Positions 1 to 49,834 of a stretch of DNA of 49,834 bases are shown here, in pieces (within the stretch, counting starts at the first letter, position 1; each line of letters starts with the position of its first letter). The notes beneath the pieces were generated by a model. That model saw nothing but the letters and a program-made list of their open reading frames with translations. It searched no databases and was not told the origin of the DNA. This DNA comes from Acidobacteriota bacterium (GTDB lineage: Bacteria > Acidobacteriota > Terriglobia > Bryobacterales > Bryobacteraceae): assembly GCA_026394075.1 (NCBI GenBank), contig JAPKYX010000164.1, positions 1 to 49,834 on the forward strand, read 5' to 3'. The translations under genes were made by a program, and so were the position numbers.

Positions 1-779
1 AGGGTCTGCGACACTTCCATGATCTCCAGCGCGTTGCCGACGGCAAAGCCGAGCGGCTGATTCATGTCGGTGATCAAGGCCTGTACGCGCTTGTCGGCGC
101 GGCGGCCAATGCCCACCATCATCTGCGCCAGGCGGCGGGCTTCCACCTGCTTCTTCATGAACGCACCGGAGCCGACCTTGACGTCGAGCACCAGGGCGTC
201 GATGCCTTCCGCGCACTTCTTCGACATGATCGAGGAAGCGATCAGCGGAATGGATTCCACAGTGGCCGAAGCATCACGCAACGCGTACACGCGGCCATCG
301 GCCGGGCAAAGCTGTTCGCTCTGGCCGATGAAGGCCAGACCGTGGGCGGCCAGTTGAGCCTTGAATTCGTCGATGGTGAGATTGGTGCGGAAACCAGGAA
401 TGGATTCCAGCTTGTCCAACGTGCCACCGGTGTGGCCCAAGCCACGCCCGGACATCATGGGGACCACAACGCCCGCCGCCGCCGCCAAAGGCGCAGCAAT
501 CAAGGACGTCTTGTCGCCCACGCCGCCGGTTGAGTGCTTATCTACCTTGACGCCGGGGATATCTGACAGGTCGAGCGTTTCGCCGGAGCGGATCAGACAG
601 TCGGTGAGCGCACTCACTTCGCGGTCGCTCATGCTGGCAAAAAACGTCGCCATCAGAAAGGCCGACATCTGATAATCAGGGATGGAGCCTTGGTTATAGC
701 CGTCCACCAGAAAAGCGATCTCTTCCGGGGCGAGCTCTTCGCCCTCGCGTTTGCGGCGGATTAGGTCAACTGTACGCAT
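1..779 (-). CDS. deoA: Thymidine / pyrimidine-nucleoside phosphorylase (3' end cut by window edge)
   Basis: Translating the minus strand from the ATG at 779 gives about 259 residues that run off the left edge, so the C-terminal part is missing. The N-terminus MRTVDLIRRKREGEELAPEE is a typical four-helix start of this family. KHSTGGVGDK (about 80-89) and the signature SGRGLGHTGGTLDKLE (about 109-124) are the phosphate- and base-binding motifs of pyrimidine-nucleoside phosphorylases. The enzyme splits thymidine or uridine with phosphate into base and (deoxy)ribose-1-phosphate in the cytosol (nucleoside salvage). Thymidine and broad pyrimidine specificity cannot be separated from what is visible. 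It is transcribed away from mqnA. A TATGAT hexamer on its strand lies at 806-801. Confidence 0.93.
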   Translation of the reverse strand, partial: MRTVDLIRRKREGEELAPEEIAFLVDGYNQGSIPDYQMSAFLMATFFASMSDREVSALTDCLIRSGETLDLSDIPGVKVDKHSTGGVGDKTSLIAAPLAAAAGVVVPMMSGRGLGHTGGTLDKLESIPGFRTNLTIDEFKAQLAAHGLAFIGQSEQLCPADGRVYALRDASATVESIPLIASSIMSKKCAEGIDALVLDVKVGSGAFMKKQVEARRLAQMMVGIGRRADKRVQALITDMNQPLGFAVGNALEIMEVSQT

Positions 780-800
780 GGTGTGACTTTCAGGCTACCA

Positions 801-810
801 TCATATATAG
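801..810. promoter_or_regulatory. Probable overlapping divergent -10 elements (deoA / mqnA)
   Basis: The short gap between the two divergent genes holds one AT-rich patch in otherwise GC-rich DNA. On the minus strand it reads TATGAT (806-801), five of six matches to TATAAT, 21 bases before the phosphorylase ATG. On the plus strand it reads TATATA (804-809), ahead of the AAAGGAA ribosome site of mqnA. No convincing -35 box is visible on either strand. Confidence 0.35.
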
Positions 811-834
811 TTGAAAGTAAAGGAACCTACGCAA

Positions 835-1656
835 TTGCTCGACTTCCGGCCCAAGGCGCCTCCTCCACGGCTGGCCGCTGTCAGCTACTTGAATACATTG
901 CCTTTGGTCTGGGGCTTTGCCGCCGGACCCCAGCGTGATTCGGTCCAGCTGGATTTTGCTTTGCCTTTTGAATGTGCGCGGCGCGTGGCCAGTGGGCAGG
1001 CCAAAGCCGGCTTGATGCCGGTCATCGAAGCGTCACGTTTGGGGCTGCCGATGATCGGCGACACGGGCATTGCTTGCCGAGGTCCGGTCCGCAGTATTTT
1101 GCTGGTGAGCAAAGTTGAGCCCGCACAGATCAAGCATTTGGCGCTGGATCGGGCCTCGCGAACGTCTGTTATGTTGGCGCGGATTCTGCTGGCGGAGCGT
1201 TATGGAGCCACGCCGGAGTTGGTGACGATGTCGCCCGAACTGGGGCCGATGCTGCGCCAAGCCGATGCGGCGTTGATTATCGGCGACCCGGCGCTGCGTC
1301 TCGATCCCGCGACGCTGCCCTACCACGTGCTGGATCTCGGACTGGAGTGGTGGGAGATGACGGGGCTGCCGATGGTGTTTGCGATGTGGGCCGGGGAGGT
1401 GGCGCTGCCCGAGACGTTGTTCCGCCAATCGCTGGAATTTGGCCGGGCGAACATGGCCCAGTATCTTCGCGAAGAAGCGGCCAAGCGCGAGATCCCGGAA
1501 GCGCTGGCCTGGACGTACCTGCAACATCACATCGTTTACGACATTGGCGCACCAGAGCGCGCGGGGCTGGCGGAGTACTTGCGCCTGGCCACGGCACTGG
1601 ACCGGGCGGATGAAGCCGTGGCGGAAAGCGAGACTCAGGAGACAATCAAGAAATGA
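835..1656 (+). CDS. mqnA: Chorismate dehydratase MqnA (menaquinone, futalosine pathway)
   Basis: The protein has the family fingerprint VSYLNTLPL near its N-terminus, followed by a periplasmic-binding-protein-like fold of about 270 residues. MqnA dehydrates chorismate to 3-[(1-carboxyvinyl)oxy]benzoate, the first committed step of the futalosine route to menaquinone. I prefer the TTG at 835 because AAAGGAA lies about 10 bases upstream. An in-frame TTG at 811 would add eight residues but has no ribosome site. The stop overlaps the start of mqnC by four bases (ATGA), so the two are co-transcribed and probably translationally coupled. Other mqn genes are not in the window. Confidence 0.92.
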   Translation: MLDFRPKAPPPRLAAVSYLNTLPLVWGFAAGPQRDSVQLDFALPFECARRVASGQAKAGLMPVIEASRLGLPMIGDTGIACRGPVRSILLVSKVEPAQIKHLALDRASRTSVMLARILLAERYGATPELVTMSPELGPMLRQADAALIIGDPALRLDPATLPYHVLDLGLEWWEMTGLPMVFAMWAGEVALPETLFRQSLEFGRANMAQYLREEAAKREIPEALAWTYLQHHIVYDIGAPERAGLAEYLRLATALDRADEAVAESETQETIKK

Positions 1657-2690
1657 TGACCCGCGCCGAAGCGCTCGACCTTTTTGCCAGCCCGGACCTG
1701 GTGGGGATTGGCATGGCCGCCGATGCCCTCCGCCGCCGGTTGCACCCGGAAGGCGTCGTCAGCTACATCATTGATCGCAATATCAACTACACCAACTTCT
1801 GCACGGAGTATTGCAGCTTCTGCAACTTCTACCGGCCTCCGGGGTCGAAGGAAGGCTATATTCTGCCGCTGGAGACGATCTTTTCCAAGATCCAGGAAAC
1901 GATCGACCTGGGTGGAACCGGCGTGCTGATGCAGGGCGGGCTGCACCCGGACCTGAAGATTGAGTGGTATGAGGAGATGCTGAGCGCGATCAAGCTGAAG
2001 TTTGGCGACAAGATCTGGCTGCACTGCTTTTCCGCGCCCGAGATCACCAACATTGCCACGGTGAGCGGACTTTCGCTGTATGACACCATGGCCCGTTTGC
2101 GCGACGCCGGCTTGCAGAGCGTGCCCGGTGGCGGCGCGGAGATTCTGGACGACCAGGTCCGCCAGCGCATCTCGCGGTTGAAGTGCGATGTCAGCGAATG
2201 GGTGGACGTGCACAAGACCGCCCACCAGTTAGGGATGCGCTCCACGGCCACAATGATGTTTGGCTGCGGCGAAACGATTGAGCAGCGGATGAACCACTTT
2301 GAGCTGGTGCGCCAGATCCAGGAAGAGACCGGCGGCTTTACGGCGTTTATACCGTGGAGCTTCCAGCGCGAAGATACGTCACTAGGCCGGTCGGTGAAGC
2401 AGGAAGCGACGGCGGTGGAGTATCTGAAGACACTGGCCATCTCGCGGCTCTATCTCGACAACATCTTGAACATCCAGAGCAGCTGGGTGACGCCGGGCTT
2501 GAAGGTCTGCCAGATGGGCTTGCGTTTTGGCGGTAACGACGTTGGTTCGATCATGATCGAAGAAAACGTCGTCAGCCAAGCCGGGGCTCGCCATCAGGCG
2601 ACCGAAGAAGACCTGCGCGCGATGATCCGCGATGCAGGGTTTGTGCCGAAGCAGCGCGATACGCTGTACCGCACTTACTTCTTGAATTAG
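1653..2690 (+). CDS. mqnC: Cyclic dehypoxanthinyl futalosine synthase MqnC (radical SAM)
   Basis: The 345-residue protein carries the radical SAM cluster motif C50-x3-C54-x2-C57 within NFCTEYCSFCNFY. It then shows GGLHPD and the QSVPGGGAEIL stretch typical of the MqnC/MqnE/CofH group. It cyclises dehypoxanthine futalosine, the radical step of the futalosine pathway, using S-adenosylmethionine and a 4Fe-4S cluster in the cytosol. Pairing with mqnA supports MqnC over the related MqnE and CofH. The start overlaps the mqnA stop. At the other end its TAG (2688-2690) interlocks with the TAA of the convergent gene (2689-2687), so the two genes share bases. Confidence 0.93.
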   Translation: MMTRAEALDLFASPDLVGIGMAADALRRRLHPEGVVSYIIDRNINYTNFCTEYCSFCNFYRPPGSKEGYILPLETIFSKIQETIDLGGTGVLMQGGLHPDLKIEWYEEMLSAIKLKFGDKIWLHCFSAPEITNIATVSGLSLYDTMARLRDAGLQSVPGGGAEILDDQVRQRISRLKCDVSEWVDVHKTAHQLGMRSTATMMFGCGETIEQRMNHFELVRQIQEETGGFTAFIPWSFQREDTSLGRSVKQEATAVEYLKTLAISRLYLDNILNIQSSWVTPGLKVCQMGLRFGGNDVGSIMIEENVVSQAGARHQATEEDLRAMIRDAGFVPKQRDTLYRTYFLN

Positions 2691-3184
2691 CTCGACCGCC
2701 GGCACCAGTCCAGCAATAGCTGCCACTCCGCGTGCTGGACCTCGATGGCGATGGCTTTCCCGGCTCCCGAAGCGGAGTCGCAGTAATCGATGAAGCCGCT
2801 GGAATCCCAGGGGCAGCGACCGGCAGGGTACCCCAAAGTGGCGGCGGCCTTCGCCAGTTCCGGGAAGATCGCGTGACGACCCACGCGGCGGAACCAGTAG
2901 CCCGCGTTGAAGCTGTCAGGCTCCTGACGGTGGAGGATGGCGTGCCAGTAGCTACCTTCCGGGGTCTCCAGATCCTGCGCGACCTGATGCGCCTCTTCCC
3001 AGCAGCCCAGGTAGAGCAACGCCCCCGCCAGCACCCCGACCGGGGAAGCCGCACCGGGAAACAGCGCTCGGGCGTGGCCACCACGCAGCACGGCCGCCCA
3101 CTCCGGGGCCCATGGACGTGGGTGACGCAGGGGCATGCGATGGGGACTGGCTTTCAGCTCTTCAATCAATTCGGCGGCGGTCAC
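2687..3184 (-). CDS. Conserved hypothetical protein, cytosolic
   Basis: I do not recognise a named family. The protein of about 165 residues has no signal peptide or membrane segment. It is rich in Trp, His and Arg, with a central EPDSFNAGYWFRRVGRH and a C-terminal half containing CPWDSSGFIDYC. I chose the GTG at 3184 because GGGAG lies about 9 bases upstream. The open frame extends to an ATG at 3295, but that longer form would overlap the divergent patatin gene. It converges on mqnC with interlocked stop codons. Confidence 0.6.
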   Translation of the reverse strand: MTAAELIEELKASPHRMPLRHPRPWAPEWAAVLRGGHARALFPGAASPVGVLAGALLYLGCWEEAHQVAQDLETPEGSYWHAILHRQEPDSFNAGYWFRRVGRHAIFPELAKAAATLGYPAGRCPWDSSGFIDYCDSASGAGKAIAIEVQHAEWQLLLDWCRRSS

Positions 3185-3224
3185 GGCAATATTCTCCCTC
3201 TCAAAAAAGGTACCCTGCTCAAGG

Positions 3225-4049
3225 ATGCTCAGCGAGGCCTCTTCGACGAACCAAGACTCTCTACCGGCGTCGAGAGGCACGTCGGCACACCCCAAGACGG
3301 CGCTGGTGCTGTCTGGTGGCGGTATGTTTGGGGCCTACCAGGCTGGCGTGTGGAGCGTGCTGGCCGAGTTCTGGAAACCGGACCTGGTGGTGGGGGCCAG
3401 TGTCGGCTCACTCAACGGTTGGGCGATTGCGGGCGGTGCCACGGGCGAAGACCTCCACCGGTCCTGGTTGGACCCACGGCGGGCGGAAGAACATCGCTAC
3501 CGCTGGCCCCGTTCGCTGAACGATGGCTTTATTGATCCCAGCAGCCTGGAGCGCTGGATCCAGGAACTGCACAGCCAGTGGACGCCGCGTTGCGAAGTGG
3601 GCGTGGCGCTGACCGAGATGTGGAGCTTTGGCCTCCGGCTGGCCCGCAATACTCAGGTGACTTGGCAGCATTTAGCGGCGTCCTGTGGCGTGCCGCTGTT
3701 TTTGCCTTCCTATGTGATCGATGGACGCCGGTACGCGGATGGTGGTCTGGTGACGCCGCTGCCCTTGTGGGGAGCACTGGAAATGGGCGCGGAACGCATA
3801 GTGTCGGTGAACCTGTTGGGCGCGCGGGCCAACCCGGTGATGGCCGCCGGGGCGCGGCTGCTGCGCTGGAAGACCGGCTTTGAGCTGCACGTTCCCGGGT
3901 CCGCCAAGCTGGTGCAGATCAATCCCAAACCGGCCTTGGGCGCGCCGCAGCAGATGATCTTCTGGCAGCGGGACCGCATCGAACGGTGGTTTGACCGTGG
4001 CCGCCAGGATGCGTTAACGAAAAAACAATTCGTGTGTGATATGTTCTAA
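3225..4049 (+). CDS. Patatin-like phospholipase / lipid acyl hydrolase
   Basis: Three patatin motifs are present in order: the oxyanion-hole glycine run SGGGMFGAYQAG (30-41), the nucleophile elbow GASVG with Ser59 (57-61), and the second dyad residue Asp172 in YADGGLVTP. The family hydrolyses acyl esters of phospholipids or other lipids with a Ser-Asp dyad. No signal peptide is seen, so it is probably cytosolic or peripheral. The ATG at 3225 is the closest in-frame ATG upstream of the conserved core. A start at 3135 is open but would overlap the divergent neighbour. A small unknown protein follows after five bases. Confidence 0.85.
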   Translation: MLSEASSTNQDSLPASRGTSAHPKTALVLSGGGMFGAYQAGVWSVLAEFWKPDLVVGASVGSLNGWAIAGGATGEDLHRSWLDPRRAEEHRYRWPRSLNDGFIDPSSLERWIQELHSQWTPRCEVGVALTEMWSFGLRLARNTQVTWQHLAASCGVPLFLPSYVIDGRRYADGGLVTPLPLWGALEMGAERIVSVNLLGARANPVMAAGARLLRWKTGFELHVPGSAKLVQINPKPALGAPQQMIFWQRDRIERWFDRGRQDALTKKQFVCDMF

Positions 4050-4054
4050 AAGCG

Positions 4055-4369
4055 ATGCCTGCTTTCCGTCTTCACCGCATCAAGGACAATCCGCGCGAAA
4101 CTTTCCGCTGGGCCGCGCACTCCAGTGGAGCCACGCTAGCCAAGCCCCGTGACTATGAGCCGGGCGAGGAGTTTGAGGCCGCCAGCAGCTATGCCCTGTG
4201 GGAAGCGTTGCGCGGTACCCCCGCCGCGCTGCAGTTGGGTGACATCCTGGAAGGTGCCGATGGGAGCCTGCGGATTTATAAGTACGTGGGCTTTGAAGAA
4301 GCCCAATGGGTGCTGCCGCAGATCATGCCGATTCCGGAACCGGCCGCGGCCGCCGCAGCTGCATTCTAA
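4055..4369 (+). CDS. Small conserved hypothetical protein
   Basis: A 104-residue acidic, soluble protein beginning MPAFRLHRIKDNPRETFRWA and ending in an alanine-rich tail. It has no membrane segment, cysteine motif or recognisable domain. It starts five bases after the patatin stop, so the two are almost certainly one transcript. Coding bias continues smoothly from its neighbour. The function is unknown. Confidence 0.6.
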   Translation: MPAFRLHRIKDNPRETFRWAAHSSGATLAKPRDYEPGEEFEAASSYALWEALRGTPAALQLGDILEGADGSLRIYKYVGFEEAQWVLPQIMPIPEPAAAAAAAF

Positions 4370-4392
4370 AGTGCAGGCCGGGTTCAGCAGGG

Positions 4393-4398
4393 TATAAT
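4393..4398 (+). promoter_or_regulatory. Consensus -10 box TATAAT six bases before a start codon
   Basis: A perfect TATAAT at 4393-4398 is followed by six bases and then the ATG at 4405. Transcription would therefore begin at or next to the start codon (leaderless mRNA). The only purine run, GGAAG, abuts the ATG and is too close to serve as a ribosome site. No -35 box is seen at the expected distance. Confidence 0.6.
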
Positions 4399-4404
4399 CG
4401 GAAG

Positions 4405-4965
4405 ATGGGATACCGCCCGGAGGCGCCGGAGGGGATCAACTGCTTTGCATTGGTCACGTATCTGCCTTCACCGCTTGGATCGTTTTTGAATTCTCTCCGT
4501 CAGGAGTTGGTGCCAACGTGTCACCTGCGCTCCCACGTGACGGTTCTGCCCCCCCGCCAGCTGCCATCCTGTTCTGCCGGGTGGGACCAACTACAGCGCC
4601 AACTCATTGATTTTGAACCAGTTTATGTCGAGCTGGACACGATTGAGGTATTCCCGGAAACTTCCGTCATCTACGTATCCATCGGCTGCGGACGCCAACA
4701 GCTGATCGCGATGCATCAGTCCCTGGCGCAAGATGATCTCGCTTTCTGTGAACCTTTTGTCTTCCATCCGCACATCACCCTGGCCCAGGGTCTGTTGGGT
4801 GAACAGGTGGAGGCAGGTAAAGAACTGGCCCGGCACCGCTGGGCCAATTTCACCGGCCCCCGCGGATTTATGCTGGACGCCATGACTTTTGTCCAAAACA
4901 CGGTCAGCAATGACTGGGTGGACCTGGGTGAACTCTCGCTGGGCGCGGTCGGCGTCAGCCAGTAG
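4405..4965 (+). CDS. 2H phosphoesterase / 2'-5' RNA ligase-like protein (LigT family)
   Basis: A protein of about 186 residues with the two His-x-Thr-type motifs of the 2H superfamily, HVTVLPP in the N-terminal half and HPHITLAQ in the C-terminal half, placed as a symmetric pair. These enzymes act on 2',3'-cyclic or 2'-5' phosphodiester bonds of RNA or nucleotides, and the real substrate is unknown. The ATG at 4405 is six bases after a perfect TATAAT, which suggests a leaderless message. The open frame continues upstream without a conserved sequence. It converges on the next gene with a 13-base gap. Confidence 0.8.
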   Translation: MGYRPEAPEGINCFALVTYLPSPLGSFLNSLRQELVPTCHLRSHVTVLPPRQLPSCSAGWDQLQRQLIDFEPVYVELDTIEVFPETSVIYVSIGCGRQQLIAMHQSLAQDDLAFCEPFVFHPHITLAQGLLGEQVEAGKELARHRWANFTGPRGFMLDAMTFVQNTVSNDWVDLGELSLGAVGVSQ

Positions 4966-4978
4966 CGGCGGGGCCAGT

Positions 4979-5461
4979 CTACTCAAACATCGTCAGCTGG
5001 CCATCGGGAGTACCGCGACGCCGGGCTTCAGCCTTGGCCGCCCCCACTGAACCCAATACGGTGCACGCCTTCAATGCCGCCCGGGGCACGTAGATCCGCT
5101 GCGTATTGCCCGTCGCCTCCGGAGGGACCGCATGGAAGCCCAGCCCATCCAGCTCGTGCAGCCGGTTGGGAAGCAACCCTTCCAGCGATTCGCCATCCCG
5201 AAAATCAAACCGGACCCACAGGCCCTCCAACTTCGGGCGTGAGGAAAATGCGCGCTTGGTGGCCCAGGCCGCCGGAAACTCCCATTCGCGGACAAAGCAG
5301 ATCAGTTTCAGGTCAAGATAAGGTACGGTGGCCACCGCCCCGGCGGCAGATAGCAACTCCACCCCCTCTGGCAGAAACGATTCGGGTTGCCGGACATAAC
5401 CCGCCAACGGCTCACGGTCGAACCGGATGGCGAATACTTTCTTGGGCGTCGAGCCGGGCAT
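4979..5461 (-). CDS. Conserved hypothetical protein
   Basis: A 160-residue soluble protein, MPGSTPKKVFAIRFDREPLA at the N-terminus, with a central DLKLICFVREWEF strand pattern and a C-terminal basic helix before TPDGQLTMFE. The alternating hydrophobic strands suggest a small beta-rich domain. I cannot assign a family. It is divergent from xerD, with 104 bases between the two starts, and convergent with the LigT-like gene. Confidence 0.6.
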   Translation of the reverse strand: MPGSTPKKVFAIRFDREPLAGYVRQPESFLPEGVELLSAAGAVATVPYLDLKLICFVREWEFPAAWATKRAFSSRPKLEGLWVRFDFRDGESLEGLLPNRLHELDGLGFHAVPPEATGNTQRIYVPRAALKACTVLGSVGAAKAEARRRGTPDGQLTMFE

Positions 5462-5528
5462 CGATATCGTGTTAGACCGTCAGCAATCAATTCCAGGGCA
5501 CAGAAAAGGCGAAAGCTTTGCGAAAATG

Positions 5529-5558
5529 TTTCAAACAGTTTCCGCAATATTGTATCAT
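5529..5558 (+). promoter_or_regulatory. Probable xerD promoter, leaderless layout
   Basis: TATCAT (5553-5558, five of six matches to TATAAT) ends seven bases before the ATG at 5566, with no purine-rich ribosome site between them. A weak -35-like TTTCAA lies at 5529-5534, 18 bases upstream of the -10. The transcript would start close to the start codon. Confidence 0.45.
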
Positions 5559-5565
5559 TGGCACC

Positions 5566-6456
5566 ATGAGCGCCACCCTGGCGCTGGGCCCCGCAATCCG
5601 GTCATTTTTAAGCTTTTGCCGGATTGAGAAAGGCCTGGCCCGGAATTCGATGGAATCTTATGCGCGGGATTTGTCGCGCTTTGAGACCTGGATTACTGCC
5701 TCCGGTCAATCACCGGAAGCAGCGGCCTCCGTGCGCGCCTATTTGGATCACTTAATGGCGGAAGGGTTGGCCGCGCGAAGCATCGCCCGGCACTTGACCG
5801 CGCTGCGCCAACTGTACCGGTATCTAATCGCGGAAAACCGTTTGACCCAGGATCCGGCGGCACTGATCCCATTGCCCCGGCAATGGAAGACGCTACCCAA
5901 GGCGTTGTCCAGTGCGCAGATGGGGACGTTGTCGGAAGCGCCATCAACGGAAACGCCACTGGGCCTGCGGGACCGGGCGATGATCGAATTGCTGTACTCC
6001 AGTGGCCTGCGGGTGACGGAGCTCTGCACGCTGGAGACGACGGATCTGCTGGATGACCGCGGCATTGTGCGCGTCACCGGCAAAGGAAACAAGCAGCGCC
6101 TGGTACCGGTGGGCCGGGTGGCGCTGGAGGCGATCCGGCTGTACCTGGCCACGGGCCGTCCGGCGCTGTTGAAGAGCCGCGCCAGCCGGTACCTGTTTAT
6201 CAGCCAGCGCGGCGGGCGGCTGGACCGGACCGCGTTTTTCCGGGCCATCCGCAATCATGGCCTGCGGGCAGGTTTGGGGGTGTCGCCGCACAAGTTGCGC
6301 CACACTTTCGCGACACATTTACTGGAAGGCGGGGCGGATCTGCGGAGCGTCCAGACCATGTTGGGCCATGCCGACATTGCGACAACGCAAGTCTATACGC
6401 ACGTGCTCCGCTCACGGCTGAAACAAACACTGGAGCAGCACCATCCGCGAGCATAG
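5566..6456 (+). CDS. xerD: Tyrosine recombinase XerD/XerC family
   Basis: The 296-residue protein has the N-terminal SAM-like core-binding domain (about 1-100) and the complete catalytic set: Arg149 (SGLRVTEL), Lys173 (GKGNK), His242 and Arg245 (HKLRH), His268 (LGHADI) and Tyr277 (QVYTH). Length and motifs match the housekeeping Xer recombinases that resolve chromosome dimers at dif. XerC and XerD cannot be told apart with certainty. No integrase-type neighbours or att sites are seen, which argues against a prophage or integron enzyme. The start at 5566 is supported by a -10 box seven bases upstream. Confidence 0.9.
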   Translation: MSATLALGPAIRSFLSFCRIEKGLARNSMESYARDLSRFETWITASGQSPEAAASVRAYLDHLMAEGLAARSIARHLTALRQLYRYLIAENRLTQDPAALIPLPRQWKTLPKALSSAQMGTLSEAPSTETPLGLRDRAMIELLYSSGLRVTELCTLETTDLLDDRGIVRVTGKGNKQRLVPVGRVALEAIRLYLATGRPALLKSRASRYLFISQRGGRLDRTAFFRAIRNHGLRAGLGVSPHKLRHTFATHLLEGGADLRSVQTMLGHADIATTQVYTHVLRSRLKQTLEQHHPRA

Positions 6457-6510
6457 CGCCGCAACTGGGACGGGCCGGACGAGACGCACCACACGGAGGG
6501 CGAACGAACA

Positions 6511-7812
6511 ATGAGCGACTACATGTTCATGCTGGAAAGCCACCTGACGGGGCCGCAAAATAAGGCCTTGGCGCAGGTGATGGCGGCAGCTCAGCAGACC
6601 GGCCTGAATGTCTATCTAACGGGCGGCTCCATGCGCGATGTGATGGGTGGCTTTGCCGCCCGCGACTTGGATGTGGTGGTGGAAGGCCAAGTATCAAAGC
6701 TGGTGAAGGCCTTGCAGAAGGAAGGCGGCGAGTTGGTGGCCACCGATGAACTGCACAAGTCGAGTGAAATGCGCTTGTGCGGCAATGTGCCGGTGGGTAT
6801 TTCCATGTCGCGGCAGGAGCGTTATGCCCGCTCCGGAGCCAAACCGCAGATCAGCCCCGCCCCGATCCACGAACATCTCCGCTGCCGGGATTTTACGATC
6901 AATGCGATTGCGCTGTCGCTGAGCAAGGGCTCCCGCGGGCTGCTGATTGACCCGACCAACGGCGTCTCCGATCTCCAGTTGCGCGAGCTGCGCACGGTGG
7001 GCAACTACACGCTGTACGACGATCCGTCGCGGCTGCTGCGGCTGTTGCGGCTGGAAGTGCGGCTGGGCTTCACGATTGGCGATCGCACGATGGCGCAGTA
7101 CCGCAACGCTCGCGAAGCGCAGATGGAGCAGCAGATTACGCCCGCCGCCCGCCGGCAGGAACTGTTGGCCATGGCGGCGGAGCCCAACCCGGGCGAATTA
7201 ATCAAGAAGCTGGAGCAGGAAGGGCTGCTGACGCTGTTTGCTCCGTCTCTGGCCGGGCCTAAGATCAACCATGCCGGGTTTCAGAAACTCCAAAAGGCGA
7301 TCCAGTTGGTGCCGCACGGTCACGACTTCCAGTTCGATCCGCGTGGCCTGTTTCTATTCCTGCTGACGGAGTTATTGACCCCCAAGGAGAAGACGGTGCT
7401 GGCGCAGACTTCGGCGCTGGAAAAGGCTGACCTGGATTTGTGGCAGAAGTTGGAGGCGAAGGCCAAGAAGCTGGAGAAGGTATTGCAGGCGCCTGCCTTA
7501 AGCCGGGCATCGCAGATTTATGCCGCGTTGCTGCCGGTGCCGGGTGATGAGATTTTGTTTCTGCTGTGCCGCTCCCAGCAACGGCTGGTGACGGACCGCG
7601 TGAAGAACTACCTGCAAAAGTATCTCCAGACCGCCGAAGAAGTCACCGATGCCGATGTGGTGGCCAAGGGTGGCGTGCCGGGTACGCCCAAGTTTGCGGT
7701 GATCCGCAGCCAGATCGTCAATGGCCGCCTGGATGGCCGCTTGAAGAAGCCAGCCCCACCGGTGGTGGAAGCGGCTCCGGTGTCAGTGGCCACGGCGCGC
7801 CGCTTCAACTAG
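6511..7812 (+). CDS. tRNA nucleotidyltransferase / poly(A) polymerase family protein
   Basis: The N-terminal nucleotidyltransferase domain shows GGSMRDVM followed by the metal-binding DxD in RDLDVVVEG (about 40-60). The family blocks RDFTINAIA and LIDPTNGVSDL (about 130-155) and DDPSRLLRLLRL (about 170) follow. The enzyme adds CCA or A residues to RNA 3' ends, and which of these it does is not decidable here. The 433-residue length fits. The C-terminal 200 residues are divergent and Lys/Leu-rich. It follows xerD after 54 bases with GGAGG upstream of the ATG, so it may be co-transcribed. Confidence 0.88.
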   Translation: MSDYMFMLESHLTGPQNKALAQVMAAAQQTGLNVYLTGGSMRDVMGGFAARDLDVVVEGQVSKLVKALQKEGGELVATDELHKSSEMRLCGNVPVGISMSRQERYARSGAKPQISPAPIHEHLRCRDFTINAIALSLSKGSRGLLIDPTNGVSDLQLRELRTVGNYTLYDDPSRLLRLLRLEVRLGFTIGDRTMAQYRNAREAQMEQQITPAARRQELLAMAAEPNPGELIKKLEQEGLLTLFAPSLAGPKINHAGFQKLQKAIQLVPHGHDFQFDPRGLFLFLLTELLTPKEKTVLAQTSALEKADLDLWQKLEAKAKKLEKVLQAPALSRASQIYAALLPVPGDEILFLLCRSQQRLVTDRVKNYLQKYLQTAEEVTDADVVAKGGVPGTPKFAVIRSQIVNGRLDGRLKKPAPPVVEAAPVSVATARRFN

Positions 7813-7816
7813 GCCG

Positions 7817-8170
7817 ATGCAGCTTGCCTCGGCACTGCTCTACGTGAAGGATCTGGCGCGGCTGACCGCCTTTTATCAGAGCTTGCTGGGCACGGCACCG
7901 GTGAAGGAAGCAGCCGGCTGGGTGGAGTTTGACGCCGGGCGCGCTACGCTGATGTTGCACGAGATCCCCGGCGCAGTGGCTGATCAGATTGTGATCACGA
8001 CTCCACCGGAACCGCGTGACCAGACGCCCCTCAAGTTGATTTTTGCCGTGCCGGATCTGGCCGCTGAGCGAGCCCGCCTGGCCGCGGTAGGGATCGATCT
8101 AGTGGAGCGGCCCTGGGGCAGTTGCGACGGCATGGACCCGGAAGGCAACATTTTCACGATCACCGGGTAG
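7817..8170 (+). CDS. Glyoxalase / VOC-fold protein
   Basis: A 117-residue single-module VOC protein with two beta-alpha-beta-beta-beta halves: LYVKDLARLTAFYQSLLG in the first and a C-terminal GIDLVERPWGSCDGMDPEGN in the second. The family covers glyoxalase I, antibiotic-binding proteins and dioxygenases. No residue pattern here fixes the function. It starts four bases after the nucleotidyltransferase stop and is co-transcribed with it. It ends nine bases before the convergent transporter pair. Confidence 0.78.
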   Translation: MQLASALLYVKDLARLTAFYQSLLGTAPVKEAAGWVEFDAGRATLMLHEIPGAVADQIVITTPPEPRDQTPLKLIFAVPDLAAERARLAAVGIDLVERPWGSCDGMDPEGNIFTITG

Positions 8171-8179
8171 GTTATTGGC

Positions 8180-8539
8180 TTAGCCGACGCGCCCACCCAG
8201 GCCCAGCAACACGACACCCGCCAGAATCAACCCGACGCCGACAAACTTGCTGCGCGTCACCTGCTCGCCAAAAAACAGCTTGGACCAGAGCATCGTCCAC
8301 ACGTAGCCGAGCGAGACCATCGGGTAGAGAATTGTCAATTCGCCTTCCCGCACCCCCATCAGGAAAAAGACGCTGGAGAGCAAAAACAGACCCACTCCGG
8401 CCATCAGATGCCAATTGGTGAGCAGCGCCCGAAGAGTGAACTTCAGCCGCTCCGCGCCAGACTTCAGCAGCACGGCTCCAAATGACCCGATAAAGGAAGC
8501 CAGGAACACCAGCAGAATGGAACTAAGGGGAGTTTTCAC
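8180..8539 (-). CDS. EamA/SMR-like small membrane transporter, subunit 2
   Basis: A 119-residue protein with four predicted membrane helices, a conserved ILYPMVSLGYVWTMLW in the third and KFVGVGLILAGVVLLGLGG in the fourth. It resembles half-length EamA/SMR carriers that work as dimers. Its ATG overlaps the upstream gene by four bases (8536-8539), and that gene encodes a related four-helix protein. A heterodimer of two antiparallel subunits is therefore likely. The substrate is unknown; related pairs include ArnE/ArnF lipid flippases and EmrE-type multidrug exporters. Confidence 0.78.
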   Translation of the reverse strand: MKTPLSSILLVFLASFIGSFGAVLLKSGAERLKFTLRALLTNWHLMAGVGLFLLSSVFFLMGVREGELTILYPMVSLGYVWTMLWSKLFFGEQVTRSKFVGVGLILAGVVLLGLGGRVG

Positions 8540-8925
8540 GCCCGGCCATCCCGGCCCAGGACACCGACCCCGGTCACAATCGCCAGTACACCACTGATTT
8601 TCCAGGGGTTGAGTGATTCATGAAAGATCACCACGCTCAGTAGTAAAACCCATACATAGGTCAGCGAAATGATTGGGTAGAGCACCGAAAGCTGTCCCCG
8701 GCGCAGGGACAACACCAGCAGAACCGTGCTGAGGCCATAGAGGCTGTAACCGCCCAGCAGGGGAAGATTTTTCATCAACAGGGCGGGTTCCGCCACCAAC
8801 TGGCTGGCGCTGACACCGGCCAGTCCGTTGCCTCCGATTTTCATCAGGACCTGGGCCGCGGCGCCCAGAAAGGTGCACAGCAAGACGAGTACGACGGACA
8901 GGCGGTCAGCAGGGCGACGGGACAC
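8536..8925 (-). CDS. EamA/SMR-like small membrane transporter, subunit 1
   Basis: A 129-residue, four-helix membrane protein with VLYPIISLTYVWVLLLS in helix 3, the counterpart of the same block in the next gene. The two share family but not close identity, as in heterodimeric small transporters. The start is a GTG at 8925. A TATGAT hexamer (8939-8934) ends eight bases upstream, with GGAAGG lying between it and the GTG. Confidence 0.78.
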   Translation of the reverse strand: MSRRPADRLSVVLVLLCTFLGAAAQVLMKIGGNGLAGVSASQLVAEPALLMKNLPLLGGYSLYGLSTVLLVLSLRRGQLSVLYPIISLTYVWVLLLSVVIFHESLNPWKISGVLAIVTGVGVLGRDGRA

Positions 8926-8933
8926 TGCCTTCC

Positions 8934-8939
8934 ATCATA
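8934..8939 (-). promoter_or_regulatory. Probable -10 box for the paired transporter
   Basis: TATGAT on the minus strand (five of six to TATAAT) ends eight bases before the GTG at 8925. Transcription would start within a couple of bases of the start codon. GGAAGG lies in the gap but would have almost no spacing as a ribosome site. Confidence 0.4.
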
Positions 8940-9019
8940 CAAGGGAGCCCCAGGACGTTGTCCGGGCTAGAGAGGCATCGTCTCAGGCCATTCACCCGGC
9001 AATCTGAGGGGAAGAGCGC

Positions 9020-9544
9020 ATGGTTCCGGAAGGGTACCCGGCCGTAGCATGGGACATCGGGCAATCCATGCAGCGGATACGCACATCTCAGCGACGGCGC
9101 GGCAACACGATGCTGGAAACGGCGCTGGTATTTGTGCCCACGTTCGCCATGATGCTGGGGATTCTGGACTTTTCGGTCGCCCTTTTCCTGCGGAGTACGT
9201 TTCAGTATGCCTGCCGCGAGGGGGTTCGTTATGCGGTCACCTATCAGACCATGCCGGGGCAGGCGCATGACGCGTCAATCAAGAGCGTGGTTCAGACCAA
9301 CTCCATGGGGTTCCTCTCTGGAGCCGCCGGAGCGGCCAAAGTTCAGGTCCGCTACTACACCTCGGACACGTTCGTGCTAACCAACCAGAACCTCCCCGGC
9401 AACATCATTGAAGTGTCGGTGGAGAACTACCAGTGGGGCTGGATGGTGCCGTTGATGCGCAGCGCCACGCCCTTGTCGATGACGGCCCGGGCCGCTGACT
9501 TGATGGAATCGCTACCTGGCGGCTCGCAACCGCCCGCCCGATGA
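9020..9544 (+). CDS. TadE-like minor pilin / pilus assembly protein
   Basis: The N-terminus holds the TadE pattern: basic residues RRRGNTMLE followed by a hydrophobic helix TALVFVPTFAMMLGILDFSVALF. A predominantly beta C-terminal domain follows. The Glu just after the processing region is typical of pseudopilins. These proteins are processed by a prepilin peptidase and support Flp/Tad pili on the cell surface. GAGGGGAAG lies a few bases before the ATG at 9020. An in-frame ATG at 9068 would give a shorter leader closer to other TadE proteins. It overlaps the next gene by four bases. Confidence 0.75.
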   Translation: MVPEGYPAVAWDIGQSMQRIRTSQRRRGNTMLETALVFVPTFAMMLGILDFSVALFLRSTFQYACREGVRYAVTYQTMPGQAHDASIKSVVQTNSMGFLSGAAGAAKVQVRYYTSDTFVLTNQNLPGNIIEVSVENYQWGWMVPLMRSATPLSMTARAADLMESLPGGSQPPAR

Positions 9545-10167
9545 CCCGCCTGAAACCAGCCCGGAACCCCCGCCGCGGCAACGCGATGCTGGAGTTTGCG
9601 CTGTGCATGTCGTTTCTGACACCGCTGCTGCTGGGTACGTTCAACATCGGCATGAACCTGGGCCGGAACCTGCAGGTAACGCAGTTGTCGCGCAACATCG
9701 GACACATGTATGTCCGGTGGGTGGACTTCTCCCAAACCGGCAGCCAGAATCTAGCCGTCCGGTTGGGCGTGGGACTGAACATGGCCCGCACCAGCGGCGA
9801 CGGCATCGTGATTCTGTCGCAGGTGACCGTACCCAGTGACGCCGACTGCACGGCAAACAACCTGACCGGGGCCGCGTGCACCAACCGCAACGTTCCGGTG
9901 ATCATTCACCGGATCGTGTTTGGCAACAACACGCTTCAGGGCAGCGCCTTTGGCAGCCCGGCCAGTGGCCTGTTGCAGGCCGATGGCACGATCACACCCG
10001 CCAATTACCTGACGCAGAACTCAGTCCGGGCGACAAATTGGTCATCCGTGATGACGCTGGCGGCGGGCGAGGTGGCCTACGTCTCAGAAGTCTATGTCCG
10101 GTCCCCGAGTTGGGACTTGCCCGGGCAGTATACAAATACAGGTGTCTATGCGCGCACGATCTACTAA
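9541..10167 (+). CDS. TadE-like minor pilin, second copy
   Basis: The 208-residue protein begins with a basic stretch and RRGNAMLEFALCMSFLTPLLLG, the same processing-site-plus-helix layout as the preceding gene. Its exported domain is longer and carries Cys in DADCTANNLTGAACTN, a possible disulfide. It starts inside the preceding stop (ATGA overlap) and its own end overlaps the next gene by 20 bases. It is therefore the middle member of a tightly coupled TadE-TadE-TadG trio. Confidence 0.75.
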   Translation: MTRLKPARNPRRGNAMLEFALCMSFLTPLLLGTFNIGMNLGRNLQVTQLSRNIGHMYVRWVDFSQTGSQNLAVRLGVGLNMARTSGDGIVILSQVTVPSDADCTANNLTGAACTNRNVPVIIHRIVFGNNTLQGSAFGSPASGLLQADGTITPANYLTQNSVRATNWSSVMTLAAGEVAYVSEVYVRSPSWDLPGQYTNTGVYARTIY

Positions 10168-11692
10168 TGCTGGATGGGCTGGACTAGCGGCCCTGCCCCG
10201 TTCGCGCCAACAATGGTCGCGGATGTCGAAGCGCGAGAAAGGCATTGCCGTCATGATCACGGCGGCGATGCTGACCTTTGTCGTCCCGGCGGTGGGCTTA
10301 GCGGTAGACGCCAGCATGTTGTACGGTGTGCGCGCGAAGCTGTCCACGGCCGCTGACGCCGCGGCCCTGGCGGCGGCCAGATCTCTTTCCAGTGGCTTGA
10401 CGCTATCGGATCAAGAGACGGCGGCCATCGATACGGCCCAACGCTTCCTGAATGCGAACTTCCCGGCCAACTATATGTACTCCACCAACCGCACTGTCAG
10501 CATCTCGGTGGCGGAAACGGGAACGCGCACACGCACGGTTTCGGTGGACGTCCGGGTGGATTCGCCTTCTTACTTCCTGCGCTATCTCGGCAGTAACATG
10601 ACCGCGCTCCGGGCCGTGGGCACAGCCTCGCGGCGCGACATCAACGTCATGATGGTGCTGGACCGCTCCGGTTCGCTGTCCAGCTCAGGGGCCTGTACCC
10701 CCATGAAGAACGCGGCCACTTCGTTTGTCCAGAAGTTCGCCAACTTCCGCGACCGTGTAGGCCTGCTGACCTATGGCGGCGACCATCGGGTGGACTTTCC
10801 AATGCAGGCGACGCCCGGTAACTTTCTGTCCGGCTCCGGCAGAATCCCGGACCTGATCAGCAAGATCAATTGCACCGGTGCCACCAACACGGCCCAGGCC
10901 TTGTGGAACGCCTATGAGCAGTTGAAAATCATCAATGAGGCGGGCTCGTTGAACGTGATTCTGCTGTTCACCGATGGCCAGCCCAACACCTTGACGTTCA
11001 ACTTTACCGCCGCCAATGCGCTTCGCACGGTGGCCCGGGGCTATACGGCGGCCGCGCCCACTTCCCCGCCCTCGACAGCCAAGATCACGGCCCTCAGCCG
11101 GACCGGCTGCACCACCACCACCAACAAGATCGGCTGGGTGACCAACGATACCGCCAGCGGCCGCACGTACGGCTTGTTCAACCACATCGCCACCAGCATG
11201 CCCGCTGGCACATCGCCCGTGATCACTGACCGCACCGGCTGCGTCTTCAACATGTCCAGTGGCAACACCTACGTCTATGGCGACTTCGGCTTCATGCCGC
11301 CCACCGATGCCTGGGGCAACGCTGTGGCGGACAACTGGTACAAGCCGGTGACCTTGATCAGTACCGTGGGCAGCCCGGACTTGGGCAAGATCCGGATCAG
11401 TGATGCCAACACCATGCTCAATGCCGGCTTCAACGCGGCGAATGACGCAGCCCGGCGGATCCGGGCCAACGCGACCAGTGCCACGGCGCTGAATACGGTG
11501 ATCTATTCGATCGGTCTAGGCGGCGTCGGAGCCGCCGAAGATGAGTTTTTGAACCGGGTCTCGAACACGCGCACCAGTCCGATTTATGACGCGACGAAAC
11601 CGGAAGGCCTGTACGTCTACGCACCCACGTCAGCACAGCTGGGACAGGCTTTTGCCCAGATCGCCGGTGAAATTCTCCGCATCGCACGGTAG
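10148..11692 (+). CDS. TadG-like pilus assembly protein with von Willebrand factor A domain
   Basis: The protein of about 514 residues has a TadG-like N-terminal membrane anchor (EKGIAVMITAAMLTFVVPAV) and an Ala-rich AADAAALAAARSL helix. A VWA domain follows, with metal-site residues Asp172-x-Ser174-x-Ser176 (DRSGS) and Asp276 in TDGQPN. About 200 residues including further Cys separate the TDG from the C-terminal helix. VWA domains bind metal-dependent ligands, so this is a candidate adhesive tip or assembly factor. I use the ATG at 10148, which overlaps the previous gene by 20 bases. The ATG at 10223 (MSKREKG) is an alternative. No tadA, rcp or flp genes are in the window. Confidence 0.82.
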   Translation: MRARSTNAGWAGLAALPRSRQQWSRMSKREKGIAVMITAAMLTFVVPAVGLAVDASMLYGVRAKLSTAADAAALAAARSLSSGLTLSDQETAAIDTAQRFLNANFPANYMYSTNRTVSISVAETGTRTRTVSVDVRVDSPSYFLRYLGSNMTALRAVGTASRRDINVMMVLDRSGSLSSSGACTPMKNAATSFVQKFANFRDRVGLLTYGGDHRVDFPMQATPGNFLSGSGRIPDLISKINCTGATNTAQALWNAYEQLKIINEAGSLNVILLFTDGQPNTLTFNFTAANALRTVARGYTAAAPTSPPSTAKITALSRTGCTTTTNKIGWVTNDTASGRTYGLFNHIATSMPAGTSPVITDRTGCVFNMSSGNTYVYGDFGFMPPTDAWGNAVADNWYKPVTLISTVGSPDLGKIRISDANTMLNAGFNAANDAARRIRANATSATALNTVIYSIGLGGVGAAEDEFLNRVSNTRTSPIYDATKPEGLYVYAPTSAQLGQAFAQIAGEILRIAR

Positions 11693-11725
11693 CACCGGTT
11701 TAGCGGTAGCGCTGGGTGAGGTGGC

Positions 11726-13288
11726 TCAGCCCCAGCCGCCGCCACCGGGAGTCTCGATCCGGATGCGGTCTCCGGGTTCCAGTTCCAGCCGCGTCCGGCC
11801 CGGCAGGACGACCGCACGCCGGCCCCGGATCAGCGTGGCGGCGCCCGTCTGCCCAGCTTCACCACCATTGAGGCCATAGGGGCCGCGTTCCCGCCGGTCC
11901 GCCAGCAAGGTGAACTCGGCCGCCGTCAAGAACTCCAGTTCGCGCACAATCCCGTCCCCGCCGCGCTGCTGGCCGGGACCGCCGGAACCACGGCGGAGCG
12001 AATAGCGCCGCACGCGGAGCGGGTAGTTGTGCTCAAACGCTTCGATCGGCGTATTCCAGCTGTTGGTCATGTGGCTGTGCGTACCGCTGGCACCATTGCG
12101 GGCTCCGGCGGCACCGTGTCCGCCGGCGATGGTCTCGTAGTAGGCAAAGCGCTGCCCGGCGGCGTTGGTGCCCCCAAAGCTGATGTTCGACATCGTGCCC
12201 GCGCTGGCCGCCGGAATGCGCCCGGGAGCGGCTTGTGCCAGCGCGCCCAGCACCACGTCCGTGATCCGTTGCGAGGTCTCCACATTGCCCGCCGCCATGG
12301 CCGCCGGCTCCCGGGCATTCACCACGGTGCCCAGCGGAGCAATCACGCGGATGGGCCGCACCAGCCCTTCGGTGTAAGGCACATCTTCCTCAATCAGGCA
12401 CCGGAACACGTACATCGTGGCGGATAAAGCGATGGCATAGTTGGCATTCACGGGAGCATCGGCTTGCGGGCTGGATCCAGTGAAGTCAATGACGGCGGAG
12501 CCTTTGGCCAAGGTCACCGCTACCTTCACGGTCAGCCCGCCGTCGAGATAATCCTCAAACTCGAACCGTCCCACCGGCAGACGCCGCAGTTCCGCGCGCA
12601 TCATCCGTTCGCTGTAGTCCATCAGGGCACGATTGAGTTGACGGCAACGCGGCAGGCCATAGCGGGCCGCCATTTCACGCAGCCGGGCCTCGCCGCGCTT
12701 GAGGGCCATCAGTTGAGCCATCAGGTCGCCTTCGCGCTCCCGGGGCGTGCGGACATTGGCCAGGATCAGGTCCAGCAGCGGGCGGTCCAGTTCACCTTCG
12801 CGAATCAGCCGGATGGGCGGAATGCGCAGGCCTTCCTGGTAGATTTCCTTGGCCAGTGGCATGGACCCCGGGCTCATGCCGCCGACATCGGCGTGGTGGG
12901 CGCGCGAGGCGACGAAGTATTCCGGGCGTGGCGAATCGTCGAAAAAGACGCCCGCGACCGCCGTGATGTCCGGCAGGTGGGTGCCCCCGCGAAACGGGTC
13001 GTTCAGCAGCACCACGTCGCCCGGTTGCAACTGGAAAGACTGAACCGCTTCTCGGACCGAAAGCGGCATGGCCCCCAGATGCACGGGCATGTGGTCGCCC
13101 ATGGCGATCGTGTCTCCGTGGGCGTCATAAACGGCGCAGGAATAGTCGCGCCGCTCCTTGATGTTGGCCGAGAAGGAGGTCTTGCGGAGGACCGTCCCCA
13201 TCTCCGCCGCCGTCGATTCCAGCAACTGGCGGAACACCTCCAGTTCAACCGGGTCCACCGCTGGTTTGCTGGGCTGTGCCTGCTTCAA
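11726..13288 (-). CDS. hyuB: N-methylhydantoinase B / 5-oxoprolinase beta-type protein (HyuB)
   Basis: A 520-residue HyuB protein with the N-terminal family blocks LRKTSFSANIKERRDYSCAV and GDHMPVHLGAMP, then LNDPFRGGTHLPDITAV. HyuB normally pairs with HyuA to hydrolyse hydantoins, 5-oxoproline or carboxylate acetone-type substrates with ATP. No HyuA gene is adjacent, which is unusual. The start is a TTG that overlaps the preceding stop as TTGA (13285-13288), coupling it to the BNR-repeat gene. It ends 33 bases from the convergent TadG-like gene. Confidence 0.88.
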   Translation of the reverse strand: MKQAQPSKPAVDPVELEVFRQLLESTAAEMGTVLRKTSFSANIKERRDYSCAVYDAHGDTIAMGDHMPVHLGAMPLSVREAVQSFQLQPGDVVLLNDPFRGGTHLPDITAVAGVFFDDSPRPEYFVASRAHHADVGGMSPGSMPLAKEIYQEGLRIPPIRLIREGELDRPLLDLILANVRTPREREGDLMAQLMALKRGEARLREMAARYGLPRCRQLNRALMDYSERMMRAELRRLPVGRFEFEDYLDGGLTVKVAVTLAKGSAVIDFTGSSPQADAPVNANYAIALSATMYVFRCLIEEDVPYTEGLVRPIRVIAPLGTVVNAREPAAMAAGNVETSQRITDVVLGALAQAAPGRIPAASAGTMSNISFGGTNAAGQRFAYYETIAGGHGAAGARNGASGTHSHMTNSWNTPIEAFEHNYPLRVRRYSLRRGSGGPGQQRGGDGIVRELEFLTAAEFTLLADRRERGPYGLNGGEAGQTGAATLIRGRRAVVLPGRTRLELEPGDRIRIETPGGGGWG

Positions 13289-14316
13289 GGTTGCTTCTTT
13301 CTGGGTGCCGGAGCACTCCGGGAAGGGGCCGCACGGGGCGCGCCAGGAGCCCGAGACGGGTCACTGGGGACAACGATGGTGGATTTGGCGGCGTCTGGAT
13401 CGGCCGGCGGCTCCGGTGGCGGGGCTAGCTCTTTGTCGGCAATCTGGCAATCCGGCAACCGGACCAGAAAGCTAGCGAGCGTGGTCCAGCGCTGGCCCTG
13501 ACGCCGTTCCACGCGGTAGCTCTTGGACGGCGCATCGGCGCGGAGGCGAAACTCGGGTAACACCGGCGGAGCGGTCTTGCGGAGCTTCAGCGGCTTGCCG
13601 GTGACTTCGCGCAGCATCCAGGTGTCGCCGCCGGTCTTGGTCTCGTAGAGTTCGTATTTGGCGTTGGGCATTCCGCCGCGGGTGCGGTCCAGCACCATGC
13701 CGCCATCGGTCCGCGATTCAAAGTAAAACGAATCAACCGCCGCGACGCGCGATTCATCGGACACGGGCCGCTTGCGCCACGTCTTAGCACCATCGGTGGT
13801 CACCAAAAAGAACGGGTCGCGCGGCAAGGTGGTCAGCAATTGGCCACCGGCCCAACCGGTCATGGCATCGACAAACTGCACGCCTTCCAGTACGGTTTGC
13901 GGCATCCTGTCCACGGGCTCCGTCCAGGTTTTGCCGCCATCTTCGGACATCAGCATCAGGGAGGAAAAAGTGGTCGAAGAAGAATGGATGTTGCCGGTCA
14001 TCACCAGGCGGCCGCCGGTGGCATCGAGTGCGGCGAGTTCGACAAAGATGGGACACGGCTCTGATTCCGGGCAGCTCAGGCCCACTGTTTGCAGAGTCTC
14101 CTCGGTGCAGGCAAAGGGAACGGCCAGGGGTTTGCCAGCGTACTCCAAGCGAGCGGGTTCGGCGGGCGGCGCGGGAGTTTGCGGTGGCGTGGGGGTGGCT
14201 GCGGCACCCGGCGCTACCGTGCTGGCCGGTACAGGCGCGGGTGCGGGCGCAGGAGCTTGCCCCAGAACAAGGCCGGCGGTGAGGCCGATGATGATGCCAA
14301 AATTGAGCACGCCCAC
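13285..14316 (-). CDS. Secreted BNR/Asp-box repeat protein
   Basis: The 343-residue protein starts at a GTG with a hydrophobic export signal (LNFGIIIGLTAGLVLGQ). A Pro/Ala-rich linker of about 45 residues follows. The body has Asp-box-type repeats SEDGGKTWTEP, TTDGAKTWRKRP and TKTGGDTWML, the hallmark of sialidase-like beta-propellers and photosystem-assembly Ycf48-like proteins. A second Pro/Ala-rich tail ends in basic residues. It is probably periplasmic or extracellular, with unknown function. It overlaps hyuB by four bases. Its start is seven bases after a TAATAT hexamer, another leaderless-type layout. Confidence 0.72.
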   Translation of the reverse strand: MGVLNFGIIIGLTAGLVLGQAPAPAPAPVPASTVAPGAAATPTPPQTPAPPAEPARLEYAGKPLAVPFACTEETLQTVGLSCPESEPCPIFVELAALDATGGRLVMTGNIHSSSTTFSSLMLMSEDGGKTWTEPVDRMPQTVLEGVQFVDAMTGWAGGQLLTTLPRDPFFLVTTDGAKTWRKRPVSDESRVAAVDSFYFESRTDGGMVLDRTRGGMPNAKYELYETKTGGDTWMLREVTGKPLKLRKTAPPVLPEFRLRADAPSKSYRVERRQGQRWTTLASFLVRLPDCQIADKELAPPPEPPADPDAAKSTIVVPSDPSRAPGAPRAAPSRSAPAPRKKQP

Positions 14317-14331
14317 TGGTCCGATATTATC
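14303..14331. promoter_or_regulatory. Bidirectional promoter sharing one AT-rich -10 core
   Basis: The near-palindromic ATATTATC (14324-14331) reads TATTAT on the plus strand (14325-14330) and GATAAT/TAATAT on the minus strand. On the plus strand a -35-like TTGAGC (14303-14308) lies 16 bases upstream. On the minus strand TAATAT ends seven bases before the GTG at 14316, so that message would be leaderless. One core thus seems to serve both divergent genes. Confidence 0.5.
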
Positions 14332-14346
14332 CTGACTTCCAGAGGG

Positions 14347-14367
14347 ATGACGAACTCAAGCAAGTGA
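14347..14367 (+). other. Six-codon leader ORF overlapping the next start
   Basis: ATG at 14347, preceded directly by AGAGGG, encodes MTNSSK and stops at TGA 14365-14367. Its stop overlaps the GTG start of the following gene (14364-14366), the arrangement expected for translational coupling. Whether it is translated is not known. Confidence 0.3.
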
Positions 14368-14678
14368 GACTGAAGAGCTACAGCGCCGAAACCGGTTACG
14401 TCTACGAGTACTTCTTCCGCGCGAGCGAGGGCGGCGTGTACCGTTTTGAAGTCTCCTGGGACCGGCAGAACTTCCACCCCGTGTTTATTGAGATCAACCG
14501 CCGCCTGCTGGAAGCCACCGCCGGGCGGGTGCTGTCGGAGGTGGAAGAGTTCGCCATCGCCAAGATGTCGCTGTTCCAGATGCTGGACGAGCGGGCGGAG
14601 CCGTCTCAGTTGGGTCCGCCTTTCGCGCCGGAAGCGGCCACCTTTCAGCGGATCCTCACCCGGTTGGACCTGCTGTAG
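14364..14678 (+). CDS. Small conserved hypothetical protein
   Basis: A 104-residue soluble protein starting at GTG: MRLKSYSAETGYVYEYFFRA, with an aromatic-rich beta region followed by a Glu/Leu-rich helical half. No signal, membrane segment or known motif is visible. It is preceded by TATTAT and a six-codon leader ORF whose stop overlaps its start. A hypothetical function cannot be offered. Confidence 0.55.
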   Translation: MRLKSYSAETGYVYEYFFRASEGGVYRFEVSWDRQNFHPVFIEINRRLLEATAGRVLSEVEEFAIAKMSLFQMLDERAEPSQLGPPFAPEAATFQRILTRLDLL

Positions 14679-14743
14679 CGCTGTCGCACCGGTATCGCAC
14701 AGGCGCGGCCCGGCGTCGAGTTTTGATCTAATAGCCGTAGGGC

Positions 14744-15514
14744 ATGTCCGCTCCGCCGATTCCACCACCGTTTGAGCATCTGGGCCAGCGTCCGTTTGCG
14801 TTCTTTCCGCCCATTGTCGGCATTGAGCACAACGAGTGGCGGTACCAGAAAGCCACGTGGTCGGAAGTGCTGGTGATGAACACCAAATCGGGTGACGAGA
14901 TCTGGGTACCGCGGCGGTATCTCGGCGAGATCTCGAAAGTCGAAGAGCCGACCATGATCTGGGGTCTGGCCAAAGAGATCGAGTTCCGCGCCGGAGCGCT
15001 GGTGCCGCATGTGCGCCGCGTGATTGAGATGCCACGGGCCGTTAACGACTATCCGCGTCCAGCGTCCGCCGCGGGTCCGGTACCGGCACCCGTGGTCGGC
15101 ATTCGCCTGGAATCAAATGAATCCCGCATCGGCATGCTGATCGCCGCCGCGCTGATTTTGGGAATTGCCGGCTCTGCGATCGGCGTGGGTGTGTATCGCA
15201 ACATGACCACGGGTGCCAATGCCAGCTATCAGGCCGTGCTGCAATCCAGCCTGGGTCTGACGTCGAAGGACGATTACTATGCCGTGGTCCGCAAGCTGGG
15301 TACGCCGACTGAGGACCGGTGGCGTGACGAAGTGGGCGAAGTACAGTACCGGCTGCTAAAGTATCCCGACAAGACGGTGATCCTGATGGGCCGGGAGAGG
15401 CCCAAGGCGGTCTACATCGGCGCGCTCGACAACCAGTGGAAGGTGATCGATTCAGTGGAACTGCCGGGTGGCGCGCAGTCCTACGCAATGCTTTCGAAGC
15501 TGCCGCGCTTCTAG
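14744..15514 (+). CDS. Hypothetical single-pass membrane protein
   Basis: A 256-residue protein with three parts. The first is a cytosolic N-terminal domain (about 1-120) containing WRYQKATWSEVLVMNTKSGD and a WVPRRYLGEIS strand. The second is one membrane helix (MLIAAALILGIAGSAIGVGV, about residues 130-150). The third is an exported C-terminal domain of about 100 residues with YYAVVRKLGTP and a QYRLLKYPDKTVILMGRE beta-hairpin. The C-terminal part resembles small lipoprotein-like folds (SmpA/BamE-type geometry), but I do not claim homology. It probably stands alone, 65 bases after the previous gene. Confidence 0.6.
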   Translation: MSAPPIPPPFEHLGQRPFAFFPPIVGIEHNEWRYQKATWSEVLVMNTKSGDEIWVPRRYLGEISKVEEPTMIWGLAKEIEFRAGALVPHVRRVIEMPRAVNDYPRPASAAGPVPAPVVGIRLESNESRIGMLIAAALILGIAGSAIGVGVYRNMTTGANASYQAVLQSSLGLTSKDDYYAVVRKLGTPTEDRWRDEVGEVQYRLLKYPDKTVILMGRERPKAVYIGALDNQWKVIDSVELPGGAQSYAMLSKLPRF

Positions 15515-15650
15515 GGCGCCTCTTGCGTTCGCAGCTAAGCTAAGTCATACCAATCGGATCTGTAATTCCTCAATGCATCACGTCGCCTGAACTGCCGTGG
15601 AACCGCTGCGCGCCAAACTGATGGCATCCTTCGACATTATTACCAAAACC

Positions 15651-15677
15651 TAAAGGCTGAGCTCTTCGCACCGATAC
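15651..15677 (+). promoter_or_regulatory. Sigma-28 (FliA)-type promoter of the chemoreceptor gene
   Basis: TAAAGGCT (15651-15658) and ACCGATAC (15670-15677) match the flagellar sigma-28 consensus TAAAGTTT-N11-GCCGATAA at 12 of 16 positions with exactly 11 bases between the octamers. They lie about 54 bases upstream of a methyl-accepting chemotaxis gene, the classic sigma-28 target class. The rest of 15515-15730 holds no gene that I can see. Confidence 0.7.
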
Positions 15678-15730
15678 CCACAGTGTGCGTGTTACGCCTG
15701 ATTGTGTGTAATTGAATCGAGGTATGGGGA

Positions 15731-17155
15731 ATGCGGTCGCAACTGTCGGTGGGGACTAAGCTCACTCTGGTGGCTGGAGGCTTGGCCACGGTAACGCTGA
15801 CGGTAGGCCTGGTTGCACTGCACAGCTTGGCGAGCCTGAATAGCAAGACCCAGGAAATTGTCCTCGACCCGCTACCGGGTATGGCGCGCATCTCCAAGGT
15901 CGAGGCCGCCCTCCACGAATGGCGCGGCAATGCCTGGCGTCAATTGGCCACCACCGACCAGGCAGACATAGCGGCAATGGAACGCCAGATGGCGCAGCTG
16001 AAGAGCGAGGCAGAAACCGCGCTGAAAGAATACGCCACCACGATAACCACCGACGAGGACCGCAAACTGTTCGCCAAGATCGGGCCCCTATTGGCTGAAT
16101 ACTACGCCGGAATGAACCGCGCCGTAGAGCTAAGCCACAGCATCAAACAGCCGGAAGCGCTTGCGCAAGCCAGTTCCACCACCAGCCGGTTCTCCGAGCT
16201 GAGGGAAGTATTACGGGCCACATCAGAGCTGAACCGCCGCAATGGAGAACGCATGGCCGCGGAGGCAAGCGCCACTTACCAATCCACCTGGTGGATCCTG
16301 GTGCTGACGGCGATGGTTGGTTTGACGGTGGGTGGCGTGAGTGCCGCGCTGGTCATCCAGGGCCTGACTAAGTCTTTGCGGAGAGCGGTGAAGGGCCTGA
16401 CCTCCGGCTCCGCCGAAGTGGCCAGCGCGTCAGGGCAACTGGCTTCATCCAGTAACTCACTGGCGCAGGCCTCCTCCGAGCAGGCAGCATCGATCGAGGA
16501 AGTCTCCGCATCCAGCATCACGATCAGCGCCCGGGCGGCGGAGAACCAGACCCATGCTCACTCGGCCGCCATGCTGGTGAGCAGTTCGCAGAAGAGTTTT
16601 GAGGAAACCGACCAGGCGCTGGACCTGATGGTGGCGGCAATGGTCGAGATCAATGCCCAGAGCGGAAGAATCGCGAAGATCATCAAGGTGATTGATGAGA
16701 TCGCGTTCCAGACCAACATCCTGGCCTTGAATGCCGCCGTCGAAGCGGCCCGCGCAGGCGAATCCGGCATGGGCTTCGCCGTGGTGGCGGACGAAGTCAG
16801 AAGCCTCTCTCATCGCTGTGCCCAGGCCGCCCGGGACACCTCGGATCTGATTGCGGAATCCATCACCAAGGCCAATGCAGGCAAGGACAGGGTGGACGTT
16901 GTCGCGCGGAACATGCGCTCCATCACGGGCGAGGTATCCCAGATCCAGGCTCTGGTGGTGCAAGTGCAATCCGGCAGCGAAGCACAGGGCCAGGGCATTC
17001 GCCAAGTGACGGCCTCCATCTCGCAAATGCAGCAGGTGACACAGACCACCGCGGCGAGTGCGGAGGAAAGTTCCGCAGCCGCCCAGGAGTTGAGCGCACA
17101 ATCGGTGCACTTACACGGAATCGTCTCGGATCTGGCGTCTCTGGTGGGCCGCTAG
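15731..17155 (+). CDS. Methyl-accepting chemotaxis protein
   Basis: The 474-residue protein has a first membrane helix (about 8-30), a periplasmic four-helix-bundle-like sensor (about 31-187) and a second membrane helix (about 188-212). A long cytoplasmic coiled coil follows, with the conserved hairpin tip [20 protein letters not shown] (about 322-341) that binds CheA/Che[18 protein letters not shown] comes next; the Ser-His replaces the more usual Ala. There is no C-terminal CheR/CheB tethering pentapeptide. It transduces ligand binding to the flagellar or twitching motor. The GGGGA before the ATG and a sigma-28-type promoter support this start. Confidence 0.93.
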
Positions 17156-17222
17156 GGCCTGGACGCCAGATCTGAGTAACCGGCGGGCGGCAGACGGGTT
17201 CGGGGGCTGCCCTGCCCGCGCC

Positions 17223-17681
17223 CTAGATGTAGGCGATCACGTCGATTTCAACCAGCGAGTTGCCGGGGATGCCACCGGCGGCGGCAATCGTGGTGCGAAC
17301 CGGTGGCTCTTCACCGAAGCGGCCCTGGAAGGTCTCGTTCATACCGACGTAGTCCTTCAGGTCGTTCAGGTAGACGTTGCACTTCAGCACCTTGTTCATG
17401 GAGGAGCCGGCGTTGACCAGTTCCTTTTCCACTTCGTCCAGCACGTGCTTGGTGTGCGCCTTGATGTCGCCTTCAAAGTGCGCGCCCTTGCCGGCGATAA
17501 ACAGCAGGTTGCCGTAGCTGACCGCGCCGTTAAACAGCGGAGTCTTGGCGGGCTTGGGCCCCTTGCGGTGAACCTTTTTGGTGGGTCCGGAGGCCGGAGC
17601 GGCGGGCGTCTGGGCGGCAGCTACGGCGGCCACGGGAGCGGCGGCCAGGGCGGCCTTGAGGAGAGAACGTCTGTTCTTCAT
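17223..17681 (-). CDS. Exported RidA/YjgF-family protein
   Basis: Residues 1-25 form a twin-arginine-like signal (NRRSLLKAALAAAPVAAVAA), then a basic Pro-rich linker, then a RidA fold. RidA enzymes deaminate reactive enamines/imines using a conserved Arg, and the matching Arg129 is present in PPVRTTI near the C-terminus, followed by LVEIDVIAYI. Canonical RidA is cytosolic, so an exported form is unusual and its substrate would be extracytoplasmic. Its start lies only 13 bases from the divergent DUF362 gene, with both -10 boxes packed in the gap. Confidence 0.82.
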   Translation of the reverse strand: MKNRRSLLKAALAAAPVAAVAAAQTPAAPASGPTKKVHRKGPKPAKTPLFNGAVSYGNLLFIAGKGAHFEGDIKAHTKHVLDEVEKELVNAGSSMNKVLKCNVYLNDLKDYVGMNETFQGRFGEEPPVRTTIAAAGGIPGNSLVEIDVIAYI

Positions 17682-17682
17682 A

Positions 17683-17695
17683 TATCGTTATTCTA
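17683..17695. promoter_or_regulatory. Overlapping divergent leaderless-type promoters
   Basis: Only 13 bases separate the two start codons. On the plus strand TATCGT (17683-17688) ends six bases before the ATG at 17695. On the minus strand TAGAAT (17695-17690) ends eight bases before the ATG at 17681. Neither gene has a Shine-Dalgarno-like run. Any -35 contacts must fall inside the opposite gene, so the two promoters probably exclude each other. Confidence 0.4.
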
Positions 17696-18759
17696 TGGAC
17701 ATTCTTCGGCGCCATTTTCTGCAGGTGCCCGTGGCTGCGGCCGCGGCCGCCGCGACTGGGGACGCGCTGCCCTCGTACCGTTCAGTGACTCCCTATGCCA
17801 GCGTGGGCGAACCCAATCGCTACCGGGGCAAAGTCGTGCACGCCGCCGCGGAGCAGAACGCCGAGAGCGTGAAGCAGGCCTTGGCCTCTTCGATGAAGGC
17901 GCTTACGGGAGCGAGTGACGCCCGTGATGCGTGGCGCAGCTTCATCCAAACCACGGATGTGGTGGCGATCAAGGTGAACTGCTCCGGCGCACCCAAGATC
18001 ATGTCGCACCCGCTGGTGGTGGCGGAGATCGCCCAGTGTCTGGTGGCCATCGGCGTACCGGCGCAGAACGTCTACGTCTACGAACGCTTCGACAACCAGA
18101 TGGTGGATGCCAACTATCCGGCGGTGGTCCCGGCCGGGGTCCAGATGCATGCCATGGAAGATGGCCGGCGCCGGGGCGGCATCAACAAGTATGACCAGCG
18201 CGCCTACGTCGAGACCGATTTCTTTGGCGAAGAAGAGACCCGCAGCTTTATGTCCAAGCTGGTGACGCAGAAGGTGACCAAAATCATCAACGTCCCCAAC
18301 ATGAAGGATCACGGCGCCGCCGGTGTCACGGGCTGCCTGAAGAACATCGCCTATGGCAGCTTTTCCAACGTCGCCCGCAGTCACAAGAACACCCGCACCA
18401 ACACGCTGAGCTTCATCGGCACGCTCTACAATCTGGAGCCGTTGCGGTCCAAGACCGTGCTTCACATCATGGATGGCCTGAAGGGCGTCTGGCAGGGCGG
18501 ACCGTTTGTGCGCGAAGACCGGTTCATCTTTGAACCCAAGCGCCTGATGGTGGGTACGGACCCGATTGCGATGGACCGTTTGCTGATCGACATCATCGAG
18601 GACAAGCGCAAGCAGATGGGTGCCGTCAGCGTCTGGGACCGTTCCGCGGCGGCTCTCAAGGAAAGTGCGTTCTATCGCGAGCCGGGGCACATCGAGTTTG
18701 CCTCCCGCTTCGGCCTGGGCGAGTACGACAAGGCGAAGATCAAGGAGATTCAAGCGTGA
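17695..18759 (+). CDS. Exported DUF362-domain protein
   Basis: A 354-residue protein with a Tat-like N-terminus (MDILRRHFLQVPVAAAAAAA) and a DUF362 core: VVAIKVNCSGAPKIMSHP, VYVYERFDN, and TKIINVPNMKDHGAAGVTGC. DUF362 proteins often accompany iron-sulfur domains, but no CxxCxxC ferredoxin motif is visible here. The role is unknown. The ATG at 17695 follows TATCGT by six bases. The stop overlaps the next gene as GTGA, making it the first gene of a DUF362-exported protein-phoR-phoB transcription unit. Confidence 0.8.
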   Translation: MDILRRHFLQVPVAAAAAAATGDALPSYRSVTPYASVGEPNRYRGKVVHAAAEQNAESVKQALASSMKALTGASDARDAWRSFIQTTDVVAIKVNCSGAPKIMSHPLVVAEIAQCLVAIGVPAQNVYVYERFDNQMVDANYPAVVPAGVQMHAMEDGRRRGGINKYDQRAYVETDFFGEEETRSFMSKLVTQKVTKIINVPNMKDHGAAGVTGCLKNIAYGSFSNVARSHKNTRTNTLSFIGTLYNLEPLRSKTVLHIMDGLKGVWQGGPFVREDRFIFEPKRLMVGTDPIAMDRLLIDIIEDKRKQMGAVSVWDRSAAALKESAFYREPGHIEFASRFGLGEYDKAKIKEIQA

Positions 18760-19598
18760 GGATCTGGGCCGCAAGCTGTTTGGCGTGGACGGCGTTGTCC
18801 GCCGCCGGACTGCCCGAGATCGCCGCCACGGCACCGGCGGGCGCCGCCAAGCTGATGCGTCCCGGTACGCGCGGCACCCGCGTCGCCAATGCCGGTGCCT
18901 CCCGAATCCCGTGGGTGGATGCCAATGGTTGGCGTTTGCGGCGCGAGACGGGCAAGATGCTGGTCTACGAGAATGTGCCGGACCAGTGGATCCCCTTGGC
19001 CGTCGCTGAAAGCTACGTTTACGCTGGCCAGACGACGCTGGTGACCACCAAGCCTGAACTGGCGCAGCCCATGATGGATTTCGTCAAATCCATCGATCAG
19101 CCGTCGTTACCGCCCGTGGCGGACATCGGCCTGGTGGACGACGGCACGCCCCAAACCGGTGAGGCGATGAACCTGATGGCGCGCCGTAACCTGCTGTTCC
19201 AGCCCATCAAGCAAGCCAGCGGACCGTACAAATTGATCGTGCAGATCGGGAGTGAACAGTTTCCGAAAAGCGCCACCAACAATCCGTCCGAGTTCGCCAA
19301 TCTGGTTCGCCAGGGCTTGACCGATCCGAAAAGAAGCCTGCGTATTTATGGTAGTGAAACAATCATCGGCTACCTTACAGCAGAGGGCAATCGGGCCCGG
19401 CTGCACTTGTTGAACTATTCGAGCGAACCCATTGAGGGCATCCGCATCCGCGTAGCAGGTGCCTGGAAAGTGGCCAGCCTGCGATCTTTCAATGATGCGA
19501 ATGCTAAACCCGAGGAGGAAGAGCTAGCCGACGGCGGGCTCGAGTTTGGGCTGGAACGCCTGAGCCGGTACGCGGTCGTGGACCTCACCAAGAGATGA
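18756..19598 (+). CDS. Exported hypothetical protein upstream of phoR
   Basis: A 280-residue protein starting at GTG with a short export signal (IWAASCLAWTALSAAGLPEI). No domain is recognised with certainty. The C-terminal third (GYLTAEGNRARLHLLNYSS, then EGIRIRVAGAW) resembles the beta-sandwich found at the end of some glycoside hydrolases, which is only a hint. It overlaps the DUF362 gene by four bases (GTGA) and the kinase gene by four bases (ATGA), so it may deliver signal or substrate to that system. Confidence 0.6.
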   Translation: MRIWAASCLAWTALSAAGLPEIAATAPAGAAKLMRPGTRGTRVANAGASRIPWVDANGWRLRRETGKMLVYENVPDQWIPLAVAESYVYAGQTTLVTTKPELAQPMMDFVKSIDQPSLPPVADIGLVDDGTPQTGEAMNLMARRNLLFQPIKQASGPYKLIVQIGSEQFPKSATNNPSEFANLVRQGLTDPKRSLRIYGSETIIGYLTAEGNRARLHLLNYSSEPIEGIRIRVAGAWKVASLRSFNDANAKPEEEELADGGLEFGLERLSRYAVVDLTKR

Positions 19599-21067
19599 CC
19601 GGTAAGATTTTCCTCAAGCTGATCGCCGCGGTATTTGCCGTGTTGATGGTGTCACTGGTGGCGGTGGACCTGATGGCCTCGCGGATTGCCGAGGCCAGCT
19701 ATGAGCGGACGCTGACGCGGGAGCTGGAGGACAAATGCCGGATGATCGCGCTGGACGATCTGTCGCAGGCCTCACCCAAGCGGCTGACGGAACTGGCCCG
19801 CGCCTCTGGGGGCCGCCTGACGCTGGTGGCGCGCGATGGTTCAGTGATTGCGGATTCGGAAAACGAAGCCAAGTCCATGGCCAACCACCTGGACCGCCCG
19901 GAAGTGAAGATGGCCATGTCGGGCGAAGTAGGCTCCATCCGGCGCAACAGCTCCACGATGGGCATGCCCTTTCTGTACGTAGCGATTCCCGTGCGCGAAG
20001 GTGCCTTGCGTCTGGCCGTGCCCATGTCGCAGATCAGCGCCCAGGTAGGCGCGATCCGGACGCAGATGCTCAGCGCGACCGCCCTGGCCTTTCTGCCGGC
20101 CGTGCTGGTCTCATTTTGGTTCGCCCGTTATGCCTCGACGAAACTGGGAGCCATCATTGAGTACGCCGGCCAGCTGGCGGAAGGCAATTTCCAGGCCCGC
20201 CTGAAGCGCCAAGGCCCCGATGAGCTGGGGGAGCTATCGGCCAAGTTGAACGAAACCGGCGAGAAGCTCCAAGCCATGTTCGAGCAGTTGCAGATGGAAT
20301 CCATCGAACTGGAAAAGCTAGAACGCATCCGGAAAGACTTCGTCATCAACGTCTCGCACGAATTGCGGACGCCGCTGGCCTCCATCCAGGGCTACACGGA
20401 AACCCTGCTGGATGGTGCCTTGGAGGACCCCGAAAACAATGTCCGGTTTCTCGGGATCATCCGCCAGAATGCCGAGCGGCTAGCCCGCCTGACGGCCGAC
20501 CTGTTGACACTTTCGCGTATTGAGCTGGGCAATACCAAGTTCCAGTTTGCTTCCTATTACGCCAACGGCCTGCTACGGAATTCGATGGACACATTGCAGC
20601 CGCTGGCCGACCGCAAAAGCATCAGCCTCCGCCTGATTCCGGCCCCGGATTCCACCGAAGTGTTCTGCGATTCCGAAGCGGTGCACCAGATCCTGTCGAA
20701 CCTGATCGACAACGCCATCAAGTACACGCCCGAAGGCGGCAGCGTCACGCTGGCGGCGTATCCGATTCACTCCGGTGCCAACGAGATGGTGGAGATCTCC
20801 GTGCGCGATTCCGGCATCGGCATTCCTTCCGAAGATGTCCCCCGTCTGTTTGAGCGTTTCTACCGCGTGGACAAGGCGCGCAGCCGCCAAATGGGCGGCA
20901 CCGGCCTGGGTTTGGCCATCGTGAAGCACCTGGCGTTGGCCCAAGGCGGCGAAGCCCGCGTCGAAAGCATGGTCAACCAAGGTTCCACTTTCTACTTCAC
21001 GCTGCCGGTTCACGACCTCGGTTTGCTGGAACATGGCGCAGTTCAAGCGCAATTAACCACTTTGTAA
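19595..21067 (+). CDS. phoR: PhoR-like sensor histidine kinase
   Basis: The 490-residue kinase has membrane helix 1 (about 7-29), an extracytoplasmic sensor of about 135 residues, membrane helix 2 (about 165-190) and HAMP (about 190-243). HisKA follows with phospho-acceptor His255 in NVSHELRTPL, then a HATPase domain with N-box LIDNAIKYTPEGG and G-boxes DSGIGIP and GGTGLGLAIV. The sensor contains LDRPEVKMAMSGEVGSIRR and a FLYVAIPV strand as in PhoR-type kinases. It phosphorylates the response regulator encoded 36 bases downstream. The phosphate assignment rests on architecture and context, not on a direct ligand motif. Confidence 0.87.
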   Translation: MTGKIFLKLIAAVFAVLMVSLVAVDLMASRIAEASYERTLTRELEDKCRMIALDDLSQASPKRLTELARASGGRLTLVARDGSVIADSENEAKSMANHLDRPEVKMAMSGEVGSIRRNSSTMGMPFLYVAIPVREGALRLAVPMSQISAQVGAIRTQMLSATALAFLPAVLVSFWFARYASTKLGAIIEYAGQLAEGNFQARLKRQGPDELGELSAKLNETGEKLQAMFEQLQMESIELEKLERIRKDFVINVSHELRTPLASIQGYTETLLDGALEDPENNVRFLGIIRQNAERLARLTADLLTLSRIELGNTKFQFASYYANGLLRNSMDTLQPLADRKSISLRLIPAPDSTEVFCDSEAVHQILSNLIDNAIKYTPEGGSVTLAAYPIHSGANEMVEISVRDSGIGIPSEDVPRLFERFYRVDKARSRQMGGTGLGLAIVKHLALAQGGEARVESMVNQGSTFYFTLPVHDLGLLEHGAVQAQLTTL

Positions 21068-21103
21068 TTCATTCGACATAAATTCTCGGTATCGTTTGGA
21101 TGA

Positions 21104-21805
21104 ATGAAAAAGATTGTCCTGATCGAAGACGATGCTGATCTCTACGCGCTGCTGAAGTACAACCTCGAGAAAGAGGGCTTCGCCATGGTGGGCGCGCAGA
21201 CGGGCAAGGGAGCCATCGAGCTGTGCCGCCGTGAGCGGCCGGACTTGATCCTGCTCGACATCATGTTGCCCGATTCAGACGGCCTCGACATCTGCAAGGG
21301 CATCCGGCAGCATCCGGAACTGGCGCACATCCCGGTCATCTTCCTGACGGCGCGCGCCTCGGAAACCGATCGCATCGTGGGTCTGGAGCTGGGCGCCAAC
21401 GATTACATCGTGAAGCCGTTCTTCGTCCGCGAGCTGATCGCCCGCATCAAGATCCATTTCCGCGGCCAAAGCGCCCCCAACCGGATGCTGAAAGCTGGTC
21501 CGCTGGAGTTGGACCGCACTTCGTGCCGCGTCCGCCTGATGGACCAGGAACTGGCCTTAACCGCCACCGAGTTCCGTTTGCTTGAGTTCCTGATGTCGCG
21601 TCCCGGCATCGTCTTCAGCCGCGAGCAACTGCTCGATTCGGTCTGGGGACATGACCGCGCCGTAACCGACCGTACGGTGGACGTTTACATCCTCCGGCTC
21701 CGCCAGAAGATCGAAAACGACCCCGCCAACCCTATGTTCATCCGCTCGGTGCGGGGCTTTGGTTACAGCTTCAATGAAGCGCCCGTGGCCATGGCCGCCA
21801 GCTAG
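21104..21805 (+). CDS. phoB: PhoB/OmpR-family response regulator
   Basis: The 233-residue regulator has an N-terminal receiver with acidic pocket Glu8-Asp9, phospho-acceptor Asp52 (LLDIMLP), a FLTA switch Thr, and Lys in YIVKPF. It has a C-terminal winged-helix DNA-binding domain (LTATEFRLLEFLMSRPG, then RTVDVYILRLRQKIE and VRGFGYSF). It is the cognate partner of the adjacent kinase and binds direct-repeat DNA as a dimer. A PHO-box-like site lies 74 bases after its stop, ahead of the TonB receptor gene. A TATCGT hexamer eight bases before the ATG suggests it may also be transcribed alone. Confidence 0.9.
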   Translation: MKKIVLIEDDADLYALLKYNLEKEGFAMVGAQTGKGAIELCRRERPDLILLDIMLPDSDGLDICKGIRQHPELAHIPVIFLTARASETDRIVGLELGANDYIVKPFFVRELIARIKIHFRGQSAPNRMLKAGPLELDRTSCRVRLMDQELALTATEFRLLEFLMSRPGIVFSREQLLDSVWGHDRAVTDRTVDVYILRLRQKIENDPANPMFIRSVRGFGYSFNEAPVAMAAS

Positions 21806-21878
21806 CGCCTAAGCCTTTCTCTTTCTTCATTTTGCCGCTCCGCGCCATACAGTATTCCTGCGTCCGGACGACCGGGAT

Positions 21879-21896
21879 GTGTCACCGAAATGACAT
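21879..21896 (+). promoter_or_regulatory. PHO-box-like site / TGTCA-N6-TGACA dyad
   Basis: Two heptamers, GTGTCAC (21879-21885) and ATGACAT (21890-21896), sit 11 bases apart like the direct repeats of a PHO box (CTGTCAT-N4-CTGTCAT). They match at about 10 of 14 positions. The same bases also form a perfect dyad, TGTCA (21880-21884) and TGACA (21891-21895). A TATGTT hexamer at 21910-21915 is placed where a PhoB-activated -10 could be. The adjacency to phoB supports a PhoB site, and a dyad-binding repressor is the alternative. Confidence 0.4.
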
Positions 21897-21900
21897 ATTA

Positions 21901-21931
21901 CGATAACAATATGTTCATTGAATAGTTATCG
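21901..21931. repeat. Perfect inverted repeat CGATAAC-N17-GTTATCG
   Basis: CGATAAC (21901-21907) is the exact reverse complement of GTTATCG (21925-21931), 17 bases apart, in the AT-rich leader of the TonB-receptor gene. It could be an operator or an RNA stem-loop. No U-run follows, so it is not an intrinsic terminator. Confidence 0.5.
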
Positions 21932-21981
21932 AGTCGTGACGCGGGATCGTTAGCATGGTGTGCGGCCTATCGTTCACTGAA
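21913..21981 (+). repeat. Two copies of GTTCAnTGAA upstream of the TonB receptor
   Basis: GTTCATTGAA (21913-21922) and GTTCACTGAA (21972-21981) differ at one base and lie 59 bases apart. Each is itself nearly palindromic (TTCA/TGAA). The second copy sits just upstream of the TTAAAT hexamer at 21987-21992. They may be binding sites for an unidentified regulator. Confidence 0.4.
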
Positions 21982-21986
21982 GTTCT

Positions 21987-21992
21987 TTAAAT
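21987..21992 (+). promoter_or_regulatory. Possible -10 box of the TonB-receptor gene
   Basis: TTAAAT (four of six to TATAAT) ends seven bases before the ATG at 22000, the same spacing as other leaderless-type starts in this window. There is no ribosome-binding run in the gap. The alternative is a promoter further upstream using TATGTT at 21910-21915. Confidence 0.3.
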
Positions 21993-21999
21993 CTCTGTT

Positions 22000-24810
22000 A
22001 TGCCCTATTTGTTCAATCACTCCTCACTTACGCTTCGTATGCGTACTGTTGTATCCCGTTTGATTCTGGCCTTCACGCTAACCGCGCTGGCCGCCATGGG
22101 CCAGACCGCCCCCAAAGGGACCGTCACCGGCACCGTGTTTGACGCCGCCAATGGCTTGCCCATTCCGCTGATCACCATTGAAGTAAACGGCATGACCGAT
22201 GGCCGGCAGCAGACCGGCACCGATGGCAAGTTCACGATCCAACTCAGCCCCGGCAAATACAAGCTGCGCTTCACCGGAAGCAACCATTTGGAGGCGTCGA
22301 TCGAGGACATCGAAGTGACCGCGGGCCAAGTGGTGGAAGCCTCCACCGTGATGCAGCAGAAGGGCGCGGTGACCACACTTGAGGTTTCGGAAAAAGTGGG
22401 CGCCGTGCAATCGACCGCTGAATCGATCTTGCAGGAGCGCAAACTCTCCTCCAACACCAGCGATTCAATCTCCAAGGACGACATCAAGGGCTCCACCGCT
22501 TCCGATGCGGCCGGGGCGCTGGAGAAGGTCACCGGCGTTTCGATCGTCGACAACGGCTACGTCTTTGTGCGCGGTCTGGGTGAGCGTTATTCCTCCACGA
22601 TGTTGAACAATGCCGTGATCCCGACGACTGAGCCGGAACGGCGCGTGGTGCCGCTTGATCTGTTCCCGGCCTCCCTGATCGACAACATCAAGGTATTGAA
22701 AACCTATTCACCGGACCTGCCGGGTGAGTTTTCCGGCGGCTTGGTGCAACTGCAGACGGTTGAGTTCCCCACCGCGCCCAACCTGCAGGTGTCAGTGAAC
22801 TATGGCTTCAATTCGCAAACCACCTTCAACCGGTTTGCCAGCCAGTTCGGTGGCGCTCGCGATTTCTTTGGCGTGGACGACGGGACGCGCGCACTGCCGA
22901 CTGTATTCCCTGAAGACAAGCGTCTGTTTCAGGGCAACTTTTCGGAATCGCAGATGCAGCAGTTTGGCCGCGCTTTCTCGAACAACTACCAGCCCAAGTA
23001 CTCCGATTCCATGCGGCCGCAGCAATCGTATTCCGTATCCGGCGGCACCAGCATCGGCAAGTGGGGTTTTGTGGGCGCGCTCACCTTTGCCAACACGCCG
23101 CAGCGGACCCCACAGTTGCAGCGCTTTCTGGTGAACTCCGGTGGCGGACGACCGGCCATCTTCTCTGACTACAACGACTTCAACGTCGATACCATCGGTG
23201 CCCGCGTCGGTGGCGTGTTGAACGCCGCCTACCGGGTGAACGCCAACAACAAGCTGATCTTCCGCAACACGCTGACCCGCGATTCCGATCAGGAGACGCG
23301 AGTGATCCGCGGCCTGAACGGTGGCAATGGACAGGAAATCGAATCCACCCGTCTGCGCTGGGTGGAGCGGCAGCTGCTCTCCACCGGCATTGAGGGCGAC
23401 CACGCATTTTCGAAGCTCGGCAATAGCGTCCTGCACTGGCAGTTCACCTATTCCACTTCCAAGCGCGATGAACCGGATTTGCGCGAAACGATCCGCGGCC
23501 GTGAGCCGGGTTCCAAGGAACCCTACACGTACATCAACCTGCCGGAATCGGGTTTCCGCTTCTTCAACAATTTGGCCGACAAGATCTATGAGCCGCAGGC
23601 CGACTGGACCAAGCCGTTCTACAACGGCAAGGTGAGCGGCATCTTCAAGGTAGGCTTCCGCGGCACGGTCCGCCGCCGCGACTTTGATGGCCGCCGCTTC
23701 CGCTACTTCCCGGTCCGCGCCGGCACGATCGACTTCACCCGGCCGACCAATGATATTCTCGGCCCCAACAATATCCGGCCCGACGGATTCGCGCTCCGCG
23801 AGATCACCCGCGGCACGGACAAGTACTCCGCGGAGATGGACGTCTATGGCGGCTACGCCATGGCGGACGTGGCCCTAGGCCCCAAGTGGCGCGTCATCGG
23901 CGGCATGCGTTATGAAGACGCCAACATCCTGGTGACCACCAACGACCCGCTGGTGCCGGGCAGTGTGCCCACGCGGGCGATGCTGGCCAACCGCGACCCG
24001 CTACCGGCCGTCAGCCTGATCTACCAGAAGACCGCCCGCCAGAATATCCGCTTCGGCTATGGCCGCACCGTCAACCGGCCGGACTTCCGTGAGCTGTCGC
24101 CGTTTGAGTTCACCAACGTGGTCGGCGGCTACTCGACCGTCGGTAACCCGGACCTGCAACGGGCCACGATCGATAACTTCGACGCCCGCTGGGAATGGTT
24201 CCTGGGTGGCAATCAAGTAGTCGCGGCCAGCTACTTCTATAAGAAGTTCAGCAACCCGATCGAGCAGACCTACCGCCCGACCGCCTCCGAGCTGCGGCAG
24301 AGCTTCATCAACGTCGGCGGGGCGAACAACCAGGGCATCGAGCTGGAAATGCGCAAGAATCTGGAGTTCATCAGCAAGAAGATGGCGCCCTTTTCGGTGC
24401 AGTCGAACTTCACGTTCGTGAATTCCAATGTCAGCATCCTCGAAAGCCAGAAGGCGATTCTCACCTCGCTCGACCGTCCGCTGGTGGGCCAATCACGGTT
24501 CATCTACAACGCAATCGCCGAGTGGCTTTACCCCAAGCTGCACTCCAACGCGCGCTTTTATGTGAACTCCGTTTCACGCCGCATCACCGACGTCGGCACG
24601 TTCCGGTTGCCGGACGTCTACCAGGAGCGGACCACGTTTGTGGACTTCGTCTATCAGGTGAACCTGGATGAGAAGGGTAAGTGGAACGTCCGGTTCAGCG
24701 GTGAGAACTTAACCGACAACCGCTATTGGTACACCCAATCGACATTCGTCGTGCGCGATTTCAAGATCGGGCGCACCTTCACGATCGGCACCAGCTACTC
24801 GTTCTTTTAG
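22000..24810 (+). CDS. TonB-dependent outer-membrane receptor with carboxypeptidase-regulatory-like N-terminus
   Basis: The 936-residue protein has an export signal (VVSRLILAFTLTALAAMGQ) and an N-terminal beta-sandwich of the carboxypeptidase-regulatory type (GTVTGTVFDAANGLPIP, about 40-125). A plug domain follows (SDAAGALEKVTGVSIVDNGY, RGLGERYSSTMLNN, about 165-260). Then comes a long beta-barrel ending in the terminal aromatic pattern TIGTSYSFF expected of outer-membrane proteins. Such receptors import large or scarce ligands with TonB energy. Position just downstream of phoRB and of a PHO-box-like site suggests a phosphate-containing ligand, which is inference. An in-frame ATG at 22039 is the alternative start. 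No TonB-ExbBD genes are nearby. Confidence 0.9.
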   Translation: MPYLFNHSSLTLRMRTVVSRLILAFTLTALAAMGQTAPKGTVTGTVFDAANGLPIPLITIEVNGMTDGRQQTGTDGKFTIQLSPGKYKLRFTGSNHLEASIEDIEVTAGQVVEASTVMQQKGAVTTLEVSEKVGAVQSTAESILQERKLSSNTSDSISKDDIKGSTASDAAGALEKVTGVSIVDNGYVFVRGLGERYSSTMLNNAVIPTTEPERRVVPLDLFPASLIDNIKVLKTYSPDLPGEFSGGLVQLQTVEFPTAPNLQVSVNYGFNSQTTFNRFASQFGGARDFFGVDDGTRALPTVFPEDKRLFQGNFSESQMQQFGRAFSNNYQPKYSDSMRPQQSYSVSGGTSIGKWGFVGALTFANTPQRTPQLQRFLVNSGGGRPAIFSDYNDFNVDTIGARVGGVLNAAYRVNANNKLIFRNTLTRDSDQETRVIRGLNGGNGQEIESTRLRWVERQLLSTGIEGDHAFSKLGNSVLHWQFTYSTSKRDEPDLRETIRGREPGSKEPYTYINLPESGFRFFNNLADKIYEPQADWTKPFYNGKVSGIFKVGFRGTVRRRDFDGRRFRYFPVRAGTIDFTRPTNDILGPNNIRPDGFALREITRGTDKYSAEMDVYGGYAMADVALGPKWRVIGGMRYEDANILVTTNDPLVPGSVPTRAMLANRDPLPAVSLIYQKTARQNIRFGYGRTVNRPDFRELSPFEFTNVVGGYSTVGNPDLQRATIDNFDARWEWFLGGNQVVAASYFYKKFSNPIEQTYRPTASELRQSFINVGGANNQGIELEMRKNLEFISKKMAPFSVQSNFTFVNSNVSILESQKAILTSLDRPLVGQSRFIYNAIAEWLYPKLHSNARFYVNSVSRRITDVGTFRLPDVYQERTTFVDFVYQVNLDEKGKWNVRFSGENLTDNRYWYTQSTFVVRDFKIGRTFTIGTSYSFF

Positions 24811-24816
24811 AAATCA

Positions 24817-24836
24817 TCCCGCGTTGCAAGGCGGGG
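24817..24836 (+). other. Intercistronic hairpin between receptor and beta-helix genes
   Basis: TCCCGC (24817-24822) can pair with GCGGGG (24831-24836) around the loop GTTGCAAG, eight bases after the receptor stop. There is no U-run, so it is not a classic terminator. It could protect or process the downstream message. A strong ribosome site, AGGAAAGGAAAG (24851-24862), follows before the next ATG. Confidence 0.35.
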
Positions 24837-24869
24837 AACCAAGTTTGTTTAGGAAAGGAAAGTAACTAC

Positions 24870-26633
24870 ATGCAGAACAAGTTTCTGATTGGCCTCGCCC
24901 TGCTGGCGAGCTACGGCGCAGGCTCCATCCTGGCCCAAACCAACACGGCCGACGACGAACCGGAGATCCGGTCCGGCGTAGCCATGTGGGTTTGGACCGA
25001 CAAGTACATCTACAGCCCCGGCGAGAAGGCCACCATCCGCTGGACCATCAAGAACGCTGAAGATCCCAACCAATACACCCTCTTCCTGCTCCGTCAGGAC
25101 AACCAGGACGGCAAGCGCTACTACCTGCCTTCGGCGGGCGAAGCAGCCACCGACATCTTTAACAAGTCGGCTTCCGATGGTTACCAGACATCCACACTGC
25201 CCAATGCCGAGAAGGAAATCCTGGTCGGCGAGGGCGGCCGCGTGGCCAGTGTTCCGCTGAGCTTGTTTGAAGACTACGGGATGCACACGGTCATCGCGCA
25301 GATCCGGGACCGTACCGGCACCCGCGTGCTGAAGTCGGCCTACTTCAAGTTCGGCATCGTGCGCGGCACCGAACAGCTGCCGAACGTGATCTCGTCCAAC
25401 CGCACGCTGACCAACGACCGCGCCTATCGCATCTCGGGCATCGTGCAGGTGAACAACAATGCCGTGCTGACGGTTCAGCCGGGCACGTTCATCATTGGCA
25501 CGCCGGGCTCGCAGCCGCCGTCGGTCCTGCTGGTGAGCACCAGCGGCCGCCTGGTGGCCGAAGGCACCCGCTCCCGCCCGATCATCATGACCAGCTCCCA
25601 GCCCTTTGGCCAGCGCCAGCGCGGCGATTGGGGCGGCTTGATCATGTTGGGCAAGGCCCGTTTGAACGACCCCAGCGGCAGCCTGTTCATCGAAGGCTTG
25701 CCGGATTCTCCCGACAACCGCTACGGTGGCGACGATGACAACCACAACTGCGGTTCGCTGCGCTATGTCCGCGTTGAGTTTGCCGGTTCCCTGCTCCGGC
25801 CCAATGAAGAGACCAACTCCTTCACCTGGGGCGGTTGCGGCAAAGGCACCAAGTCGGAGTTTCTGCAGGCGACCTACGGCCTGGACGATTCCTTTGAATG
25901 GTTCGGCGGCAACAACGACGCCAAGTACCTGGTGGGCACCTACGGCGCCGACGACTATATCGACACCCAGATCGGCTACCGCGGCCGCATCCAGTACGTG
26001 GTGGGCGTGGCCAATTCCGACCTCTCCAACCGCGGCATCGAAGCCGACAACTACGAGCGTGACTTCGCGGCGCGCCCGCTGGGCAAGTCCGGCATGTACA
26101 ACTTCACCTTCGTCGGTAACGCCCACCTGGGCAGCGGCTCCCGCGGTTATGACGAAGCGGATGCCCCCTGCATCTACACGCGCCGCGGCGCCGGCGGCAT
26201 CTACAACAATATGCTGTGCTTCAACTGGACCACGCGTACCTATGGCGGTGCTGACTTCGCCTCCATCCAGCCCAACATGGCCAATGGTGACTACAGCATC
26301 AGTGGTGTCGTCTCCTGGGACAACGGCCGCAACGTGACCCCCACGCCGCGCGCCAACACGATTGAAGATCAGGTGCTGCCGGCCTTCCTGCCCTACGCGC
26401 AGGATACCGCCCGCAAGATCGTTTTCGCCAACCCCAACCTGCGCCGCCCCATCGAGTACAGCGACCCGGACTTCCGGCCGCGTCTCGGTTCGGCCGTGCT
26501 GCGTACCGGCTGGACGCTTTCTCCCGACGACGGCTTCTTCGATCAGTTCGCTGATTACGCTGGTGCCTTCAACCTGGTGGACTGGACCGAAGAGTGGACC
26601 GTGTTCATCCAGGAACAGGACATGAAGCCGTAA
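24870..26633 (+). CDS. Secreted right-handed beta-helix-type protein with N-terminal macroglobulin-like domain
   Basis: A 587-residue protein with a standard export signal ending in SILAQ. There is no lipobox Cys, so it is not a lipoprotein. Residues about 35-160 contain TDKYIYSPGEKATIRW, like the MG2 domains of macroglobulins. The rest matches a family I know mainly beside TonB receptors in Bacteroidota: GDWGGLIMLGKARLN, FIEGLPD, LRYVRVEFAG, DDSFEWFGGNNDAKYLVG and IGYRGRIQYVVGV, a repetitive beta-helix pattern. It follows the receptor by 59 bases with a strong ribosome site, so it is probably its surface or periplasmic partner. The function is not established. Confidence 0.75.
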   Translation: MQNKFLIGLALLASYGAGSILAQTNTADDEPEIRSGVAMWVWTDKYIYSPGEKATIRWTIKNAEDPNQYTLFLLRQDNQDGKRYYLPSAGEAATDIFNKSASDGYQTSTLPNAEKEILVGEGGRVASVPLSLFEDYGMHTVIAQIRDRTGTRVLKSAYFKFGIVRGTEQLPNVISSNRTLTNDRAYRISGIVQVNNNAVLTVQPGTFIIGTPGSQPPSVLLVSTSGRLVAEGTRSRPIIMTSSQPFGQRQRGDWGGLIMLGKARLNDPSGSLFIEGLPDSPDNRYGGDDDNHNCGSLRYVRVEFAGSLLRPNEETNSFTWGGCGKGTKSEFLQATYGLDDSFEWFGGNNDAKYLVGTYGADDYIDTQIGYRGRIQYVVGVANSDLSNRGIEADNYERDFAARPLGKSGMYNFTFVGNAHLGSGSRGYDEADAPCIYTRRGAGGIYNNMLCFNWTTRTYGGADFASIQPNMANGDYSISGVVSWDNGRNVTPTPRANTIEDQVLPAFLPYAQDTARKIVFANPNLRRPIEYSDPDFRPRLGSAVLRTGWTLSPDDGFFDQFADYAGAFNLVDWTEEWTVFIQEQDMKP

Positions 26634-26661
26634 GAGAGCGGCAGATCAACTGAAATGGCTT

Positions 26662-26692
26662 GGGCCCGGGGAGCGATCCCCGGGCCCTTTTC
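26662..26692 (+). terminator. Strong intrinsic terminator
   Basis: An 11-base perfect stem, GGGCCCGGGGA (26662-26672) and TCCCCGGGCCC (26677-26687), closes on a GCGA tetraloop and is followed by TTTTCT. It lies 28 bases after the stop of the beta-helix gene and ends the TonB-receptor transcript. It is the only textbook intrinsic terminator I found in the window. Confidence 0.9.
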
Positions 26693-26730
26693 TATTGCCC
26701 TCGCCGGACCGGCACGCGCCGCCCGCTCAC

Positions 26731-27519
26731 CTATCTCGGCGCAGGCTGAAGCACGGACCGCCGCTTGGCCTCCAGCGTCTTGACGAGCGAATCATGCGCC
26801 AGCCCGTAGATCATGGGCTTCAACACCGTACCCAGCCCCATCGGCACTTCCCGCGCCAGCGTGATCGCGTCACATTCGGCCCAGACGCCGCCGTCACGCT
26901 CTTCAAGACGCCAGTAGGAGTTCATCGCCCACAGAAATCCGGTGCCCACGCCGTCCGGTAGGACGTGCTCTTCGGCTTCGCCCGCGTTCTTCACTTCCCG
27001 CACGCTCCGGCTGATCGAACGTGAATAGGCCTTCTTGTCAGAAAGCATCCGGTACTCGACATCGTGTTCCGTATCGAGAACTACGGTGAGCACCTTCTTC
27101 TTATGCAGACGCAGAAAGATGCGAAAACGGTCTCCCTGACGGCTGATCAGGCGGGAGTCCATCACTTCCGGCCGATACAGTACTTTATGGCGGTTATAGT
27201 CCTGATCCACTTGCAGCAGGCGGGCGAGGGTAACTCCAGGAATGAAGACACCACCCAGCCAGTGCTGAATCTGGCCGCCGGGTACCTCGGGAGCCGGCAC
27301 GTGCTGCACCACCACTTCCCCAGCGGCTGCCGCGGCCCGGTGCTTGGGATCCTGGTCGAGCCACAGGAAAGTCTGGCCGGGTTGGTTGCGCCGCTCAATC
27401 TCGGGTTCAACCGCGGCGACATGGCGATCAAAGGCGGCTCGCGTCTTAGGAGCCAAATCCGCCCAAGCCATCGGCGCGGCCAGCAGTACAAACGTTAAAC
27501 TAGAGAAGGAACACCGCAA
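26731..27519 (-). CDS. Secreted START-like/SRPBCC-type hypothetical protein
   Basis: A 262-residue protein starting at TTG with an export signal (FSSLTFVLLAAPMAWA). The mature part has HWLGGVFIPGVTLARLLQVD, a VMDSRLISRQGDRFRIFLRL strand pair and a C-terminal helix. This layout is like START/SRPBCC lipid-binding domains and is a family I associate with Acidobacteriota. No enzymatic residues are evident. The TTG at 27519 lies six bases after TAACAT (27531-27526), so the message is probably leaderless. It diverges from metH with only six bases between starts. Confidence 0.65.
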   Translation of the reverse strand: MRCSFSSLTFVLLAAPMAWADLAPKTRAAFDRHVAAVEPEIERRNQPGQTFLWLDQDPKHRAAAAAGEVVVQHVPAPEVPGGQIQHWLGGVFIPGVTLARLLQVDQDYNRHKVLYRPEVMDSRLISRQGDRFRIFLRLHKKKVLTVVLDTEHDVEYRMLSDKKAYSRSISRSVREVKNAGEAEEHVLPDGVGTGFLWAMNSYWRLEERDGGVWAECDAITLAREVPMGLGTVLKPMIYGLAHDSLVKTLEAKRRSVLQPAPR

Positions 27520-27525
27520 AACAAC

Positions 27526-27531
27526 ATGTTA
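27526..27531 (-). promoter_or_regulatory. Probable -10 box overlapping the metH start codon
   Basis: TAACAT on the minus strand ends six bases before the TTG at 27519, with only GTTGTT between them. The same bases include the ATG of metH on the plus strand. This promoter and translation start therefore share sequence. Confidence 0.4.
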
Positions 27532-30500
27532 TCAGCCCGTGAACGACGCCAAGCCCTCTACGACGCCCTCGCACAACGAATTCTTGTGCTCGACGGAGCG
27601 ATGGGCACCATGTTGCAACAGCGCAACCCGACCATCGAGGATTGGGGCGGACCGAAGTTCGAGAACTGCTCGGAGAACCTGCTGTTCACCCGGCCCGAAT
27701 GGATTCGCGACGTCCACCGTGCCTACTACCAATCCGGAGCCGACATTGTCGAAACCAACTCGTTCGGCGGCCACCTGATCACGCTGGCCGAGTTTGACCT
27801 GGAGCACCTGTGGTACGAAACGAATCACACCGCCGCTCGCCTGGCGCGCGAAGCCGCGGCCGAATTCGACCAGCCGGGCCGCATCCGGTTTGTGGCCGGC
27901 TCAATGGGTCCCACTACGCGCGCCATCTCGGTCACCGGCGGCACCACGTTCCAGCATCTGGTCGAAGGCTATTACAAGCAGGCCAAGGGGCTCTACGAGG
28001 GCGGCGCGGACATTCTGCTGCTGGAAACCTGCCAGGATACCCGCAACGTCAAGGCGGGTCTACTGGGCATCGAACAGCTGTGCAAGGAACTGGGAGAACG
28101 CCTCCCGGTGATGGTCTCCGGCACGATTGAGCCGATGGGCACGATGCTGGCGGGGCAGACCGCCGATTCGCTTTATGCCTCGATCGCGCATGCGGATCTG
28201 CTCTCGATTGGTCTGAACTGCGCCACCGGACCCGAGTTCATGACCGACCACATCCGGACACTGTCGGAGATGGCATCCAGCCGCACCTCGGTCTACCCCA
28301 ACGCCGGCCTGCCGAACGAAGAGGGCAAGTATGGCGAAACACCGCAGACGCTGGCCGCGCAGCTGGAGAAGTTCGCCGACCACGGCTGGCTGAACATCGT
28401 CGGCGGCTGCTGCGGCACCACGCCGGGCCACATTGAAGCGATCGCCCAGATGGTGCAGGGCAAGGCCCCCCGGGCGCTGCGGGAATCGAAGCACCGCGCC
28501 TACTATTCGGGCATTGAGCTGGTAGAAGCCGAAGACAGCGTCCGTCCGCTGCTGGTGGGTGAGCGCACAAACGTCATCGGGTCGCGGCTATTTAAGAATC
28601 TGGTGGCGGAAGAGAAGTGGGAAGAGGCCACCGACATCGCCAAGCGGCAAGTGCGTGGCGGCGCGCACATCATTGACGTCTGCCTCCAATCGAGCGACCG
28701 CGATGAGATGGCGGACATCCCGCCGTTCTATGAGAAGCTGATCCGCAAGATCAAGGCTCCGATCATGATCGACACCACCGACCCCAAAGCGGTGGAACTG
28801 TCGCTGACCTACTGCCAGGGCAAGGCGATCATCAACTCGATCAACCTTGAAGATGGCGAAGAGAAGTTTGAGCTGATCTGTCCGCTGATCCGCTCCTACG
28901 GCGCGGCTGTGGTGGTGGGTACCATCGACGAGGATCCGGTGCAGGCGCAGGCCTTCACGCGGGAGCGCAAGCTGGCCGTGGCGCAGCGCTCGGTTGAAGT
29001 GGCGGCCAAGTATGGATTGCCGCCGGAGGACCTGATCATCGATCCGCTGGTGTTCCCCTGCGCCACCGGCGACGAGAACTACATTGGCGGCGCGGTGGAA
29101 ACCATTGAGGCGCTGCGGCTGATCAAGGCGAACGTGCCGTACGTCAAGACGGTGCTGGGCATCTCAAACATCTCCTTCGGCCTGCCCGCAGCGGCGCGCG
29201 AAGTGGTCAATTCAGTATTCCTCTACTACTGCACCAAAGCCGGGCTCGACCTGGCCATCGTCAATACCGAAAAGCTGGAGCGCTTTGCCTCGATTCCGGC
29301 CGATGAGCGCCGGTTGGCTGAGCATCTGTTGTTCAACACGCCGCCCGATACAGTGCCGGAGGATCACCCGGATTTCGCCAACCTGATCGACCTCCCCGCC
29401 GACTGGCGCCAGCAGAGCCGTGACCAGAAAGTGGCAGTGAACCAGTTCCACATTGCCGCCATCTCGGCCTACTTCCGCGGCCGGGCGGGTATCGTCAAGA
29501 CCAAGAAGACCGATCTGCCGCTGGATGCCCGCCTGTCGAACTACATCGTCGAAGGCTCAAAGGACGGCCTGGTGGCGGACCTCGAGCTGAAGCGCGCCGA
29601 GGGTGCCCATCCTCTCGACATCATCAACGGGCCCTTGATGGCGGGCATGACCGAAGTGGGCCGCCTGTTCAACAACAACGAACTGATCGTGGCCGAAGTG
29701 CTGCAATCCGCCGAGGCGATGAAGGCGGCGGTGAACCACCTGGAACAGTTCATGGAAAAGGCCGACACGGCCGCCCGCGGCAAGATCGTGCTGGCGACGG
29801 TGAAGGGCGACGTCCACGACATCGGCAAGAACCTGGTGGAGATCATCCTGTCGAACAATGGCTACACCGTGATCAACTTAGGGATTAAGGTGCCGCCGGA
29901 GGAGTTGATCAAGGCTTACAAGCAACACCAGCCGGACGCCATCGGCCTTTCCGGCCTGCTGGTGAAGAGCACGCAGCAGATGGTGATCACGGCCGGTGAC
30001 TTGAAGGAGCACGGCATCAATGTGCCGCTGCTGGTGGGCGGCGCGGCGCTATCGGACAAGTTTACGCGGACCAAGATCGCCCCGGCCTATACGTCGCCCA
30101 CGCTTTATGCCAAGGACGCGATGACCGGTCTGCGGCTGATGAATGAGCTGATGGACCCCACCAGCGGCCAAGCGACGCGCGTCGCCTACACGTTTGAGGG
30201 TGGCGAGCTGAACTTGGATATTGAGAGCGCGGCCCCGGTGCCGCAATCGCTCGAACGATCGAGCAAGGTGCGCGTCGATCTCCCGGTGCCCGCCGCACCG
30301 TATCTCGACCGCCGTTTGCGCGACGTCCCCAACCTCTCTGAAGTGTGGAGCTACATCAACCCGTTCATGCTCTACGGCAAGAACCTGGGCTTTAAGGGCA
30401 ACTTCGAGAAGCGCTTTGCTGATCGCGACGAGAAGGCGCTGGAGCTGTATCACAACGTCGAAGAAGTTAAAAAGTGGGCCGCCACGTTCTTCAAGGTGAA

Positions 30501-31098
30501 GGCGGTTTGGCAGTTCTTTGAAGCAGAGCGCGACGGCAACGCCATCCACCTGTTCCGCCCGGGCGTTTCAACGCCGCTGACCACATTCCAGTTCTCGCGG
30601 CAACCCAAGGCCGACGGCCTGTGCTTGTCCGACTACGTATTGAACGCCCAAGAAGGCGTGCGCGATCACATTGCGGCGTTCGTCGTGAGCGTGGGCGGCG
30701 GCTTCCGTGACTATGCGGAGGAGGCCAAGCAGAAGGGCGACTACTTCAACAGCGTCGCGCTGCTGGCGCTGGCCACGGAGACGGCGGAGGCAACCGCTGA
30801 ATGGCTCCACCGGCGCATCCGTGAAGACTGGGGCTTCCCGGATTCACCCACGATGACGATGCAGGAACGCTGGACCTCCCGCTATCAAGGCAAGCGCTAC
30901 AGCTTCGGCTACGGTGCCTGCCCCAACATGGAAGATCAGGTGAAGCTGTTCCAATTGCTGAACCCCGAAGAGATCGGCGTGACGCTGACCGAAGGCTTCA
31001 TGATGGAGCCAGAGGCGAGCGTCAGCGCCCTGGTGTTCCACCACCCGGATGCCGCCTACTTCACGGCGGCGGATGTGGCGGAGCCGGCGGAGGCGTAG
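27526..31098 (+). CDS. metH: Cobalamin-dependent methionine synthase MetH
   Basis: All four modules are present in one 1190-residue chain. The homocysteine domain (1-about 330) starts with LVLDGAMGTMLQ and has zinc Cys in GLNCATGP and GGCCGTTPGH. The methyltetrahydrofolate domain (about 345-620) has GERTNVIGSRLF. The cap and B12-binding domain (about 650-880) has the cobalt-ligand motif Asp762-x-His764-x-x-Gly767 (GDVHDIGKN). The AdoMet-dependent reactivation domain (about 940-1185) ends with FGYGACPNMEDQ. It transfers methyl from methyltetrahydrofolate to homocysteine via B12 in the cytosol. No cobalamin or SAM riboswitch fits in the six-base gap upstream. Confidence 0.97.
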   Translation: MLSARERRQALYDALAQRILVLDGAMGTMLQQRNPTIEDWGGPKFENCSENLLFTRPEWIRDVHRAYYQSGADIVETNSFGGHLITLAEFDLEHLWYETNHTAARLAREAAAEFDQPGRIRFVAGSMGPTTRAISVTGGTTFQHLVEGYYKQAKGLYEGGADILLLETCQDTRNVKAGLLGIEQLCKELGERLPVMVSGTIEPMGTMLAGQTADSLYASIAHADLLSIGLNCATGPEFMTDHIRTLSEMASSRTSVYPNAGLPNEEGKYGETPQTLAAQLEKFADHGWLNIVGGCCGTTPGHIEAIAQMVQGKAPRALRESKHRAYYSGIELVEAEDSVRPLLVGERTNVIGSRLFKNLVAEEKWEEATDIAKRQVRGGAHIIDVCLQSSDRDEMADIPPFYEKLIRKIKAPIMIDTTDPKAVELSLTYCQGKAIINSINLEDGEEKFELICPLIRSYGAAVVVGTIDEDPVQAQAFTRERKLAVAQRSVEVAAKYGLPPEDLIIDPLVFPCATGDENYIGGAVETIEALRLIKANVPYVKTVLGISNISFGLPAAAREVVNSVFLYYCTKAGLDLAIVNTEKLERFASIPADERRLAEHLLFNTPPDTVPEDHPDFANLIDLPADWRQQSRDQKVAVNQFHIAAISAYFRGRAGIVKTKKTDLPLDARLSNYIVEGSKDGLVADLELKRAEGAHPLDIINGPLMAGMTEVGRLFNNNELIVAEVLQSAEAMKAAVNHLEQFMEKADTAARGKIVLATVKGDVHDIGKNLVEIILSNNGYTVINLGIKVPPEELIKAYKQHQPDAIGLSGLLVKSTQQMVITAGDLKEHGINVPLLVGGAALSDKFTRTKIAPAYTSPTLYAKDAMTGLRLMNELMDPTSGQATRVAYTFEGGELNLDIESAAPVPQSLERSSKVRVDLPVPAAPYLDRRLRDVPNLSEVWSYINPFMLYGKNLGFKGNFEKRFADRDEKALELYHNVEEVKKWAATFFKVKAVWQFFEAERDGNAIHLFRPGVSTPLTTFQFSRQPKADGLCLSDYVLNAQEGVRDHIAAFVVSVGGGFRDYAEEAKQKGDYFNSVALLALATETAEATAEWLHRRIREDWGFPDSPTMTMQERWTSRYQGKRYSFGYGACPNMEDQVKLFQLLNPEEIGVTLTEGFMMEPEASVSALVFHHPDAAYFTAADVAEPAEA

Positions 31099-31113
31099 GC
31101 GCGTTCCGCTCGG

Positions 31114-31839
31114 CTAGGATTGGGCGAGCGCTTCCCGCAGCGAGCGCACTTCATTTAGCACGCGCAGGGCGGCGGCTTCATCAAGTGCCGTGGACGGTGG
31201 GGTGGCGACCGCCGATTCCCGGTCGTGATCGCCCAGACCGGCGTCGCGGTATTGGCGCAGACGTTCAGCGATCAGGTCACGCAGCTCTTCAGCGTTGTCG
31301 ACGCCGTTGAAGCAGGCCAAGTGCGGATTCAGGCTAGGCGAAGTATGCTGGCCGCCGCCCGCGCTGCTGACGACCACGTCAGCCAAGCCCAGCAGGTTCT
31401 GCAGCGGACCAGCGTTGATGCGCATGTCCTGGATGTTGGCGAAGGTCATGGTGAGCTCCTCCACACTCCAGATACCGCTGCGGATGCGGAGGCTGCGGTC
31501 CGTGACGATGTACCAGCGGAGCTCATAGTTCAGCCGTACGGCGTGGTAACTGACCACGATAAAGGTGAGCGCGGAGAGTTCCACCACTCCTTCCACGCCC
31601 AGCCAGATAACTTTGCCCCACACCGGCAGTTTCGCCAGCACCGACTGCGTCGACTGCCACGTAATGAACGCACCCAACAGCACCAGCACCTGAGCTGAAG
31701 CCCACTGCAGCATCAGCCAGCGATAGTAATTCTTACCCGCGCGGAAGACGCGGACCGAATCAGCAGACCCATCCGGGAGTTGTGGCTCAGCGGGCACGCG
31801 CATCAACTGCTGCACCATTGCGGAAAGCCAATTACTCAT
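31114..31839 (-). CDS. Bacterial PH-domain membrane protein (bPH2), second of a pair
   Basis: A protein of about 241 residues with two hydrophobic helices (about 40-100) and a bPH2 domain: LRWYIVTDRSLRIRSGIWSV, MTFANIQDMRINAGPLQNLLGLADVVV. A C-terminal coiled, acidic tail follows. Related YdbS/YdbT-like proteins are membrane proteins of poorly known function. I use the ATG at 31839, since the upstream extension lies within the preceding gene. It overlaps the preceding bPH2 gene by eight bases and is the last gene of the UPF0173-PQQ-bPH2-bPH2 operon. It converges on metH. Confidence 0.78.
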   Translation of the reverse strand: MSNWLSAMVQQLMRVPAEPQLPDGSADSVRVFRAGKNYYRWLMLQWASAQVLVLLGAFITWQSTQSVLAKLPVWGKVIWLGVEGVVELSALTFIVVSYHAVRLNYELRWYIVTDRSLRIRSGIWSVEELTMTFANIQDMRINAGPLQNLLGLADVVVSSAGGGQHTSPSLNPHLACFNGVDNAEELRDLIAERLRQYRDAGLGDHDRESAVATPPSTALDEAAALRVLNEVRSLREALAQS

Positions 31840-32341
31840 GGCGGCGCTGCTCCAGCAACTGACGAATGGCCCGCAACTCGCCCGCGATCTCATCCAGCAC
31901 GGGCGCTAAACCAGAAGCCGGACTCTCCGGGGCAGCGGCGGGATGCTTTTCATGAGCTCCGCGCATGCGGGAATAGAGGAAGTCGCGCATGGCTTCGTGA
32001 TCGGTTAAGCCTTCCAGCGTCATCTCCGCGCCGGTGGCACCGCTGGCGGTCTGGATATCGATGCGCGCCAGGCCCAGCCAGCGCTCAATCAGGTTCGACC
32101 GCAAGTGGATGTCCTGGATGCGGGCGTAGTTCAGCATCACCTCATGGCGGAAGATGATGCCCCAGCTTTTGCGGATGCCTTCGTTGGTGAACTGGTACCT
32201 CATGGTGTGATAACGAAAATAGAGCACCACCAACATCACAGGAAACGCGAACGTCGTCGCCAGCGCCTGAAAGACGTAGAGGCGCATCAACTGCGGCACC
32301 GGCCGCTCAATCTGCGCAATATGGGGGGGAATGGGAGCCAT
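31832..32341 (-). CDS. Bacterial PH-domain membrane protein (bPH2), first of a pair
   Basis: A 169-residue protein with one membrane hairpin (VFQALATTFAFPVMLVVLYF) and a bPH2 domain: RYQFTNEGIRKSWGIIFRHE, LNYARIQDIHLRSNLIERWL, IQTASG. The C-terminus carries a short coiled coil ending in EQRRHE. The ATG at 32341 is five bases downstream of the PQQ dehydrogenase stop. An upstream extension to 32491 would lie inside that gene and shows no conserved sequence. It forms an overlapping pair with the next gene, suggesting a heteromeric complex. Confidence 0.75.
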   Translation of the reverse strand: MAPIPPHIAQIERPVPQLMRLYVFQALATTFAFPVMLVVLYFRYHTMRYQFTNEGIRKSWGIIFRHEVMLNYARIQDIHLRSNLIERWLGLARIDIQTASGATGAEMTLEGLTDHEAMRDFLYSRMRGAHEKHPAAAPESPASGLAPVLDEIAGELRAIRQLLEQRRHE

Positions 32342-32346
32342 GTCTT

Positions 32347-34341
32347 CTAGGGAAGGGCAAACGCAATATAGCTGCCGCCGGTGGGGGCTTTCGACTTGCC
32401 GCCGCCCGCACCAATGACCAGATACTGCTTGCCGTTCAACTGATACATCGCCGGAGTCGCGTTGCCCGCAGCAGGCAGCGTGTACTCCCACAGCAGCTTG
32501 CCCGACAGCTTGTCGAACGCCCGGATCTTCTTGTCGTGGTTGGTGGCAGCGATGAACAGCAGGCCGCTCTTGGTGACGATGCTGCCGCCGTAGTTCTCCG
32601 TACCCGTGTCCTTGCGGCCTTGCGCGGCCAGTTCCGGGAACTCACCCAGCGGAATCTTCCAGGCGTAGTCGCCGGTATCGAGATTGATGGCCGAGAGCGT
32701 CCCCCACGGCGGCGCGACGCCGGGGTAACCATTGGCGTCGAGGAACTTGTTGTAGCCGTCTGTGGAATACTTCAAGCCGCCGATCGCCGCGTTGCGCACC
32801 AGGGCGTCTTCCCCGCCCTTCAGCCACGCGGTCAGGCCTTTGACGGCGTCCTCACCCAACTGCGCGTAGCCCGGCATGCGGCCCGAGCCGGTGCTGATCA
32901 GTTTCTCGACATCAGCCGCGGGTCGCGTCACTTTTTCGAGCGACGGGAACTCTGGCGGCGTCCCCTTGCGGTCCGCCCGGTGGCAGCCCGCGCATTGCGA
33001 GGCGTAGACCTCGCTGGCCAATGCGATCCCGCGCGCCTTGGGCCGTGGCACCAGCCGCAGCACCCAGGGCATCTCATTGGCATTGACGTAGAGCAGCCGG
33101 GTTTCCGGGTCGAAGCTGGCGCCGCCCCATTCACCGCCACCATCGAAGCCGGGGAAGATCACCGTGCCTTCCAGCGACGGCGGAATCCACTGGCCATTGG
33201 AGCGGACCTTGCTGAGCTTCTCCTTCAGCGCCGGATCGGGCACCATGTCAGCAGTCAGCCGTTGGCGTGCGAACGGCTCAGGCTTGACTGGCAGCACCTG
33301 CTTGGCCGCCGTCACTTCGCCGTCGACATCGCTGGACGGGACGTCGCGCTCTGCGAGCGGAAAGAGACTCTCGCCCGTCTCGCGATTGAACAGGAACAAG
33401 TGGCCGGACTTGGTGATCTGCGCCACAGCATCCACCGGCTTGCCATTGCGCCGCACCGTCACCAGACTGGGCGCGGTGGGCAGGTCACGATCCCAGACGT
33501 CATGCTTCACAAACTGGAAATGCCAGCGCCGCTTGCCCGTCTTGGCGTCGAGCGCGAGCAAGCTATTGGCGAACAGGTTGTCGCCCTTGCGGTTGGCCCC
33601 ATAGAAGTCAAACGCCGCCGATCCGGTGGGCACGTAGACGATGCCGCGCTTCACGTCCAGCGCCATGCCTGCCCAGTTGTTCGCGCCACCCAGCAGCTTC
33701 CAGCTGTCGGCGGGCCAGGTGTCGTGGCCCACTTCGCCGGGATGCGGAATGGTGTGGAAGCTCCAGGCGATCTTGCCGGTCTCTAGGTCGTAGGCGCGGA
33801 TGTCGCCGGGCGAAGACGGCAGATCTTCACTGGTCAGGTGGCCGGTGATTAACAGGTCCTGATAGATGACGCCGGGCGTGGTGGCGTTGACGGTCAGGCG
33901 CTCCGGGTCGCGGCCCAGGCCTTCCTTCAAGTTGAGGCGGCCCACTTCCTGGCCGGTCTTGGCGTCCAGGCGAATGATCCAATGCTCAAAGCCGAACAGC
34001 ACCTGGCCGCGCCAGTACATCACACCGCGATTGCGGCGCTTGAACGGCTTCGCCCCGGGCTTGTTGGGATCAAAGACCCACTTCTGCGCACCCGTCGCGG
34101 CATCAATCGCGACCACCCGCAGCTTGGGCGTGGTGGCGAACATCACGCCATCGACGATGATCGGGTTGCACTGCTGCTCCGAGCCTTCAAATTCATCGCC
34201 CGAATCAAAGCGCCACGCAACCTTCAGCTGCGCGACGTTGGCGGGCGTGATCTGCGTCAGCGTCGAGTACTTGATGTTCTCCGGTCCGTCCTGATAGCTG
34301 GGCCAAGCTTGCGCCAGCAGAGTTAAAGCTAGTAAGTCCAC
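32347..34341 (-). CDS. PQQ-dependent dehydrogenase with cytochrome c domain inserted in the propeller
   Basis: A 664-residue quinoprotein of the glucose/alcohol dehydrogenase type. It has a very short export signal (MDLLALTLLAQA), propeller repeats such as LKVAWRFDSGDE, LDAKTGKRRWHFQ and LDTGDYAWKIPLG, and the active-site-type HDVWDRDLPTAP. A c-type haem site Cys450-Ala-Gly-Cys453-His454 lies in a domain of about 90 residues, after which the propeller resumes and closes the protein. Electrons from substrate oxidation would pass from PQQ to haem in the periplasm. The substrate is unknown. The GTG start overlaps the end of the frameshifted UPF0173 gene by 13 bases. Confidence 0.88.
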   Translation of the reverse strand: MDLLALTLLAQAWPSYQDGPENIKYSTLTQITPANVAQLKVAWRFDSGDEFEGSEQQCNPIIVDGVMFATTPKLRVVAIDAATGAQKWVFDPNKPGAKPFKRRNRGVMYWRGQVLFGFEHWIIRLDAKTGQEVGRLNLKEGLGRDPERLTVNATTPGVIYQDLLITGHLTSEDLPSSPGDIRAYDLETGKIAWSFHTIPHPGEVGHDTWPADSWKLLGGANNWAGMALDVKRGIVYVPTGSAAFDFYGANRKGDNLFANSLLALDAKTGKRRWHFQFVKHDVWDRDLPTAPSLVTVRRNGKPVDAVAQITKSGHLFLFNRETGESLFPLAERDVPSSDVDGEVTAAKQVLPVKPEPFARQRLTADMVPDPALKEKLSKVRSNGQWIPPSLEGTVIFPGFDGGGEWGGASFDPETRLLYVNANEMPWVLRLVPRPKARGIALASEVYASQCAGCHRADRKGTPPEFPSLEKVTRPAADVEKLISTGSGRMPGYAQLGEDAVKGLTAWLKGGEDALVRNAAIGGLKYSTDGYNKFLDANGYPGVAPPWGTLSAINLDTGDYAWKIPLGEFPELAAQGRKDTGTENYGGSIVTKSGLLFIAATNHDKKIRAFDKLSGKLLWEYTLPAAGNATPAMYQLNGKQYLVIGAGGGKSKAPTGGSYIAFALP

Positions 34342-35026
34342 GGTACCCCCGGAGTTAACGCCTGCACCTTCGTCAAGGGCAGGTCACTGATCAAAGCAGC
34401 CAGCGCCTCCGGCGTCCCGGTGAGCGGCGGGAAGGTGCCATAGTGCATCGGCACCACAACTTCGGCCGCAGCATCCGGCAGGCGAGGGCGGCTTGCAACG
34501 GGTCCATCGTGTAGAGGTCGCCGATGGGCAAAAACACCAGTTCCGGCTGGTAGAGCGCTTCCACCAGCTCCATATCGCTATGCACAGCGGTGTCACCGGC
34601 AAAGTAGATGCGGCGGCCATCGGGCAAATGGATCACGAAGCCCGCGGGTTCTCCGGCGGGAACGATGGTGCCGTTGTCATCAATGGAAGACGAGTGAACC
34701 GCATTGGTCATGGTGGCTTTGATGGAGCCGACCTGCACCGTCCCACCCTTATTCATGCCGATGGTGTTCTTGATGCCCTTGCCCGTAAACCATCCCGCAA
34801 TCTCGTAGTTGGCCACCACGGTGGGCGAAAACTTCTCGCACAGTTGCGGTACACCCAGGATGTGATCGAAATGCCCGTGCGTCACCAGTATTGTGTCGCA
34901 CCGCTCGATGCTGTACCCGGCTGGATAAGAGGGATTGCCGTCGATCCAGGGATCGATGATGACGGTCTCGCCCGAATCCAGGCGCAGTTCAAAGGAGCCA
35001 TGCCCCAACCACGTGATGTTCATCAC
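34329..35026 (-). pseudogene. UPF0173-type metal-dependent hydrolase, disrupted by a one-base frameshift
   Basis: A metallo-beta-lactamase-fold hydrolase with THGHFDH (His50-x-His52-x-Asp54-His55), FAGDTA and the family block FLPIGDLYTMDPLQAALA. The normal reading then breaks at about 34460: frame 0 continues as unrelated Arg-rich residues to a stop at 34391. The adjacent frame gives VVVPMHYGTFPPLTGTPEA, exactly the expected family C-terminus, and runs to TAG at 34331-34329. The span of 698 bases plus one is 233 codons, the usual family length. So one base is missing near 34459-34462, either by mutation or sequencing error. The start is GTG 35026 or the adjoining ATG 35023. Confidence 0.85.
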
Positions 35027-35062
35027 GATTATTGTGGCAGAACGCCCAACGTTAGAGAGCGC

Positions 35063-36280
35063 CTAGCCCTTGGCCTTCTTGAAGACCCGCGTCAGGCCCC
35101 GAATCGCCCGGTCTACGTCCTTCTCGGTGAGGATGTAGGGCGGCAGGAAACGGACGACGGTGTCGTGGGTGACGTTGAACAGCAGCCCCTCCGCCATGCC
35201 ATCGGTTACGAACTGCTTGCACGGGAAGTCAATTTCGACGCCGATCATGAGGCCTTCGCCGCGGACTTCCTTGATGAAGCTGAACTTGTGCCGCAGCTCC
35301 CACAACTGGGCGCGGAAGTAGGCGCCGACGCGGTTGATGGAGGGTAGCAGTTCGTCCAGCACGTCGTAGAATTCCAGCGCGACGCGGGTGGTGAGCGGAC
35401 CGCCGCCGTACGTCGTACCGTGCATGCCGGGAGCGATGCCTTTCGCCGCTCGCTCCGTCGCCACGACGGCGCCCAGCGGCAGACCGCAGGCGATGGGCTT
35501 GGCCACCGTCATCACGTCCGGCAGGATCACCGGATTGAACAGCTGATAGGAGTAATACCGGCCGGGGCGGCCGACGCTGCACTGGATGCCATCCAGCACA
35601 AACAGAGCATCATGCTTATCCGCCAGTGCGCGCACCTTGCGCAGGAACGATTCGCTGGCCGGCAGAATCCCGCCTTCGCCCTGGATGCCTTCGACGATGA
35701 TGGCGGCCGTGCGATCGCTGACCACGGCTTCAAGCGCGGCTTCGTCATTGCGGTCGATGAAGTGTACGCCGCGGAGCAGCGGCTCAAACGGCTCACGATA
35801 CTTGGGCTGGCCGGTGATCGACAGGGCGCCAAAGGTGCGGCCATGGAAGGAGTTATTCAGGGCAACGAACTCGAACTTGTCGGGCGAGATCTGCCGTCCG
35901 CGGCCGCGCGCCATCTTCAGCGCGCCTTCGATCGCCTCCGTGCCGGAGTTGCAGTAGAAGACGCGGTCGAGGCCAGAGGTCTCGACAATGCGCTTGGCGA
36001 GCTTGCCTTGGTAGGCGTGATAGTAGAGGTTCGAGGTGTGGATCAGGCGCGAGGCCTGGTCCTTGATCACGCGCGTGATACGCGGGTGGTTGTGCCCCAG
36101 GGCGTTGACGCCGATGCCGGCCAGCAGGTCCAGGTAGCGCTTGCCGCTGGTGTCCCACAGCCAGCAGCCCTTGCCGCGGGTGAGTTCCAGCGGATAGCGG
36201 GCGTAGTTCTGCAGCAGGTACTTCTGTTCGAGTTCTTGCGTTGAGAGTTCCGCCGTTCCGGCGGGGGCAGTGAGAGACAT
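35063..36280 (-). CDS. argD: Acetylornithine/ornithine-type aminotransferase (class III, PLP)
   Basis: A 405-residue class-III aminotransferase. Markers are KGCWLWDTSGKRYLDLLAGI, GHNHPRI, FCNSGTEAIEGALKMAR, the SFHGRTFGALS block, the PLP-ring Asp230 in VLDGIQ, and the Schiff-base Lys261 in TVAKPIACGLPLGA. It would convert N-acetylglutamate semialdehyde to N-acetylornithine or act as an ornithine aminotransferase. Two positions depart from the usual DEVQ...GRTG pattern: Glu231 is Gly, and GRTG reads GRPG. The ATG at 36280 precedes the conserved N-terminus, and the frame remains open to 36343. No other arg genes are adjacent. Confidence 0.87.
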   Translation of the reverse strand: MSLTAPAGTAELSTQELEQKYLLQNYARYPLELTRGKGCWLWDTSGKRYLDLLAGIGVNALGHNHPRITRVIKDQASRLIHTSNLYYHAYQGKLAKRIVETSGLDRVFYCNSGTEAIEGALKMARGRGRQISPDKFEFVALNNSFHGRTFGALSITGQPKYREPFEPLLRGVHFIDRNDEAALEAVVSDRTAAIIVEGIQGEGGILPASESFLRKVRALADKHDALFVLDGIQCSVGRPGRYYSYQLFNPVILPDVMTVAKPIACGLPLGAVVATERAAKGIAPGMHGTTYGGGPLTTRVALEFYDVLDELLPSINRVGAYFRAQLWELRHKFSFIKEVRGEGLMIGVEIDFPCKQFVTDGMAEGLLFNVTHDTVVRFLPPYILTEKDVDRAIRGLTRVFKKAKG

Positions 36281-36373
36281 GAATGGTGGACCGTTAAACC
36301 TTTGACTGTAGCTGAATCTGCGAAACCGCGGCCGGGGCCGCATGCGGCAACTGCTGCGGAGTGAGGCGGCGGA

Positions 36374-37282
36374 CTACTGGATGTAGCCCAGTTCGCGGAG
36401 CCCGTTGCGTGGCTGCTCGCTATCAAAGATGGCGAAGGCTGCTTTCTGACGGCCATTCTCGAGCGCTACGCCATACGGCGGATCGCCATGCGGGAAGGTC
36501 TTCTTCAGCAGTTCCAGATCGTTCGACACGCCAGCCTTGAACTTGGTCGTTTCCAGGAAGCCTTGCGCGAACTGGGGCACGCGGGTGGGAATGGCCACCA
36601 GGCGAGTGTCTTTCCAGTTGTGCGTTCCCAGCAACTGCGCGGCCTGATAGCAGTGCGAACATTCCGGGTCAAAGAAGTAGAGGAACACTTTGCCCTGGGT
36701 CAGCGAATAGGGCTGGCCATTGACGGTGATCGTCTCCGGGGCCTTGGTGCCGGTGTTGCGCGATGTAGCTACGCCATAGGACGCTCCCGCAAACACGGCC
36801 ACCACGCCCAGCACCAGCGCCGCGCCCTTTAAGCCTTCGCTCTTGCGCGCCCACCAACCGGCGAGTCCGGCAGCGGCCAGCATTGCGGCGTCACCCCAGA
36901 AGAAGCCGGGGCCGATCGAACGCTTCAGCCAGGGAAAGCAGCTGCAATCCGCGCCGGTCAAGGCAGTGTAGTTTATGCCGACGTAGGCCATAAAGGCCAC
37001 CAGCATGATGGCGGTCAACCAAGCCCCCCAGCGGCGGAAGCGCGGGACCAGCAGCAGCACGGCGGTGAAGGTTTCGCCGATGCCCAGCGCCAGCGTAAAC
37101 GGCAGCGCCAGCGGACCTGGGACCTTCATCTGGGTGAGCTTGGCCGACCAGTCAATCGGGTCCGTGATCTTCCACACTCCGGCCGAGGCAAACAGCACCG
37201 CCAATAGAATCGCGCACGCCGTCGCCGCAACCGTCTTCCACGCCGGCATGTCGAGCGCAGCGGACTGGCTCGGATATGCCAT
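36374..37282 (-). CDS. MauE/DoxX-like membrane protein fused to a thioredoxin-like domain
   Basis: A 302-residue protein. Residues about 15-165 form four membrane helices in the MauE/DoxX layout (FASAGVWKITDPIDWSAKL, LGIGETFTAVLLLVPRF) with a Cys-x-Cys in GADCSCFPW. After another helix, the exported C-terminal domain has a thioredoxin-like redox motif FFDPECSHCYQAAQLL. This suggests transfer of reducing equivalents or disulfide handling across the membrane, as MauE does for methylamine dehydrogenase maturation. No mau genes are nearby. AGGAAAG just upstream of the ATG at 37282 fixes the start. It diverges from the amidohydrolase with ten bases between starts. Confidence 0.78.
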   Translation of the reverse strand: MAYPSQSAALDMPAWKTVAATACAILLAVLFASAGVWKITDPIDWSAKLTQMKVPGPLALPFTLALGIGETFTAVLLLVPRFRRWGAWLTAIMLVAFMAYVGINYTALTGADCSCFPWLKRSIGPGFFWGDAAMLAAAGLAGWWARKSEGLKGAALVLGVVAVFAGASYGVATSRNTGTKAPETITVNGQPYSLTQGKVFLYFFDPECSHCYQAAQLLGTHNWKDTRLVAIPTRVPQFAQGFLETTKFKAGVSNDLELLKKTFPHGDPPYGVALENGRQKAAFAIFDSEQPRNGLRELGYIQ

Positions 37283-37292
37283 ACTTTCCTGC

Positions 37293-38915
37293 ATGTTATC
37301 CATTGTATTCTTGCTGACCACCGCTTCGGGACTAGCCCAGACGGCGGACCTGGTTGTTGAGAACGCCCAAGTGTATACCGTAGACGCGGCAAAGCCCAAA
37401 GCGTCTGCTTTTGCCGTTAAAGATGGCAAGTTTATCGCAGTCGGTACCGACGTGAAAAAGCACATCGGGCCCCAGACGCTGAAGATCGACGCGCAAGGTG
37501 CCGCCATCATCCCGGGGCTGATCGATTCTCACGTCCACATGCGCAGCCTGGGCGACATGCTGGAGACGATGGACCTGCGCGGAGTTGCCTCTATCGAAGA
37601 GGTCGCCCGCCGCGTGAAGGAGACGGCCGCCAAGCTGCCCAAAGGCACCTGGATCCGCGGCCGCAACTGGGACCAGACCAACTGGGGCGGCAAGTTTCCG
37701 GTGGCCGCTGATCTCGACAAAGTCGCGACGGAACATCCGGTCTATTTGACGCGCGTCGACGGTCACGCCGGCTGGGGCAATTCGCTGGCCATGGCGGCGG
37801 GTGGCGTCACTAAGGCGTCGGAGGACCCCAAGGGCGGGCAGATCATCCGCGATGCGGCCGGTAATCCGACGGGCATTTTGGTGGACCGGGCGCAGGCCAT
37901 GGTGTCGCGCCGGATTCCGCCGCTGACCGACGAACAGGTGGAGGCCCGGCTGAAGCGCGCCGCGCAGGAGTGCGCACGTTTGGGCATGACCAGTGTGCAC
38001 GATGCGGGCGCGGGCCGTCAGGAACTGGAAGCGTATCGACGCTTGATCGCCAAAGGGCAGTTGCCCGTGCGGATCAACATGATGATCGCGGGCGCGGGCG
38101 AACTGTGGGAGGACTACCTGAAGAAGGGGCCCGAGATCGGTGACAAGCTGACGGTGCGGTCGATCAAGCTGGTGGCTGATGGGGCGATGGGCTCTCGTGG
38201 CGCGGCGTTCTTCCAGCCCTATTCGGACGACAAGCAGAACTCCGGCCTGCTGATCCTGCAAAAGGAGTACATCCGCGATGTGGCCAAGGACGCGGTGGCC
38301 AAAGGCTTCCAGGTGGCCACGCACGCCATCGGCGACAAGGCCAACCGGACGGCGCTCGAAGCCTATGGCGAAGCGCTCCAAGGCAAGAAGGACCGCCGCT
38401 TCCGCATTGAGCACGCACAGGTAGTCTCGCTGCCTGATTTCAAGCTCTACGCCGACTTTGCCGTGATCGCCTCACTGCAATCGACGCACGCCACCAGTGA
38501 CATGCGCTGGGCGCAGGACCGCCTGGGTCCGGACCGCTTGCTAGGTGCCTGGGCTCCGCGCCGCTTTCTGAATGCGGGCGTGCGCATCGCCAATGGCTCA
38601 GACTTCCCGGTGGAAGATCCCAACCCATTCTGGGGCCTTTACTCCGCCATCACACGCCAGGACCATGCCGGCAACCCGCCCGGCGGCTTCATGCCCAGCG
38701 AAAAGCTCTCCCGCGTCGAGACCTTAAAGAGCTGGACCTTCGACGGTGCGTATGCGGCCTTTGAAGAAGACAAGAAAGGCTCCATCACCCCGGGCAAAGT
38801 GGCGGACTTCCTGGTGCTCACCAAAGACGTCATGACGATTCCGGAAAAGGAGATCCTCACCACGCTGCCGAAGTTGACGGTGCTGGGTGGTGAGGTGGTG
38901 TACGAGAAGAAGTAG
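37293..38915 (+). CDS. Exported amidohydrolase family 3 (YtcJ-like)
   Basis: A 540-residue protein with an export signal (LSIVFLLTTASGLAQ) and the amidohydrolase core. Metal ligands His80-x-His82 are in GLIDSHVH; further ligand or catalytic positions are in ATHAIGD, RIEHAQ and NGSDFPVEDPN. Family features DLRGVASIEEV, WIRGRNWDQ and GSITPGKVADFLVL are clear. Members hydrolyse amide or imine bonds of unknown physiological substrates. Export is typical of the acidobacterial members I know. The long upstream frame is an extension into the divergent gene. There is no clear terminator after the stop. Confidence 0.88.
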   Translation: MLSIVFLLTTASGLAQTADLVVENAQVYTVDAAKPKASAFAVKDGKFIAVGTDVKKHIGPQTLKIDAQGAAIIPGLIDSHVHMRSLGDMLETMDLRGVASIEEVARRVKETAAKLPKGTWIRGRNWDQTNWGGKFPVAADLDKVATEHPVYLTRVDGHAGWGNSLAMAAGGVTKASEDPKGGQIIRDAAGNPTGILVDRAQAMVSRRIPPLTDEQVEARLKRAAQECARLGMTSVHDAGAGRQELEAYRRLIAKGQLPVRINMMIAGAGELWEDYLKKGPEIGDKLTVRSIKLVADGAMGSRGAAFFQPYSDDKQNSGLLILQKEYIRDVAKDAVAKGFQVATHAIGDKANRTALEAYGEALQGKKDRRFRIEHAQVVSLPDFKLYADFAVIASLQSTHATSDMRWAQDRLGPDRLLGAWAPRRFLNAGVRIANGSDFPVEDPNPFWGLYSAITRQDHAGNPPGGFMPSEKLSRVETLKSWTFDGAYAAFEEDKKGSITPGKVADFLVLTKDVMTIPEKEILTTLPKLTVLGGEVVYEKK

Positions 38916-39032
38916 CGTTGCCAGTTGTCGCGGCTGCCACGTTCGTAGGACGGGTCAGCCCTATTGCCTGCCGCGCGTGTCAGCCTTCGCGACATCCGGT
39001 AAGGTGGAATCAGAAGGTTGAGATCAAGGTCC

Positions 39033-39299
39033 ATGAGCATGATCCTGGAATTGCCGAACGATGTCGAGGCCGCACTCGCGTCTCAGGCGCGCGCGGCGCA
39101 GATGCCGACCGAGCAGTATCTGGCCCAATTGGTGGAGCGCGCCCTCGACAATCGTCGCCAATTGGCCAGTGAGCACCTGGGTTCTCACTTGGCGGAGATG
39201 GCCGAGCTAGTCTTGCCTGGGACCACTCCCGCTCAAATGGAAGCCGCGCTTGATGAGGCGCTGGACGCAATCCGGCCTCAGCGCAACTGGGTACCGTGA
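39033..39299 (+). CDS. Antitoxin-like small protein of a PIN toxin pair
   Basis: An 88-residue acidic protein starting MSMILELPNDVEAALASQAR, a ribbon-helix-helix-like N-terminus (strand then two helices, AQMPTEQYLAQLVERAL) as in many type II antitoxins. A C-terminal Glu/Leu-rich toxin-binding tail follows. Its stop overlaps the toxin start as GTGA (39296-39299), the usual antitoxin-first order. AAGGTCC precedes the ATG. It should bind both its own promoter and the PIN protein. Confidence 0.75.
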   Translation: MSMILELPNDVEAALASQARAAQMPTEQYLAQLVERALDNRRQLASEHLGSHLAEMAELVLPGTTPAQMEAALDEALDAIRPQRNWVP

Positions 39300-39742
39300 G
39301 GGTAGTCCTCGACACCAACATCATCGTCCGCGCCAATCCCCAAACCAGTCCGGGCGGTTTGGCCAAAGATCTTCTGTTGACCGTCGCTACCGGGCCGCAC
39401 CGGTTGGTTCTATCGCCAGCTATCCTGGCCGAGGTGGGACGTGTATTGCGCTATGCTCACGTTCAAAAGCGCTGGCCATTGTCGGATGAAGCTATCCAGA
39501 CCTATCTCACCTTGCTTGAAGAATCGGCGCTGATGGTCGTGCTTCCAGCCGAGATGCCGCTGGTGGTGAGTGACCCGGATGACGACCCCATCCTCCAGAC
39601 CGCTATCCTCGGCCGAGCCGATGTTCTTTGCTCCCGCGATGCCGCATTCCGGGCACCTGCTGTCGAGCATGTTTGCCGCACGAATGGTATCCGTGTTCTG
39701 GATGATGTGACCTTGATGCAAGAGCTAAGGAAGTCCGCTTAG
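39296..39742 (+). CDS. PIN-domain ribonuclease toxin
   Basis: A 148-residue PIN protein of the type annotated as a putative toxin component. The N-terminal acidic site is in VVLDTNIIVRA, a conserved Glu in LSPAILAEVGRVL, the Asp cluster in SDPDDDPIL, and a final acidic residue in LCSRDAAF. The quartet matches Mg-dependent RNases. The start is a GTG overlapping the antitoxin stop by four bases. The overlap and order indicate a toxin-antitoxin module. RNA targets cannot be read from the sequence. Confidence 0.85.
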   Translation: MRVVLDTNIIVRANPQTSPGGLAKDLLLTVATGPHRLVLSPAILAEVGRVLRYAHVQKRWPLSDEAIQTYLTLLEESALMVVLPAEMPLVVSDPDDDPILQTAILGRADVLCSRDAAFRAPAVEHVCRTNGIRVLDDVTLMQELRKSA

Positions 39743-39787
39743 CGGGCTAGGCGTTCGCTCTCGATCACCGGCTGCACCGGTTACTGT

Positions 39788-41116
39788 CTACAGCCGCTCC
39801 AGCCGCGTGCGGGAGTCGCCGAATTGGTCGAGCTTGATATCGAAGCGGTCCAGCAGTGACAGGTAGAGGCTGCACATCTTGCGCTTGTCTTCGCTTTCGC
39901 CCAAATAGTTGAGCGTCCGGCCGGTCTTGAGCGTGCCGCCCAGGCCGCCGGCCAGCACCAGCGGCAGGCGCGTGTTGTCGTGCTTGCGGCCGATCCAGAG
40001 GTTGGACAGGAACATCAGGCAGCTGTGATCCAGCACCGTGCCGTCACCTTCCTTCATCGCTTCGAGGCGCGACGCCAGATACGCGAACTGGCTCAAGTGG
40101 AAGCGGGCGATCCGTTCATAGCCATCGGAGGCGTTGTTGTGCGACGCCGCGTGGTGGCCTTCCTTGACGTTCAGGAACGGGTAGTACATGGCAGACAGAT
40201 CCCGCGAGATCAGCAGTGAGGCGACGCGGGTTTTGTTGGTCTGGAACGCAATAGCGATGATGTCGCACATCAGCCGCGCGTGGTCCCGCAGATCTTCCGG
40301 GAGTCCATTGGCGGGCCGGTCCATGGTGGCGGCTGGGGTGTTGCGCGCTTTCGCTTGATCATCGGCCTGCGTCTTGTCGCGGCGCATACTCTCGACCCGC
40401 TTCTCCACTTCGCGCACGCTGGTGAGATACTCATCCAGCTTGTTCTTGTCACTGGCGCTGATCTTGCGCGTCAGGCTCTGCGCTCGGTCCTTCACGCGAT
40501 CCAGAATGCTGATGTTCAGCAGGCTGCCGCGGTTGTCAAACAGGTTGTCCCAGGCGAGTGACGGATAGACCTCCACCGGCACCGGCGAATCCGGGCTCTG
40601 CCAGGAGATGTGGGAGCTGTAGGCCATCGAGAAGTTGGTCTCGTGGTAGCCGGTCATGGGCTGCTCACAAGCCAGCACGATGCTCGATTGCGGGACGTCG
40701 TCGCTGACGCGACTGGCGATCATCTGGTCCACACTGATGCCGGAGTGGATGACGGCGCCTTTCGAGATCCGCGCGCCAGAGAGCAGGCTGCCGGTTTGGG
40801 CGGGGTGGATGCCTTGGCCGGTCAACGCCTTCACAAACAGGCCGTCGATGACGTTGATCTTTTCCTTCAATGGCTCCAGCGGCTGAAGCGTTTTGCTTAG
40901 CTTCATGGCCGCGCCTTCGCCTTCGGCGCTCCAGTGGTCTTCGTTGACGCCATTGCCCAGAAACACGACGCCGAAGCGCTTGGGGAACGCGGCGGCCGGT
41001 GGCGTATCTGCCAGCGCATGCATGGATTCGAGCCACGGCAAGGCCACCGTGCAACCCGCGCCGCGCAGGACCGCGCGCCGGGAAATGGAACTGGGGACCG
41101 GAGGTGTCTTCTTCAT
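39788..41116 (-). CDS. Exported DUF1552 protein
   Basis: A 442-residue protein with a Tat signal (ISRRAVLRGAGCTVALPWLE) and DUF1552 features: RFGVVFLGNGVNEDHWSAEG, GQGIHPAQTGSLLSGA and SIVLACEQP. It is related in layout to DUF1501 and other alkaline-phosphatase-like folds, but the catalytic role is unknown. AAGGAG sits ten bases before the ATG. It lies 32 bases downstream of the DUF1592 gene in the same direction, the pairing seen in Planctomycetes and Acidobacteriota, so the two probably act together in the periplasm or at the surface. Confidence 0.87.
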   Translation of the reverse strand: MKKTPPVPSSISRRAVLRGAGCTVALPWLESMHALADTPPAAAFPKRFGVVFLGNGVNEDHWSAEGEGAAMKLSKTLQPLEPLKEKINVIDGLFVKALTGQGIHPAQTGSLLSGARISKGAVIHSGISVDQMIASRVSDDVPQSSIVLACEQPMTGYHETNFSMAYSSHISWQSPDSPVPVEVYPSLAWDNLFDNRGSLLNISILDRVKDRAQSLTRKISASDKNKLDEYLTSVREVEKRVESMRRDKTQADDQAKARNTPAATMDRPANGLPEDLRDHARLMCDIIAIAFQTNKTRVASLLISRDLSAMYYPFLNVKEGHHAASHNNASDGYERIARFHLSQFAYLASRLEAMKEGDGTVLDHSCLMFLSNLWIGRKHDNTRLPLVLAGGLGGTLKTGRTLNYLGESEDKRKMCSLYLSLLDRFDIKLDQFGDSRTRLERL

Positions 41117-41148
41117 CTGCGGTGGGCTCCTTGCAAGACAATGATCTC

Positions 41149-44100
41149 CTAATCGGTGGCGGCCGGAGTTTCCGGCAGCCGGCGGTGGCGGAACTGTTGG
41201 CTGGTGACGATCGCTTCCACCAGGGCGCTGAGGCGGCAGCCGTTGGCTTGGGCTTGGGCCGCCATACGCTCAACCAGAGCCTCATCGGAAAGCTGAAGCG
41301 ACCGGTTCAGCGCAAAGGCCAGCAGCTTGCGGCTGATGTTCAACACAAAATCCTTCTCGCGCCGTTCGCGGATGAAGCGCTGCAAGCCTTCGACACCGGA
41401 TCCCGTGAGTCCACCGGGATAGCTGACTTGAGTCTCGACGGCGCGACCAGCCAGATCCTTGGTGCGAACGTCACCCACCGGTCCATAGCCTTCAAACGCC
41501 AGCCCGAACGAATCGATGCGCGCATGGCAGGCTGCGCAAAGGGCATTCTCGCGATGCTTGGTCAGCATGTCGCGCACGGGCAGTTCGGAGGTTGATTCGT
41601 CATTCGGCAACTCAGGCACAGCAGGCGGAGGTGGCGGCACCACTTCGCCCAGCACTCGCTGCACCACCCAGTTGCCGCGCTTGACCGGGGAGGTGCGGAG
41701 GCCCGGCGAATTCTGGGTGAGAAAGACCGCCATTGGCAGCAACCCGCCCCGTCCGTAAGGCCGAGCGTCCTCGATGCGGACCCACTGGTCCGCCGGACCC
41801 GTCACGCCGGGAATGCCGTAGTGCTTGGCCAACGCGGGATTGACGAAGGTGTGGCGGCCATAGAGCAGATCCAGCAAGGAACGGTCATTCGCGAACGCAT
41901 CCCCGAGCAGCCGGACTGGTTCCTGGAACATCGCTGACCGAAGCTCATTGTTGAAAGCGGGAAAGCGCGCGCGATCGACCGAGTTGTTGGTTTCAAACTG
42001 GCGGAAGCCCAGCCAGTTGCCGGTGAACTCCGTGGCCAGGCCGCGTATGCGCTGATCCTTCAACATCCGCCGCGCCTGCGCGAGCAACACTTCCGGCCGC
42101 TGCAAGTCGCCTGCGGTGACGTGCCGCAGCAGTTCCTGATCCGGCATGCTGGCCCACAGGAAGTAGCTCAACCGGCTGGCCAGCGCGTCATTCGAGAGTG
42201 GGCGGTGGGCAGGCGGTTGCCCGGCTTTGGGTGCTCGAACAGGCGCGGCTTGGGGCCGCATGCTGCTGGATAGATCGAGGCGATAGAGAAAGTCCGGGGC
42301 CATCAGGATGCTCACCAGACACTCCCGCAGCGCGGCTTCGTGGGTTAACTCATTCTTGCTGCGCAGGGTGCGGTAGTAGGCGGTGAGATCTTGGCGCTCA
42401 CTGGGGTCGAGCGGACGGCGGTAGGCGCGGGCGGCGAACGCGAGCAGGGCGTCCAGGTGCTTGGGCTCGGCGGTCTTCCGCTGCTGCTCCAACGCGCGGA
42501 GGGTTGCGTTGATGCCGTCGTAGTGCTCGCGGATGGCCTGCGGGGCGATGGGATCGTTGCCGGGGTCGGCGGCGGCCTTCTTGAGGTACGCATCGCGCAT
42601 GTCGGAGATCACTCCCGCGTCAGTAATGCCCCGCCCTACCGGGCGCTCACTGGCGGATTCCGCGCCCTTGCCTTGCACTTCACCACTCTGGTTGAAGAAG
42701 TACTGGATCCAGGTGCGCGCGGTGAAGTCGGCGATATAGTCGAACTCATTCCACAGCCGGTCCAGTTCGCGGCGGCCCTCGTCGTCCAGGATCAGCTCCA
42801 TCAATGGCTGGTCATCGCGGTAGAAGCCGAGCACGCTGTGATAGCCCGCGCTCAGCAGACGGCCCTTGTCTTCGGAGTCATCCGGGAAGTAGCGCCCGCG
42901 TTCGGTGATGTAGAACTTATCCGGGAAGACCGAGGCGAAGCGGGCAAAGGCCGCCTGGTAACGCTCCCGTTGCGCGGCGGGCACGACGAGGTCGGGGTCC
43001 CCAGCGCGATCCCGGGCCATCAACGCGGCCCAACGCGGAGCGGCTTCCTGATGGAGCCCGGCATAGCGCGGAATGGCCGGCACATCGGGCGGCGGATCGG
43101 TGTCGTTGCGCAGTGCCGCCGGGTCACTATCGCGGCGGTGGGTGGCGAACTGCTTCAGCTTCCAGTTGAGCAGCGGTTGGGACCCAGCAGGCAGGCCGCG
43201 GACCTTGGGCGCGGCATACTGCATGCCCGTGTGGGCGCGGAGCTTCGTCACGAAGGCGTCCATCGCGCGGCATCCGGCGGTCAACTGCTCCGGCTGGCCG
43301 GGCGCGGGAAGGGCCTTCCACATTGCCTGAAGCTTGGCCACTGGACCCAGCGCGTCCGGCTCATTCAGAATCTGCCACACCTGCGGAAGATACCGCCGGC
43401 TCAGCCCGGCCTCGGCAGCAATGCTCTCCAACGTCGCGCGGGGCAGGCCAAAGGCAGCTCGATGCTGGTAGCGCCAGGCGGCGGCAAAATAGGCGGTGTG
43501 TTGGGTTGGTTGGCGGAAGTAAAAGCTGATGATCTGCTGGATGGCGTACTTTTCGCGATCGGTCTCCACCATCATCGGGTGCGGCGAAAACTGGATGGTG
43601 CCGGGCGCCAGCACCATGTGCGTCGAGATGTCGCGGGCCGCTTGCAGATATTTATTCAGCAGCGCCGGAGACATGGTCAGCGATTCGCCAGAGTTGTCGA
43701 AGCCAGCTGGATTGGCCGGATCGATGGGAAACTCGCGCGTGACGTCCAGGTTCTGGCCGGTCAGGTCGCGGATGGTGTAGTTGTATTCGGCATTGCTCAG
43801 ACGGCGCGCGGGCACCAGGCCGGGGTCACCCGCTGATCTCTTGATCTCCGCCGCGCGGACCTGTTCGATCCAGCTGATCACGCGGTCCGTGTCGGCCGCC
43901 GGTGGCGACGGCAAGGGCTTGGGCGGCATGTCGCGCGCCCGCAGACGTTCCATCACCAGGGCCCAGCGCGGAAACTCATGCGTGACGGAGCCTAGCGTCG
44001 TATAGGCAGTCAGATCAAACTGGGCCGCTGGAGTTTTGCCGCTGTGGCAGCCCACGCAATGCTTCTGCAGGAACGGCCGAATCGTTGTGTTGAGTTGCCC

Positions 44101-44172
44101 GGGCAGAGACGCGGGCGGCGCCGCCGCCACTGGTAGCGTCAAGAGAGAGGCCAAAGCCCAGGCGCGCATCAC
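41149..44172 (-). CDS. Large exported c-haem protein with DUF1587-DUF1595-DUF1592-DUF1588-DUF1585
   Basis: A 1007-residue protein with an export signal. A first haem motif, Cys39-Val-Gly-Cys42-His43 (KHCVGCHSGK), lies in a Planctomycete-type cytochrome c domain. DUF1587 follows at about 120-190 (LSNAEYNYTIRDLTGQ) and DUF1595 at about 570-630 (FAARAYRRPLDPSER). DUF1592 (about 665-800) has LSYFLWASMPDQELL and DUF1588 (about 800-905) has RGGLLPMAVFLTQNSPG. A second haem motif, Cys879-Ala-Ala-Cys882-His883, is in DUF1588. DUF1585 is at the C-terminus. A central region of about 370 residues (195-565) is not part of the standard set. The start is GTG 44172 or ATG 44169. The role is unknown; a surface electron-transfer or degradative complex is possible. 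Confidence 0.87.
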   Translation of the reverse strand: MMRAWALASLLTLPVAAAPPASLPGQLNTTIRPFLQKHCVGCHSGKTPAAQFDLTAYTTLGSVTHEFPRWALVMERLRARDMPPKPLPSPPAADTDRVISWIEQVRAAEIKRSAGDPGLVPARRLSNAEYNYTIRDLTGQNLDVTREFPIDPANPAGFDNSGESLTMSPALLNKYLQAARDISTHMVLAPGTIQFSPHPMMVETDREKYAIQQIISFYFRQPTQHTAYFAAAWRYQHRAAFGLPRATLESIAAEAGLSRRYLPQVWQILNEPDALGPVAKLQAMWKALPAPGQPEQLTAGCRAMDAFVTKLRAHTGMQYAAPKVRGLPAGSQPLLNWKLKQFATHRRDSDPAALRNDTDPPPDVPAIPRYAGLHQEAAPRWAALMARDRAGDPDLVVPAAQRERYQAAFARFASVFPDKFYITERGRYFPDDSEDKGRLLSAGYHSVLGFYRDDQPLMELILDDEGRRELDRLWNEFDYIADFTARTWIQYFFNQSGEVQGKGAESASERPVGRGITDAGVISDMRDAYLKKAAADPGNDPIAPQAIREHYDGINATLRALEQQRKTAEPKHLDALLAFAARAYRRPLDPSERQDLTAYYRTLRSKNELTHEAALRECLVSILMAPDFLYRLDLSSSMRPQAAPVRAPKAGQPPAHRPLSNDALASRLSYFLWASMPDQELLRHVTAGDLQRPEVLLAQARRMLKDQRIRGLATEFTGNWLGFRQFETNNSVDRARFPAFNNELRSAMFQEPVRLLGDAFANDRSLLDLLYGRHTFVNPALAKHYGIPGVTGPADQWVRIEDARPYGRGGLLPMAVFLTQNSPGLRTSPVKRGNWVVQRVLGEVVPPPPPAVPELPNDESTSELPVRDMLTKHRENALCAACHARIDSFGLAFEGYGPVGDVRTKDLAGRAVETQVSYPGGLTGSGVEGLQRFIRERREKDFVLNISRKLLAFALNRSLQLSDEALVERMAAQAQANGCRLSALVEAIVTSQQFRHRRLPETPAATD

Positions 44173-44241
44173 GAAGCTATGTTCTCATGGCGCACCGGTT
44201 CCGTGCGTTCAGCAGCCCAATCGCCGGTCCACGGACGGGCA

Positions 44242-44247
44242 TAGAAT
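44242..44247 (+). promoter_or_regulatory. -10 box TAGAAT six bases before a GTG start
   Basis: TAGAAT (five of six to TATAAT) ends exactly six bases before the GTG at 44254 with GTTCGT between them. There is no ribosome-binding run, so the message should be leaderless. It sits in the 81-base gap between the two divergent export cassettes. Confidence 0.55.
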
Positions 44248-44253
44248 GTTCGT

Positions 44254-46434
44254 GTGCTTTACCGTCGTCATTTTCTGTGCTTGCTCGCCGCGAGTGGTTT
44301 CGCGCCGGCCCAGACGGTGGAGATCAGCTTTGAACGAGACGTGCTGTCGCTGCTGACGACGAAGGGCTGCAATAGTTCAGCGTGTCATGGCTCACCCGCG
44401 GGGCAGAGCGGCTTCAAGTTATCGCTCTACGGCGCGGATGCGGCGGCCGATCACGCGATGATCACCACCGCTCACAAGGGCCGGCGTGTGGATCTGGCGA
44501 AGCCTGAGAACTCGCTGCTGTTGCGGAAGCCCACGTTCGCGTTGGCTCACGGCGGTGGGCACGTGATCGAAGAATCCAGCGATGAATACCGGACGCTGCT
44601 GGAATGGTTGCGCCAAGGTGCGCAGCGCAGTTCGAACGGACCACGCATCGTGCGGCTGGAGGTCCAACCGCGCGAACGCATTCTAAGTCCCGGTGCCCAG
44701 TTGCAGTTGAGCGTGGTGGGCTTCCTGTCCGACGGCAACACCGTGGACCTGACGCGCCAGGTGCGCTACGCCGTCAATGATGAAGCGGTGGTGGCGGTAT
44801 CCGCTGCGGGAGGCGTCACGGCAAAAGGCCGCGGCTTGACCGTGGTGATGGCGCGCGGCGTCGGCAAAGCGGCCACGGCGCAGTTTATCGTCAGCGATAC
44901 CCCACCTGTCCAGCAGGTGTCCGCGGCGGGCAACTTCATTGATGCCGAGGTTTTCGCCAAGCTGCGGCAGGTGGGCATTCAGCCTTACCCGGAAGCAAGC
45001 GACCGCGCGTTTGTGCGCCGTGTCTATCTCGACCTGATCGGCCTGTTGCCCACCGTCGAGGAAACGTCCCGCTTTCTGGCGGACTCACGATCCGACAAGC
45101 GGGCCCGCTTGATCGACCAGCTGCTGGATCGACCGGAGTACGTCTCCCATTGGCTGGTGAAGTTTGAGGACTGGTTCCGCAACTCCCAGTATTACTCGCA
45201 AGGCCGCACCAACTACGCCTTTAAGCACTGGCTGGCGGAGGCGATCCGGGCCGACAAGCCCTACAACCAGACCGTCCGCGAGATGTTGACCGCCACCGGC
45301 GACACCACGTCTCACCCGGCCGGCAACTTCTGGCACCCGGCCATCGACTTCATGCTGAAGACGTTTGACGTCTCCAAAGCCACGCCGACCGTGGCGCGTC
45401 TATTTTTGGGGCAGCGGATTGAATGCGCGGAATGCCACAATCACCCGCTCGAGAATCTGACGCAGGACGATTTCTTCGGCATGGCGGCCTTTATGGGCCG
45501 CACGAAAGTGAAGCACGGCTACGCGCAGTACCGGCGCGTCTGGTACAACTCGCGCGAGGGCGAGGTGATGCATCCCAATACCAAGAAGCCCGTGGCCCCG
45601 CGATTCCTGGATGGCACCGAACCGGCGATCGGCGAGCAGCAGGACCGGCGCGAAGTTCTGGCGGACTGGATCCTGGGTGCGCAAAAGACACAGTTCGCCC
45701 GGGCCACGGTGAATCGCGTGTGGGCCGAATATTTCGGCCAGGGCATTGTCGAACCGGCGGATGATTTCCGGTCCACCAACATGCCGACGCACCCGGCGCT
45801 GCTGGATGGTTTGGCGGAAGAGTTTATCGCCCACGGTTACCAGTTCAAACCGCTGCACCGGCTGATCCTGAATTCGAAGGTCTACCAGTTGTCCTCTCGC
45901 GCCCCCGGCCGCACCGGTGGCACGGACCCGCTGGAGCGGACGCTGCTGGCCCGGTACGAACCGCGCAAGCTGCCGGCGGAAGTATTGCTGGATGCGCTGG
46001 GCCAAGTGACCGGGGTGCCCCAGGAGTTCAACAACTACCCGGCCGGAACTACGGCCAAGGATCTGGTGGCGTCGATTGGGGCGACGTACTTTCTGACGAC
46101 CTTCGGCCATCCCCGCCGCGACACCATGGAGCCGCGCACCCAGGCGCCGTCGTTGGCGCAGGCCCTGCACTTGATGAATGCCGAGGCCGTTCGCGAAAAG
46201 GTGGAGTCTCCCAAGAACGTCCTGGCCACGTTGCTGGAGCAAACGCTCGATGACCGGACGGTGGCCGATCAGCTTTATCTGCGAGCCCTGGCGCGCGCCC
46301 CGTCCTCCGGCGAATGGGGCAACATCGAAGCCTTTTTGGCCAGTGAGAAGCAGGCCGGACGCAGCCGTCGGCGGGCCTTCGAGAATCTGCTGTGGGCGGT
46401 GCTGAACACCCGGGAGTTTCAAATCAACCAATGA
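44254..46434 (+). CDS. Exported DUF1549/DUF1553 protein with cytochrome-like motifs and Big2 domain
   Basis: A 726-residue protein starting at GTG with a Tat-like signal (YRRHFLCLLAASGFAPA). A CX4CH site, Cys39-Cys44-His45 (GCNSSACHGS), opens the mature protein. A bacterial Ig-like (Big2) domain lies at about 130-220, DUF1549 at about 235-440 (FVRRVYLDLIGLLPT, WLVKFEDWFRNS) with Cys391-Ala-Glu-Cys394-His395 (CAECHNHP), and DUF1553 at about 470-720 (NRVWAEYFGQGIVEP, FNNYPAGT). The family is of unknown function and usually paired with DUF1501 genes. That is the case here, with a four-base ATGA overlap to the next gene. Confidence 0.88.
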   Translation: MLYRRHFLCLLAASGFAPAQTVEISFERDVLSLLTTKGCNSSACHGSPAGQSGFKLSLYGADAAADHAMITTAHKGRRVDLAKPENSLLLRKPTFALAHGGGHVIEESSDEYRTLLEWLRQGAQRSSNGPRIVRLEVQPRERILSPGAQLQLSVVGFLSDGNTVDLTRQVRYAVNDEAVVAVSAAGGVTAKGRGLTVVMARGVGKAATAQFIVSDTPPVQQVSAAGNFIDAEVFAKLRQVGIQPYPEASDRAFVRRVYLDLIGLLPTVEETSRFLADSRSDKRARLIDQLLDRPEYVSHWLVKFEDWFRNSQYYSQGRTNYAFKHWLAEAIRADKPYNQTVREMLTATGDTTSHPAGNFWHPAIDFMLKTFDVSKATPTVARLFLGQRIECAECHNHPLENLTQDDFFGMAAFMGRTKVKHGYAQYRRVWYNSREGEVMHPNTKKPVAPRFLDGTEPAIGEQQDRREVLADWILGAQKTQFARATVNRVWAEYFGQGIVEPADDFRSTNMPTHPALLDGLAEEFIAHGYQFKPLHRLILNSKVYQLSSRAPGRTGGTDPLERTLLARYEPRKLPAEVLLDALGQVTGVPQEFNNYPAGTTAKDLVASIGATYFLTTFGHPRRDTMEPRTQAPSLAQALHLMNAEAVREKVESPKNVLATLLEQTLDDRTVADQLYLRALARAPSSGEWGNIEAFLASEKQAGRSRRRAFENLLWAVLNTREFQINQ

Positions 46435-47666
46435 CGTCACGCCGCAACTTTCTCCGCATCGGGGCCTCGGCATTGGGCCTGGACCTGCCGCAACTACTGG
46501 CCGCCACGGGACCGGCGAAGAACTGCATCATCTACTTCCAGGAAGGCGGCGCTTGCCAGCACGACAGCTTTGACCCGAAGCCCGATCAACCGGCGGAAAT
46601 TCGCGGCGCGTGGAAGTCCATCCCGACGGCGCTGCCCGGCGTCCACTTCTCGGAGCTGCTGCCACGGTGCGCGGCGCAGGCGAACAAGTTCGCGGTGATC
46701 CGTTCGATGTACTCCAAGGAAGCGATCCACGAGAAGGCCAAGCAGTACATCTTCTCTGGCTCGCGGCCCAATAATGCGTTCAAGCATCCGGTGTTCGGCT
46801 CCGTGGTGGCCAAGGAACTGGGGCCTCGCAACGGGGTGCCGCCGTTTGTCTGCATTCCACGGCGCGACATCTGCGCGGACGCCGGCTTTCTCGGCGCGGC
46901 CTATGATCCGTTCATTACGGGCGACCCCGGCAAGAAGGAGTTCCGGGTCCAGGATCTCAGCCTGCCCGCCACCGTGTCGCTGGAAGAGTCGGCATCGCGG
47001 GAACGGCTGCTGCGGTCGATGGATGAAGAGCTGCGGCAGGTGGAGAAATCGAAGCTGCTGGAAGGGATGGACTACTTCTACCAGAAGGCATTTGATCTGG
47101 TGGTCTCTGAACCGGCGCGCAAGGCCTTCAACATCGAAGAGGAGCCCGCAAAGCTGCGCGACCAGTATGGCCGGAACTCCGCCGGGCAAGGGGCTTTGCT
47201 AGCGCGGCGGCTGATTGAGGCGGGCGTGCGGCTGGCCGCAGTCTTCCAAGGTGGGTACGATGCCCATGGCGGCATTGTCGAATCCAGCACGAGCATCTTC
47301 CCGGTCTTTGACCAAGCGTTCTCTACGCTGATTGAAGATCTGGAACAGCGGGGGTTGCTGGAATCGACGCTGGTGCTAGCGATCGGCGAGTTTGGACGGA
47401 CGCCGCACATCAACCACTCCGCAGGTCGGGACCACTGGCCGGGCGTCTTCTCGATTGCGGCGGCAGGCGCGGGCATTCGGGGCGGCCAGATTATCGGCTC
47501 CAGCGACGCGCAAGGGGGCGCACCGCAGGATCGCCCGCTGTCCATTGAAGACCTGGGGGCGACGGTCTACAAAAAGCTGGGGATTGATCCGCACAAGGAG
47601 TACCGCAGCAATGGGCGCCCGGTGAAGATGAACGACGGCGGTGTGCCGATCCGGGAACTGTTCTGA
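46431..47666 (+). CDS. Exported DUF1501 protein
   Basis: A 411-residue protein with a Tat signal (TSRRNFLRIGASALGLDL) and DUF1501 features of the alkaline-phosphatase-like clan: IIYFQEGGACQHDSFDPKPD, the RSMYSKEAIHEKAKQYIFSG block, GGYDAHGGI and IGEFGRTPHINHSAGRDHW. Asp and His residues at family metal-site positions remain. The substrate is unknown; sulfatase- or phosphatase-like chemistry is only suggested by the fold. The start overlaps the DUF1549/1553 stop (ATGA), and its own TGA shares one base with the next ATG. Confidence 0.88.
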   Translation: MTSRRNFLRIGASALGLDLPQLLAATGPAKNCIIYFQEGGACQHDSFDPKPDQPAEIRGAWKSIPTALPGVHFSELLPRCAAQANKFAVIRSMYSKEAIHEKAKQYIFSGSRPNNAFKHPVFGSVVAKELGPRNGVPPFVCIPRRDICADAGFLGAAYDPFITGDPGKKEFRVQDLSLPATVSLEESASRERLLRSMDEELRQVEKSKLLEGMDYFYQKAFDLVVSEPARKAFNIEEEPAKLRDQYGRNSAGQGALLARRLIEAGVRLAAVFQGGYDAHGGIVESSTSIFPVFDQAFSTLIEDLEQRGLLESTLVLAIGEFGRTPHINHSAGRDHWPGVFSIAAAGAGIRGGQIIGSSDAQGGAPQDRPLSIEDLGATVYKKLGIDPHKEYRSNGRPVKMNDGGVPIRELF

Positions 47667-49396
47667 TGCGCGGCTTGATCCTGCTGCTCCCGCTGGCCAT
47701 GCTGGGTGGCCCGCATGTGCTGCGCGTGATGCCGCTGGGCGGTCAAGCGGGCACGACGGTGGAGGTGGAGTTCACGGGCAGCGATCTGGAGGCAGTGCAA
47801 GAGGCACGCTTCGATTCGCCCGATCTCGCTTGGGTGGAGACCGTGGCGGCCACGGCCAAATCCGTGAAGGGCCGCATCCGGATCACACCACAGGCGGCGC
47901 TGGGCCCGCACCGGGTGCAGCTGATCTCGCGCACCGGACGCAGCAATTCCTGGTTGTTCAACGTCAACCAGTTCCCCAACGTTTTGCGAGCGACGGGCCG
48001 TCAGGCCATCACTTTGAAGCCCCAGGTGATCCAGGGGCAGATGAAGGGGCTGGCCGATCAACATTGGTTCACGTTCCCGGCCCAGGCGGGAGAACGCTGG
48101 TTGTTCGACCTGCAATCGATCGAACGCGGCGGGTTCCTGGAGTGTTCCCTGACGCTCTACGACGAAGCGGGCCGCGAGGTGGCGCACAACGAGGATCAGG
48201 ACGAGTTTCTGGAGACGCCGCGGTTGGCGCAGGTCTTCGCGCGCGCAGGCAACTACACGCTGAAGATCGACCAGTACCGGGGCCCCCAAGGCGTGGCGTG
48301 CGGTGAGAATTGTGTCTACCAGTTGCAGATTTCGCAGTTGCCGGTGGTGACGGGGATGTACCCGCTGGGGGCCAGGCCCGGTAGCCGCTATTCGGTCCAT
48401 GTCTCGGGCGAAGCGCTGGCTGGCACCACCGGTATGGTTCTGGCGCGCGCCCGTGGTGCCGAACACTATCGTTTGCCGTTCCCCTACACGCTGCCGGCCG
48501 ACGGCAGCGACGGAGATCCGCAGCGGATTGAAGCCCGCCGCGTGAAGGCAACAGCGTCCGGCGTCGATGGCGAATTTGAGCTGCCCTCTGCGGCCAAACC
48601 CGGACTCTGGCGGTTGTGGCTGCAGACCCGCACCGGGTGGGCCGAAGCGATGACCGCGGACATCAGCACCGGTGAAGCGATCGACGGACAGTTATTGAAG
48701 GGTCCGGGGCGACATCCCGTGGACCTGCGAGCAGGCGAGCCGTTCCATGCCTGGACACTGGCCGCGCAGTTGGGACTGCCCGAGATCGATACCGTGTTGG
48801 AACTCTGGAGCGCGGACGGCAAGCTGCTGGCTGAACACGATGACCTGATGAGCGGCCAAGGAACGGTGATCGGCAACCCGGACAGCAACCTTTTCTATCT
48901 GCCGCAGAAGTCGGAGAAGGCCACCCTGGTGGTTCGCGACCGCACGGACCGCACTGGCCCCACCTATGCCTACCGCCTGCACGTGCGCCCCCAAGCGCCG
49001 TCGTTCCAGCTGCTGGCGGAACCGGAAGAGCTATCGGCGGCGGCGGGTACGGAGACCGAAGTGACCGTGCTGCTGATCAAGGAGCCGGGGTTTGAGAAGG
49101 CGGTGGATGTGTGGGTGGAAGGCCATCCGGAGACCCGCGGCCACTTCCGTGCCGACCAGCATTTTGGCCCCTCGGGCGACGGCGACAACATCAACATTCC
49201 GGCGGTGAAGCTGAAGCTGAAAGTCCCGGCCAGTGCCGCTACCGGAGACTATCCATTCCAGTTGCGCGGCCGAGCGGCGGACGGCGCGGGCGGCCTGGTG
49301 GAAGGGTTGAGCACGCTGTGGATCGGGCCCCAAGGCAACCGCAACGACACCCGGCGGCCAATGCCGCAGCCCACCATCTACGTCTTGCCGCGCTGA
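47666..49396 (+). CDS. Exported protein with IPT-like and pre-peptidase C-terminal (PPC) domains
   Basis: A 576-residue protein with a short export signal (MRGLILLLPLAMLGG). An IPT/TIG-like domain comes first (VMPLGGQAGTTVEVEFTGSD, about 18-95). A PPC-type domain follows at about 115-225: HWFTFPAQAGERWLFDLQS, LYDEAGREVAHNEDQ, AGNYTLKIDQY. Further beta-sandwich domains are seen, including a second PPC-like copy at about 350-445 (LELWSADGKLLAEHDD). These are binding modules, not enzymes, so it probably carries carbohydrate or protein ligands at the cell surface. It is translationally coupled to the DUF1501 gene (TGATG, shared A). Confidence 0.75.
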   Translation: MRGLILLLPLAMLGGPHVLRVMPLGGQAGTTVEVEFTGSDLEAVQEARFDSPDLAWVETVAATAKSVKGRIRITPQAALGPHRVQLISRTGRSNSWLFNVNQFPNVLRATGRQAITLKPQVIQGQMKGLADQHWFTFPAQAGERWLFDLQSIERGGFLECSLTLYDEAGREVAHNEDQDEFLETPRLAQVFARAGNYTLKIDQYRGPQGVACGENCVYQLQISQLPVVTGMYPLGARPGSRYSVHVSGEALAGTTGMVLARARGAEHYRLPFPYTLPADGSDGDPQRIEARRVKATASGVDGEFELPSAAKPGLWRLWLQTRTGWAEAMTADISTGEAIDGQLLKGPGRHPVDLRAGEPFHAWTLAAQLGLPEIDTVLELWSADGKLLAEHDDLMSGQGTVIGNPDSNLFYLPQKSEKATLVVRDRTDRTGPTYAYRLHVRPQAPSFQLLAEPEELSAAAGTETEVTVLLIKEPGFEKAVDVWVEGHPETRGHFRADQHFGPSGDGDNINIPAVKLKLKVPASAATGDYPFQLRGRAADGAGGLVEGLSTLWIGPQGNRNDTRRPMPQPTIYVLPR

Positions 49397-49465
49397 CCTT
49401 GGGGCCTAACTCAAGTAGCTGAGTGACGCCGTCGCAGCGGCTTGATATCCTGTGGACCAATTGCT

Positions 49466-49834
49466 GTGAATCTCCTAACGCGTCGGCGGCTTCTCGAACG
49501 GACGACCCTTGGTTTCGGGTCCATGGTGCTGGCCGACCTGCTGCATGCTCAGCAGCGCTCGCACTTTGCGCCGAAGGCGAAGGCGGTGATCCAACTGGTC
49601 CAGAACGGCGGCCCCAGCCAGATGGACTTGTTCGATCCTAAGCCGGAGCTGTTGCGCCTGGCGGGCAAACCGTTGCCCGGCGGCGTTGAGATCCATCAGC
49701 CGAACAACGTCAACACGCTTTTGCCCAGCCCCTTCGCCTTCAAGAAGCACGGGCAGTGCGGCATGGACATCTCGGAGATGCTGCCTCACACAGCGCGCAT
49801 CGTGGACGACCTGACGTTCATCCGCAGCATGCAC
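49466..49834 (+). CDS. Exported DUF1501 protein, second copy (3' end cut by window edge)
   Basis: The frame from the GTG at 49466 gives 123 residues to the window edge. A Tat signal (LTRRRLLERTTLGFGSMVLA) precedes VIQLVQNGGPSQMDLFDPKP, the DUF1501 opening with the Gly-Gly-x-Ser-Gln-x-Asp pattern, and FKKHGQCGMDISEMLPHTA. It lies 69 bases after the PPC gene and continues the same cassette. It is a second, divergent DUF1501 paralogue: the first has Gly-Gly-Ala-Cys-Gln-His-Asp at this place. TATCCT at 49445-49450 is a possible -10. Confidence 0.87.
   Translation, partial: MNLLTRRRLLERTTLGFGSMVLADLLHAQQRSHFAPKAKAVIQLVQNGGPSQMDLFDPKPELLRLAGKPLPGGVEIHQPNNVNTLLPSPFAFKKHGQCGMDISEMLPHTARIVDDLTFIRSMH

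What the first reader, a model, noticed from the sequence alone, without database searches (positions are those of the whole stretch)
39788..49834. Back-to-back export cassettes pairing haem-motif proteins with DUF1501/DUF1552 proteins
Leftward DUF1592-DUF1552 and rightward DUF1549/1553-DUF1501-PPC-DUF1501 share one 81-base intergenic region. Each pairs a large exported protein carrying CxxCH-type sites with a Tat-exported alkaline-phosphatase-like-fold protein. The two family sets are normally described separately and both have unknown function. Their juxtaposition with a PPC binding protein suggests a common extracytoplasmic process, possibly redox-linked polymer degradation.
Basis: partly seen in the sequence, partly recalled or inferred. 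Interest (0 to 1): 0.5.

Follow-up and report, generated by a model that had tools for sequence, protein, structure and literature searches.

The report
Paired haem and phosphatase-fold export modules
A soil bacterium carries, back to back, two versions of what looks like one widespread but unstudied two-protein export system, a haem protein plus a phosphatase-shaped partner whose usual reactive residue appears to be replaced by histidine; the parts are known, the back-to-back placing looks like local shuffling, and the shared blueprint is the interesting point.

Summary
In detail: leftward DUF1592-type + DUF1552 and rightward DUF1549/1553 + DUF1501 (+ PPC-like + second DUF1501), 81 bases apart. 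The pairing of each haem-motif protein with its partner is already in print (He et al. 2017). Head-to-head placing is rare but not unique: 1 of 13 DUF1592-DUF1552 cassettes in this genome, 2 of 90 in relatives, 0 of 81 in named loci. It looks recent: in a genus-mate the orthologous cassette faces a flavin-type oxidoreductase and a five-CxxCH cytochrome instead.

The stronger result is that the two cassette kinds look like versions of one two-gene module. DUF1501 and DUF1552 are homologous along most of their length, with alkaline-phosphatase-superfamily character. The haem proteins share an N-terminal cytochrome c domain and, more weakly, C-terminal segments. Partners co-diversify.

Where sulfatases have their catalytic cysteine, both partner families seem to have an invariant histidine (74 of 74, 168 of 168); that placement rests on weak alignments. 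Standard sulfatase/phosphatase chemistry is therefore doubtful. Cbp2D of Cellvibrio, with a similar domain order, is needed for growth on cellulose, which favours a redox role in polymer attack; LPMO_10 was not found in this genome. Function remains inferred.

The parts
39788..41116 (-). DUF1552 (HXXSHH) protein, 442 aa, Tat-type N terminus, alkaline-phosphatase-superfamily fold (predicted); H104, H326, H379 invariant in 168 aligned sequences
   Evidence: Pfam; AlphaFold2 model pLDDT 82.7 pTM 0.86; PDB comparison best Z 16.3; conservation; RR motif
41149..44172 (-). Haem-motif protein, 1007 aa: N-terminal cytochrome c domain (C39, C42, H43, M82), PSD3, a stretch of roughly 350 residues missing from short members, PSD5, PSD4 (DUF1592), PSCyt3 (CAACH 879-883), PSD2
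   Evidence: Pfam; alignments; profile against PDB; 75 of 75 long members have two CxxCH
44173..44253 (.). 81-base divergent intergenic region; no sigma-70-like promoter match in 43900-44500
44254..46434 (+). Big_2-PSCyt2 (DUF1549)-PSD1 (DUF1553) protein, 726 aa, haem motifs CNSSACH (39) and CAECH (391)
   Evidence: Pfam; motif listing
46392..47666 (+). DUF1501 protein, 424 aa, Tat-type N terminus; H113, D290, H292, R336, H348 invariant in 74 aligned sequences, E333 in 72
   Evidence: Pfam; profile links to sulfatases; conservation
47666..49396 (+). PPC-like protein, 576 aa; distant homologues lie beside PSD1 and/or DUF1501 genes of this sub-type in several relatives
   Evidence: below cut-off; L264, L265, L266, L268, L029; the L264 and L266 homologues have no Pfam match
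49442..49834 (+). First 131 residues of a second DUF1501 gene; rest on contig C235, followed by PSCyt2-PSD1
   Evidence: Pfam

Best explanation
Both cassettes are versions of one two-gene redox module. Gene 1 is a cytochrome that mostly lacks a Tat-type motif (so probably Sec-exported): a class-I-like haem c domain, His/Met by its invariant residues, joined to a large helical body that carries a second CxxCH. Gene 2 is a protein with a Tat-type signal and alkaline-phosphatase-superfamily character which keeps invariant residues of metal-ligand type but seems to have histidine where sulfatases have their catalytic cysteine. Shown here by computation: homology of the two partner families; homology of the N-terminal cytochrome domains and, more weakly, of C-terminal segments; strict pairing; co-diversification; export signals by motif; the invariant residues. 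Inferred: the two proteins act together outside the cytoplasm, the phosphatase-fold protein holding a metal site that binds or activates a polymer or sugar-like substrate, and the cytochrome moving electrons to or from it, in the way suggested for Cbp2D of Cellvibrio on cellulose. The genome carries 13 modules of one kind, about 50 of the other and 2 DUF1800-DUF1501 pairs, presumably for different substrates. The back-to-back placing came from gain or exchange of a DUF1501-type cassette beside a DUF1592-type one, at a spot where a genus-mate carries other redox genes.
For: DUF1501 against DUF1552: hhalign probability 97.5, E 7.8e-12, 370 columns. Haem proteins: N-terminal domains probability 98.2, E 2.9e-14; with that domain cut off, collinear segments PSD2~PSD1 (85.5, 5.7e-6 in the narrower cut; 60.6, 8.3e-5 in the wider) and PSD4~PSCyt2 (31.5, 5e-4); at E 0.01 PSCyt1 matches 32 of 43 DUF1592-type and 33 of 60 PSD1-type proteins, and PSD2 and PSD5 match 4 and 2 of 60 PSD1 proteins. 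DUF1552 fold: the 50 entries listed are all enzymes of the phosphatase superfamily (names given by the call, grouping recalled), Z 15.1-16.3. DUF1501: 15 of 17 PDB sequence matches are of that superfamily, best E 0.0055; against a sulfatase profile 94.6, E 6.8e-8 over 106 columns. H113, D290, H292, R336, H348 74 of 74 and E333 72 of 74; DUF1552 H104, H326, H379 168 of 168. Mantel r within this genome 0.87 (40 DUF1501-type pairs) and 0.76 (11 of the 13 DUF1592-type pairs). Cytochrome c assembly family PF01578 matched 3 times in the genome. Genus-mate locus: oxidoreductase and five-CxxCH cytochrome in place of the window's first DUF1501-type cassette, same second DUF1501. Cbp2D required for cellulose growth (PMC12542752 abstract); its X183 domain is a haem c that can reduce LPMOs (PMC8981238 passages).
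Against: No activity, haem content or complex has been measured for these proteins here. C-terminal homology of the haem proteins is weak pair by pair (probability 31-86), one matching segment (PSD5 to the end of PSD1, 49.0) is out of order, and in the reverse scan none of 43 DUF1592-type proteins matched PSD1 or PSCyt2 at E 0.01. Foldseek's own matches to the DUF1552 model are modest (TM-scores 0.34-0.43 for the five at E 0.001). DUF1552 did not match sulfatases by profile (0.9). The histidine-for-cysteine placement rests on spacing and two weak local alignments (E 0.024, probability 2; E 0.13, probability 0.5); the global runs did not give it, and the glycine used for the spacing is kept in only 130 of 168 DUF1552. 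20 of 46 PSD1 proteins here show only one haem-like motif. No glycan gene is conserved beside the long DUF1592 cassettes. Cbp2D's own sequence was not compared, and the passages read name no DUF1552 or DUF1501 partner for it.
Confidence: 0.45

Rival explanations
1. The partner is an ordinary secreted hydrolase (sulfatase/phosphatase-like) and the haem protein an electron carrier for a separate oxidative step; the pair attacks a substituted polymer in two steps.
For: Fold and metal-ligand-type residues of the superfamily; He et al. 2017 note sulfatase genes often near PSCyt genes in some of their genomes; sulfatase matches lie close to modules on contigs C134, C293 and C234 here.
Against: No Ser/Thr/Cys conserved at 95% near the expected nucleophile site in 74 DUF1501 and 168 DUF1552 sequences; a histidine is invariant there instead (placement weakly supported).
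Confidence: 0.2
2. The two cassettes at this locus form one functional supercluster acting on one substrate.
For: DUF1501-type cassettes lie within 1 kb of DUF1592-type ones more often than the 1-8 kb rate predicts: 7 observed, 0.6 expected (named loci); 6 against 1.9 (relatives, p 0.014); 2 against 0.9 (own genome, p 0.21). Head-to-head pairs exist in L238, whose DUF1592 is in another clade than the window's, and in L210, whose DUF1592 is of a shorter type not on that tree.
Against: Orientation and sub-type vary; the close-neighbour label needs 8 changes for 10 rows, against 9.6 on average when shuffled; the genus-mate G002 has other genes at this place; this genome's second close pair (C301) is not kept in G001, whose orthologue (97%) has a BNR-repeat gene upstream; relatives of the window's DUF1501 cassette (L264, L265, L266) show no DUF1592-DUF1552 in the fetched stretch.
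Confidence: 0.2
3. The phosphatase-fold partner is a non-catalytic binding or assembly protein (a pseudo-enzyme) for the cytochrome.
For: Apparent lack of the usual nucleophile with the fold retained; co-diversification of partners.
Against: H113, D290, H292 and H348, of metal-ligand type, are unchanged in 74 of 74 DUF1501, which suggests a working metal site; a Tat-type signal suggests a folded, possibly metal-loaded protein.
Confidence: 0.2

Closest known systems
PSCyt2/PSCyt3 gene pairs of Verrucomicrobia (He et al. 2017, PMC5615132; section 13 and passages read)
   Same: Same domain families; [quoted passage not shown] Big_2 among the extra domains; function unknown
   Different: That section does not join the two kinds as homologues, nor describe head-to-head placing, a PPC-like third gene or the histidine at the nucleophile place (its figure S7 and Text S1 were not seen)
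Cbp2D of Cellvibrio japonicus and TERTU_2913/3803 of Teredinibacter (PMC8981238 section 5 and passages; PMC12542752 abstract and passages; PMC10916295 section 7 and passages)
   Same: Cytochrome c domain (X183), a small DUF domain (DUF1587 in the 2021 paper; printed DUF1687 in the 2024 legend), then a C-terminal X132 domain with CxxCH, like the window's leftward protein
   Different: Cbp2D also carries CBM2, FN3 and a YceI-like domain; the passages read name Cbp2E, not a DUF1552 protein, as partner; its sequence was not compared here
DUF1800-DUF1501 operons with bacterial chitin synthases (PMC5122149, passages read)
   Same: A DUF1501 with a twin-arginine motif and a larger partner gene, kept as a unit and linked to a polysaccharide gene
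   Different: DUF1800 partner; only a weak C-terminal link to the haem proteins (E 0.0013-0.0036)
Sulfatase / LTA synthase / nucleotide pyrophosphatase branch of the alkaline phosphatase superfamily
   Same: Predicted fold of DUF1552 and C-terminal profile of DUF1501
   Different: Catalytic Cys/Ser/Thr position appears to be histidine; Tat-type signal; haem-protein partner

Membership tests
PSCyt3/DUF1592-DUF1552 module | PSD3, PSD5, PSD4, PSCyt3 and PSD2 in one protein | tested here: met
   All five above cut-off in the window protein; in 43 of 43 scanned members at E 0.01
PSCyt3/DUF1592-DUF1552 module | Same-strand DUF1552 next to it | tested here: met
   41116/41149 in the window; 13 of 13 in the genome
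PSCyt2/PSD1-DUF1501 module | PSCyt2 and PSD1 in one protein with a DUF1501 gene next to it | tested here: met
   for the window; 50 of 54 PSD1 rows in the genome
PSCyt2/PSD1-DUF1501 module | N-terminal PSCyt1 domain (not universal: 33 of 60) | tested here: not met
   No PSCyt1 match in the window protein at E 0.01; a CX4CH motif lies there instead
Alkaline phosphatase superfamily (fold) | Common fold | tested here: met
   DUF1552 model, Z 16.3, rmsd 3.6, 259 aligned; DUF1501 by profile only
Alkaline phosphatase superfamily (mechanism) | Ser/Thr/formylglycine nucleophile | tested here: not met
   Histidine in 74 of 74 and 168 of 168 at the place found by spacing and weak local alignments
Alkaline phosphatase superfamily (mechanism) | Bound divalent metal ions | not testable with these tools
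   Invariant D, H and nearly invariant E residues suggest it
Cbp2D-like redox protein | Cytochrome c domain, then DUF1587, then CxxCH in the C-terminal domain | tested here: met
   domains of Cbp2D from PMC8981238 section 5 and Figure 1 legend
Cbp2D-like redox protein | Carbohydrate-binding module or YceI-like domain | tested here: not met
   No such Pfam match in the window protein
Cbp2D-like redox protein | Direct sequence similarity to Cbp2D | not tested
   Cbp2D sequence not available here; 7B21 (its X183) was not among matches at E 1
LPMO electron donor | An AA10 LPMO in the genome to be reduced | tested here: not met
   PF03067 not found in the 96.9% complete genome
PPC domain protein | PF04151 above cut-off | tested here: not met
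   No PF04151 match in the window protein at E 1; two homologues below cut-off

The most novel reading that the evidence does not exclude
DUF1501 and DUF1552 are one nucleophile-swapped branch of the alkaline phosphatase superfamily, with an invariant histidine in place of the catalytic Cys/Ser/Thr. Coupled to a co-evolved haem protein they form a single, widespread and much amplified class of extracytoplasmic redox enzymes with a chemistry not yet described (metal site in a phosphatase fold fed by, or feeding, a c-type cytochrome), of which Cbp2D-like cellulose proteins are relatives.
Probability: 0.3. Interest if true: 0.75.

Novelty: new member of a known kind. Interest (0 to 1): 0.42.

Why it matters
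These unknown families are heavily amplified in this Bryobacterales-like genome (13 + about 50 + 2 modules), and relatives of the long DUF1592 protein turned up in Acidobacteriota, Verrucomicrobiota, Planctomycetota and Armatimonadota records. If all are one kind of two-part redox enzyme with a histidine-swapped phosphatase fold, several DUF families become one testable problem, and the cellulose phenotype of Cbp2D gives a first handle on it.

Tried and rejected
LPMO_10 reduction as the local role: no such gene found in the genome. A conserved third gene around long DUF1592 cassettes: of the 165 nearest flanking ORFs that my filters kept, 164 were scanned (82 upstream, 82 downstream; one long upstream ORF, L069:18-9899, left out); no family exceeded 6 of 82. 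Known fold for the whole DUF1592 protein: no Foldseek match at E 0.001; best VIA-align row a cytochrome c peroxidase, Z 8.8 over 83 residues spread over 26-845; the other domains were not folded alone, so nothing is claimed about a new fold. Solved relatives by sequence: none for the window DUF1592 and only chance-level matches for its profile (oligoxylanase, E 0.21), its N-terminal part alone, the DUF1552 profile and one DUF1501 sequence. Sigma-70 promoter in the divergent region: none. In one search an iterated PSD1 profile drifted onto DUF1592 proteins; those labels were thrown away and sets rebuilt with a bit cut-off of 80 and no overlap. One search matched nothing because of a wrong pattern. 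One search found no sulfatase ORFs and printed a stale file; it is not used (repeated as 123, where 22 of 30 loci passed a filter that itself asks for the sulfatase signature). My reading of the histidine was noted before the test. Kamneva et al. 2012 (DUF1501 modules) is not held and is known only through passages of PMC4452313, PMC4960237 and PMC5122149. That the shared ancestry and the histidine swap are not in print rests only on the paper searches in an open-licence library.

Rows chosen: A5 holds 24 of 61 DUF1501; A8 holds 53 of 58 fragments, picked by a pattern that itself demands CxxCH and MPP (119 of 177 proteins fitted it), so invariance within A8 proves nothing; A10 holds 43 of 177; one search kept the best 80 of 250 loci; many loci end at contig ends (500 of 800 kb upstream and 434 of 800 kb downstream were available); the 80 relatives' regions come from the best-scoring part of a cut list, not a random draw. 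The 1 kb test does not correct for related loci (L067, L068 and L072 are one clade). Whether a genus-mate G001 has the window's cassette was not settled: its list of DUF1552 matches was cut.


Full report
What is there. The window is one complete contig (C275, 49,834 bases) of a 5.77 Mb, 302-contig genome. By its nearest named relatives it is a Bryobacterales-like acidobacterium (inference). The described genes are present at the stated coordinates with the stated domains. The leftward pair is a 1007-aa protein with the full PSD3-PSD5-PSD4-PSCyt3-PSD2 block and a DUF1552 protein. The rightward set is a Big_2-PSCyt2-PSD1 protein, a DUF1501 protein, a PPC-like protein and the start of a second DUF1501. 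The divergent gap is 81 bases. The PPC label is only suggestive.

The second DUF1501 is not a degraded gene. The window holds 131 residues matching residues 1-131 of the genus-mate's intact copy; contig C235 of the same genome opens with the part matching residues 143-463, followed by a PSCyt2-PSD1 gene. The real cluster is therefore most likely one DUF1592-type module facing two DUF1501-type modules in a row.

Abundance and pairing. The genome holds 13 DUF1552, 13 PSD4, 54 DUF1501 rows, 54 PSD1 rows, some of either being pieces of one gene, and 2 DUF1800, each beside a DUF1501. All 13 DUF1552 lie beside a same-strand PSD4; 50 of 54 PSD1 rows lie beside a same-strand DUF1501. The pairing is known: He et al. 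[quoted passage not shown]

Is the back-to-back placing special? In 80 named loci around long DUF1592 genes (the best 80 of 250), a DUF1501-type cassette lies within 10 kb in 10, as far as the contigs reach, and none is head to head at short distance. In 80 regions from nine relatives' genomes (90 DUF1592/DUF1552 cassettes), two head-to-head cases turn up, with gaps of 96 and 112 bases (L210, L238); in L238 the PSD1 gene is broken into three ORFs. Counting the nearest DUF1501-type cassette per kilobase, the first kilobase is enriched in named loci (7 against 0.6 expected, p 3e-6) and relatives (6 against 1.9, p 0.014), not clearly in this genome (2 against 0.9, p 0.21). On a tree of 81 long DUF1592 proteins the close-neighbour label needs 8 changes for 10 rows; shuffled labels need 9.6 on average and 37 of 500 shuffles go as low. 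The modules thus tend to settle near each other repeatedly, in changing orders.

The genus-mates are telling. In G002 the orthologues (DUF1592 86%, DUF1552 93% identical) face an oxidoreductase with a NAD_binding_8 match (the FAD-family DAO match is below its cut-off) and a small cytochrome with five CxxCH motifs (read from the sequence). Then come the orthologue of the window's second DUF1501 (88.6%) and its PSCyt2-PSD1 partner. The window's first DUF1501-type cassette sits in the place of the first two. That cassette's nearest relative found (L173/L264, 58%) stands with a PPC-like gene and no DUF1592-DUF1552 cassette in the fetched 20 kb. This genome's other close pair, on C301, is likewise not kept in G001. 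The juxtaposition is best read as a recent local event at a site that carries redox genes in either form.

The two kinds are relatives. DUF1501 and DUF1552 profiles align over 370 columns (97.5, E 7.8e-12). The haem proteins share the N-terminal cytochrome domain (98.2, 2.9e-14) and, with that cut off, collinear segments PSD4~PSCyt2 and PSD2~PSD1; a match at chance level (probability 1) also lines up the second CAxCH motifs. The six pairs of a haem-side or DUF1800 profile with a partner profile, which serve as controls, gave E 0.075-0.46. Curated models agree in part: at E 0.01 PSCyt1 matches both kinds (32 of 43 and 33 of 60), and PSD2, PSD5 and DUF1800 match a few PSD1 proteins (4, 2 and 4 of 60). 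In L029 the PSD2 match is above its cut-off (26.1 against 25.8) and overlaps the PSD1 match. Against this, none of 43 DUF1592-type proteins matched PSD1 or PSCyt2, and one segment, PSD5 to the end of PSD1, is out of order, so repeats or rearrangement are likely.

Fold and export. The DUF1552 model (pLDDT 82.7, pTM 0.86) matches LTA synthases and a sulfamidase by Foldseek (five at E 0.001, TM-scores 0.34-0.43), and sulfatases, nucleotide pyrophosphatases and phosphoethanolamine transferases by VIA-align (Z up to 16.3). DUF1501 shows the same superfamily by profile. A twin-arginine motif is found in 70 of 72 DUF1501 and 158 of 164 DUF1552, against 12 of 183 DUF1592-type and 16 of 78 PSD1-type proteins; shuffled rates are 8-12%. 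In 75 long DUF1592 proteins C39, C42, H43 and M82 are invariant. A profile of the N-terminal domain matches c-type cytochromes in the PDB: best E 0.0024, and 40 of the 42 matches at E 1 are haem c proteins by name or recall. Cytochrome c assembly genes are present.

The missing nucleophile. Sulfatases of these genomes have C-x-P-S/A-R followed by LLTG (examples). In the window's DUF1501 and DUF1552 proteins a histidine lies the same ten residues before the corresponding glycine. Local profile alignments of the N-terminal parts place H113 directly, and H104 by extension, on the sulfatase cysteine, with weak scores (E 0.024 and 0.13); global runs did not reproduce it. The histidine is invariant (74 of 74; 168 of 168), as are D290, H292, R336 and H348 in DUF1501 and H326 and H379 in DUF1552; the spacing glycine is kept in 72 of 74 and 130 of 168. 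The only Ser, Thr or Cys conserved at 95% or more are T326 in DUF1501 and S145 in DUF1552, both far from that site in sequence.

Co-diversification. Partner distance matrices correlate within this one genome, where a species tree cannot be the cause: r 0.87 for 40 DUF1501-type pairs and 0.76 for 11 DUF1592-type pairs; also 0.91 (11 pairs) and 0.78 (18 pairs) in two other genomes. The 70 named pairs (0.89) include the species-tree effect.

Function. The only experimental anchor found is Cbp2D of Cellvibrio japonicus: cytochrome c domain, DUF1587, and a CxxCH-bearing C-terminal domain, like the leftward protein. It is one of six genes reported as required for cellulose use (abstract); its cytochrome domain can reduce LPMOs. 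The 2025 authors' hypothesis is a Cbp2D-Cbp2E complex that cuts cellulose directly (passage). LPMO_10 was not found in this genome, so reduction of that LPMO type is unlikely to be the local role. I commit to an extracytoplasmic redox module acting on polymer-like substrates, with electron transfer between the cytochrome and a metal site in the phosphatase fold, at about 0.45. The steps after export are inference.

Noticed in passing
L195:3324-5700 (G002, genus-mate locus): An oxidoreductase with a NAD_binding_8 match and a Tat-like N terminus, and a c7-type cytochrome with five CxxCH, stand head to head with the DUF1592 orthologue, in place of the window's first DUF1501-type cassette.
   Followed up: partly
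L238:3596-5743 (G011): The PSCyt2-PSD1 gene of another head-to-head pair is split over three ORFs: frameshifted gene or assembly error.
   Followed up: no
L264:8327-14425, L266:7336-12717, L265:8042-12435: PSCyt2-PSD1, a PPC-like gene and DUF1501 recur together as a sub-type; an outer-membrane beta-barrel gene (PF25183) lies nearby in L265 and L266, and beside a related PSD1-DUF1501 pair in L267.
   Followed up: partly
window 39296-39742 (+): PIN-domain toxin-type gene (TIGR00305) directly beside the 3' end of the DUF1552 gene; no antitoxin looked for.
   Followed up: no
window 32347-34341 (-): PQQ dehydrogenase-type protein with a cytochrome c domain (Cytochrome_CBB3), another redox protein in the same window.
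   Followed up: no
window 36374-38915: A MauE/DoxX-type gene and an amidohydrolase gene are called on opposite strands with about 500 bases of overlap; at least one start is probably called too far upstream.
   Followed up: no
G000 contigs C134, C293, C234: Sulfatase matches lie close to DUF1552 or DUF1501-type modules (3 of the 13 own-genome rows listed, of 19 matches at E 1e-30).
   Followed up: partly
G014: 112 sulfatase matches at E 1e-30 in one order-level relative, also rich in DUF1552 (21).
   Followed up: no
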